A stretch of DNA of 36,748 nucleotides from Deltaproteobacteria bacterium. Lineage in GTDB: Bacteria; Desulfobacterota; Deferrimicrobia; Deferrimicrobiales; Deferrimicrobiaceae. The translations under genes and the position numbers were made by a program. The notes beneath the pieces were generated by a model. It was not told the origin of the DNA, did not search any database, and saw only the letters and a program-made list of their open reading frames with translations. Below, piece by piece: positions 1 through 36,748 of the stretch (within the stretch, counting starts at the first letter, position 1; the number at the start of each line of letters is the position of its first letter). Where the stretch lies: positions 1 to 36,748 of the forward strand of contig JACRNP010000203.1 of the NCBI GenBank assembly GCA_016234845.1, in the 5' to 3' direction.

Positions 1-104
1 AGGCGTACGGGTGGGAGACGTACTTCATCGTCAGCGCCCTCGCCGCGATCCCGGGGCTGCTGCTCCTGCTGCGGTACGATCGGTGGCAGGCCCCGGCGAC
101 GTGA
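1..104 (+). CDS. MFS permease, C-terminal end only (AmpG-like)
   Basis: Only the last 33 codons are inside the window, in the frame whose TGA is 102-104. They encode a hydrophobic segment ending with a short charged tail (YFIVSALAAIPGLLLLLRY, then DRWQAPAT). A final helix with an A-x-P-G-L-L-L-L pattern after an aromatic Tyr-Phe is typical of the last transmembrane helix of AmpG/MFS-type permeases. The substrate cannot be judged from this fragment. The next gene begins 28 bp downstream on the same strand, so the two could be co-transcribed. The family call rests on one helix only. Confidence 0.5.
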   Translation, partial: AYGWETYFIVSALAAIPGLLLLLRYDRWQAPAT

Positions 105-132
105 GCTGGTCGCTCCTTGCTACAATAGCTTG

Positions 133-1869
133 ATGCTCCCACGCGAAAACATCCTCGTCGTCGACCTGACCTCCGGGCGGACGCGGCGGGAGGAGATACC
201 GCCGGAGCTGCTCCACGCGTACCTGGGCGGCAGGGGGCTCGGCGTTCGCCTCCTTCGCGGGCGGCACACGTTGCCGCCGTACGACCCGGCGATGCCCCTG
301 ATCTTCGCCACCGGCCCCCTGTGCGGGACGGCCGCGCCGACCTCCGCGCGCCTATCCGTGGTGTCCCGCTCCCCGCTCACCGGCACGGTGTACGACTGCT
401 CGGCGGGCGGCCGTTTCGCGTGGCGCCTGCGCGCATCGGGGCTCCTCGCCGTCCTCGTCGAAGGGAGGAGCCCGCGTCCCGTCGCCCTCGCGATCACCTC
501 CGCCGGGGAGGAGATCGTCCCCGCGGACGCGCTGTGGGGGATGGAGATCGGCGACACGGTCCGCGCCCTCTCCTCCCGCGGCAGCGTCGCGGCGATCGGC
601 CCCGCCGGGGAGAACGGGGTGCTCTTCGCCAACGTCATGATGGGCGAGGGGAACGCGGTCGGACGCGGCGGCCTGGGCGCGGTGATGGGATCGAAGAACC
701 TGAAGGCGGTGGCGGTGGACGGCGACCGGCGGACGCCCGTGGCCGACCGGGACCGGCTCGACCGGGCGCGCGCCGACGCGATGCGCCTGTTCCGCGCCTC
801 CCCGGTGATCTTCGGGGAGCTCGGGATCGCGGCGTTCGGGACCCCCGCGCTGGTCGACCTCATGCGGCAGCGGCGAATGGCGCCGACGGAGAATTTCCGC
901 CGGACCGTCTTCGAGGAATCCTCCGCGTACTCCGGCCCGGCGATCCGGGCGGCGTACGGCGCGAGGAAGGACGGCTGCTTCGGGTGCCCGATCCAGTGCA
1001 AGAAGAGCGGAACGGACGGCCGCCACCTGCCGGAGTACGAGACGGTCTCCCACTTCGGCGCCCTGAACGGCATCTCCGACATCCACGCCATCGTCCGGTC
1101 GAACGACGTCTGCAATGCGACGGGGATGGACACGATCTCCGCCGCGGCGACCCTGTCCGCCTGGGGGGAGGCGCGGGGGCGGTTCCCGTCTCCGGACGAA
1201 GTCGTCCCGCTCCTGCGCGACATCGCGGCGCGGCGCGGGGAGGGGGGGCTCCTCGCGGAAGGGTCCCGGCGCGTCGCGGAGGCGCTCGGGCGCCCCGGGC
1301 TCTCGATGACCGTCAAGTCGCTGGAGCTTCCCGCCTACGACCCCCGGGGGGCGTACGGGATGGCGCTGGCGTACTGCACCAGCAACCGGGGAGGGTGCCA
1401 CCTGCGCGCGTACCCGATCTCGCACGAGATCCTCCGCAAACCGGTCGCCTCGGACCGGTTCTCGTTCTCGGGGAAGGCGCGGATGATCAAGATCGCCGAG
1501 GACGTGAACGCCGCGATCGACTCGCTGGTCGCGTGCAAGTTCGCCTTCTTCGGCGCGTCGCTCGAGGAGTACGCCGAGCTGCTGTCCGGAGCGACCGGCG
1601 GGCATCACACTCCGCAGGACCTGAAGGCGATCGGGGAGCGGGTGTGCCTCACCGAACGGTTCTACAACGCGGAGAACGGGTTCGCGCGGGCCGACGACGG
1701 CCTGCCGGAGCGGTTCTTCACGGAGCCGGGATCCTCGGGAGAGGGGATCGAGGTGCCGCCGATCGACCGCGCCCGCTTCGAGGAGGAGTTGACGAAATAT
1801 TACCGGATCCGGGGGCTCGCGGACGACGGATCGTTCCCGGACCCCGCGTTCCTTTCGGGGCAGCCGTGA
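133..1869 (+). CDS. Aldehyde:ferredoxin oxidoreductase family protein (W/Mo-bis-pterin)
   Basis: This 578-residue protein has the usual length and layout of the AOR family. These cytoplasmic enzymes oxidise aldehydes to carboxylates with ferredoxin, using a tungsten or molybdenum bis-pterin and one [4Fe-4S] cluster. The N-terminus carries the family's Y-L-G-G-R-G-L-G motif near residue 30, and G-R-G-G-L-G-A-V-M-G-S-K-N-L-K follows near residues 177-191. The cluster cysteines are visible as C-x2-C-x3-C at 282, 285 and 289, with the distant fourth as C468. The ATG at 133 is preferred over an adjacent TTG at 130 because the protein then begins like the family. No Shine-Dalgarno is visible, but a TACAAT hexamer lies at 121-126. 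The stop overlaps the start of the class II aldolase gene (GTGA), so the two are translationally coupled. The aldehyde substrate is unknown; the metal (W rather than Mo) is assumed from the family. Confidence 0.93.
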   Translation: MLPRENILVVDLTSGRTRREEIPPELLHAYLGGRGLGVRLLRGRHTLPPYDPAMPLIFATGPLCGTAAPTSARLSVVSRSPLTGTVYDCSAGGRFAWRLRASGLLAVLVEGRSPRPVALAITSAGEEIVPADALWGMEIGDTVRALSSRGSVAAIGPAGENGVLFANVMMGEGNAVGRGGLGAVMGSKNLKAVAVDGDRRTPVADRDRLDRARADAMRLFRASPVIFGELGIAAFGTPALVDLMRQRRMAPTENFRRTVFEESSAYSGPAIRAAYGARKDGCFGCPIQCKKSGTDGRHLPEYETVSHFGALNGISDIHAIVRSNDVCNATGMDTISAAATLSAWGEARGRFPSPDEVVPLLRDIAARRGEGGLLAEGSRRVAEALGRPGLSMTVKSLELPAYDPRGAYGMALAYCTSNRGGCHLRAYPISHEILRKPVASDRFSFSGKARMIKIAEDVNAAIDSLVACKFAFFGASLEEYAELLSGATGGHHTPQDLKAIGERVCLTERFYNAENGFARADDGLPERFFTEPGSSGEGIEVPPIDRARFEEELTKYYRIRGLADDGSFPDPAFLSGQP

Positions 1870-3053
1870 GGGACCTGATCGAAAAGTACGCCGGGAAACT
1901 GGCGCGGGACCGCTCGGCCGCGCCCGGACGGATCGGCTTCGCCGCGAACGACGACGCGATGGTCGAGGGGGGGGCGTCCGACCTTTCGCGCCTTTCGTCC
2001 GACGTGCTGTCGCGCCTGTCCTGCCTCGGGATGCTCGCCGCCGTCCCGTCCCTCCCGTTCCCCGAGTACCTGGTCCGCCGCGCGGCGGCGGACGTCGCCG
2101 CCCTCGTGCCGCTCGACACCGAGACGCGCACCTTCCTCCACGACATCCCGTTCGTGCGGAAGGAGGAGCTCCGGGCCGATCCGGCCGGGCGGATCGCGTC
2201 GCTCCTTTCCGCGCGGAAAGGCGTCGTGGCGGAAGGGATCGGGATCGTCGCCGCCGGCCCGGTGACGCTGGAGCAGGCGTACATCCACTACTCCTCCGTC
2301 TTCCACGCCTGCTACGTGAAATACCTGCTCGACGCGCTGCGGGACGGGTTCCGCCTCCCCGGCGAGGCGGAGGCGTTCCGCGCGTTCCGGGAGGAGCGCC
2401 TCCCCGCGCCGTCCGCGGAGGGACTCGCCTTCCGTCCCGGTCCGCTCGGGGCGCCCGAGGAGGTCCTCGCGGAGATCCGGGACGTCGGGCGGTACACGGT
2501 GGAGCGGGGGCTGGTCGACTCCTTCTTCGGGAACATCTCGTACCGCGTCGGGGACACGATCTACATCTCCCAGACCGCCGCCTCCCTGGACGAGCTGTCC
2601 GGATGCGTCGACCCGGTGCCGATGGACAACCGGTCCACGGCCGGGATCACGGCGTCGAGCGAGCTGCTCGCCCACCGGAGGATCTACGAGGCGACCGGTG
2701 CGACCGCCGTCCTCCACGGCCACCCGAAATTCGCCGTCGCGATGAGCATGCTGTGCGACGAGGCCGGCTGCCCCGTAAAGGATTGCTGGAAGGATTGTCT
2801 CCGCGTGCGGATGCTGGGGGACACGCCGGTGGTCGCGGGGGAGATCGGCGCCGGGGGGCTCGCCGTCCGCGTCCCGCCCGTCATCGGGGCGCCCGGAAAG
2901 GCGATCGTCTACGGCCACGGGGTGTTCGCCGTGGGACGCGACGGGTTCGAGGAGGCGTTCCGCTCGATGGTGGCGGTGGAGAACCGTTGCCGGGAGGAGT
3001 ATTTCCGCCGCCTCGACGCGCGCCGCGGCCCCGGTCAGTCGAAGTCCGAGTAG
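1866..3053 (+). CDS. Class II aldolase/adducin-family protein with a second, degenerate N-terminal copy
   Basis: This 395-residue protein starts at a GTG inside the stop codon of the AOR gene. The C-terminal domain (about 195-385) is a class II aldolase/adducin domain, with the metal-binding H-G-H-P-K-F motif and the Y-G-H-G-V-F-A-V-G segment that supplies the third histidine. The N-terminal half (about 20-190) seems to be a decayed copy of the same fold: L-H-D-I-P-F sits where H-G-H-P-K-F is expected, and A-E-G-I-G-I-V-A-A-G then A-Y-I-H-Y-S-S-V-F parallels the last strand and helix of the active copy. Family members cleave or epimerise phosphorylated sugars or sugar acids. Coupling to an aldehyde oxidoreductase suggests that the aldehyde released by the aldolase is oxidised by AOR, which is inference. 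The 3' end overlaps the convergent HD-domain gene by 19 bp. Confidence 0.85.
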   Translation: MRDLIEKYAGKLARDRSAAPGRIGFAANDDAMVEGGASDLSRLSSDVLSRLSCLGMLAAVPSLPFPEYLVRRAAADVAALVPLDTETRTFLHDIPFVRKEELRADPAGRIASLLSARKGVVAEGIGIVAAGPVTLEQAYIHYSSVFHACYVKYLLDALRDGFRLPGEAEAFRAFREERLPAPSAEGLAFRPGPLGAPEEVLAEIRDVGRYTVERGLVDSFFGNISYRVGDTIYISQTAASLDELSGCVDPVPMDNRSTAGITASSELLAHRRIYEATGATAVLHGHPKFAVAMSMLCDEAGCPVKDCWKDCLRVRMLGDTPVVAGEIGAGGLAVRVPPVIGAPGKAIVYGHGVFAVGRDGFEEAFRSMVAVENRCREEYFRRLDARRGPGQSKSE

Positions 3054-4225
3054 ATCTCCCCGAAGTTCAGCCCCGCGTACTGCGTTTTCTGCTCCTGTTC
3101 CCGGATCTTGACCTTCGCGTACTGCAGGTCCTGGCTGGTGCTCCCGTTGCGGATCCCCGCGTACGCCTCCACGAACGCCGCGAGGTTGTCGGCCCGCTTC
3201 ACGAGCTCGCCGTCCTTGGGGTTGTTGGAGTCGTCGTTGTACCGTTCGTGCAGCTCCGCCGCGGGCACGGTCACGACCTTCCCGTCCACGGTCGCGAAGT
3301 TCTCGAACTCGTGCTCCGCGAACATCTCGAAGTCGGCGTGCCACCCTTCCGGCAGCAGCCCGTACACCTCCTTGTCCAGCATCTCCTTCTCGTACCCCTT
3401 GATCAGGTCGCTCAATCCCTCCACCGACCGTTTCACCGGGGAGATGATGTCGCGCGTGAGGACCTCCGGAAGGTCGTGGAACAGGCCGGTGAGGAAGTTG
3501 TTCACGCACCGGCGCGGGCACGCGCGGATCTCGAGCGAAAAGAGGTAGGAGAGGATCCCGACGTAGAGGGAGTGGCCGAGCACCGAGGTCTTCGGGATGC
3601 GGTGAAGGTGCGCCCACCGGGTCTGGAACCGGAGCTGCCCGCACAGGTCGATGAAGTTCCGGAACCGGCGCTCCCCGTCCAGCAGCGCCATCCCCTTCAG
3701 GTCCCCGAACCGCGCGATCTTCGCCTCGAGGTCGCCCCGGATGTCGTCGATCTCGTACCCGCCGGGATTGGCGCGCGCGACGATCTGGAATTCCCAGCGC
3801 GTCGCGTAGAAGTGCGCGGCGTTCAGGATCCGCCGCTCGATGCCGTCCTCCGGCTCGAGGAAGTGGTCCTGGTACCTCCGGCAGAACGCCTTCCCCAGCG
3901 GGGAGATGACCTGGCGCAGCTCGCCGTACACCCAGTCGTTCAACTGCTTGTATTTCCGGGTGTCGGCCTTGATCTTGTAGAATATCTGGGGTTTGAGGTC
4001 GGTGATGACGATCCGCTGCAGCAGCTCGAAGATCCCCGCCTCGACCATCCGCTGCCACTGCACCGGCGTTCCCGCCTCCTCCTCCACCCGGGCGAGGAAG
4101 TGGGCGACGATCATCTTGTGGGCCTGCTTGTCCAGCTCGATCAGCTCGACCGGGCGGATCTTGTCGTTCCACCGCTGCATGTACGCGGCGTCGAACAGCT
4201 TGAGGAGCAGCGCCTTCCGGATCAT
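3035..4225 (-). CDS. HD-domain phosphohydrolase (HD_3 / YfbR-like)
   Basis: This 396-residue protein starts at the ATG ending at 4225 (MIRKALLLKLFDAAYM). The second half shows the metal-binding pattern of HD hydrolases: L-G-H-S-L-Y-V supplies the first histidine, G-L-F-H-D-L-P-E is the HD pair followed by the P-E typical of YfbR-type nucleotidases, and L-V-K-R-A-D-N-L carries the last aspartate. The first 200 residues have no motif I recognise and make the protein about twice as long as YfbR, so the 5'-nucleotidase activity known for YfbR should not be assumed. It lies 26 bp downstream of the OmpA-type lipoprotein gene, which follows metX, all on the minus strand. The 3' end overlaps the class II aldolase gene tail to tail. 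Confidence 0.85.
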   Translation of the reverse strand: MIRKALLLKLFDAAYMQRWNDKIRPVELIELDKQAHKMIVAHFLARVEEEAGTPVQWQRMVEAGIFELLQRIVITDLKPQIFYKIKADTRKYKQLNDWVYGELRQVISPLGKAFCRRYQDHFLEPEDGIERRILNAAHFYATRWEFQIVARANPGGYEIDDIRGDLEAKIARFGDLKGMALLDGERRFRNFIDLCGQLRFQTRWAHLHRIPKTSVLGHSLYVGILSYLFSLEIRACPRRCVNNFLTGLFHDLPEVLTRDIISPVKRSVEGLSDLIKGYEKEMLDKEVYGLLPEGWHADFEMFAEHEFENFATVDGKVVTVPAAELHERYNDDSNNPKDGELVKRADNLAAFVEAYAGIRNGSTSQDLQYAKVKIREQEQKTQYAGLNFGEIYSDFD

Positions 4226-4251
4226 CGGACCGTCCCTTCGCCGCGGGGCAC

Positions 4252-5220
4252 CTACTCCCTCGGGACCAGGTTGATCTCGATCCGCCGGTTCTTCGCCCGC
4301 CCCTCCGGCGCGGCGTTGTCCCCGACCGGCTTGTACTCCCCGTAGCCGACCGCGGAGAGCTGCGCCGGATCGATCCCCTGCTGCTGCAGGAACCGGGTCA
4401 CGTTGATCGCCCGCGCGGCGGACAGCTCCCAGTTCGTCGGGTATTTCTTCGCCAGCGCCCCGAGGATCTGCACGTTGTCGGTGTGCCCCTCGATCCGGAT
4501 CGACTTGTCCTTCACCTCCTTGAGGATCGATATGACCTTGTCCAGGATCGCGAGCCCGCCCTCCTTCACCTCGGCCTTCCCGGAATCGAACAGGATCGAG
4601 TCCACCATGTTGACCGTGAGCTTTCCCTTGAGCTCCGAGATCGTCACCTGACCCGCGGAGATCTCCTTCTTCATCTTCTCCATCAGGCTCTCGTAGGTGG
4701 AGCTGGTCTTCCGGACCTCCTCCTCCTTGGCCACCCGCAGCCCCTCGGCCTCGCGCTCGAGGTCGGCGACCCGTTTCGTCTTCTCGTCCAGCGCCTTCTG
4801 AAGGCCGGCGTTCTCCCGCTTCAGCTTCCCGTTCTCCGTCTCGAGGTCGGCCACCTTGCGGCGCAGCTCGAAGATGTTCTGGGAGAGGGTGTCGGACTTC
4901 GCCTGCAGCACCTTCTCGAGCTCCTCCTTGTCGGCGGAGAGCTTGTCCCGCTGCCCGGTGACGTACGCCAGGTCGGTCGTCAGCTTGTCGCGCTGGAGCG
5001 TCATCCCGGCGAGGTCGGAGATCAGCCGCTCGTTGCGGGTCTTCAGGGCGGAGTTCTCCGCGGAAAGGTCGTCGTGCCTCTTCTGGAGCGCGGAGAGCTG
5101 CTTCGCCAGCGTGTCGGCCTCGTCGACCTTCTTCTGGTAGGTGCCCTGCATGACCGAGCACGCGGACATGCCGATCGCCAGCGCGGCGACCAGCGCCGCA
5201 AGGACCGCCTTCTTCACCAT
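4252..5220 (-). CDS. OmpA/MotB-domain lipoprotein with long coiled coil
   Basis: This 322-residue protein begins with a signal peptide (MVKKAVLAALVAALAIG) followed by M-S-A-C, a slightly atypical lipobox with Cys21 as the likely lipidated residue. Residues about 30-190 are a heptad-rich coiled coil full of Lys, Glu, Leu and Gln. The C-terminal 120 residues are an OmpA_C domain: F-D-S-G-K-A-E-V, the peptidoglycan-binding G-H-T-D-N, L-S-A-A-R-A with the conserved arginine, and the closing G-R-A-K-N-R-R-I-E-I. The protein is probably anchored in the outer membrane, spans the periplasm through the coiled coil and grips diaminopimelate in peptidoglycan. Flagellar MotB is excluded because there is no N-terminal transmembrane proton-channel helix and no flagellar genes are nearby. 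It is 30 bp downstream of metX. Confidence 0.9.
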   Translation of the reverse strand: MVKKAVLAALVAALAIGMSACSVMQGTYQKKVDEADTLAKQLSALQKRHDDLSAENSALKTRNERLISDLAGMTLQRDKLTTDLAYVTGQRDKLSADKEELEKVLQAKSDTLSQNIFELRRKVADLETENGKLKRENAGLQKALDEKTKRVADLEREAEGLRVAKEEEVRKTSSTYESLMEKMKKEISAGQVTISELKGKLTVNMVDSILFDSGKAEVKEGGLAILDKVISILKEVKDKSIRIEGHTDNVQILGALAKKYPTNWELSAARAINVTRFLQQQGIDPAQLSAVGYGEYKPVGDNAAPEGRAKNRRIEINLVPRE

Positions 5221-5250
5221 GGGTTTCCTCCCGTGTCCGTTCTCGGTTCC

Positions 5251-6483
5251 TTACGGCTTCGCCGCGACGTTCCCGAGGAAATCCTGAAGCACCCGGATCA
5301 TCTTGCTCTTCACGCCGGGCCTGCCCCCTTCCGGCGGCTTCTCGTATTCGATGAGGAAGGCGTCGTGCCCGTGGATCGTGGACAGCTCGAGGCACGCCAC
5401 CGCCAGCCCGTTCTGCATCAGCGCGTTGCGGATCTCCTGGGACTGGTACGTCGGGTAGAGCCAGTCCGTGTCGAACGACACGATCAGGAACTTCGCCTTC
5501 ACCCCGGCGAACGACTTCGACAGGTACCCGGACGGCTCGGAGATGTCGAAGATGTCGATCGCCTTGGTGATCGACAGGTACGAGTTGGCGTCGAACTTCC
5601 GGTCGAAGACGAAGATGTCCCCCTGGTGCTTCAGGTACCCCTCCACCTGGAACTCGACGGCGGAGTGGTGCCCGATCGTCCCCTCCCCCGGCCGCTTCGC
5701 GGCGCCCTTGGCCGCCAGCTGCTTCATCCTCCCGAACTTCTCGTGCATCTTCTTGTCCGACAGGTAGGTGATGAATCCCACCATCCGGGCGACGGAGAGG
5801 CCTCCCTCCGGGACCGTTCCCCAGGCGTAGTAGTCGCCCCCGTGGAAATTCGGATCCGCCAGGATCGCCGCCCGCCCCACGTGGTTGAACGCGATCTGCT
5901 GGGGCGAGTGGCGCGCGGTCGTCGCGATCGGGATGGAGGACGCCACCCGCTCGGGGTAGTCCACCGCCCACTGGAGCGCCTGCATCCCCCCCATCGAGCC
6001 GCCGATCACGGAGAGCAGCTTCTGGATCCCGAGGTGGTCGATCAGGTACCGCTGCGCGCGGACCATGTCGCCGACGGTCACCACCGGAAACGAGAGGCCG
6101 TACGGCTTCCCGGTCTTCGGATCGACCGATCCGGGGCCCGTGCTGCCGTAGCAGCTGCCGATCACGTTCGAGCAGATGACGAAATATTTCTCCGTGTCGA
6201 GCGCGCGCCCCGGCCCGATGAGGAAGTCCCACCACCCCGGCTTGTCCTTCGAGGGGTCCTGCCCCGGAAGGTAGCCCGCCGCGTGGGCGCTCCCGGAGAA
6301 GGCGTGCAGCACCAGGATCGCGTTGCTCTTTTCGCGATTGGGCTTTCCGTACGTCTCGTAGGCGATCGTGATGGGGCCGAGCTTCCCCCCCCCGTCGAGG
6401 GGCATCTCGTGCGGCGGCTCGGCGAAGGTGTACCGTTTCGTCTCCACGAAACCGACCGAACCTTGCGGCAGGTGCGTTTTCAT
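5251..6483 (-). CDS. metX: Homoserine O-acyltransferase (MetX-type)
   Basis: This 410-residue alpha/beta-hydrolase-fold enzyme activates homoserine by O-acylation, the first committed step to methionine. The family signature N-V-I-G-S-C-Y-G-S-T-G-P lies near residues 108-119. The nucleophile elbow G-G-S-M-G-G-M carries the catalytic serine, F-D-T-D-W-L-Y-P the aspartate and I-H-G-H-D-A-F-L the histidine, so the triad is complete. MetX-fold enzymes include both acetyl- and succinyl-transferases; I cannot assign the acyl donor from sequence alone. The start is the ATG ending at 6483. No Shine-Dalgarno precedes it, but TATTAT on the minus strand (6491-6496) lies 7 nt upstream, so the mRNA may be leaderless. 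I see no SAM-binding riboswitch in the 119-bp upstream gap. Confidence 0.93.
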   Translation of the reverse strand: MKTHLPQGSVGFVETKRYTFAEPPHEMPLDGGGKLGPITIAYETYGKPNREKSNAILVLHAFSGSAHAAGYLPGQDPSKDKPGWWDFLIGPGRALDTEKYFVICSNVIGSCYGSTGPGSVDPKTGKPYGLSFPVVTVGDMVRAQRYLIDHLGIQKLLSVIGGSMGGMQALQWAVDYPERVASSIPIATTARHSPQQIAFNHVGRAAILADPNFHGGDYYAWGTVPEGGLSVARMVGFITYLSDKKMHEKFGRMKQLAAKGAAKRPGEGTIGHHSAVEFQVEGYLKHQGDIFVFDRKFDANSYLSITKAIDIFDISEPSGYLSKSFAGVKAKFLIVSFDTDWLYPTYQSQEIRNALMQNGLAVACLELSTIHGHDAFLIEYEKPPEGGRPGVKSKMIRVLQDFLGNVAAKP

Positions 6484-6490
6484 TGGGGTA

Positions 6491-6496
6491 ATAATA
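6491..6496 (-). promoter_or_regulatory. metX: Candidate -10 hexamer immediately upstream of metX
   Basis: TATTAT reads on the minus strand and is separated from the metX ATG by 7 nt. A transcript from this element would start at or next to the start codon. No good -35 match is seen at 16-18 bp, so the call is tentative. Confidence 0.35.
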
Positions 6497-6552
6497 CCAG
6501 AGAACGCACGGAACGGATCCGCCGGGAGTTCACCGGGAACCGCGCAGGCCTC

Positions 6553-6570
6553 CGCCCCGCGCGCGGGGCG
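6553..6570. repeat. Perfect 18-bp GC palindrome between metX and the small coiled-coil gene
   Basis: CGCCCCGCGCGCGGGGCG is its own reverse complement. It lies downstream of the stop of the coiled-coil gene (minus strand) and upstream of metX. It would form a strong hairpin in RNA of either strand. No T-run follows on either side, so it is not a standard intrinsic terminator; it could block 3' exonucleases or aid rho-dependent ending. Confidence 0.5.
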
Positions 6571-6602
6571 CGCTTCGGACGTTCCCTGCCCGCCCGGACG
6601 GC

Positions 6603-6908
6603 TCAGCGCCTGCCGGTTCCGGTCTTGCGGAATCGCTGGAACGTGCTGTCGACGGACCGCTTGAGGTCGTCCAGGGCGTCATCCGCCCCTTTCTTCAGCC
6701 GGCCCCAGCTCGTCTCCCCCGCCGCCCGGACGACCTTGATCCTCTCCCTCGCCGCATCGGCTTTCGACTGCAGCACCGCGACCTGCCGGGAGATGATGTC
6801 CCGCACGTCCGCCGTGGCCCCGTCGGCCTTCCTCTTCAAGGATTCGATGTCTTCTCCCAGATGTTCGAGCCGGGTCTCCACTTTCCTCAGATAGGCGTTC
6901 CGTATCAT
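6603..6908 (-). CDS. Small coiled-coil protein (Sll1863 stress-response-like)
   Basis: This 101-residue charged helical protein (MIRNAYLRKVETRLEHLGED at the start) has a coiled-coil core and the family-like ending W-G-R-L-K-K-G-A-D-D-A-L-D-D-L-K-R-S, then a basic tail. Small soluble proteins with this W-x-x-L-K-x-G-x-D-x-A-W/L-D-x-L-K pattern are often annotated as Sll1863-family stress-response proteins, but their molecular role is not known. The start is the ATG ending at 6908, with a clear AAGGAG about 9 nt upstream. An inverted repeat (6928-6974) occupies the 77-bp gap to the upstream ATPase gene and could control it. No catalytic residues are apparent. Confidence 0.75.
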   Translation of the reverse strand: MIRNAYLRKVETRLEHLGEDIESLKRKADGATADVRDIISRQVAVLQSKADAARERIKVVRAAGETSWGRLKKGADDALDDLKRSVDSTFQRFRKTGTGRR

Positions 6909-6927
6909 CGCCGCACTCCTTTTCCCT

Positions 6928-6974
6928 CGAATCACCCTCAGGTATAGATGCGCGTTCCAGGAGGGTGGGATTCG
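6928..6974. promoter_or_regulatory. Imperfect inverted repeat upstream of the small coiled-coil gene
   Basis: CGAATCACCCTC (6928-6939) pairs with GAGGGTGGGATTCG (6961-6974), leaving a two-base GG bulge and a 21-nt loop. On the minus strand it ends about 12 nt before the AAGGAG of the downstream gene, and the loop contains TATACC. It could be an operator around a promoter, an mRNA hairpin in the leader, or the end structure of the ATPase transcript. No T-run follows. Confidence 0.4.
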
Positions 6975-6985
6975 GGAAGTCGAGA

Positions 6986-8200
6986 TCACAGTTCGGCAAA
7001 CGGAAGGGCGACGGCGTCCGGCGCCAACGAAATCGCCACATCGCCCGGGTGGACCACGAAACCTTTCTCCGTCTGCCCGTAGAGGTCTTTCCGGAATGAA
7101 ACGATGTTTCTCGCCATGGCGCGATCGGGAGTCGCCGACATCCTGATCTCGATCGGGATCAGCTTGCCCTCGGTTTCCACGATCAGATCCACCTCGACGC
7201 CGGCGGACGTTCTCCAGAAATGGAGTTGCGCCCGCTCTCCCCTCCCGGACAGCCGCCTCACGACTTCGCCGACGACGGCCGTCTCGAAGATGGCGCCGCC
7301 CATCGGGCCGGACATGGCGTGCTCCGCGTCCTTCAATCCCGCCAGGTAACACAAGGTGCCCACATCCGCGAAGTAGACCTTGGGCGTCCTGACAAGGCGC
7401 TTTTCCACGTCGCGGTATAACGGGCGGAGAATGAAGATCTGGCCGGTGGCCTCGAGCACGGAGATCCATGCCTTGACCGTGTTGACAGCGAGGCCCAGGT
7501 CCCGGGCGAGGTCGGTGACATTCAGCAGTTGAGCGCTTCGCGCCGCCAGGGCCCGGAGAAATGTGTGGAACTGCGCGAGGTCCCCGATCTGACGATAGGA
7601 ACGGAGATCCCGTTCGAGGTAACTCTGGATGTAGCCTGCGTGCCAGCGGCCGATATCCCGCTTCGGATTCGCCGCGATTTCCGGATAGCCTCCCTTGAGG
7701 AAACTCTCCCACAGATCGCGGAACATGAATTGGTGGCTCTCCGACCGGGCTCCGGGCTCCCAGGGAAAGTTGGCGTGCGGGGTCTTCGCGATCTCCCGGT
7801 AGGAAAGCGGCAACAGCTTCAGCACGGCGGCCCTGCCCGCGAGGGATCCCGGGGGGGGTTCCGGTACGGGCGGGCTCCGGTAGCCGGTCAACAGGTACTG
7901 ACCGGTCTTGCCCCTGCACTTGTCGATCCGTTCCTTGATGTACGGCATCAGGCCGGGAACGTACCGGACCTCGTCCAGGATCACCGGCGGCGGATTCCAT
8001 TCGAGGAACGTCCGCGGATCTTCCGCGGCCGCGGCACGAACGTCCGGGGGCTCCAGGGAGACGTACCGGTGGGTCTCCCGGAAAAGGTGCCGCAGGATCG
8101 TCGTTTTCCCCGACCGCCTCGGGCCGGTAAGGATGACGGCGGGAAAGTCCCTTGCCGCCTTGCGGACGACGGGCTCAAGGGATCGGTCTATGTACGTCAT
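6986..8200 (-). CDS. AAA-family ATPase with DUF4143 domain
   Basis: This 404-residue protein has the AAA_14 plus DUF4143 layout. Walker A is G-P-R-R-S-G-K-T-T (about residues 26-34), Walker B is V-I-L-D-E-V, and S-L-A-G-R follows the sensor region. The C-terminal half has the DUF4143 pattern: G-G-Y-P-E, the D-L-A-R-D-L-G-L helix-turn-helix-like stretch, and E-V-D-L-I-V-E near the end. These ATPases are common, often horizontally spread and of unsettled role; no partner is encoded next to it. One stretch (Y-R-S-P-P-V-P-E-P-P-P-G, after L-L-T-G) departs strongly from the usual sequence while keeping the usual length, next to a C/G homopolymer run in the DNA. The ATG ending at 8200 is preceded by AGGGGG. 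The upstream region is AT-rich. Confidence 0.88.
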   Translation of the reverse strand: MTYIDRSLEPVVRKAARDFPAVILTGPRRSGKTTILRHLFRETHRYVSLEPPDVRAAAAEDPRTFLEWNPPPVILDEVRYVPGLMPYIKERIDKCRGKTGQYLLTGYRSPPVPEPPPGSLAGRAAVLKLLPLSYREIAKTPHANFPWEPGARSESHQFMFRDLWESFLKGGYPEIAANPKRDIGRWHAGYIQSYLERDLRSYRQIGDLAQFHTFLRALAARSAQLLNVTDLARDLGLAVNTVKAWISVLEATGQIFILRPLYRDVEKRLVRTPKVYFADVGTLCYLAGLKDAEHAMSGPMGGAIFETAVVGEVVRRLSGRGERAQLHFWRTSAGVEVDLIVETEGKLIPIEIRMSATPDRAMARNIVSFRKDLYGQTEKGFVVHPGDVAISLAPDAVALPFAEL

Positions 8201-8224
8201 GACGCCCCCTGGAATCTCATAGCT

Positions 8225-8255
8225 TGTAATTATGCATCACAAATGCACAATTACA
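8225..8255. promoter_or_regulatory. 13-bp inverted repeat, operator candidate, between the ATPase gene and the mvhD-metF operon
   Basis: TGTAATTATGCAT (8225-8237) and ATGCACAATTACA (8243-8255) form an inverted repeat with 12 of 13 pairs matched and a 5-bp spacer. It sits in the 141-bp, unusually AT-rich gap between the divergent ATPase gene (start 8200) and the large operon (start 8342). The arm length and lack of a T-run suit a dimeric repressor site rather than a terminator. CATAAT-like hexamers lie in and near it on both strands. Which gene it controls is not known. Confidence 0.5.
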
Positions 8256-8341
8256 GCCAAAATAATCCTTCACTATCCATCAGGAAACGGCATAATCAAT
8301 CCTTGTTTCATCTCTATTTGGGACCGGTTTCTTTTAACGAA

Positions 8342-8815
8342 ATGCAGACCGATCCGAAAGGGGATCCGCGAGTCCTGGACCAGGCCTGTGCCCCTATGCC
8401 GGAAGCCCTCTCCCCAGACGTGATCGTCTTCCTCTGCACCAACTGCATTCCGCGGGGAATGAATTTGCCTCGTCAATGGAATCGGGACGGCTCCCGGATC
8501 CTCGTGCGGGAAGTCCCCTGCAGCGGCAAAACGGACGGGCAGTACCTGCTGCACGCGATGGAGGGCGGCGCCTCCGGCCTTTTCGTTGTGGCGTGCCCGA
8601 TAGGCGACTGCCGCCTGTCGCAGGGGAATTTCCGGGCGGAGGTCCGCATCCGCACGGTCCGGCGTCTGCTGGAGGAAATCGGGCTTCCCGCGGAACGAGC
8701 CCAGCTGGCGCACTTCTCTCCGGCCGATCCGCCCCGGCAACTGGAACAGCTCGTCCGAAGCAAGGTCGAGCGCATCTGTGCCCTGGGGGAAAACCCACTT
8801 CGCGCGGCAAGGTAG
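8342..8815 (+). CDS. mvhD: MvhD-like [2Fe-2S] electron-transfer subunit, copy 1
   Basis: This 157-residue protein belongs to the MvhD/FlpD/'hydrogenase iron-sulfur subunit' family, small [2Fe-2S] proteins that pass electrons between HdrA and a partner enzyme. The conserved cysteines are C32 and C35 (C-T-N-C), C60 (V-P-C-S-G-K-T-D) and C85/C90 (A-C-P-I-G-D-C). It differs from copy 2 (22912-23394) in the first motif, where the usual Y-C-A-Y-A-A-A-D-L-A-G stretch is replaced by N-C-I-P-R-G-M-N-L. It is the first gene of the operon. The ATG at 8342 gives a sensible N-terminus but has only a weak ribosome-binding site. The stop is 6 bp before metF. It may serve a different partner from copy 2, which is inference. 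Confidence 0.9.
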   Translation: MQTDPKGDPRVLDQACAPMPEALSPDVIVFLCTNCIPRGMNLPRQWNRDGSRILVREVPCSGKTDGQYLLHAMEGGASGLFVVACPIGDCRLSQGNFRAEVRIRTVRRLLEEIGLPAERAQLAHFSPADPPRQLEQLVRSKVERICALGENPLRAAR

Positions 8816-8821
8816 AAAACG

Positions 8822-9733
8822 ATGAACCGACAGCCGACCGGCCTTCAGGAACGAATCGCATCCGGGAAAACGATCCTCCTGGCGGAAGTCCATCCTCCGC
8901 AGGGCGGAGATCCGGCGCCGTTGCGGGCGGCTGCCCGCCGGTACGCCGGGAAGGTCCACGCCGTGGGCGTCAGCGACAACAGGGACCGGGTCGCGATGTC
9001 GGCCCTGGCGGCGGCTTCCGTGTTTTTGGCCGAAGGACTGGAGCCGATTCTTCACGTGACCACGCGGGATCGGAACCGGATCGCCCTCGTATCCGAGGCG
9101 CTGGGCGCGCAGGCACTGGGGATCCGCAACTTGCTGTGCACCAGCGGCAACCACCAGACGCTCGGCACCTTCCGTGCCGCCCGGAACGTTTACGACATCG
9201 ACGCCGTGCAGCTGCTGCAGGCCTACGCACACCTGGAGAACGACGGGGGACTTCTGGGCGAGCGCGGGCTTTCGGGGGCCGGGCCGTTCTGCCTGGGCGC
9301 CGTGGCGTCCCCGGATGCCGATCCGCCCGGCATGCAGCTGCTGCGGCTTGCGAAGAAGACGCGGGCCGGGGCGAAATTCCTGGTCACCCAGCCGGTCTAC
9401 GACCTGGAACGATTCGAAGCGTGGTGGAAAGAGGTCACCTCGCTCGGCCTGCACGAACAGGTGGCCATCCTGGCGGGCATCCATCCGCTCTCCGACACGC
9501 ACTTCGGGCAGGCGGGGTCCCGTCCGCACCAGGGAATCCCCGATTCGCAGGCGGCCCGGCTGGCCTCCTTGAGCGATCCGGGCGCCTGGCGCGACGCCGC
9601 CATCCAGATCGCGCTGGAAACCGTCCGCCGGCTCTCGAATCTCCAGGGGATTCGCGGATTCTGCATCTCCGCCAACGGAGACCAGGAGGCCGCTCTCCAG
9701 ATCATCGATGAATCCGGGTTGGCGAGCGGCTGA
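8822..9733 (+). CDS. metF: Methylenetetrahydrofolate reductase, MetF subunit
   Basis: This 303-residue TIM-barrel flavoprotein is of the 5,10-methylene-THF reductase family, which reduces CH2-THF to CH3-THF. The N-terminal A-E-V-H-P-P carries the conserved glutamate, and V-T-Q-P-V-Y-D corresponds to the family's T-Q-P-F/Y-D. The length suits MetF of the MetFV type, which needs the cysteine-rich partner MetV; MetV is encoded as the last gene of the same operon (23391-24083). In Moorella, MetFV is associated with HdrABC and MvhD, and the same partners are present here. AAGG lies about 10 nt before the ATG. The separation of metF and metV by ten genes is unusual. Confidence 0.92.
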   Translation: MNRQPTGLQERIASGKTILLAEVHPPQGGDPAPLRAAARRYAGKVHAVGVSDNRDRVAMSALAAASVFLAEGLEPILHVTTRDRNRIALVSEALGAQALGIRNLLCTSGNHQTLGTFRAARNVYDIDAVQLLQAYAHLENDGGLLGERGLSGAGPFCLGAVASPDADPPGMQLLRLAKKTRAGAKFLVTQPVYDLERFEAWWKEVTSLGLHEQVAILAGIHPLSDTHFGQAGSRPHQGIPDSQAARLASLSDPGAWRDAAIQIALETVRRLSNLQGIRGFCISANGDQEAALQIIDESGLASG

Positions 9734-9735
9734 TC

Positions 9736-11133
9736 ATGCCGGCCAAGTACGCCATCCACCATAAGACGGCGAAGCCTCGTTTCCGGCCCATCGGGAAGCT
9801 GGGGATCGTCGATTGGCGGGAAGACTGCTCGAGTTGCCACAACTGCGTGAAACGGGACTGCGTGTACCGCTTGTACCGCGACGAGGCCGACACCCTGCGC
9901 GACGAGGCCGGCTACCTGGACTACATCTACCAGTGCAAGGGATGCCTGAACTGCGTCCAGAACTGCACGAAGAACATCCTGACCCGCGTGATCAACCCCG
10001 AGTTCCTCCGGCTGGGCGACGGCTACTACACCCCGGACCTCATCCTGTCCACGTGGTACCAGGCGGAGACGGGGAAGATCCCGGTGTCGGGAGCGGGCTA
10101 CGGAGGCCCCTTCAGCGGCCCCGGTTTCGATTCGATGTGGACCGACATGTCCGAGATCGTGCGTCCCACGCGCGACGGGATCCACGGCCGGGAGTACATC
10201 AGCACCGGCGTGGACATCGGCCGCAAGCTTCCTCACCTTGCCTTCGATGACGGGCGACTGAAGGTCGATCCTCCGCCGCTTGCGGAAACGCCCCTGCCCG
10301 TCCTCTTCGACCGGATTCCCCGGCACTGGAACCGCGGGGCGGTGACGGCCCTGATCGCGTCGGCCGCCGCGGAGATCGGCACGCTGGCCGTCCTCGACGA
10401 GGCGGACCACCGGGAGAACGAGGCCGCCGCACGCGGCCGGGCGATCCCGTTCCTTACGGCTCCGCATCCGGAAACGGCGCAACCGGGGGGGGCGGCGACG
10501 CTGGTGATGATCCCGGACGGCCCCGACGTGCTGGAAGCGCAGGCGGCGCTGAAAGCGGATCATCCGGGAAGGATCGTGGCCATCCGCATTCCGGCGGATC
10601 CGGCCGCCGCCGGCCGCGTTGCGACGTTGGCCCGGGATGGAGCGGATGCGATCTTCATGGCGTTCGACCGCCACGGGAGGGAGAACGGTTCGGCCCACCC
10701 CCGCCACATGCGCGACGTGTTGCGGGATGCGCACACCACGCTGGTCCGGCAGGGGATCCGGGACGAGGTCACGCTGATCGCCTCGGGCGGGATCGCCGCC
10801 GCGGAGCACGTGGCCAAGGCGATCATCTGCGGAGCCGACCTGGTGGCGATCGACGTCCCCCTGATCCTGGCCCTGGAATGCCGGCTCTGCGGGGAGTGCG
10901 AACGCGGGCAGGCGTGCCCGATCGCCCTGGAGGAGATCGACGCCGAATTCGGCGTCCGCCGCATCGTGAACCTGATGGCGGCCTGGCACTCGCAGCTCCT
11001 CGAAATGCTGGGCGCGATGGGGATCCGCGAAGTCCGCCGCCTGCGCGGCGAGACCGGCCGCTGCATGTTTTTCGAAGACCTCGAGCGCGACACCTTCGGC
11101 CGGTGGTTCGGTAAGAGGAAGGCGGACGCATGA
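9736..11133 (+). CDS. Ferredoxin-domain / degenerate glutamate-synthase FMN-barrel paralogue
   Basis: This 465-residue protein is a divergent paralogue of the downstream GltS-like protein. The N-terminus holds two [4Fe-4S] motifs (C31, C34, C37 with C42; C67, C70, C73, C77). Shared landmarks include G-D-G-Y-Y-T-P-D-L-I-L-S-T-W (compare G-D-R-R-W-T-P-D-L-L-L-S-T-W downstream), I-A-S-G-G-I, and the C-terminal cluster motif C382, C385, C388, C394. The central part lacks the FMN and substrate motifs kept by the downstream copy: P-G-L-G-G-H-L-L and the G-S-Y-G-G-T-G loop are absent, and the region from about 195 to 350 is Ala/Pro-rich and weakly conserved. It is therefore probably a structural or electron-transfer subunit rather than an active synthase. 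ATG starts 2 bp after the metF stop. Confidence 0.75.
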   Translation: MPAKYAIHHKTAKPRFRPIGKLGIVDWREDCSSCHNCVKRDCVYRLYRDEADTLRDEAGYLDYIYQCKGCLNCVQNCTKNILTRVINPEFLRLGDGYYTPDLILSTWYQAETGKIPVSGAGYGGPFSGPGFDSMWTDMSEIVRPTRDGIHGREYISTGVDIGRKLPHLAFDDGRLKVDPPPLAETPLPVLFDRIPRHWNRGAVTALIASAAAEIGTLAVLDEADHRENEAAARGRAIPFLTAPHPETAQPGGAATLVMIPDGPDVLEAQAALKADHPGRIVAIRIPADPAAAGRVATLARDGADAIFMAFDRHGRENGSAHPRHMRDVLRDAHTTLVRQGIRDEVTLIASGGIAAAEHVAKAIICGADLVAIDVPLILALECRLCGECERGQACPIALEEIDAEFGVRRIVNLMAAWHSQLLEMLGAMGIREVRRLRGETGRCMFFEDLERDTFGRWFGKRKADA

Positions 11134-12644
11134 GCACCGTTTCTTCCCTGCCCGAATCCGTTGAGGTGAGCCGCGAGGTCCGGCCGGCGCCGCCCCGCTA
11201 CCGCAACGAGATCGGCAAGTTCGCCATTCACCGCTCGTCCCTTTGCGCGGCCTGCGGCCGGTGCGTGGAGACCTGCCGGCACGGCGTCCACGTCCGTCCC
11301 GAAGGATATCTCCACGTCATGCGGCCGTTCGATTACCGGTGCATCGGCCCGGGCTGCGGGGAAACGGAATCGTACTGCATCGACGCCTGCGCCCACGGGG
11401 CGTTGAAGCTGTCCGCCAACCCGGTTTCGGAGACGATGGGCGACCGCCGCTGGACGCCGGACCTTCTCCTGAGCACCTGGGCGATGGCCGAAACCGGCCT
11501 CCCGCCCGGGAACCACCTGGAGAGCGAGGTGGGGGCCTCCGGAGGGGGGTTCGACCGCCTGCGCTTCCGCTTCCCGGACTCGCCTCCCCCAGGCCTTCGG
11601 CGGGAAGACATCTCTACGAAACTGGAGCTCAACCGCCGCGGCGATTCCCGGCCCAGGATCGCGATCGACGTCCCCTGGTACGGCGGCGGCATGTCCTTCG
11701 GCTCGACCAACATCCGCGCCCTCCTGGGCAAGGCGCGGGTGGCGAAAGCGTTCCACGGGTTCACCTGCACGGGCGAAGGCGGGTATCCCCAGCGCTTCAT
11801 CCCCTACAAGGACCACGTGATCACCCAGGTGGCCACCGGGCTGTTCGGTGTCCGCGAGGAGACGATCCAGCGGGCGCCGATCGTGGAATTCAAGTACGCG
11901 CAGGGGGCCAAGCCGGGGCTGGGAGGACACCTGCTGGGCGACAAGAACACCCCCAGCGTCGCGGCCATGCGGGAAACCGTCCAGGGCGTCTCCCTGTTCT
12001 CCCCGTTCCCGTTCCACAGCGTCTATTCGGTGGAAGACCACAGGAAGCACCTCGACTGGATCGCGCACGTAAACCCCAGGGCGCTGCTTTCGGCCAAGGT
12101 GTCGACCCCCGCCGACGTGGACATGGTGGCCGTCGGGATCTACTACGCCGGGGGCCACATCGTGCACCTGGACGGGAGCTACGGCGGCACGGGCGCCGCT
12201 CCCAACGTCGCCAAGAAGAACATCGCCATGCCGATCGAGTACGCGATCGGGCGGGTGCACGAATTCCTGGCGGCCGAGGGGATCCGCGACCAGGTCACGG
12301 TGATCGCCAGCGGCGGCATCCGGACTCCCGCCGACGTCGCCAAGGCGATCGCCATGGGCGCCGACGGATGCGTGATCGGCACGGCGGAACTGGTGGCCCT
12401 GGGATGCATCCGCTGCACCGCCTGCGAGAGCGGACGCGGATGCGCGCGGGGGATCGCGACGACCGACGACGAGCTGCTGGAAATGGTGGACATCGAGTGG
12501 TGCACGCAGCGGCTGGTGAACCTGTACGCCGCGTGGCAGCGGATGCTGGTGGACCTGCTGTTCCGGCTGGGGCTCGATTCCGTGAGCGCCCTGCGGGGGC
12601 GCACCGACCTGCTGACCCACCTGGATTACGAACATGAAGCGTGA
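11130..12644 (+). CDS. Glutamate synthase FMN/Fe-S domain protein with N-terminal ferredoxin domain
   Basis: This 504-residue protein is the FMN-barrel subunit of a dissected, archaeal-style glutamate synthase, which makes glutamate from 2-oxoglutarate and glutamine-derived ammonia. N-terminal ferredoxin-like cysteines are C39, C42, C45, C49 and C71, C76, C83, C87. The synthase core is well preserved: Y-G-G-G-M-S-F-G-S, K-P-G-L-G-G-H-L-L-G-D-K, K-V-S-T-P-A-D-V-D, H-L-D-G-S-Y-G-G-T-G-A-A-P, and I-A-S-G-G-I-R-T-P-A-D-V-A-K-A with G-A-D-G-C-V-I-G-T. A cluster motif follows at C426, C429, C432, C438. No NADPH-binding GltD-type subunit is encoded, so electrons presumably arrive through the ferredoxin domains. 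The start overlaps the previous stop (ATGA), and the last 11 bp overlap the GATase gene. Confidence 0.88.
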   Translation: MSTVSSLPESVEVSREVRPAPPRYRNEIGKFAIHRSSLCAACGRCVETCRHGVHVRPEGYLHVMRPFDYRCIGPGCGETESYCIDACAHGALKLSANPVSETMGDRRWTPDLLLSTWAMAETGLPPGNHLESEVGASGGGFDRLRFRFPDSPPPGLRREDISTKLELNRRGDSRPRIAIDVPWYGGGMSFGSTNIRALLGKARVAKAFHGFTCTGEGGYPQRFIPYKDHVITQVATGLFGVREETIQRAPIVEFKYAQGAKPGLGGHLLGDKNTPSVAAMRETVQGVSLFSPFPFHSVYSVEDHRKHLDWIAHVNPRALLSAKVSTPADVDMVAVGIYYAGGHIVHLDGSYGGTGAAPNVAKKNIAMPIEYAIGRVHEFLAAEGIRDQVTVIASGGIRTPADVAKAIAMGADGCVIGTAELVALGCIRCTACESGRGCARGIATTDDELLEMVDIEWCTQRLVNLYAAWQRMLVDLLFRLGLDSVSALRGRTDLLTHLDYEHEA

Positions 12645-15276
12645 AGGGAACGGCGGGGCCGACATGCGGCGGGTGCAGGCCCTGCTCCGATCCCGCGCGC
12701 ACCTGCGGCCGACGCAACCCTGGGTACCCCGGCCGCCGGAAGCGGAGGGAGGGTGCGGCGTCACCGGGTTCGCCTGCACGATCCCCGTGGGCGGGAAGCA
12801 CATCTACGAACCTTCCATGCAGATGCGCAACCGCGGCAACGGCAAGGGAGGCGGGATCGCCGCCTGCGGGCTCGTGCCCGAAGAGCTGGGCGTGTCGCGC
12901 CGGGTGCTGGATGAAAACTACATCCTCCAGGTCGCCCTGCTGGACCCCTCCGCCCGGGACGAGGTGGAAAAATCGTTCGTCGCCCCCTTCTTCGACATCG
13001 ACCACGGGGGCCTGATCCCCACCGTGGACGATTTCCGCGACGTGCCGCTGCTGGAAGTCCGGCCCCCGGACGTGGCCCGCTACTTCGTCCGGGTCAAGCC
13101 CGACGTGCTCTCCCGGTTCGCCGGGGAGAGGAAACTGGATTCGGCGGATCTCACCGAGCGGGAAGTGGAGGACGAGTTCGTCTTCCAGAACTCGATCGCG
13201 CTGAACAACCGGTTCTACGCCTCGCTGGGCGACAAGCGGGCCTTCGTGATGTCCCACGCGCGGAACCTCATCATCCTCAAGATCGTGGGCTACGCCGAGG
13301 CCGCCGTGCAGTACTACCGCATGCCCGACACGCACGCCCACGTCTGGATCGCCCACCAGCGGTTCCCGACGAAAGGCCGCGTGTGGCACCCGGGCGGAGC
13401 GCACCCGTTCATCGGCCTGAACGAGGCCCTGGTGCACAACGGCGACTTCGCCAATTACCACTCGGTGTGCGAGTATCTGGCCGGGCGCGGCATCTTCCCG
13501 CAGTTCCTCACCGACACGGAGGTGTCCGTCCTCCTGTTCGATCTCTGGAACCGGGTCTACCGCTACCCGATGGAGTACATCATCGAGGCGCTGGCGCCGA
13601 CGACGGAGCTGGACTTCGACCGCCTTCCGTCGGAGAAGCAGCGGATCTACCGGCAGATCCAGGCGGCGCACATCCACGCCTCGCCCGACGGCCCCTGGTT
13701 CTTCATCATCGCCCGCACCCTGGCCGCCACGGGGGAGTTCCAGCTGATGGGGATCACCGACACCGCCATGCTGCGGCCTCAGGTGTTCGCCCTGCAGGAA
13801 GGCGAGGAGTCCATAGGGCTCATCTGCTCGGAGAAGCAGGCCATCGACGCGACCCTGGCCAGCCTGGCCGGCGAGGACCCTCGGTTCACCCCGGTCGCCG
13901 ACATGTACTGGAACGCCCGCGGCGGAAGCCACACCGACGGGGGGGCCTTCCTGCTGACGGTCTCCCCGGCGGGGGATCGCTACCGCATGCGCGTCACGAA
14001 CAAGTTCGGCACGGAAGTCTCCACGGTGTCCGACCAGGTCCACTGCGACCTATCCGTTCCTCCGGCTGCCACGTCGTGCACGGACGAGGACGCGGCGGCC
14101 ATCGAGCGGTGCGCGGGCGACGGCGATTCCGAGGCGCTCTACGCCCACCTTCTCGGCCGGCTCCCCTCGATGGACTTCGACTCCTTCCGCCGGTTCGTCG
14201 ACCGCTGGGCCGGACGGACGGCCTCCGATGCGCCGGGCCTGGGCATCGAGGCCCTGACGAAATGCATGGACCGCCGCTATCTCACCGGGGAGAAGAAACG
14301 AAGCTCCCTGCTGACCATCCTCCGCGGCGGACTGGAACGGATCTTCGAACGGCAACCCCTGTGCGACGACGCGCGGGCGGGCACCCACGTGCGCGTCACC
14401 CGGGAAACCCGGGACCGCCTGCGCGGTCCGCGTCCCGGCGAGACGACGCTTCTGATCGACGCCCGCGGTTTCCCGCCCGAAGGCGAGGAGTGCGACGCGG
14501 CGTTGGCGATCCGGGCCTACCGTCTCGGATGGCGTCGCCTGGTCCACTACAACACGCGGGGAACCCGGTTCCACGGCGTAGGCCTGGGCCCCGGCACCGC
14601 GGGACTGCGGATCGACTGCTACGACAACCCGGGAGACTATCTCGGCTCCGGGATGGACGGCCTGGGGATCTACGTCCACGGCAACGCCCAGGACCAGCTA
14701 TGCCAGATCAGCAAGCAGGGGAAGCTGGTCGTCTACGGGGATGTGGGGCAGACCTTCCTCTACGGAGCCAAGGGCGGCGAGGCGTACGTGATGGGGAACG
14801 CGGCCGGCCGGCCGATGATCAACGCCGTCGGCGGGCCGCGGGTGGTGATCAACGGCACCGCCCTGGACTACCTGGCCGAGTCGTTCATGGCCGGCGACCC
14901 CCACAACGGCGGCGGCTTCGCCGTCGTCAACGGCCTGCAGTACGACCCGAACGGCCGGCTGCGCCCGCTGGACCTCCCGTACCCCGGCGGCAACCTGCTT
15001 TCCCTGGCCTCCGGCGGGGCGGTCTACATCCGCGACCCCCGGCGCACGCTGGTCGAGGAGCAGCTCAACGGCGGCGTGTACCGGCCCCTGTCCGCCGCCG
15101 ACTGGAGGCTTATCCTGCCGTACCTGGAAGAGAACGAGCGGCTGTTCGACATCCGGATCGACCGCGACCTGCTGACCGTCGACGGGATCCTGAAGTCGCC
15201 GCAGGCGGTCTACCGCAAGGTGGTGCCCCGCAACGACGCCGAAGCCGAGGCGGACCTGGAGGGACTTGGCGGATGA
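12634..15276 (+). CDS. Glutamate synthase GATase(class II)-GXGXG fusion
   Basis: This 880-residue protein joins the two outer parts of glutamate synthase without the FMN core. The N-terminal Ntn-type glutaminase has its likely nucleophile at C41 (G-G-C-G-V-T-G-F), implying removal of a 40-residue propeptide. H-Q-R-F-P-T-K-G, the oxyanion/Gln-binding H-N-G-D-F, and T-D-T-E-V-S are all present. The C-terminal third (about 600-800) is the GXGXG beta-helix: G-S-G-M-D-G-L-G-I-Y-V-H-G, G-D-V-G-Q-T-F-L-Y-G and Y-V-M-G-N-A-A-G-R-P. In canonical GltB the FMN barrel lies between these domains; here it is the preceding separate gene. The start could also be the ATG at 12664, which still leaves a propeptide. 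The stop overlaps hdrC (ATGA). Confidence 0.88.
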   Translation: MKREGNGGADMRRVQALLRSRAHLRPTQPWVPRPPEAEGGCGVTGFACTIPVGGKHIYEPSMQMRNRGNGKGGGIAACGLVPEELGVSRRVLDENYILQVALLDPSARDEVEKSFVAPFFDIDHGGLIPTVDDFRDVPLLEVRPPDVARYFVRVKPDVLSRFAGERKLDSADLTEREVEDEFVFQNSIALNNRFYASLGDKRAFVMSHARNLIILKIVGYAEAAVQYYRMPDTHAHVWIAHQRFPTKGRVWHPGGAHPFIGLNEALVHNGDFANYHSVCEYLAGRGIFPQFLTDTEVSVLLFDLWNRVYRYPMEYIIEALAPTTELDFDRLPSEKQRIYRQIQAAHIHASPDGPWFFIIARTLAATGEFQLMGITDTAMLRPQVFALQEGEESIGLICSEKQAIDATLASLAGEDPRFTPVADMYWNARGGSHTDGGAFLLTVSPAGDRYRMRVTNKFGTEVSTVSDQVHCDLSVPPAATSCTDEDAAAIERCAGDGDSEALYAHLLGRLPSMDFDSFRRFVDRWAGRTASDAPGLGIEALTKCMDRRYLTGEKKRSSLLTILRGGLERIFERQPLCDDARAGTHVRVTRETRDRLRGPRPGETTLLIDARGFPPEGEECDAALAIRAYRLGWRRLVHYNTRGTRFHGVGLGPGTAGLRIDCYDNPGDYLGSGMDGLGIYVHGNAQDQLCQISKQGKLVVYGDVGQTFLYGAKGGEAYVMGNAAGRPMINAVGGPRVVINGTALDYLAESFMAGDPHNGGGFAVVNGLQYDPNGRLRPLDLPYPGGNLLSLASGGAVYIRDPRRTLVEEQLNGGVYRPLSAADWRLILPYLEENERLFDIRIDRDLLTVDGILKSPQAVYRKVVPRNDAEAEADLEGLGG

Positions 15277-15833
15277 CCCAACCGATGCCATGGAACGGGG
15301 GCGACCTCCAGGAGGAAGTCCGGCGTCGCAGCGGCACCCCGGTGGCCGCGTGTTACCAGTGCCACAAGTGCAGCACGGGATGCCCCGTCGGCCCCGAGAT
15401 GGATTTCCTCCCCAGCCAGGTCATGAGGCTGGTGCACCTGGGCGCGGAAGAGGAGGTGCTCGCTTCCCGCTCGATCTGGCTGTGCGCGTCGTGCGAGACG
15501 TGCACCACGCGCTGCCCCATGGCGATCGACATCGCCGGCGTGATGGACGCCCTGCGGATCCTGGCCGTCGAGCGGAGGATCGACCTGCCGGACGCGCGGG
15601 GGAAACAGTTCCACCGCAGCTTCCTGGGCAGCGTCCGGCGCCACGGCCGCGTGTACGAGATGGGCATGATGACCGCCTACAAGGTGCGGATCGGCGACCT
15701 GTGCACCGACATGGACAAGGTCCCGCGGTTGCTGGCCGAGGGGAAACTCTCGCTGCTGCCCCACCGCAGCGGCGGCATCCGGCAGGTTCGAGAGATCTTC
15801 CGCCGGGCGGAGGAAAAGGACGGGACACCTTGA
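15273..15833 (+). CDS. hdrC: Heterodisulfide-reductase-like subunit C
   Basis: This 186-residue protein has two [4Fe-4S] motifs typical of HdrC: C27, C30, C33, C37 (C-Y-Q-C-H-K-C-S-T-G-C-P) and C71, C74, C77, C81 (C-A-S-C-E-T-C-T-T-R-C-P). HdrC carries electrons from HdrA to HdrB. The length matches the soluble cytoplasmic form, and there is no membrane b-type cytochrome domain. The start overlaps the previous stop (ATGA) and the end overlaps the TTG start of hdrB (TTGA). In bacteria without coenzyme M/coenzyme B the HdrBC pair acts as a general electron or disulfide module, so a heterodisulfide substrate should not be assumed. Confidence 0.93.
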   Translation: MTQPMPWNGGDLQEEVRRRSGTPVAACYQCHKCSTGCPVGPEMDFLPSQVMRLVHLGAEEEVLASRSIWLCASCETCTTRCPMAIDIAGVMDALRILAVERRIDLPDARGKQFHRSFLGSVRRHGRVYEMGMMTAYKVRIGDLCTDMDKVPRLLAEGKLSLLPHRSGGIRQVREIFRRAEEKDGTP

Positions 15834-16726
15834 AGTACGCGTTCTTTCCCGGCTGCAGCCTCGAGTCCACGGCGCGCCCGTTCGACCTCTCCACCCGGGC
15901 GGTGTGCCGCGCGCTGGGGATCGCGCTGGAGGAGATCCCGGATTGGGCCTGCTGCGGCTCGACGCCCGCGCACGCCAGCAGCGATTCCCTCGCCGTCGCC
16001 CTGCCGGCGTTCAACCTCCGGAAGGCGCAGGACGCGGGGCTGCCGGTGATGGTCGCCTGCGCGTCCTGCTACGCCCGGCTGCGGACCGCAAACCACCGGA
16101 TCGGCCGCGAGCCGGAAGACCGCCGCCGCGCCGAGCGGGTCACGGGCCGCCCCTACGACGGCGGGGTCGAGGTGCGGCACGTGCTGGACGTGCTCGTGAA
16201 CCGGCTGGGAGCGGACCGGATCCGCTCGAAGGTGGTCCGGCCGCTGGCCGGGTGGAAGGTGGCCTGCTACTACGGGTGCCTGTTGACCCGCCCGCCGGAG
16301 GTCGTCGCCTTCGACGATCCGGAACACCCTGCCTGCATTGACGTTCTGGCGGAGGCCGCGGGGGCGGAGACCGTGGATTGGCCGTTCCGGACGGAGTGCT
16401 GCGGGGCCAGCCTGTCCATGACGCACCCCGAGGTCGTGGGCCGCCTGGTCCACAGGCTCCTGGGGATGGCGCAGGAAGCCGGGGCGAACCTCGTGGCGGT
16501 CGCCTGTCCCCTGTGCCAGGTCAACCTCGACCTGCGCCAGGCCGAAGCGGCGAAGGCCCACGGCCCGCTGCGGCCCATGCCGGTCCTGTACATCACGCAA
16601 CTGCTGGGCCTCGCGCTGGGACTTTCCCCGGAGGCCCTGGGAATCGATCCCAGGACGGTCGGCCCCGGCATGCCGCCGCCCGACCTCGCCGCCGGGGCGA
16701 TCGGCGCCGGGGGAGGGAACCGATGA
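15830..16726 (+). CDS. hdrB: Heterodisulfide-reductase-like subunit B (two CCG domains)
   Basis: This 298-residue protein has two complete cysteine-rich CCG domains, which in HdrB bind non-cubane [4Fe-4S] clusters. The first uses C9, C41-C42 (A-C-C-G-S), C77 and C80 (A-C-A-S-C). The second uses C146/C150, C190-C191 (E-C-C-G-A), C226 and C229 (A-C-P-L-C-Q-V-N-L). No key cysteine is missing, so catalytic or electron-sink capability is likely kept. The start is a TTG overlapping the hdrC stop (TTGA); it yields M-K-Y-A-F-F-P-G-C-S, the standard HdrB N-terminus, and no ATG gives a better one. The last 25 or so residues are a Gly/Pro/Ala-rich tail beyond the family fold. Confidence 0.93.
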   Translation: MKYAFFPGCSLESTARPFDLSTRAVCRALGIALEEIPDWACCGSTPAHASSDSLAVALPAFNLRKAQDAGLPVMVACASCYARLRTANHRIGREPEDRRRAERVTGRPYDGGVEVRHVLDVLVNRLGADRIRSKVVRPLAGWKVACYYGCLLTRPPEVVAFDDPEHPACIDVLAEAAGAETVDWPFRTECCGASLSMTHPEVVGRLVHRLLGMAQEAGANLVAVACPLCQVNLDLRQAEAAKAHGPLRPMPVLYITQLLGLALGLSPEALGIDPRTVGPGMPPPDLAAGAIGAGGGNR

Positions 16727-17634
16727 CGCTTCCGGATACGAAATCTCCGACCGCGGCCGGAAGCGGCGGCAACGCCCCCTGCGGGGCGGTGCTGGTGTGC
16801 GGAGGAGGCGTCGCCGGAATCCAGGCCTCGCTGGATCTCTCGGCGGCGGGATTCCGGGTCTACCTGGTGGAAGAGAGCCCGACGATCGGCGGCGGCATGG
16901 CGCGACTCGACAAGACCTTCCCGACCGGGGACTGCGCCACGTGCATCATCTCGCCCAAGCTGGTGGAGTGCATGCGGGACTACAACGTCGAAGTGATGAC
17001 GATGGCCGACGTGGCCTCGCTTGAGGGGGAGCCGGGACGGTTCACCGCGGAGGTGCGGAAGCGGCCGCGGGGGGTGATCCCCTCCCGGTGCACCGGCTGC
17101 GGAGATTGCTGGGAGGCTTGCCCGGTTCGGAACGTGGCCCAGCCGACGCCCGCCTTCCGACCCTCCGAGCGGTTGGCCGCCGATGATGCGGCCTGGATCG
17201 ACGGCATCCTCGACCGGTACCGGGGGGATCCGGGGCCGCTGATCCCTATCCTGCAGGACGTAAGCGACGACCGGCGGTATCTGCCCCGCCCCGTGCTGGA
17301 ACACGTGTCGGAACGCCTCGGGATCCCGATGGTCGAGATTCTCCGGGTGGCCAGTTTCTACAACGCCTTCAGCCTGGAGCCGGTCGGGCGGCACGTCGTG
17401 GAGGTCTGCCTCGGAACCGCGTGCTTCGTGCGCGGGTCGGGGCTGCTCATGGAACGCCTGGAGGGGGAGATCGGCGTCCGGATGGGAGGCACCGATCCGC
17501 AAGGACGCTTCACGCTCCGCTCGGTCCGCTGCATCGGCTGCTGCGCGCTGGCCCCGGCCATGCGCATCGGCGGCATCACCTTCGGGAAGGTCCGGCTCGA
17601 CGGGGTCGCGGAGATCCTGGAGCGGTTCCAATGA
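16723..17634 (+). CDS. HdrA N-terminal half fused to NuoE
   Basis: This 303-residue fusion has two parts. Residues about 20-140 are the first half of an HdrA flavin domain: the dinucleotide-binding G-G-G-V-A-G-I-Q-A-S, E-S-P-T-I-G-G-G-M-A, D-K-T-F-P-T-G-D-C-A-T-C with C71 and C74, and a ferredoxin motif C123, C126, C129, C133. The sequence leaves HdrA just after C-P-V, where a canonical HdrA would continue for several hundred residues. Residues about 150-303 are a NuoE-type thioredoxin-fold [2Fe-2S] domain with C229, C234, C270, C274. The N-terminal C-x2-C-G domain of HdrA is also absent. The missing C-terminal half is found in the 19577-22915 protein, so the FAD site is probably completed between two polypeptides. 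Start and stop both overlap their neighbours (ATGA). Confidence 0.9.
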   Translation: MTLPDTKSPTAAGSGGNAPCGAVLVCGGGVAGIQASLDLSAAGFRVYLVEESPTIGGGMARLDKTFPTGDCATCIISPKLVECMRDYNVEVMTMADVASLEGEPGRFTAEVRKRPRGVIPSRCTGCGDCWEACPVRNVAQPTPAFRPSERLAADDAAWIDGILDRYRGDPGPLIPILQDVSDDRRYLPRPVLEHVSERLGIPMVEILRVASFYNAFSLEPVGRHVVEVCLGTACFVRGSGLLMERLEGEIGVRMGGTDPQGRFTLRSVRCIGCCALAPAMRIGGITFGKVRLDGVAEILERFQ

Positions 17635-19580
17635 CCGAACTCCTCCGCACGCAGGCCGACCTCGATCGCGCCGCCGCGCTGGGCCGGGAAACCCTCTACC
17701 CCGCGCGGCTGAAGGTCCTGGTCGGATCGGCCAGCTGCGGGCTGGCGGCCGGCGCGCAGGCGGTGGAAGAGGCCGCGCTCGAAACGGTTACGCGGCTGGG
17801 GCTGGACGCGGTCGTCGCGCGGACGGGGTGCATCGGGTTCTGCCAGCGCGAGCCTCTGGTCGACCTGCTGCTCCCCGACGGTCCGAGGATCACGTACGCC
17901 AACGTGACGGCGAAGTCGATCCGCAATCTCCTGGAATCGTACGCGGCCGGAGGGGCGCTCCCGGCGGGCGCGGCCCTTTGCCGCTGGCAGCGCGAGGAGC
18001 ACGTGGCCGACGGGACGCTCCACGTATATCCCGCGGCGGCCAACGGGGCCGGGCAGATCCCCGAGGGGGCCACCCTGCCGTTCTATCGGCGGCAGCGGCG
18101 CGTGATCCTGCGCAACTGCGGCTCGATCGATCCGATGCGCCTGGAGGAAGGCCTTGCGCGCGGCGCGTACCGCGGCGCCCTCCGCGCCCTGACGCAGATG
18201 ACGCCCGAGGAGGTAATTGCCGAGATCCGCGAGTCGGGCCTTCGGGGCCGCGGCGGAGCGGGGTTCCCCACGGGACGGAAATGGGAGACCGCGCGCCGGG
18301 CGCAGGGCGACGTCAAGTACGTGGTCTGCAACGCGGACGAGGGGGACCCGGGGGCCTTCATGGACCGGAGCGTGCTGGAGAGCGATCCGCACGCGGTCCT
18401 GGAAGGGATGCTCGTCGCTTCCTACGCGATCGGGGCCCGGGAAGGATACCTCTACATCCGTTCCGAGTACCCGCTGGCCGTGTCGACCGTCACCCACGCC
18501 ATCCGGGAGGCGGAAGCCCGCGGGCTGCTGGGCGACGGCATCTTCGGCAGCGGCCACGGCTTCCGCGTGCGGGTCCGCCGCGGCGCGGGAGCGTTCGTGT
18601 GCGGCGAGGAGACGGCGCTGATCGCCTCGATCGAAGGACGCTCCGGCGAGCCGCGTCCGCGCCCCCCCTTCCCGGCCGAGAGCGGCCTGTGGGGGAAGCC
18701 CACGGTCATTAACAACGTCAAGACCTGGGCCAGCGTGGGACCGATCCTCTCCCGCGGCGCGGCGTGGTACGCCGCCGACGGGACCGACCGCAACCGCGGC
18801 ACCACGGTGTTCGCCCTCGTCGGAGCCGTGAAGAACACCGGCCTCGTCGAGATCCCGCTGGGGCTCACGCTGCGCGAAATGGTCCTGGAGATCGGGGGCG
18901 GAATCCGCGGCAAGCGGGCGCTGAAGGCGGTCCAGACGGGCGGGCCGTCGGGCGGCTGCCTCCCGGCCTCGTTGCTCGACCTGCCCATCGACTACGAACG
19001 TCTGAGCGAGGCGGGCTCCATGATGGGATCGGGGGGGATGATCGCCATCGACGCGGGAACCTGCATGGTCGATCTCGCGCGTTTCTTCCTCGCCTTCACG
19101 GCGGACGAGTCGTGCGGCAAGTGCACCCCTTGCCGCGAAGGGACCGGCCACATGCTCCGGATCCTCTCCCGGATCTGCGAGGGGGCCGGCGTCCCGGAGG
19201 ACCTGGCGGTCCTGGAACGGCTGGCGCGGACCCTGAAATCGGCCTCGCTGTGCGGGCTGGGGGGCACGGCCCCGAACCCCGTCCTTTCGGCCCTGCGGTA
19301 TTTCCGGGAGGAGTTCGAGGAGCACATCCACCGGAAGCGGTGTCCCGCCGGGGTCTGCCGCGCCCTCGTCCGGTTCCGGATCGACGAGGCGCTGTGCACC
19401 GGGTGCGGGCGGTGCATCGAAGTGTGTCCGGTAGGCGCGATCCGGGGCGAGCTCAAATCGGCGCACGCGATCGACCTGGCCCTTTGCACCCGTTGCGGCG
19501 CGTGCCGCGCGGTCTGCCCTGTCGACGCCGTCGAAAGCGCCGGACGGGACCACGAAAAGGCGGTGAGAGGCGGAACATGA
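17631..19580 (+). CDS. nuoF: NuoF/HydB-like NADH-binding flavoprotein with extra ferredoxin domain
   Basis: This 649-residue protein is the NADH-oxidising FMN subunit of complex-I/HydB/HndC type. Domains in order are an N-terminal thioredoxin-like module (C36, C67, C71), the FMN site (G-R-G-G-A-G-F-P-T-G-R-K-W, about 206-218), the NADH-site motif A-D-E-G-D-P-G-A-F, the N3 [4Fe-4S] ligands C495, C498, C501 and C541, and a C-terminal two-cluster ferredoxin domain (C589, C592, C595, C599 and C619, C622, C625, C629). The N-terminal and C-terminal additions match soluble bifurcating-hydrogenase and NADH-dehydrogenase homologues rather than respiratory complex I. It lies between the two HdrA fragments, so it is the presumed NADH entry point of the complex. 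Its start overlaps the previous stop (ATGA). Confidence 0.93.
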   Translation: MTELLRTQADLDRAAALGRETLYPARLKVLVGSASCGLAAGAQAVEEAALETVTRLGLDAVVARTGCIGFCQREPLVDLLLPDGPRITYANVTAKSIRNLLESYAAGGALPAGAALCRWQREEHVADGTLHVYPAAANGAGQIPEGATLPFYRRQRRVILRNCGSIDPMRLEEGLARGAYRGALRALTQMTPEEVIAEIRESGLRGRGGAGFPTGRKWETARRAQGDVKYVVCNADEGDPGAFMDRSVLESDPHAVLEGMLVASYAIGAREGYLYIRSEYPLAVSTVTHAIREAEARGLLGDGIFGSGHGFRVRVRRGAGAFVCGEETALIASIEGRSGEPRPRPPFPAESGLWGKPTVINNVKTWASVGPILSRGAAWYAADGTDRNRGTTVFALVGAVKNTGLVEIPLGLTLREMVLEIGGGIRGKRALKAVQTGGPSGGCLPASLLDLPIDYERLSEAGSMMGSGGMIAIDAGTCMVDLARFFLAFTADESCGKCTPCREGTGHMLRILSRICEGAGVPEDLAVLERLARTLKSASLCGLGGTAPNPVLSALRYFREEFEEHIHRKRCPAGVCRALVRFRIDEALCTGCGRCIEVCPVGAIRGELKSAHAIDLALCTRCGACRAVCPVDAVESAGRDHEKAVRGGT

Positions 19581-22500
19581 GCGCATCCTCGTCGGATCGG
19601 GTTCGGGTCACCCTCGACGGCCGTACCGCGGAAGTCGCCCGCGGGGCGACGATCCTCGACGCCGCCCGCCAGATGGCCGTCGCGATCCCCACGCTCTGCC
19701 ACTACCGCGGCCTCTCGCCGTACGGGGCCTGCCGGGTCTGCGTGGTGGAGATCGACGCGGCGGGGGGACCCAGGCTGGTGGCCGCGTGCACCCACCCGGT
19801 GGAAGACGGCCTCGTCGTGCGCACCGACACCGACGCCGTGCGGGAGTCGCGGAACACGGTCCTCGAGCTGCTGCTGGCGCAGGCCCCCGAATCGGAGGAG
19901 CTGGCCGGTATCGCCGCCGGGCTCGGGGTCCGCTCCACCCCCTTCGAGCCGGCCGCAAAGGGAAAGTGCGTCCTCTGCGGGCTGTGCGTCTCGGCGTGCG
20001 GCGACCTGATGGGGCGGGGGGCGATCGGCCTGTACGGACGCGGCGGGCGGCGGGCCGTGTCGACGGCGTTCGGCGAGCCCACCGACCAGTGCCAGGCGTG
20101 CGGGGCGTGCGCCTTCGTCTGTCCCGCGGGAGCGATCGACCTGTCCACCATCACGTCGCGCCGGGTGAAACCCCACGTGACGGCCTTCGACAAGCACCTG
20201 ACCGCCAGGCCGTGCATCGACCTGGCACACCCCCAGGCTTCCCCCCGCGTTCCGGCGATCGACCGGGAGAGCTGCGTCCACTTCACGACGGGCGAATGCG
20301 GCCTGTGCGAAAAGGTCTGCCAGGCCGGCGCCATCGACTACGGCCAGCCGGAGGAAACCGTCCGCCTGGAGGTCGGCGCCGTGGTCCTGACGCCCGGGTT
20401 CGAGGCGTTCGACGCAAGGCGGCGGGGCGAGTTCGGGTTCGGCTTCGCGGCGAACGTGCTCACGAACGTGCAGTTCGAACGGCTCCTGTCGGCCTCCGGC
20501 CCCACCGGCGGACACGTCCTGCGCCCCAGCGACGGGCGCCCTCCGGCCCGGCTGGCCTTCATCCAGTGCGTGGGGTCACGCGACACGGGATGCGACAACG
20601 ACTACTGCTCCTCGGTCTGCTGCATGGCCGCGACCAAGGAGGCGATCCTGGCCAAGGAGCACGTGCCGGGCCTGGACGTGACCGTCTTCTTCCTCGACCT
20701 GCGCGCCTTCGGCAAGGATTTCGACCGTTACTACGAACGGGCGCGGAACCAGCTGGGCGTCCGGTACCTGCGCTCGTTCATCTCCCGGACGTACGAGATG
20801 CCCGGGACGAAGAACCTGCGCGTCGTCTACGCGACTCCCGGGATGAAGCCGGCCGAGGAGGAGTTCGACATGATCGTGCTTTCCCTCGGCCTGGAGCCCA
20901 GCGCAACGCTGCGGGAACAGGCCGGGCGGATGCAGGTCGTGCTGAACCGGTGGGGGTTCGCGCAAACCGGCGAGCTCCACCCGCTGGACACGTCCCGCCC
21001 GGGGGTGTTCGTGGGCGGCGCTTTCCAGGAGCCCAAGGACATCCCCGACACGGTGATGCAGGCCAGCGCCGCGGCGTCCCGGGCCATGGCCCTGCTGGCT
21101 CCGGCGCGCGGCACGCGCATGCGGACCAAGAGCTATCCGCAGCAACGCGACATCGCGGACGAGCCGCCGCGCGTGGGCGTGTTCATCTGCCATTGCGGAA
21201 GCAACATCGCCTCGGTGGTCGACGTCGAGCGTGTGGTCCGGAACACGCGGGAACTGCCGGATGTGATCCTCGCGGAAAGCCACACCTACACGTGCGAGGA
21301 CGACACGCAGAAGCTCATCCGGGAGCGGATCGCCGCGCACCGGCTGAACCGGATCGTCGTGGCCTCGTGCACTCCTCGGACCCACGAGCCCATTTTCCGC
21401 GAAACGTTGCGCGACGCCGGTCTCAACCCCTACCTGCTGGAAATGGCCAACATCCGCGACCAATGCTCCTGGGTCCACTCCGGAGAGCCGGAAAAGGCGA
21501 CGGACAAGGCGGTCGACCTCGTCCGCATGGCGGCGGCGCGCGCGGCGCGCCTGCAGCCGCTTACGGAAGCCACCGTCCCCGTGAACAACGCCGCCCTCGT
21601 GGTCGGCGGCGGAATCGCCGGGATGACGGCCGCCCTGGCGTTGGCCGACCAGGGGTTTCCCGTACATCTCGTCGAGAAAACCGGGGAGCTCGGGGGAACT
21701 TCCCTCCGGCATCACCGGACGCTGGACGGCCAGGACGTGGGGAAATACGTCGCCGACACGATCGTCCGGGTCCGCGGCCACAAATGGGTCAAGGTCCACC
21801 TCAACACCCGCGTGAGCAAGGTCGGAGGGCATGTCGGCGAGTTCTCCTCGACGCTGGTCGCAGACCGCGGCACCGACAGCGTCCGGCACGGCGTGGTCGT
21901 GGTGGCCACCGGCGCCACGGAACACCGGCCCCTGTCGTACGGGTACGGCAGCGGCGATCGGATTCTGACGCAGCTGGAACTCGGGGATCGCCTGGGACGG
22001 GGAGAGATCGCGCTGCCGGATCATCCCACGATCGCGATGATCCAGTGCGTGGAGCAGCGGACCACGGAACGGCCCTACTGCAGCCGCGTTTGCTGCACCA
22101 GCGCCGTAAGGAATGCGTTGCTCCTCAAGGAACGGTACCCCGGCGCGCGGATCATCGTCCTCTATCGCGACATGCGGACCTTCGGCTTCCGGGAGGCGGC
22201 GTACCGCGAGGCGCGCGAGAAAGGGGTTCTGTTCGTCCGCTACGACCCCGCGCTGCCGCCGTCCCTTACGGTCGGCGGACGCCTGGAACTGCGGGTGCGG
22301 GAACCGTCGCTGGGGCGGGATCTTGCGCTTGCGCCGGACCTGGTGGTGCTGGCCGCCCCCATGATCCCGCGCGCGGACCGGCAGGAACTTTCGGAACTGC
22401 TGCGCGTCCCCCTGAATGCCGACGGCTTCTTCCTGGAAGCCCACATGAAGCTTCGACCGGTGGATTTCGCCAGCGAGGGGCTGTTCCTCTGCGGCACGGC

Positions 22501-22915
22501 CCACGCCCCGAAGTTCTTAGGCGAAGCGATCGCCCAGGCCCATGCGGTGGCGGGCCGTGCCGCGTCCATCCTCACCCGGAAAAAGATGCGGGTGAGCGGC
22601 CAAACCGCCTGGGTGGATCCGGACAAATGCATCTCCTGCCTGACGTGCGTGCACGTCTGCCCGTACATGGCGCCGCGCGTCAACGAGTTCCAGAAAGCCG
22701 AGGTGCAAGGCGCGGTGTGCATGGGGTGCGGCAGCTGCACGGCGGAATGCCCGGCGATGGCCGTCACGCTCCGACACTACGTGGACCGGCAGATCCTGGC
22801 CGCGATCGACGGCCTGCTGCGCACGGAACCCGCCGCCGCGGCATGGGAGCCCCGGTACCCGGAACAGGTGGGTGTCGCCACGCCGCGCTGGCACAAGAGC
22901 CGGGGGGATGGATGA
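19577..22915 (+). CDS. NuoG-like module + HdrA C-terminal half + full-length HdrA (triple fusion)
   Basis: This 1112-residue protein has three parts. Residues 1-190 are the NuoG/HydA-type N-terminus: [2Fe-2S] ligands C41, C52, C55, C71 and two [4Fe-4S] motifs (C131, C134, C137, C141; C172, C175, C178, C182). Residues about 200-512 are the second half of an HdrA lacking its N-terminal half: I-D-R-E-S-C-V-H, C-G-L-C-E-K-V-C, I-Q-C-V-G-S-R and C-S-S-V-C-C. Residues about 530-1112 are a complete HdrA: F-I-C-H-C-G-S-N-I, C-T-P-R-T-H-E-P, the FAD motif G-G-G-I-A-G-M-T-A-A, Y-C-S-R-V-C-C, and a two-cluster ferredoxin domain (C1018-C1028, C1048-C1058). The full-length copy lacks the D-K-T-F-P-T-x-D-C insert seen in the split copy. 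Overall it links NADH-side clusters, two flavin sites and ferredoxin in one chain. Start overlaps nuoF and stop overlaps mvhD copy 2 (both ATGA). Confidence 0.93.
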   Translation: MSASSSDRVRVTLDGRTAEVARGATILDAARQMAVAIPTLCHYRGLSPYGACRVCVVEIDAAGGPRLVAACTHPVEDGLVVRTDTDAVRESRNTVLELLLAQAPESEELAGIAAGLGVRSTPFEPAAKGKCVLCGLCVSACGDLMGRGAIGLYGRGGRRAVSTAFGEPTDQCQACGACAFVCPAGAIDLSTITSRRVKPHVTAFDKHLTARPCIDLAHPQASPRVPAIDRESCVHFTTGECGLCEKVCQAGAIDYGQPEETVRLEVGAVVLTPGFEAFDARRRGEFGFGFAANVLTNVQFERLLSASGPTGGHVLRPSDGRPPARLAFIQCVGSRDTGCDNDYCSSVCCMAATKEAILAKEHVPGLDVTVFFLDLRAFGKDFDRYYERARNQLGVRYLRSFISRTYEMPGTKNLRVVYATPGMKPAEEEFDMIVLSLGLEPSATLREQAGRMQVVLNRWGFAQTGELHPLDTSRPGVFVGGAFQEPKDIPDTVMQASAAASRAMALLAPARGTRMRTKSYPQQRDIADEPPRVGVFICHCGSNIASVVDVERVVRNTRELPDVILAESHTYTCEDDTQKLIRERIAAHRLNRIVVASCTPRTHEPIFRETLRDAGLNPYLLEMANIRDQCSWVHSGEPEKATDKAVDLVRMAAARAARLQPLTEATVPVNNAALVVGGGIAGMTAALALADQGFPVHLVEKTGELGGTSLRHHRTLDGQDVGKYVADTIVRVRGHKWVKVHLNTRVSKVGGHVGEFSSTLVADRGTDSVRHGVVVVATGATEHRPLSYGYGSGDRILTQLELGDRLGRGEIALPDHPTIAMIQCVEQRTTERPYCSRVCCTSAVRNALLLKERYPGARIIVLYRDMRTFGFREAAYREAREKGVLFVRYDPALPPSLTVGGRLELRVREPSLGRDLALAPDLVVLAAPMIPRADRQELSELLRVPLNADGFFLEAHMKLRPVDFASEGLFLCGTAHAPKFLGEAIAQAHAVAGRAASILTRKKMRVSGQTAWVDPDKCISCLTCVHVCPYMAPRVNEFQKAEVQGAVCMGCGSCTAECPAMAVTLRHYVDRQILAAIDGLLRTEPAAAAWEPRYPEQVGVATPRWHKSRGDG

Positions 22916-23394
22916 ACGGCGAACCGTTGATCCTGGCGTTCTGCTGCCACTACTGCGCCTACGCGGCGGCGGACCTGGCCGGCTCGATGCGCCTGCAATA
23001 CCCCGGGAATGTCCGAGTGCTGCGGCTGCCTTGCACCGGCAAGCTGGAGGTGAACTTCGTGCTGGCGGCGTTCGAACGCGGCGTCGACGGGGTCATCGTG
23101 GCCGGGTGCCTCGAGGGGGGCTGCCATTTCCTGGAAGGAAATCTGCGGGCCCGCCGGCGGGTCGAGCGGGCCCGGGAACTGCTCGCCGAGATCGGCCTGG
23201 AGCCGGAGCGGCTGGAGATGTTCAACCTGTCGTCCGCGGAGGGCACCCGGTTCGCCGAAATCGCGACGACCATGGTGGAACGCGTGAAGGCGTTGGGCCG
23301 GAGCCCGCTGCGTCCGGAACCGAAACGCATCGAACACGAAATCCAGGAAATCAGCCGGCAGGCGGATGCGATGCTGGCGGGAGAAAAACGATGA
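22912..23394 (+). CDS. mvhD: MvhD-like [2Fe-2S] electron-transfer subunit, copy 2
   Basis: This 160-residue protein is a standard MvhD/FlpD-family subunit. It has F-C-C-H-Y-C-A-Y-A-A-A-D (C11, C12, C15), L-P-C-T-G-K-L-E (C41) and A-G-C-L-E-G-G-C-H-F (C66, C71). It lies between the HdrA-containing gene and metV, matching the metV/hdr/mvhD neighbourhood known from acetogens, so it probably hands electrons from HdrA to MetFV. Its first-cysteine region is closer to the family standard than that of copy 1. Start and stop both form ATGA overlaps with the neighbours. Confidence 0.92.
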   Translation: MNGEPLILAFCCHYCAYAAADLAGSMRLQYPGNVRVLRLPCTGKLEVNFVLAAFERGVDGVIVAGCLEGGCHFLEGNLRARRRVERARELLAEIGLEPERLEMFNLSSAEGTRFAEIATTMVERVKALGRSPLRPEPKRIEHEIQEISRQADAMLAGEKR

Positions 23395-24083
23395 TCGTCG
23401 CCGACCGCAAGAAGATCCCGGAGATCCGCGACATGGTAAAGGAACACCGCCGCGTGCTGCTGGTGGGATGCGGCACCTGCGTCACCGTCTGCCTGGCCGG
23501 CGGGGAACGGGAAACCGGCATTCTCGGCTCGGCGTTGCGCATGGCCCTGCGGCTCCAGGGCCACGGGGACGTGGCGGTCGACGAGTGCACCATCGAGCGG
23601 CAGTGCGAGGACGCCTTCATCGACCTCCTCGCCCCGCGGGTTTCCGACTACGACGCGATCTGCTCGCTGGGATGCGGTGCGGGCGTCCAGGCGTTGGCCG
23701 AGCGGTTTCCCAGGATGCCCGTCTACCCGGGGCTGAACACGCAATTCATGGGGATCCTCGAATCGCAGGGTGTCTGGACGGAGAAGTGCAGCGGCTGCGG
23801 GAATTGCCGTCTCGGCGAATTCGCGGGGATCTGCCCCATCACGCGCTGCGCCAAGCGGCTGTTCAACGGGCCGTGCGGCGGGTCGCGGGACGGAAAATGC
23901 GAGGTGCATCCGGACCTGGGTTGCGGCTGGCAACTGATCCACGACCGTGCCGCCAACCTGAGGATACTCGGTCGCTTCGAACGGATCGTGCCTGCGCACG
24001 ACTGGTCGACCGGCCAGGACGGCGGCCCCCGCAAAGTGGTCCGGGAAGATCAGTGCATCGCCGGCCTGTGCTCACGCGACTGA
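23391..24083 (+). CDS. metV: MetV, cysteine-rich partner of MetF
   Basis: This 230-residue protein is the methylenetetrahydrofolate reductase C-terminal-domain/MetV family. It begins with G-C-G-T-C-V-T-V-C (C27, C30, C34) and carries C-S-G-C-G-N-C (C133, C136, C139) with C148 and C153, then the diagnostic N-G-P-C-G-G-S (C162) and G-K-C-E-V (C170). In Moorella MetV binds Fe-S clusters and passes electrons to the MetF flavin. It ends the operon; the next gene begins 36 bp later with its own -10-like element. Finding metF and metV at opposite ends of the operon suggests that the genes in between were inserted into an older metF-metV-hdr unit, which is inference. Confidence 0.9.
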   Translation: MIVADRKKIPEIRDMVKEHRRVLLVGCGTCVTVCLAGGERETGILGSALRMALRLQGHGDVAVDECTIERQCEDAFIDLLAPRVSDYDAICSLGCGAGVQALAERFPRMPVYPGLNTQFMGILESQGVWTEKCSGCGNCRLGEFAGICPITRCAKRLFNGPCGGSRDGKCEVHPDLGCGWQLIHDRAANLRILGRFERIVPAHDWSTGQDGGPRKVVREDQCIAGLCSRD

Positions 24084-24094
24084 CGTCGCCACCG

Positions 24095-24100
24095 TATAAT
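24095..24100 (+). promoter_or_regulatory. Consensus -10 hexamer upstream of the VOC gene
   Basis: A perfect TATAAT lies 20 bp before the ATG of the VOC gene, followed by GGAGG at 24107-24111. No good -35 is seen at 16-18 bp, so either an activator or readthrough from the operon may contribute. Confidence 0.45.
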
Positions 24101-24119
24101 CCCGGCGGAGGAAACGATC

Positions 24120-24473
24120 ATGGCGAACCCGTTCGTTCACTTCGAACTGATGACCGGAGACGTCGACAAGGCGAAGGCATTCTACGGAGCTCTGTTCGGC
24201 TGGAAACTGGGGTATTTTCCGGGAATGAACTACATGACCGTCAAGGTCGGCAAGGGGACCTGCGGAGGGGTGAGATCGTGTTTGGGGCCGGAGGTTTCGC
24301 CGCAGTGGCTCCCCCACGTCCATGTCGAGGACATCGCGGACACGCTCGCCAAGGCCCGGGCGCTGGGCGCCACCGTGATGAAGGAGGCCACCGAAGTGCC
24401 GGGGATGGGACGGTGCGGCATCCTGGTCGACCCTGGCGGGGCCATCCTCGCGCTCTGGCAGTCCAAGACGTAA
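24120..24473 (+). CDS. VOC (glyoxalase/bleomycin-resistance/dioxygenase) family protein
   Basis: This 117-residue single-domain protein has the vicinal-oxygen-chelate pattern: F-V-H-F-E-L-M-T-G-D-V-D-K-A-K-A-F-Y at the N-terminus, H-V-H-V-E-D-I near the middle, and a closing D-P-G-G-A-I-L-A-L-W. Family members are dimeric metalloproteins acting on varied small molecules or binding antibiotics; nothing here reveals the substrate. The ATG has GGAGG 8 nt upstream and a TATAAT box before that. It is probably transcribed apart from the large operon and ends 26 bp before the hairpin at 24500-24535. Confidence 0.88.
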   Translation: MANPFVHFELMTGDVDKAKAFYGALFGWKLGYFPGMNYMTVKVGKGTCGGVRSCLGPEVSPQWLPHVHVEDIADTLAKARALGATVMKEATEVPGMGRCGILVDPGGAILALWQSKT

Positions 24474-24499
24474 ATCGCCTTCCTCCCGCCTTTCGAGCG

Positions 24500-24535
24500 A
24501 AAAAAAAGGGGCCGCGGTTTCCACCGCGACCCCTT
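24500..24535 (-). terminator. Intrinsic terminator of the His-Arg-Lys tRNA operon
   Basis: On the minus strand a GC-rich stem (GGGG then CGCGGT pairing with ACCGCG then CCCC, one A-C mismatch, TTCC-type loop) is followed directly by eight T residues. It lies 9 nt after the CCA of tRNA-Lys. On the plus strand it has only a weak T stretch, so it may end VOC transcription less efficiently. Confidence 0.85.
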
Positions 24536-24543
24536 GATATTGC

Positions 24544-24620
24544 TGGTGGGCCATGAAGGATTCGAACCTTCAACCTCCTGATTAAGAGTCAGCTGCTCTG
24601 CCGGGTTGAGCTAATGGCCC
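24544..24620 (-). tRNA. tRNA-Lys(CTT)
   Basis: The minus strand folds as a full tRNA with acceptor GGGCCAT/ATGGCCC, discriminator A and encoded CCA. The D stem is GCTC/GAGC, the anticodon loop CTCTTAA (anticodon CTT), and the T loop TTCGAAT. It is the last gene of the three-tRNA operon. The closing base pair of the anticodon stem is a G-G mismatch in this reading. Confidence 0.96.
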
Positions 24621-24674
24621 ACGCTGTGAAAGAACGAACCCGATCCGGTTCCCCGACTTGCGCAAAAAAAAAAA

Positions 24675-24749
24675 TGGCGCGCCTGGGAGGAATCGAACCT
24701 CCGCTCCCGGCTCCGGAGGCCGGTGCTCTATCCCCTGAGCTACAGGCGC
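24675..24749 (-). tRNA. tRNA-Arg(CCG)
   Basis: The minus strand gives acceptor GCGCCTG/CAGGCGC with discriminator G and encoded CCA, D stem GCTC/GAGC, anticodon stem CCGGC/GCCGG, loop CTCCGGA (anticodon CCG) and a T stem GGAGG/CCTCC. It reads CGG codons, which are frequent in this GC-rich genome. A run of T residues directly follows the CCA on the transcribed strand. Confidence 0.96.
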
Positions 24750-24758
24750 CCAGAAAAA

Positions 24759-24835
24759 TGGGGTGAGTGACGGGGATTGAACCCGCGACAGCCAGAGCCA
24801 CAGTCTGGTGCTCTGCCAACTGAGCTACACTCACC
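24759..24835 (-). tRNA. tRNA-His(GTG)
   Basis: The minus strand gives acceptor GTGAGTG/CACTCAC with the extra G(-1) at 24835 facing discriminator C73, the hallmark of tRNA-His, plus encoded CCA. The anticodon stem is CCAGA/TCTGG with loop CTGTGGC (anticodon GTG). It is the first gene of the tRNA operon, about 20 nt after the predicted transcription start. Confidence 0.96.
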
Positions 24836-24861
24836 GCACGCGCCCCAAAAGGCGAAAGGAA

Positions 24862-24890
24862 AGTATACGAGTCCGGTCCCACCCGGTCAA
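24862..24890 (-). promoter_or_regulatory. Sigma-70-type promoter of the tRNA operon
   Basis: On the minus strand, TTGACC (24885-24890) and TATACT (24862-24867) are separated by exactly 17 bp. Transcription would start near 24855, about 20 nt before tRNA-His. This is the best promoter match in the window. Confidence 0.85.
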
Positions 24891-24943
24891 CGGATAAATC
24901 CCCAAAAAGGTCCACGAAGCCGTCGCGCTCCCGCGCGCCGGAT

Positions 24944-27460
24944 TCATGCCGAGGGACGGAAACGGCGCAGCCGGAGCGCGTTCGTCACCACGGTGACCGA
25001 GGAGAGCCCCATCGCCGCGGCGGCGAACACCGGATCCAGCAGGATCCGGAAGAACGGGTAGAGGGCTCCCGCCGCGACCGGGATCAGCACGACGTTGTAC
25101 GCGAACGCCCAGAACAGGTTCTGGCGGATGTTGCGGAGGGTCGCGCGGCTCAAGGAGATGGCGGAGGGGACTCCGCGCAGGTCCCCGCTCATCAGCACCA
25201 GGTCCCCCGCCTCCACCGCGACGTCCGTCCCCGTCCCGATGGCGATCCCGACGTCGGCCTGCGCCAGCGCCGGCGCGTCGTTGATGCCGTCCCCCACCAT
25301 CGCGACGACCTTTCCTTCCCCCTGCAGCGTCCGGACCTCGTGCGCCTTGCGCTCCGGCAGGACCTCCGCGATCACCTTGGCGATCCCGACCTTCGCCGCC
25401 ACCGTCTCCGCCGAGCGACGGTTGTCCCCGGTCAGCAGCAGGACGTCGAGCCCCATGCCGCGGAGCCGCCGGATCGCTTCCGGGGCGCTCTCCTTGATCT
25501 CGTCCGCGAGCGACAGGACGCCTTCGGCGCGCCCGTCCACCGACACGCCCACCGCCGTGCCTCCCGCGTCCGAGATCTGCCGCGCCAGCGGGAGCAGCCC
25601 CTCCGTCCCGATCCCTTCCCCGGAAAGCCACGCGAGGCTCCCCGCCCGGACGTCCCGGCCGTCCGCCGCCGCGCGGATTCCCATCCCCGGGGAGGCCCGG
25701 AACGACGCCGGGGCGGAGACGGCGATCCCCCTGTCCTTCGCGCCGCGGACGACCGCCTCCGCGAGCGGGTGCTCCGACCCGCTCTCCGCGCAAGCCGCGA
25801 GCCGAAGCAGCTCCAGTTCCCCTCCCTCTCCCTGGAACGTGCCGCCGCGGGCGAGGCGCACGGCGGTGAGGACCGGCTTCCCCTTCGTCACGGTGCCGGT
25901 CTTGTCGAGGACGACCGTGTCCACGTTCCGGGCCGTCTCCAGCGCCGCGCCGTCCCGGACGAGGATCCCGAGCTCCGCCCCCTTGCCCGTCGCGACCATG
26001 ATCGAGGTGGGAGTCGCAAGGCCCATGGCGCAGGGGCAGGCGATGATCAGCACGGCGATCGTGTTGACCATCGCGTAGGTCCCCCGCGGCTCCGGCCCGA
26101 AGAGGTACCAGGCGGCGAAGGTGACCGCGGCCGTCGCCATCACCGACGGCACGAAGTACGACGCGATCGCGTCGGCAAGCCGGCCGATCGGCGGCTTGCT
26201 TCCCTGCGCCTCCCGGACCATCGCGACGATGCGGGAGAGCGCGGTGTCCTTCCCCACGCGGGTCGCCGTAAACACCAGGCGTCCGTTGGCGTTGAGCGTC
26301 CCGCCCGTCACGGCGCTCCCCGGCACCTTCTCCACGGGAATCGGCTCCCCGGTGAGCATCGACTCGTCGACGGCGGACGTACCTTCCTCCACCGCCCCGT
26401 CCACGGGGATCCTCTCCCCGGGACGGACGACGACGCGTTCGCCCACCGCCACGGATTCGAGGGGGACGTCGACCTCGACCCCGTCGCGGACCACCCGCGC
26501 CGCCGCGGGCGCAAGGCCGATCAGTCTCCGCACCGCCTCCGATGTCTTTCCCCGGGCCCTCGCCTCGAAATGGCGGCCCAGGAGGACCAGCACGATGATC
26601 GCGGCGGACGTCTCGAAATACAGGTGCGGAGTCAGCCCCTCCGCGCGGATCGCCTGCGGGAGGAAGGCGGCGAAGGCGCTGTAGGCGTAGGCGACCGAGG
26701 TCCCGAGGACCACCAAGGTGTTCATGTCGGCGGCGCCGTGCCGCGCCGCGGCCCACGCCCCGCGGTAGAAGCGGGAACCGGAGTAGAACTGGATCGGCGT
26801 CGCCAGAAGCAGCTGCAGCAGCCCCGCCGCGAAGGGGGAGAACGGCAGCCCGCCGCCGCCCGCGACCATCTCCCAGTGCGAAAACGCGAGCAGGGGAACG
26901 CCGAGGGCGACGCCGACCCACAGCCGGGAGAGGACGGAACGCTCCTCCTCCCGCTGGGCGCGTTCCTCCCGCGCCACCGGGTCCTCGCCCGGTTCGACGC
27001 GGGGGACGGAGTAGCCCGCGCCTTCCACCGCCGCCCGGAGGTCGTCCACGGAAGCGGCGCCGGGGAGGAAGTCGACGCTCCCGGTCCGCTCGGCGAGGTT
27101 CACGCTCGCGGCCAGGACGCCGGAGACGCCGCGCAGCGCCTTCTCCACCCGGGCGACGCAGGACGCGCACGACATCCCGTGGATCGGGAAGGCGGTCCGC
27201 TCGACCGGAACCTCGTACCCGGCGTCGCGGATCGCCGCGGCGATCCGCCAGGGACCGGCCTTCGCCGGATCCGCGGCGACCGTGGCGGTCTCCGTCGCCA
27301 GGTTGACCGACGCGGAGGCGACCCCTTCGAGGCGGGCGAGCGATTTCTCCACGCGGCCGACGCAGGAGGCGCACGACATCCCCTTCACCGGGAAGCTCCA
27401 GCGCACAAGAGCGCCCTCCCCGGCTCCCGACGGGGCGCCGTATGGGGTCTTCTCTTCCAT
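24944..27460 (-). CDS. copA: Copper-translocating P1B-type ATPase (CopA-like)
   Basis: This 838-residue inner-membrane pump probably exports Cu(I) using ATP. Two N-terminal heavy-metal-associated domains each carry G-M-S-C-A-S-C (about residues 27-33 and 94-100). The membrane metal site is C-P-C in A-C-P-C-A-M-G-L, the phosphorylation site is D-K-T-G-T-V-T-K-G, the nucleotide domain has S-E-H-P-L, and the hinge is [10 protein letters not shown]. The final helices include [12 protein letters not shown], matching the Cu(I) class (P1B-1) rather than Zn/Cd pumps. No Shine-Dalgarno precedes the ATG at 27460, but a TATACT box reads toward it 8 nt upstream. No copper regulator or chaperone gene is adjacent. 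Confidence 0.93.
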
Positions 27461-27468
27461 GTATTGAT

Positions 27469-27476
27469 AGTATACT
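27469..27476. promoter_or_regulatory. Palindromic -10 element (AGTATACT) shared by copA and tRNA-Arg(TCT)
   Basis: AGTATACT is self-complementary, so TATACT can be read in both directions. On the plus strand it ends 8 bp before the mature 5' end of tRNA-Arg. On the minus strand it ends 8 nt before the copA ATG. Recognisable -35 boxes are weak on both sides. Confidence 0.55.
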
Positions 27477-27484
27477 GGCCCCGC

Positions 27485-27561
27485 GCGCCTGTAGCTCAGG
27501 TGGACAGAGCAGCTGCCTTCTAAGCAGCGGGTCCGGGGTTCGAGTCCCTGCAGGCGCGCCA
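27485..27561 (+). tRNA. tRNA-Arg(TCT)
   Basis: The plus strand folds with acceptor GCGCCTG/CAGGCGC, discriminator G and encoded CCA. The D stem is GCTC/GAGC, the anticodon stem GCTGC/GCAGC with loop CTTCTAA (anticodon TCT), and the T arm has GGTTCGAGTCC. It reads AGA codons, which are rare here. It ends 7 bp before the convergent transglutaminase-like gene. Confidence 0.96.
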
Positions 27562-27568
27562 GTCTCTT

Positions 27569-28183
27569 CTACATGCCCATCCGGAAACGGTTCAACTGCG
27601 ATACGACGGCGAACCCTTCGTCGTTGAAGCAGAAATTCTCTTCCTGGACGAAGTAGCGGGTGAACGCCATCCCCGGGAACTGCCCGAATTCAAAGACGCC
27701 CAGGAACGATGACGGGTCCTGCTGGAAGCAATACCCCTTGTATTCCATGTCGATCCAGGCGTGGTCGACGAGACGGTCCGGCAGGGCGATGTTCCCGACG
27801 ATCACCCGGACGTCCCTCGCGGGGATCCCCATCGCCCGGTAGACGCTGCACAGGAGGGTCGCTTTCCCGAGGCAACTCCCCTTTTCCGCGCGGAGGATCT
27901 CCCGGGGGGACAGGCCCGGTGCCATGGGCTCGTACCGGATCCGATCCCGGACGAAGGCGTACGCGGCCTCGGGGGTGCCGAGCCGTACCGCCAGGGAGCG
28001 GACGGCGGGGTCGTCGGGATCCACGAGGGAGACAAGGTCGGAGACGTGGTTGACCCGCATGTCGTGGAACGCGGGACGGGCCGTCTCCTCGCGATCCCGG
28101 ACGAGGTATCCGGCGGCGAAAACCCCGGCGGCGGCGACAACCGCGACGCCCGCAAGGAGCGCTCTCCCGACCGGAAGCTTCAT
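27569..28183 (-). CDS. Membrane-anchored transglutaminase-like protein
   Basis: This 204-residue protein begins with an uncleaved signal-anchor or signal peptide (about residues 6-27). A transglutaminase-like cysteine-protease fold follows: K-G-S-C-L-G-K-A supplies the catalytic C104, followed by a long helix ending in G-I-P-A-R; V-D-H-A-W-I supplies H141, and an aspartate follows (D156 in F-Q-Q-D-P). This is the standard order of the triad. Bacterial members often act as periplasmic peptidases or amidases; the substrate is unknown. The ATG ending at 28183 has a strong AGGAGGAA ribosome-binding site and a TTGCCA-17-TACATT promoter upstream. Longer readings to the N-terminal side lack coding character and would bury the signal sequence. 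Confidence 0.85.
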   Translation of the reverse strand: MKLPVGRALLAGVAVVAAAGVFAAGYLVRDREETARPAFHDMRVNHVSDLVSLVDPDDPAVRSLAVRLGTPEAAYAFVRDRIRYEPMAPGLSPREILRAEKGSCLGKATLLCSVYRAMGIPARDVRVIVGNIALPDRLVDHAWIDMEYKGYCFQQDPSSFLGVFEFGQFPGMAFTRYFVQEENFCFNDEGFAVVSQLNRFRMGM

Positions 28184-28228
28184 CGTTCCTCCTCCCGCAT
28201 CCCCGGATTCATCCATGAATTCGGATGC

Positions 28229-28257
28229 AATGTACCTTACGGAGTACGGGATGGCAA
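28229..28257 (-). promoter_or_regulatory. Sigma-70-type promoter of the transglutaminase-like gene
   Basis: On the minus strand TTGCCA (28252-28257) and TACATT (28229-28234) are spaced by 17 bp, giving a leader of about 40 nt that ends in a strong Shine-Dalgarno. An inverted repeat ATTCAT-CC-ATGAAT lies in that leader at 28207-28220. Confidence 0.65.
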
Positions 28258-28340
28258 GATCCGGGAAACCGCCCCGAACGCCTCGATCCGTTCTACAATG
28301 TCTCCAGGCGGAACGAGCCGGTTTCTGTGTGGGAGGGGGA

Positions 28341-28655
28341 ATGGCGGAGCTTCCCGAAGGGAAGGGGCACCTGGAAATCACGTGCCCGTGCTGCGGGGCA
28401 TCGCTTGCGATCGACCGGGAGCGGGGGGAGGTGGTCGGGAGCGAAGCGTCGGGACACGCCCGTGCCGGCGTGGAGCTTACGGACGCGGCGAAGGTCCTGG
28501 CGAAGGAGTCGGCGCGGATTCACGAAAAGTTCGAGAAGATCGTTCAGGCCGACAAGACGCGGGGGGCGGAGCTCGACAAGCTGTTCAAAAGCCACCTGGA
28601 GAAGTCCGGGGACGAACCGCCGCGGCGCCCGCTGCGGGACATCGACCTCGATTAG
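28341..28655 (+). CDS. Small zinc-ribbon/helical protein of unknown function
   Basis: This 104-residue protein starts with a zinc-ribbon-like half (L-E-I-T-C-P-C-C-G-A-S-L, followed by a strand I-D-R-E-R-G-E-V-V). A charged, probably helical region follows (about 45-90), and the end is a basic/acidic tail (R-R-P-L-R-D-I-D-L-D). Only one cysteine knuckle is visible, so metal binding would need a dimer or may be vestigial. A TACAAT at 28294-28299 and a purine-rich GGGAGGGGG just before the ATG support expression. The stop overlaps the stop of the convergent RND pump gene by 3 bp. I do not recognise a function. Confidence 0.75.
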   Translation: MAELPEGKGHLEITCPCCGASLAIDRERGEVVGSEASGHARAGVELTDAAKVLAKESARIHEKFEKIVQADKTRGAELDKLFKSHLEKSGDEPPRRPLRDIDLD

Positions 28656-31600
28656 CCCGCCGGGCGCCCGGGTTTCAGGTCGTCCAGCAGCGAGTAGACC
28701 ACCGGGGTGGCGAGGAGCGTGAGCAGGAGCGACAGCGTCTGCCCGCCGATCACGACGATCGCGATCACCCGGCGTTCCTCGGACCCCGGCCCGCTCCCCA
28801 CGGCCAGCGGCAGCATCCCCGACACGAACGTGAGCGTCGTCATCAGGATCGGCCGCAGCCGGTCCCGGTTCCCCTGGAGGATCGCCGAGGCGCGGTCCAT
28901 CCCCCCCGCCCGCAGGTTGTTCATGTGGTCGATCTGGAGGATGGCGTTCTTCTTCACCACCCCGAAGAGCACGAGCATCCCCAGAGCGGAGTAGAGGTTC
29001 AGGGTGCTCCCGGTGGCCCAGATGGACAGCAGGGCGAAGGGAACGCACAGCGGAAGCGACAGCAGGATCGTGAACGGGTGGACCAGGTGCTCGAACTGGG
29101 ACGCCAGGATCATGTACATGAAGACGATCGAGAGCGCGAACGCCCACACGAACTCCCCGAACGTCCGCTCCAGCTCCCTCCCCCGGCCGGAAACGCGCGT
29201 CGTGTAGCCCGCGGGGAGGTTCATCGCCGCGACCTCCGCCCGCAGCGCCGCCAGCCGGTCGGCCAGCGCGTACCCGGGGGCGACCGACCCCCGCAGGCGC
29301 ACCTCCCGCTGCCGGTCGAGCCGGTCGATGCGCGAGGGGCTCATGGTCCGCTCGATCGCGGCGACGCTCCCGACCTGGGCCAGGCCTCCCCCCTCCCTCG
29401 AAACGTACAGGCGCCCGATCGCCTCGGCATCGTCCCGGTCCTTCTCCCGCAGCCGGAGCTGGACATCGTAGTCTTCGTTCACGGCGGGATCGTTGAAGCG
29501 GGACACCTCCTCGTCTCCCCCCACCATCAGTCGCACCGCGGTCCCGACCCGCTCGGGGTCGACGCCGAGGTCGGCGGCCCGCGCGCGGTCGATCCGCACC
29601 TGCAGCTCGGGCTTGTCGAGCTTGAGCGACGTGTCGGTGTCCATCAGCCCCAGCGGTTCCTGCCGGTCCCTCAACGCCTCGGCGTACCCGGAGAGCGCCT
29701 TCAGATCGGGCCCGCGCAGCACGAAGTCGACGTCGAAGCTGCCGCCGCCGATGTTGAACCCGGCGATGTTCCGCACCGCGATCCGGAGGTCGCGGTACTT
29801 CCGCACCCTGCGCCGGACCTCCTGCATGATCTCCTTCTGGGGACGGTTTCCGCGGAACGCCGCGCCCGGATCGCCGCGGGCCAGGCTTTTCAGCAGGCGC
29901 TCCACGGAGAAGACCCGCTCCTCGTGGGGCTTGAGGCGCACGTACGCCCTCCCCTCGTTCACCGCGCCGATGAAGCCGCCCCCGGCGGTCGACAGCACCT
30001 GCGCCACCCCGGGGATCGATCGCACCTCCGCCATCACGGCGTTCAGGATTTCGTCCATGCTGGCGAGGCTGGTCCCCTGCGGGGCGCTCACGCTGATGTT
30101 GAACTCCCCCTCGTCGGCGTTGGCCGGAAGGTAGTCCTGCCGGATCACGCGGTAGAGGGGGACGGTCGACAGGACGACCCCGAGCGAGAGGGCGGCCACG
30201 AACCACCGGTGGCGCATCGAGAAGGCGAGGGCGCGTTCGTACCCGGCGTCGAGAAGCCGGTAGAACCCGGCCCGGGAACGGGGCGCCCCGTCCGGAACGC
30301 CCGTGCCTTCCGCGCCGCCCCTCCCGAGGAGCCGCGCGCTCATCATCGGGGTGAGGGTGAAGGAGACGAGGAGGCTCACCATCACCGCGACGGCCGCGGT
30401 GATCCCGAACTGGTACAGGAAGCGCCCGGAGATGCTCGACATGAACGACACCGGGATGAAGATGACCACCAGCGAGAGCGTCGTCGCCATGACGGCCGGG
30501 CCGATGTCCCGGGTCGCCGCCCGGGCGGCCTCGAACGGCGGCATCCCCTTCTCCTCCACGAAGCGGAAGATGTTCTCCAGGACGACGATCGCGTCGTCGA
30601 TCACGATCCCCACCATCAGGACGAGGGCGAGCATGGTCACGCTGTTCAGGGTGAAGTGGAGCGCCCACATCATCCCGAAGCTGGAGATCACGGACGCGGG
30701 AATCGCCACCGCGGCGATCAGGGTCGTCCGCCAGCTCCGCATGAAGGCGAAGACGACCAGGGACGCGAGGATGCTGCCGAGGATCAGGTGCACGTTGATC
30801 TCGTGCAGGGCGGCGCGGATGTAGCGGGACTGGTCCTGGATCACGGTCAGGCCGACCCCCGCCGGCAGCTCCGCGGCGGAGGCTCCGATGGCGCGCTTCG
30901 CGCCGTCGATCACGGCCACCGTGTTGGCGCCCGACTGCCGCCGCACCTCGAGGACCACCGTGGGGACTCCGTTCAGCCGCGCGGTGGACCGCTGCTCCTT
31001 CGTCCCGTCCTCGGCGCTGCCGATGTCCCGGATGCGGACCGAAGCGCCGCCGATCGTGGCGACCACCAGCTCCTCGAAGGCCCGCGGGTCGCCCAGGCGG
31101 CCGATCGTCCGGAGCGTTTCCTCGCGCGGGCCCCGGGTCACGTTCCCGCCGGAGGCGTCGAGGTTCTGGAGGGCGATCGCATCGCGGACGGCGGTGATCG
31201 GGATCCGCAGCGCGGCGAGCCGGTCCGCGTCGACCCACACGTTGATCGCCCGCTCCAGCCCGCCGACGATCCGCACTTCGCCGACCCCGTCCGACCGCTC
31301 CAGGCGGACCTTCACCACCTTGTCGGCCAGCTCGGTCAGCTCCCGCAGCGGGCGGTCCCCCGCCAGCGCCACCGTCAGGACGGGCGCCTGGTCGTTGTCG
31401 AACTTCGAGATCAGCGGCGCCGTGGCGTCCTTCGGCAGGTTCCGCAGGACGGTGGCGACACGGTCCCGGACGTCCTGCGCCGCCGCGTCGATGTTCCGGT
31501 CCAGGTTGAAGGTGACGATGACGTTGGAGGATCCCGGCCCCGAGATCGACCGCAGCTCGTCGATCCCCTCGATGGTGTTGACCGCCTCCTCGATCCTCCG

Positions 31601-31795
31601 GGAGATCTCGGTCTCGACCTCCTCGGCGGACGCGCCGGGGAGCTGGGTGCGGATCGAGACGGTGGGAAGGTCGACCGACGGGAACCGGTCGACGCCGAGC
31701 CGGACGTAGCTGGCCCCGCCGACGACGACCAGCGCCAGGATGATCATCGCCGCGAAGACGGGGCGGCGGATGCAGATTTCCGCTAACTTCTGCAA
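28652..31795 (-). CDS. RND-family efflux pump, inner-membrane permease (HAE1/AcrB-like)
   Basis: This 1047-residue protein has the full length of a tripartite RND pump subunit with 12 transmembrane helices and two large periplasmic loops. The N-terminus (I-C-I-R-R-P-V-F-A) is typical. The proton-relay aspartates lie in V-I-D-D-A-I-V-V-L-E-N (TM4), and the lysine and polar partners in V-V-K-K-N-A-I-L-Q-I-D (TM10). The sequence resembles drug and lipophile exporters rather than CzcA-type metal pumps. The start is TTG ending at 31795, 7 bp after the adaptor stop; no ATG would restore the conserved N-terminus. It is in an operon with the adaptor. No outer-membrane TolC-type gene is in the window. 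Confidence 0.93.
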   Translation of the reverse strand: MQKLAEICIRRPVFAAMIILALVVVGGASYVRLGVDRFPSVDLPTVSIRTQLPGASAEEVETEISRRIEEAVNTIEGIDELRSISGPGSSNVIVTFNLDRNIDAAAQDVRDRVATVLRNLPKDATAPLISKFDNDQAPVLTVALAGDRPLRELTELADKVVKVRLERSDGVGEVRIVGGLERAINVWVDADRLAALRIPITAVRDAIALQNLDASGGNVTRGPREETLRTIGRLGDPRAFEELVVATIGGASVRIRDIGSAEDGTKEQRSTARLNGVPTVVLEVRRQSGANTVAVIDGAKRAIGASAAELPAGVGLTVIQDQSRYIRAALHEINVHLILGSILASLVVFAFMRSWRTTLIAAVAIPASVISSFGMMWALHFTLNSVTMLALVLMVGIVIDDAIVVLENIFRFVEEKGMPPFEAARAATRDIGPAVMATTLSLVVIFIPVSFMSSISGRFLYQFGITAAVAVMVSLLVSFTLTPMMSARLLGRGGAEGTGVPDGAPRSRAGFYRLLDAGYERALAFSMRHRWFVAALSLGVVLSTVPLYRVIRQDYLPANADEGEFNISVSAPQGTSLASMDEILNAVMAEVRSIPGVAQVLSTAGGGFIGAVNEGRAYVRLKPHEERVFSVERLLKSLARGDPGAAFRGNRPQKEIMQEVRRRVRKYRDLRIAVRNIAGFNIGGGSFDVDFVLRGPDLKALSGYAEALRDRQEPLGLMDTDTSLKLDKPELQVRIDRARAADLGVDPERVGTAVRLMVGGDEEVSRFNDPAVNEDYDVQLRLREKDRDDAEAIGRLYVSREGGGLAQVGSVAAIERTMSPSRIDRLDRQREVRLRGSVAPGYALADRLAALRAEVAAMNLPAGYTTRVSGRGRELERTFGEFVWAFALSIVFMYMILASQFEHLVHPFTILLSLPLCVPFALLSIWATGSTLNLYSALGMLVLFGVVKKNAILQIDHMNNLRAGGMDRASAILQGNRDRLRPILMTTLTFVSGMLPLAVGSGPGSEERRVIAIVVIGGQTLSLLLTLLATPVVYSLLDDLKPGRPAG

Positions 31796-31802
31796 GCGCG
31801 GG

Positions 31803-33011
31803 CTACTGCGATACCGCGACGGGCGTCCCGCCCGCGAGGTTGCCGGGCTCCGTCACCACCTGCTCCCCCGCCGCGAGCCCCTCGACGATCTCCACCCGGT
31901 CGCCCGAGCGTCGCCCGGTCCGGACCCTCTTCTCGACCGCCAATCCGTCCTTCACCACGAACACCTTTTCGAGCCCGGCGAAGGAGACGACCGACGAGGC
32001 GGGCGCCAGCACCGAGGTTCGGTCGGCGGGCGCGACGATTTCCGCCCGGGCGAAGGAGCCCGGACGCAGGCGGCCGTCCCGGTTGGCCACTTCCGCTTCC
32101 ACGGCGAGAGTGCGGTTCTGCTCGAGGATGGCGGGGCTCACGCGGACCACCCGCCCGGCGTGCTCCCCCGCGTCCCCTTCCAGGCGGACCTTGACCGGCT
32201 GGCCGACGCGCACCGCCGGGGCGTCCCTCTCCGGCACCGCGACCCGCAACCGCAGCGGGTGAATCCTCACCAATCCGACCACCGGCGCGCCCGCCGCGAG
32301 GAATTCCCCCGTCGAGGCCCTCTTCTCGCGGACGGCGCCATCGATCGGCGAGAGGAGCGTCGCGTCGGCCTGCTGCTGACGCGCAAGGGCCAGCGACGAT
32401 CGACGCTCCGCGAGCAGCTCCCGGCGGTTCCCGACCTCCTCGATCGCCGCCTGGTGGCGTCCTTCCGCGACCAGGACGCGGGACACCGACGCGTCGTACT
32501 CGGAGCGGGCGATGTAGTTCTTCTCGACGAGCTGCGCCATCCGGTCCCGGTTCCGCCGCGCCTCTTCGAGCACCGCCCGGGCTTCCCGCACCAGAGCGGT
32601 CTTCTCGGGGTCCACGCGGTCGTCCGCCCCTTCGGGGGGGAGCCCCAGCCCGGCCCGGACCTGGCGCAGGGCCGCCTCCGCCTGCTCCACCCGGAGTCGG
32701 AAATCGGTCGGGTCGAGGCGCGCGAGGAGCTGCCCCTTCCGCACGGGGGTGCCGAGGTCGACCGCGATTTCGCTCACACGCCCGGCCACCTTGAAGGCGG
32801 CCGTCACCTCCTCGTCGGCCGAAAGCGTCCCGGTCACGGCGATCGTCCGGGGAAGCCTGCCTTCGCCGGCCGCCGCCACGCGCACGGCGCGGGGCCCCTT
32901 CGCCTTTTCGACGTCCCCCGCCCTGGACGGAGGCGCCTCCGAGCCGCACCCGGAACAAACCGCGGCGAGCGCCAGGATCCCCGCCGCCGAAACGAAGCGT
33001 CCTGTCCTCAA
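31803..33011 (-). CDS. RND efflux periplasmic adaptor lipoprotein (MFP/HlyD-like)
   Basis: This 402-residue protein starts with a signal sequence and lipobox (A-V-C-S-G-C, Cys about 22). A membrane-fusion-protein body follows: a barrel-sandwich half-motif (G-R-V-S-E-I-A-V-D-L-G-T-P-V-R-K-G-Q), a coiled-coil hairpin (about 100-185), the second half-motif (L-L-S-P-I-D-G-A-V) and beta-barrel segments. It links the RND permease to an outer-membrane channel. The start is a TTG overlapping the RNase D stop (TTGA) with GGAGGAG upstream; no ATG offers a comparable signal peptide. It is immediately upstream of the pump gene. Confidence 0.9.
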   Translation of the reverse strand: MRTGRFVSAAGILALAAVCSGCGSEAPPSRAGDVEKAKGPRAVRVAAAGEGRLPRTIAVTGTLSADEEVTAAFKVAGRVSEIAVDLGTPVRKGQLLARLDPTDFRLRVEQAEAALRQVRAGLGLPPEGADDRVDPEKTALVREARAVLEEARRNRDRMAQLVEKNYIARSEYDASVSRVLVAEGRHQAAIEEVGNRRELLAERRSSLALARQQQADATLLSPIDGAVREKRASTGEFLAAGAPVVGLVRIHPLRLRVAVPERDAPAVRVGQPVKVRLEGDAGEHAGRVVRVSPAILEQNRTLAVEAEVANRDGRLRPGSFARAEIVAPADRTSVLAPASSVVSFAGLEKVFVVKDGLAVEKRVRTGRRSGDRVEIVEGLAAGEQVVTEPGNLAGGTPVAVSQ

Positions 33012-34177
33012 CGCCGCTCCTCCACGACGACTTTGCCGCCCCGGACGACGAGGGAGATCCGCCCGTCGAGCATCGACAGAAGGTCCTTTCCCACGAGATC
33101 GTATCTCCATCCCGCCAGCACCCCGATCCCTTCCCGCTCCCCCGAGGCCAGGCGCTCGAGCTCCTCGGAGCCGGTCAGGACCTCGGGGGCGACCCGTTGC
33201 GCCCGGGAGCGGGACCGCACCAGCGCTCCCAGGAGGGAAGCCACGGAGGCGGCCTCCCCGTTCCCGCGGGCCCTGGGCGACGGCGCCTCGGGGAGCATCT
33301 CCTCGGGCAGCGCCAGCGCTTCGCGGACGGCGTCCAGCACCGCGACCGACGCGCTCCCGCCGACCTTCCACTCCAGCCCGCGCACGCGCCGGAGCGCCTC
33401 CTCGTCCGCCGGCCGGCTCCGGGCGATCGCCAGCGCGCTTTCGTCCGCGAGCACCCGGCGCCTCGGGACGTCCCTGCGCCGGGCCTCCCCCTCCCTCCAC
33501 GCGATCAGCGCGCGCAGCACCGCCAGGCGTCTCCGGTCGAGCGACGCCCATCCTTTCACCCGGCGATACTCGGTCGCGGGGTCGGTCTCGTACGCCGCGG
33601 GGGAGGAGAGCGCCGCCATCTCCGGCTCGATCCAGGAGAGCCGCCCTTCCCGCCGGAGCCGCGCCGTCATCCGGTCGTGCAGCGCGGGGAGGTACCGAAC
33701 GTCGTCCTGCGCGTAGGCGATCTGCGAATGGGAAAGGGGCCGGGCTCCCCAGTCGGAGTAGGAGTGCCCCTTCTTCACGTCCGCTCCCAGGAACTCCCGG
33801 ACCGTCGACGCGTACGCCGCCTGCGCCGGCATCCCCAGGACCGCCGCGGCGATCTGCGTGTCGAAGACCGGCGACGGCACGCGCCCGGTCCGCTGGTGGA
33901 CGATCTTCAGGTCCTGCCACCCCGCGTGGACCACTTTCAGGATGGACGGGTCGAAGAGAAGGTCGTCCAGGGGGGACAGGTCGCCGACGGCGAGCGGGTC
34001 GACCGCGGCGACCGCCGTGTCCGTGCCGAGCTGGACGAGGCAGAGGCGGGGGAAGTAGGTGCGCTCGCCGACGAATTCGGTGTCGAAGCCGACCTTGCCG
34101 GAAGCCTTCATGGAGGCGACCAGGTCGCGGAACTCCGACGGGTCCGTGACCAGCCGTCCTTTCGGTTCCTTTTCCAT
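33008..34177 (-). CDS. rnd: Ribonuclease D
   Basis: This 389-residue 3'-5' exoribonuclease of the DEDDy family acts in tRNA and stable-RNA 3' maturation. Exo I is V-G-F-D-T-E-F, exo II is H-A-G-W-Q-D-L-K-I, and exo III is Y-A-Q-D-D-V-R-Y-L, so all four acidic residues and the tyrosine are present. The C-terminal half carries helical HRDC-type domains. The ATG ending at 34177 has GGAAGG upstream; a further in-frame ATG at 34219 would add 14 residues with no conservation and would overlap the promoter element. The stop overlaps the start of the RND adaptor gene. Confidence 0.93.
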   Translation of the reverse strand: MEKEPKGRLVTDPSEFRDLVASMKASGKVGFDTEFVGERTYFPRLCLVQLGTDTAVAAVDPLAVGDLSPLDDLLFDPSILKVVHAGWQDLKIVHQRTGRVPSPVFDTQIAAAVLGMPAQAAYASTVREFLGADVKKGHSYSDWGARPLSHSQIAYAQDDVRYLPALHDRMTARLRREGRLSWIEPEMAALSSPAAYETDPATEYRRVKGWASLDRRRLAVLRALIAWREGEARRRDVPRRRVLADESALAIARSRPADEEALRRVRGLEWKVGGSASVAVLDAVREALALPEEMLPEAPSPRARGNGEAASVASLLGALVRSRSRAQRVAPEVLTGSEELERLASGEREGIGVLAGWRYDLVGKDLLSMLDGRISLVVRGGKVVVEERR

Positions 34178-34209
34178 CCACCTTCCGCTGTTCGAAAGGC
34201 CCGTCCGCG

Positions 34210-34219
34210 ATGGTACCAT
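34210..34219. promoter_or_regulatory. Palindromic -10 element (ATGGTACCAT) between rnd and the selenoprotein gene
   Basis: The 10-bp sequence is self-complementary and offers TACCAT (TAnnnT) in both directions, in the 98-bp gap between two divergent genes. Leaders would be about 26 nt for rnd and 50 nt for the selenoprotein gene. -35 matches are weak on both sides. Confidence 0.45.
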
Positions 34220-34275
34220 TGCAGGGAAGGGCCTTAAGTTTTCGTTCCGCGCCGGTCTATTTCAGGGAGGATACC

Positions 34276-35166
34276 ATGATGCCGCCGGTCGATTACATTC
34301 CCCGGATCCGGGAGAATTACGAAAAGCTGGGGTACAAGCCGTACGCCTGGGTCGTGAACGAAGGGGCCCCGCCGTGGACGCCGCTTCCGAAACCGTTGTC
34401 CGAATGCCGGCTGGGAGTGGCCGCCTCGGGCGGCGTCTACGTGACCGGGCAGGTGGCCTTCCACCACAAGGACGACACGTCGACCCGCCAGATCCCGACC
34501 GACGTGGACACCCGCGACCTCCGCTCGACCCACTTCGCCTACGACCTCACCGGCGCGCGGCGGGACCCGAACGCCGTGTTCCCGATCGACCCGCTGCGGC
34601 GGCTCGTCCGGGAAGGGTTCCTCGGGAGCCTCGCGAGCCGGTTCCACACGTTCATGGGAGGGATCTACTCCACCCGGCGCGTGTCGGAAACGCTGGCCCC
34701 CGCCCTCGCGTCCCTGTTCCGGGAGGACGGCGTCGACGCGGTCCTCCTGGTGCCGGTCTGACCGGTCTGCCACCAGTCCGTGGGACTGGTAGCGAGGCAG
34801 GTGGAAGCGGCGGGGATCCCGACCCTGTGCATGACGAGCGCGCTCGACATCACCCGGGCGGTCAACCCGCCGCGCGCGGCGTTCCTGGACTACCCGCTCG
34901 GGCACACCACCGGAAAACCGGGGGAGCCGGAGCTCCAGCGGCGGATCCTCGCCGAGGCGCTGGAGGCGTTCGTCTCCCTCGCCGTCCCGGGGTCGGTGAA
35001 GGAGCTTCCGTTCCGGTGGTCGGAGGACGAGAGCTGGAAGGACAGGGCGTTCGCGGAAGGGGACGAACGGACGGAGCGGTTCGACACGCCGCAGTACCAG
35101 AACGAGGAGGACCGCCTCCGGGCGGAGAGCGGAAACCCGCCCCCCTGCCCGGCCTGCCGTACCTGA
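34276..35166 (+). CDS. Selenoprotein, glycine/sarcosine/betaine reductase selenoprotein B (GrdB) family, with in-frame TGA as Sec162
   Basis: The reading frame from the ATG at 34276 (GGGAGG 5 nt upstream) runs to a TGA at 34759-34761 and continues in the same frame to a TGA at 35164-35166. Read through, it gives a 296-residue protein with L-L-V-P-V-U-P-V-C-H-Q-S at the junction: Sec162 and Cys165 form the U-x2-C redox motif of GrdB-type proteins. Coding similarity to the family continues on both sides (D-Y-P-L-G-H-T-T-G-K-P after the Sec). A SECIS-like hairpin follows the TGA. Members include GrdB, which reductively cleaves glycine or betaine, but this shorter form is widespread outside amino-acid fermenters and its substrate is not established. 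It is 19 bp upstream of pntAA. Standard gene callers would split it in two. Confidence 0.93.
34762..34793 (+). promoter_or_regulatory. SECIS-like hairpin after the selenocysteine TGA
   Basis: Directly downstream of the TGA, ACCAGTCC (34772-34779) pairs perfectly with GGACTGGT (34783-34790) around a GTG loop. Two further pairs below a C-A mismatch (34769-34770 with 34792-34793) extend it. Position and G/U-containing loop fit bacterial SelB-binding elements, which lie within the coding region just after the UGA. Confidence 0.85.
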
Positions 35167-35185
35167 CGTCCGCGGGAGGGGTGGC

Positions 35186-36307
35186 ATGAAGATCGCGGTC
35201 CCGGCGGAGATCCTCCCCGGCGAACGGCGGGTGGCGCTGGTCCCCGAATCGTGCGGGAAGCTTTCGAAGGCGGGGATCGCGGTGTCCGTCGAACGGGGAG
35301 CGGGCGATGCGGCGTTCTTCCCCGACGGCGCGTACCGCGACGCCGGCGCCGCGGTGGAAGACGACGCCGCGGGGCTGTTCGGGAGCGCCGACCTCGTCCT
35401 CAAGGTTCACCCGCCCGCCTTCCGGCCCGATCTCGGGAGGCACGAGGCGGAGATGATGCGAAAGGGAGCGATGCTCCTCGGGGCGTTGATGCCCTCGCGC
35501 AACCCCGAGGCGGTGGAAAGGCTCGCCGCCGCGGGCGTCACCTCCTTCTCCACCGACCGGATCCCCCGCATCACGCGGGCGCAGTCGATGGACACCCTCT
35601 CCTCGATGGCGAGCATCGCCGGGTACAAGGCGGTCCTCCTCGCCGCGAACGCCCTCCCGAAATATTTCCCGATGCTCACCACGGCCGCCGGGACGGTGTT
35701 CCCCGCGAAGGTCTTCGTGATCGGCGCGGGCGTCGCCGGGCTCTCGGCGATCGCCACCGCGCGGCGGCTGGGCGCCGCCGTGGAGGCGACGGACACGCGG
35801 CCCGCGGCGAAGGAGCAGGTGGAGAGCCTCGGCGCCCGCTTCGTCGGCGTCGAGACCGCGGAAAGCGCGCAGGACGCCTCGGGGTACGCCCGCGAGCTGT
35901 CGAAGGAGTACTACGCCCGGCAGGCGGAGCTGGTCGCGCAGCGGTGCGCGGCGGCCGACGCGGTCGTGACGACCGCCTTGATCGGCGGCGTGACGGCGCC
36001 CCGCCTCATCACCGCCGAAATGGTGCGGGGGATGCGGCCGGGGTCGGTGATCGTGGACCTCGCGGCCGAGGGCGGCGGGAATTGCGAGCTCACGCGGCCG
36101 GGGGAAACGGTCGTGGAGGGCGGCGTCGCGATCCACGGCCCGTTGAACCTCCCGGCGGAGATGCCGTGGCAGGCCAGCACCCTGTTCTCCCGCAACCTGA
36201 CCGCCTTCGTGCTGGCGTTCTGGAAGGACGGGAGGTTCGCCCCGGACCTCTCCGACGAGATCCTGCGGGGCGCGCTGGTCACGCACGACGGGAAGGCGGG
36301 CGCATGA
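35186..36307 (+). CDS. pntAA: NAD(P) transhydrogenase subunit alpha, soluble part
   Basis: This 373-residue protein is domain I of proton-translocating transhydrogenase, which binds NAD(H) and exchanges hydride with NADP(H) on PntB. The N-terminal P-A-E-I-L-P-G-E-R-R-V-A-L-V-P-E, the R-Q-D-type loop region (I-P-R-I-T-R-A-Q-S-M-D), and the dinucleotide fold G-A-G-V-A-G-L-S-A-I-A-T-A are intact. The length matches the split form, in which the membrane part of the alpha subunit is a separate gene (next). GGGAGGGG precedes the ATG. It supplies NADPH from NADH using the proton gradient, relevant to an NADH-centred metabolism. Confidence 0.94.
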   Translation: MKIAVPAEILPGERRVALVPESCGKLSKAGIAVSVERGAGDAAFFPDGAYRDAGAAVEDDAAGLFGSADLVLKVHPPAFRPDLGRHEAEMMRKGAMLLGALMPSRNPEAVERLAAAGVTSFSTDRIPRITRAQSMDTLSSMASIAGYKAVLLAANALPKYFPMLTTAAGTVFPAKVFVIGAGVAGLSAIATARRLGAAVEATDTRPAAKEQVESLGARFVGVETAESAQDASGYARELSKEYYARQAELVAQRCAAADAVVTTALIGGVTAPRLITAEMVRGMRPGSVIVDLAAEGGGNCELTRPGETVVEGGVAIHGPLNLPAEMPWQASTLFSRNLTAFVLAFWKDGRFAPDLSDEILRGALVTHDGKAGA

Positions 36308-36600
36308 CCCCGGAGCTGGAGCTGGGACTCTACGTATTCGTTCTGGCCACCTTCCTCGGCCTCGAGATCATCCGCCGGGTGTCCCCGCTGCTGCACACGC
36401 CGCTCATGTCCCTCACCAACGCCATCTCCGCGATCGCCGTCGTCGGCTCCATCCTCGTGGCCGGCGAGCAGAAGTCGCTCCTCTCGACGGTGCTCGGAAC
36501 CGCGGCGGTGACCTGCTCCATGATCAACATCGTCGGCGGCTACCTCATCACGTGGCGCATGCTGCGGATGTTCCGGAAGAGCGGGAAGGGCAAGCCGTGA
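36304..36600 (+). CDS. pntAB: NAD(P) transhydrogenase subunit alpha, membrane part
   Basis: This 98-residue protein has three hydrophobic helices and the conserved G-L-E-I-I-R-R-V-S-P-L-L-H-T-P-L-M-S near residues 20-37 and N-I-V-G-G-Y-L-I-T near 75-83. It is the separate transmembrane piece of the three-gene pnt operon. Its start overlaps the pntAA stop (ATGA) and its stop overlaps the GTG start of pntB (GTGA). Confidence 0.94.
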   Translation: MTPELELGLYVFVLATFLGLEIIRRVSPLLHTPLMSLTNAISAIAVVGSILVAGEQKSLLSTVLGTAAVTCSMINIVGGYLITWRMLRMFRKSGKGKP

Positions 36601-36748
36601 TCGACCGGGCGATCCCCCTCGTGTATCTCGCCTCGGCGGTCTCCTTCGTCCTCGCGCTGAAATGGCTGTCGTCGGTCCCCACCGCGCGCCGCGGGGTGAT
36701 CGTCGGGGCGGCCGGGATGGCGCTGGCGGTCGTCGGCACGCTCCTGAA
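36597..36748 (+). CDS. pntB: NAD(P) transhydrogenase subunit beta, N-terminal part (runs off the window)
   Basis: Fifty codons are visible from a GTG overlapping the pntAB stop. They encode a first membrane helix (L-V-Y-L-A-S-A-V-S-F-V-L-A-L-K), the family's P-T-A-R-R-G-V-I-V-G-A-A-G-M stretch and the start of the next helix. This matches PntB, which carries most of the proton channel and the NADP(H) domain. The rest lies beyond the window. Confidence 0.9.
   Translation, partial: MIDRAIPLVYLASAVSFVLALKWLSSVPTARRGVIVGAAGMALAVVGTLL

Follow-up and report, generated by a model that had tools for sequence, protein, structure and literature searches.

HdrA complexes are central to energy conservation in many anaerobes, and in methanogens the inserted-ferredoxin loop of HdrA reduces ferredoxin. 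There is a long-standing debate over the electron donor of the methylene-tetrahydrofolate (methylene-THF) reductase step. Two HdrA residues, E356 and K409, are diagnostic of the bifurcating flavin (PMC9430772, PMC12054007). The Moorella HdrA is a tandem protein with GltD interrupting the first of its TrxR domains (PMC9430772), and type III HdrAs carry GltD/NfnB in the ferredoxin domain, where repeated insertions have been inferred (PMC9012536, PMC12054007). In PMC9304861, the Bam-Bfu class II benzoyl-CoA reductase is described with BamE as HdrA, BamF as an MvhD-like protein and BamGHI as BfuCBA, and the B2-cluster ligands of BfuB are given as C438, C476 or Thr, H525, C531 and C536. An 'X-type' methylene-THF reductase (MTHFR), in which a NuoEFG homologue lies upstream of metFV, has been described in Dethiosulfatarculus and is reported from Desulfobacterales and Chloroflexi as well (PMC8515935).

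In the window, the whole 36,748-nucleotide stretch of Deferrimicrobiaceae DNA analyzed here, an HdrA (HdrA1) is split between two polypeptides, as the first-pass annotation had described. Polypeptide 1 (P0001; 16723..17634, on the + strand like all features below) comprises the HdrA1 N-terminal half (aa 22–136) fused to NuoE/BfuC (aa 155–302, which match NuoE). The HdrA half carries the GxGxxG FAD Rossmann motif, C71/C74, which correspond to HdrA C194/C197, and motif I of the inserted ferredoxin (C123/C126/C129/C133); its aa 23–136 align with HdrA residues 143–256 of 8rvv (E about 1e-34) and with positions 141–256 of the NCBIfam HdrA2 model. Polypeptide 2 (P0002) opens with a NuoG-like arm and continues as the HdrA1 C-terminal half (20174..21112, aa 200–512), in which aa 203–508 align with HdrA2 model positions 260–561. 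This half contains motif II of the inserted ferredoxin (C233/C241/C244/C248), the remainder of the FAD domain, and E301 and K354 at the positions of E356 and K409. Domain and PDB matches agree that the first protein runs from the FAD Rossmann motif to ferredoxin motif I of HdrA and then becomes NuoE, and the continuing model positions bear out the claim that the third protein starts as NuoG and resumes HdrA where the first fragment stopped. HdrA1 has neither the N-terminal domain nor the C-terminal ferredoxins of HdrA; Cys197 is present. The position of Cys197 is occupied by Sec in several homologues.

Alignment with intact relatives placed the end of half one directly past the motif CTGCGDCWEACPVRN and the restart of half two at xFDxxLxxRxxIxxxxPQAxPxxPxID..C, with no overlap between the pieces and no sequence lost, so that the two fragments complement each other within one HdrA, as had been proposed. 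A flavin site that two chains must complete is the most economical reading of such halves. The first-pass annotation had also suggested looking for the same split elsewhere, and we found the layout at 24 loci, spread over 22 genomes from two phyla; 20 of these loci are complete. The break lies between ferredoxin motifs I and II in every split locus; in 20/20 complete loci, half one has GxGxxG, C194/C197 and motif I, and half two has motif II, E356 and K409. One further candidate, L039 (G060), was left out: it has HdrA half one and NuoE, but neither NuoF nor NuoG follows downstream. A search of genome contigs with P0001 returned a single locus, L031.

The gene between the two HdrA-half genes encodes a HydB-like NuoF/BfuB (17631..19580), and these coordinates confirm the earlier placement of nuoF. 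The protein consists of an N-terminal thioredoxin-like [2Fe-2S] domain, an FMN/NADH domain and a C-terminal 2[4Fe-4S] domain, and has all five published BfuB B2-cluster ligands (C478, C516, H565, C571 and C576); across split loci, the four ligands that were counted are invariant (22/22). Its best PDB matches are bifurcating enzymes. The first part of polypeptide 2 is a NuoG/BfuA-like Fe-S arm (19577..20150, aa 1 to about 190; aa 7–189 match NuoG) with [2Fe-2S] cysteines 41/52/55/71 followed by two 4-Cys motifs. With the N-terminal [2Fe-2S] and C-terminal 2[4Fe-4S] domains of BfuB and a BfuC all present, the domain content identifies NuoEFG here as a Bfu-type (HydABC-like) bifurcating module. 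The earlier view of an NADH module between the HdrA halves stands, but the B2 ligands and the PDB matches make it a Bfu/HydABC-type bifurcating core and not a plain module of complex I. The annotated operon (8342-24083) contains no nuo membrane genes, holding Hdr, Met and Glt genes instead.

This cluster begins with a second MvhD/FlpD-like gene (8342..8815), followed by MetF of the methylenetetrahydrofolate reductase family (8822..9733), three glutamate-synthase-like genes (9736-11133, 11130-12644 and 12634-15276), HdrC (15273..15833) and HdrB with its CCG domains (15830..16726); downstream of polypeptide 2 lie an MvhD/FlpD [2Fe-2S] electron-transfer subunit (22912..23394) and a MetV-like gene (DUF5981, methylene-THF reductase C-terminal family; 23391..24083). 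The glutamate-synthase-like trio (9736..15276) is syntenic in the four nearest split loci. Genes from HdrC to MetV are linked by 4-base overlaps, and the NuoE- and NuoG-fused HdrA halves, NuoF, HdrB, HdrC, MvhD, MetF and MetV form one translationally coupled operon that holds the complete Hdr-type methylene-THF reductase gene set (MetF, MetV, HdrA, HdrB, HdrC and MvhD). Judged by gene content, the operon would in effect encode a Moorella-like MetFV-Hdr methylene-THF reductase in which Bfu has replaced the GltD/NfnB input domain.

The last part of polypeptide 2 is a second HdrA (21161..22915, aa 529–1112) with an N-terminal domain, a Rossmann/TrxR domain and a C-terminal 2[4Fe-4S] domain. It had been called complete, but the inserted ferredoxin and Cys197 are both missing, as they are in 18/18 split loci. 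GxGxxG is retained in 18/18, whereas E356 and K409, kept in 20/20 split first HdrAs, drift in the second HdrA and are replaced by G and R in the window. The metabolic context of the window genome was assessed by single-family searches; when this genome, 96% complete, was searched with a composite HdrA, nothing came back except the split HdrA1 and the second HdrA carried on the same protein, and the split HdrA1 was the only complete HdrA flavin site found.

From these sequences we consider it likely that a Bfu module is encoded inside the inserted-ferredoxin loop of a bifurcating HdrA, itself made of two polypeptides, and is covalently joined to that loop. The HdrA halves would reassemble, chain 1 supplying the Rossmann motif of the FAD site and chain 2 supplying E356/K409; provided that ligation follows the usual pattern of dicluster ferredoxins, the [4Fe-4S] clusters of the inserted ferredoxin would draw ligands from both chains. 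Operon context suggests that NADH (and ferredoxin) would react at NuoF, from which electrons could pass through the NuoG clusters to the ferredoxin and FAD of HdrA1, and then through the second HdrA to HdrBC and MvhD and on to MetV/MetF, or in the reverse direction. With somewhat less confidence, we favor a fuller reading in which two chains threaded through Bfu build the HdrA flavin, and probably the ferredoxin [4Fe-4S] clusters too, two bifurcation centers (FMN-FeS and FAD) are wired directly together in one complex, and the loop is a socket into which NfnB and Bfu have repeatedly been plugged or swapped in at least two phyla. AlphaFold2 single-chain models, built with few sequences as input, were poor and uninformative, with mean pLDDT values of 51 for P0001 and 36 for P0002. 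The identities of the two halves correlate as strongly in split loci (r = 0.81) as in intact ones (r = 0.75), a level reached by 0/1000 permutations; physical contact and the shared vertical descent of linked genes would both produce this result.

The HdrA halves might instead be reused Fe-S/dinucleotide domains, each serving as a wire or scaffold in its own chain with no bipartite FAD site, while the second HdrA performs the flavin chemistry. Retention of GxGxxG in the second HdrA (18/18) fits this reading, as does the CxxCxxCxxxCP motif that belongs to NuoG itself and sits near HdrA motif II; the ferredoxin may even be built in chain 2 alone from these two motifs. We nevertheless think it unlikely that the halves are merely reused: it is the split first HdrAs that keep E356 and K409 (20/20), with G and R in the window's second HdrA, no variation is seen in the split halves at GxGxxG, in either half of the ferredoxin or at Cys197 (Sec in several homologues), and half one, at ~115 residues, is too small for a complete HdrA flavin domain.

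The first-pass annotation had explained the layout by a nuoEFG cassette that was inserted once into a tandem HdrA; inherited vertically from a single ancestor, such an insertion would account for all loci. This proved too simple, and we regard it as improbable. By their NuoF, the NuoE-fused cassettes form only two clades, which would allow one or two cassette origins followed by exchange of the HdrA flanks. In the HdrA1 tree, however, the AU test rejects a single clade, whether of all 20 loci (p = 7.6e-72) or of the 17 that are NuoE-fused (p = 3.6e-4). The split also occurs in HdrAs that are single and not tandem (L031, L092 and L097); L031 and L092 group with single non-tandem HdrAs (support 100/99), and their NuoFs lie outside the NuoE-fused clades. 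Moreover, L062, a split Bfu locus, pairs with L043, which has an in-chain NfnB insert: the two are 79% identical in half one, 81% in half two plus the second HdrA, and 80% in MvhD. For the four splits of family f8, a single clade could not be rejected (p = 0.104), and we claim no separate origin of L062 from that test. An intact tandem HdrA copy adjoins the split one at L070, and the uninterrupted HdrA-HdrA with separate NuoE, NuoF and NuoG genes that the first-pass annotation had proposed to seek was found at L049, L050, L071 and L110. The changes on the best tree may reflect losses or recombination instead of independent insertions; the split arrangement seems to have originated or moved several times. 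Because the trees reject a single HdrA-side origin and L062 and L043 carry different modules, the inserted-ferredoxin loop appears to be a recurrent evolutionary socket for NADH modules (NfnB and Bfu). We speculate that recombination at the CxxCGxCxxxCP motif common to NuoG and HdrA explains the identical breakpoints. An assembly, frameshift or annotation artefact is refuted even though the window comes from a fragmented draft of 213 contigs, since the 24 loci share gene order and junction across 22 separately assembled genomes, at identities down to about 44%, with clean 4-base gene overlaps.

A natural split HdrA makes it testable whether a bifurcating FAD site can form across two chains, and its union with Bfu whether two bifurcation centers of different chemistry work in series; L062 and L043, with ~80% identical HdrAs and different NADH modules, amount to a natural module-swap experiment. 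Recurrence in 22 genomes, with what seem to be several origins or moves, suggests that the loop serves for exchanging electron-input modules. Automated annotation likely calls these proteins NuoE- or NuoG-like and misses the HdrA halves; this may explain why such MTHFR operons have been recorded with NuoEFG alone.

The first-pass annotation knew of no described HdrA with this topology. For the split of the polypeptide itself we found no precedent in the literature searched, although the review of Appel et al. 2021 might mention one; an NADH module, GltD/NfnB, in the same loop was already known (PMC9012536, PMC12054007, PMC9430772). The 'X-type' MTHFR arrangement is probably the same as or neighboring the present one, and its description, in the sections of PMC8515935 used here, makes no mention of HdrA halves. 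The locus shares with the Bfu family a NuoF with N- and C-terminal Fe-S domains and five B2 ligands, but has as its BfuA partner a NuoG arm joined to one half of an HdrA, and no such member is given in the available parts of PMC9304861. As in Bam-Bfu (PMC9304861), HdrA is coupled to a BfuABC module; there an unbroken HdrA is accompanied by separate NuoE/F/G genes, whereas here these genes lie between the halves and are fused to them. The intact relatives L049, L050, L071 and L110 have a Bam-like gene order (tandem HdrA, MvhD, NuoE, NuoF, NuoG) and can be inferred to be Bam loci. Like the type III HdrAs of ANME-1 and Bathyarchaeota (PMC9012536, PMC12054007), the split HdrA has an NAD(P)H module in the inserted ferredoxin and keeps E356/K409, but those proteins are archaeal single chains with GltD/NfnB, no split being described there, whereas here NuoE/NuoF/NuoG make up the module and the chain is divided. 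Among the relatives examined that carry an NfnB insert, the insertion lies about 35–40 residues further on, within motif II. Moorella thermoacetica MetFV-HdrABC-MvhD (PMC9430772; PMC8515935) likewise brings MetF, MetV, HdrA, HdrB, HdrC and MvhD together, with a tandem HdrA whose second copy is without the inserted ferredoxin and whose first TrxR domain is broken by an NAD(P)H-handling module, but there the module is one GltD domain in a single 163-kDa chain, and here it is NuoE/NuoF/NuoG, with HdrA spread over two polypeptides.

The first HdrA of the window (HdrA1) is divided between two polypeptides encoded on either side of a NuoF gene (17631-19580). In P0001 (16723-17634), the HdrA match is confined to residues 22-136, a stretch that aligns with 143-256 in the HdrA structure 8rvv and with positions 141-256 in the NCBIfam HdrA2 model, and is followed by a NuoE match (residues 155-302). 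P0002 (19577-22915) opens with a NuoG match (residues 7-189), after which HdrA resumes (residues 203-508, HdrA2 260-561) and a second HdrA follows (residues 529-1082). This layout agrees with the first-pass annotation, which read P0001 as the first half of an HdrA leading into NuoE, P0002 as NuoG leading back into HdrA, and NuoF as lodged between the halves. It also took the second HdrA to be complete, but that copy, while possessing the N-terminal domain and C-terminal ferredoxins, lacks the inserted ferredoxin.

HdrA of known structure carries a pair of cysteine motifs in its inserted ferredoxin. Motif I (C123, C126, C129, C133) closes half one in the window, and motif II (C233, C241, C244, C248) begins half two. 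Compared with intact HdrAs, half one ends directly after CPVRN and half two starts at the stretch equivalent to FNxxLxxRxAIxxxxPQAxP; as had been proposed, the fragments are complementary parts of HdrA, with no overlap and no loss at the junction. In each of the 20 split loci whose halves are both complete, the first chain keeps GxGxxG, C194, C197 (HdrA numbering), and motif I unchanged, and the second keeps motif II, E356, and K409, the last two being residues used to recognise bifurcating HdrA flavins (PMC9430772; PMC12054007). At the positions of E356 and K409, the window's second HdrA carries G and R instead. In 18 of 18 split tandem loci the second HdrA lacks both Cys197 and the inserted ferredoxin, so that the N-domain and Cys197 are complementary between the two copies, as in tandem HdrAs of ANME archaea (PMC9012536). 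A composite-HdrA search of the window's genome (95.8% complete) returned only two HdrA sites, the split HdrA1 and the second HdrA of P0002. Divergence of the two halves is correlated (r = 0.81), as expected for contact and for joint inheritance alike, and single-chain AlphaFold models of P0001 and P0002 were poor because few sequences were used as input. The Cys197 position is an in-frame TGA, presumably specifying selenocysteine, in several split and intact homologues, including half one of L063, L064, L066, L070, and L092; selenocysteine is known in an HdrA of Desulfococcus (PMC5109826). Gene callers would truncate such HdrAs.

Like HydB/BfuB, the window NuoF carries an N-terminal [2Fe-2S] domain and a C-terminal 2[4Fe-4S] domain. 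Its top hits in the PDB are bifurcating enzymes, and none of the five B2-cluster ligands reported for BfuB is missing (C478, C516, H565, C571, C576; PMC9304861). We therefore regard the "NuoEFG" here as a BfuABC-type module, HydABC-like and presumably bifurcating.

The split arrangement occurs at 24 loci in 22 genomes, with 17 loci in the window's phylum, three of them cut by contig ends (L065, L067, L068), and seven in the phylum of L031 (labelled Candidatus Krumholzibacteriota), one similarly cut (L097). Among the open-access papers searched, we found no description of this arrangement. It takes three forms. Half one is fused to NuoE beside a tandem HdrA in the window type and unfused beside a tandem HdrA in L070. 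In L031, L092, and L097 it belongs to a lone HdrA, not a tandem one, that has an N-domain and C-terminal ferredoxins of its own. An even sample of 395 genomes from the window's phylum yielded strong full-length-type P0001 matches in 15, including G060. Sixteen genomes of the phylum passed our screens before G060 was excluded, its locus (L039) having no NuoF or NuoG-HdrA downstream of half one; at L039:3405-4307, a half one with an in-frame TGA neighbours a NuoE, with a sensor kinase-like region farther downstream, and may be an orphan or remnant.

The first-pass annotation envisaged one in-frame insertion into one tandem HdrA. Uninterrupted HdrA-HdrA proteins do exist, in Bam-like loci (L049, L050, L071, L110) with separate MvhD, NuoE, NuoF, and NuoG genes, and an intact copy adjoins the split one in L070 (tandem) and L031 (single). 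When the joined HdrA1 cores were placed in one tree (69 split, intact, and NfnB-inserted rows), however, split HdrA1s fell at several places among the others; the best tree shows eight changes, six or more of which are required by well-supported branches. A single clade was rejected for all 20 split rows (AU test, p = 7.6e-72) and for the 17 NuoE-fused rows (p = 3.6e-4); rejection was not reached for a clade of four rows of one family (p = 0.104). NuoE-fused cassettes formed two clades in the NuoF tree, and unfused ones were scattered. Several insertions of the module, several transfers of it, or both would account for this pattern; we give no exact count of origins because the changes may include losses or recombination. 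The clearest case is the pair L062 and L043, one with a split Bfu module and the other with an in-chain NfnB domain (NfnB/GltD being the alternative NADH module), which share 79% identity in half one, 81% over 859 residues of half two plus the second HdrA, and 80% in MvhD. The NfnB insertion point lies ~35-40 residues beyond the Bfu split point, and 12 of 12 NfnB-inserted HdrAs lack the first cysteine of motif II, indicating that the two modules entered the same loop at different joints.

The genes from HdrC (15273) to MetV (24083) each overlap the next by 4 bases, within an operon beginning at ~8342 with a second MvhD/FlpD-like gene (8342-8815), MetF, and, between MetF and HdrC, three glutamate-synthase-like genes (9736-15276) encoding an FMN domain split over two genes and a class II amidotransferase with a GXGXG domain. 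The trio occupies the same position in the window's nearest split relatives, and such genes also stand beside an NfnB-type Hdr/MetF cluster (L040). Its gene content leads us to infer that the operon encodes an Hdr-type methylene-THF reductase. Single-family searches of the genome gave a match for acetyl-CoA synthase (CdhC) but none for formate-THF ligase (FTHFS); in the Wood-Ljungdahl pathway, the methyl branch thus appears to be incomplete or supplied in another way. Neighbours differ at other split loci, those flanking L031, L038, and L063 including genes with a C-terminal signature (DPCxxCxTH, read by eye) like that of the [NiFe]-hydrogenase large subunit, so the HdrA-Bfu core may serve several partners. 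Downstream of the operon are five tRNA genes (Lys, Arg, His, Arg, Arg; 24544-24834, 27485-27561, 32192-32280) and minus-strand ORFs (24944-27460, 28652-31795) resembling, by eye, a heavy-metal P-type ATPase with two metal-binding domains and an RND-type efflux pump.

For the Bam-Bfu system, a published proposal has Bfu feeding HdrA by combining NADH with reduced ferredoxin (PMC9304861). Here, NADH and ferredoxin would react at NuoF. Electrons would travel along the NuoG clusters to HdrA1, reaching its ferredoxin, with one motif on each chain, and its FAD; MetV/MetF would then receive them by way of the second HdrA, HdrBC, and MvhD, or the flow would run the opposite way. The Hdr-type methylene-THF reductase of Moorella likewise has a tandem HdrA whose second copy lacks the inserted ferredoxin, with the first flavin domain interrupted by a GltD domain (PMC9430772); in the window, we propose, Bfu takes that place. 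The single-chain HdrA-NfnB-HdrA proteins of L040-L046 and L048 (~1500 residues), common in the window's phylum and several in MetF/MetV clusters, are bacterial counterparts of the archaeal Type III and Moorella HdrA.
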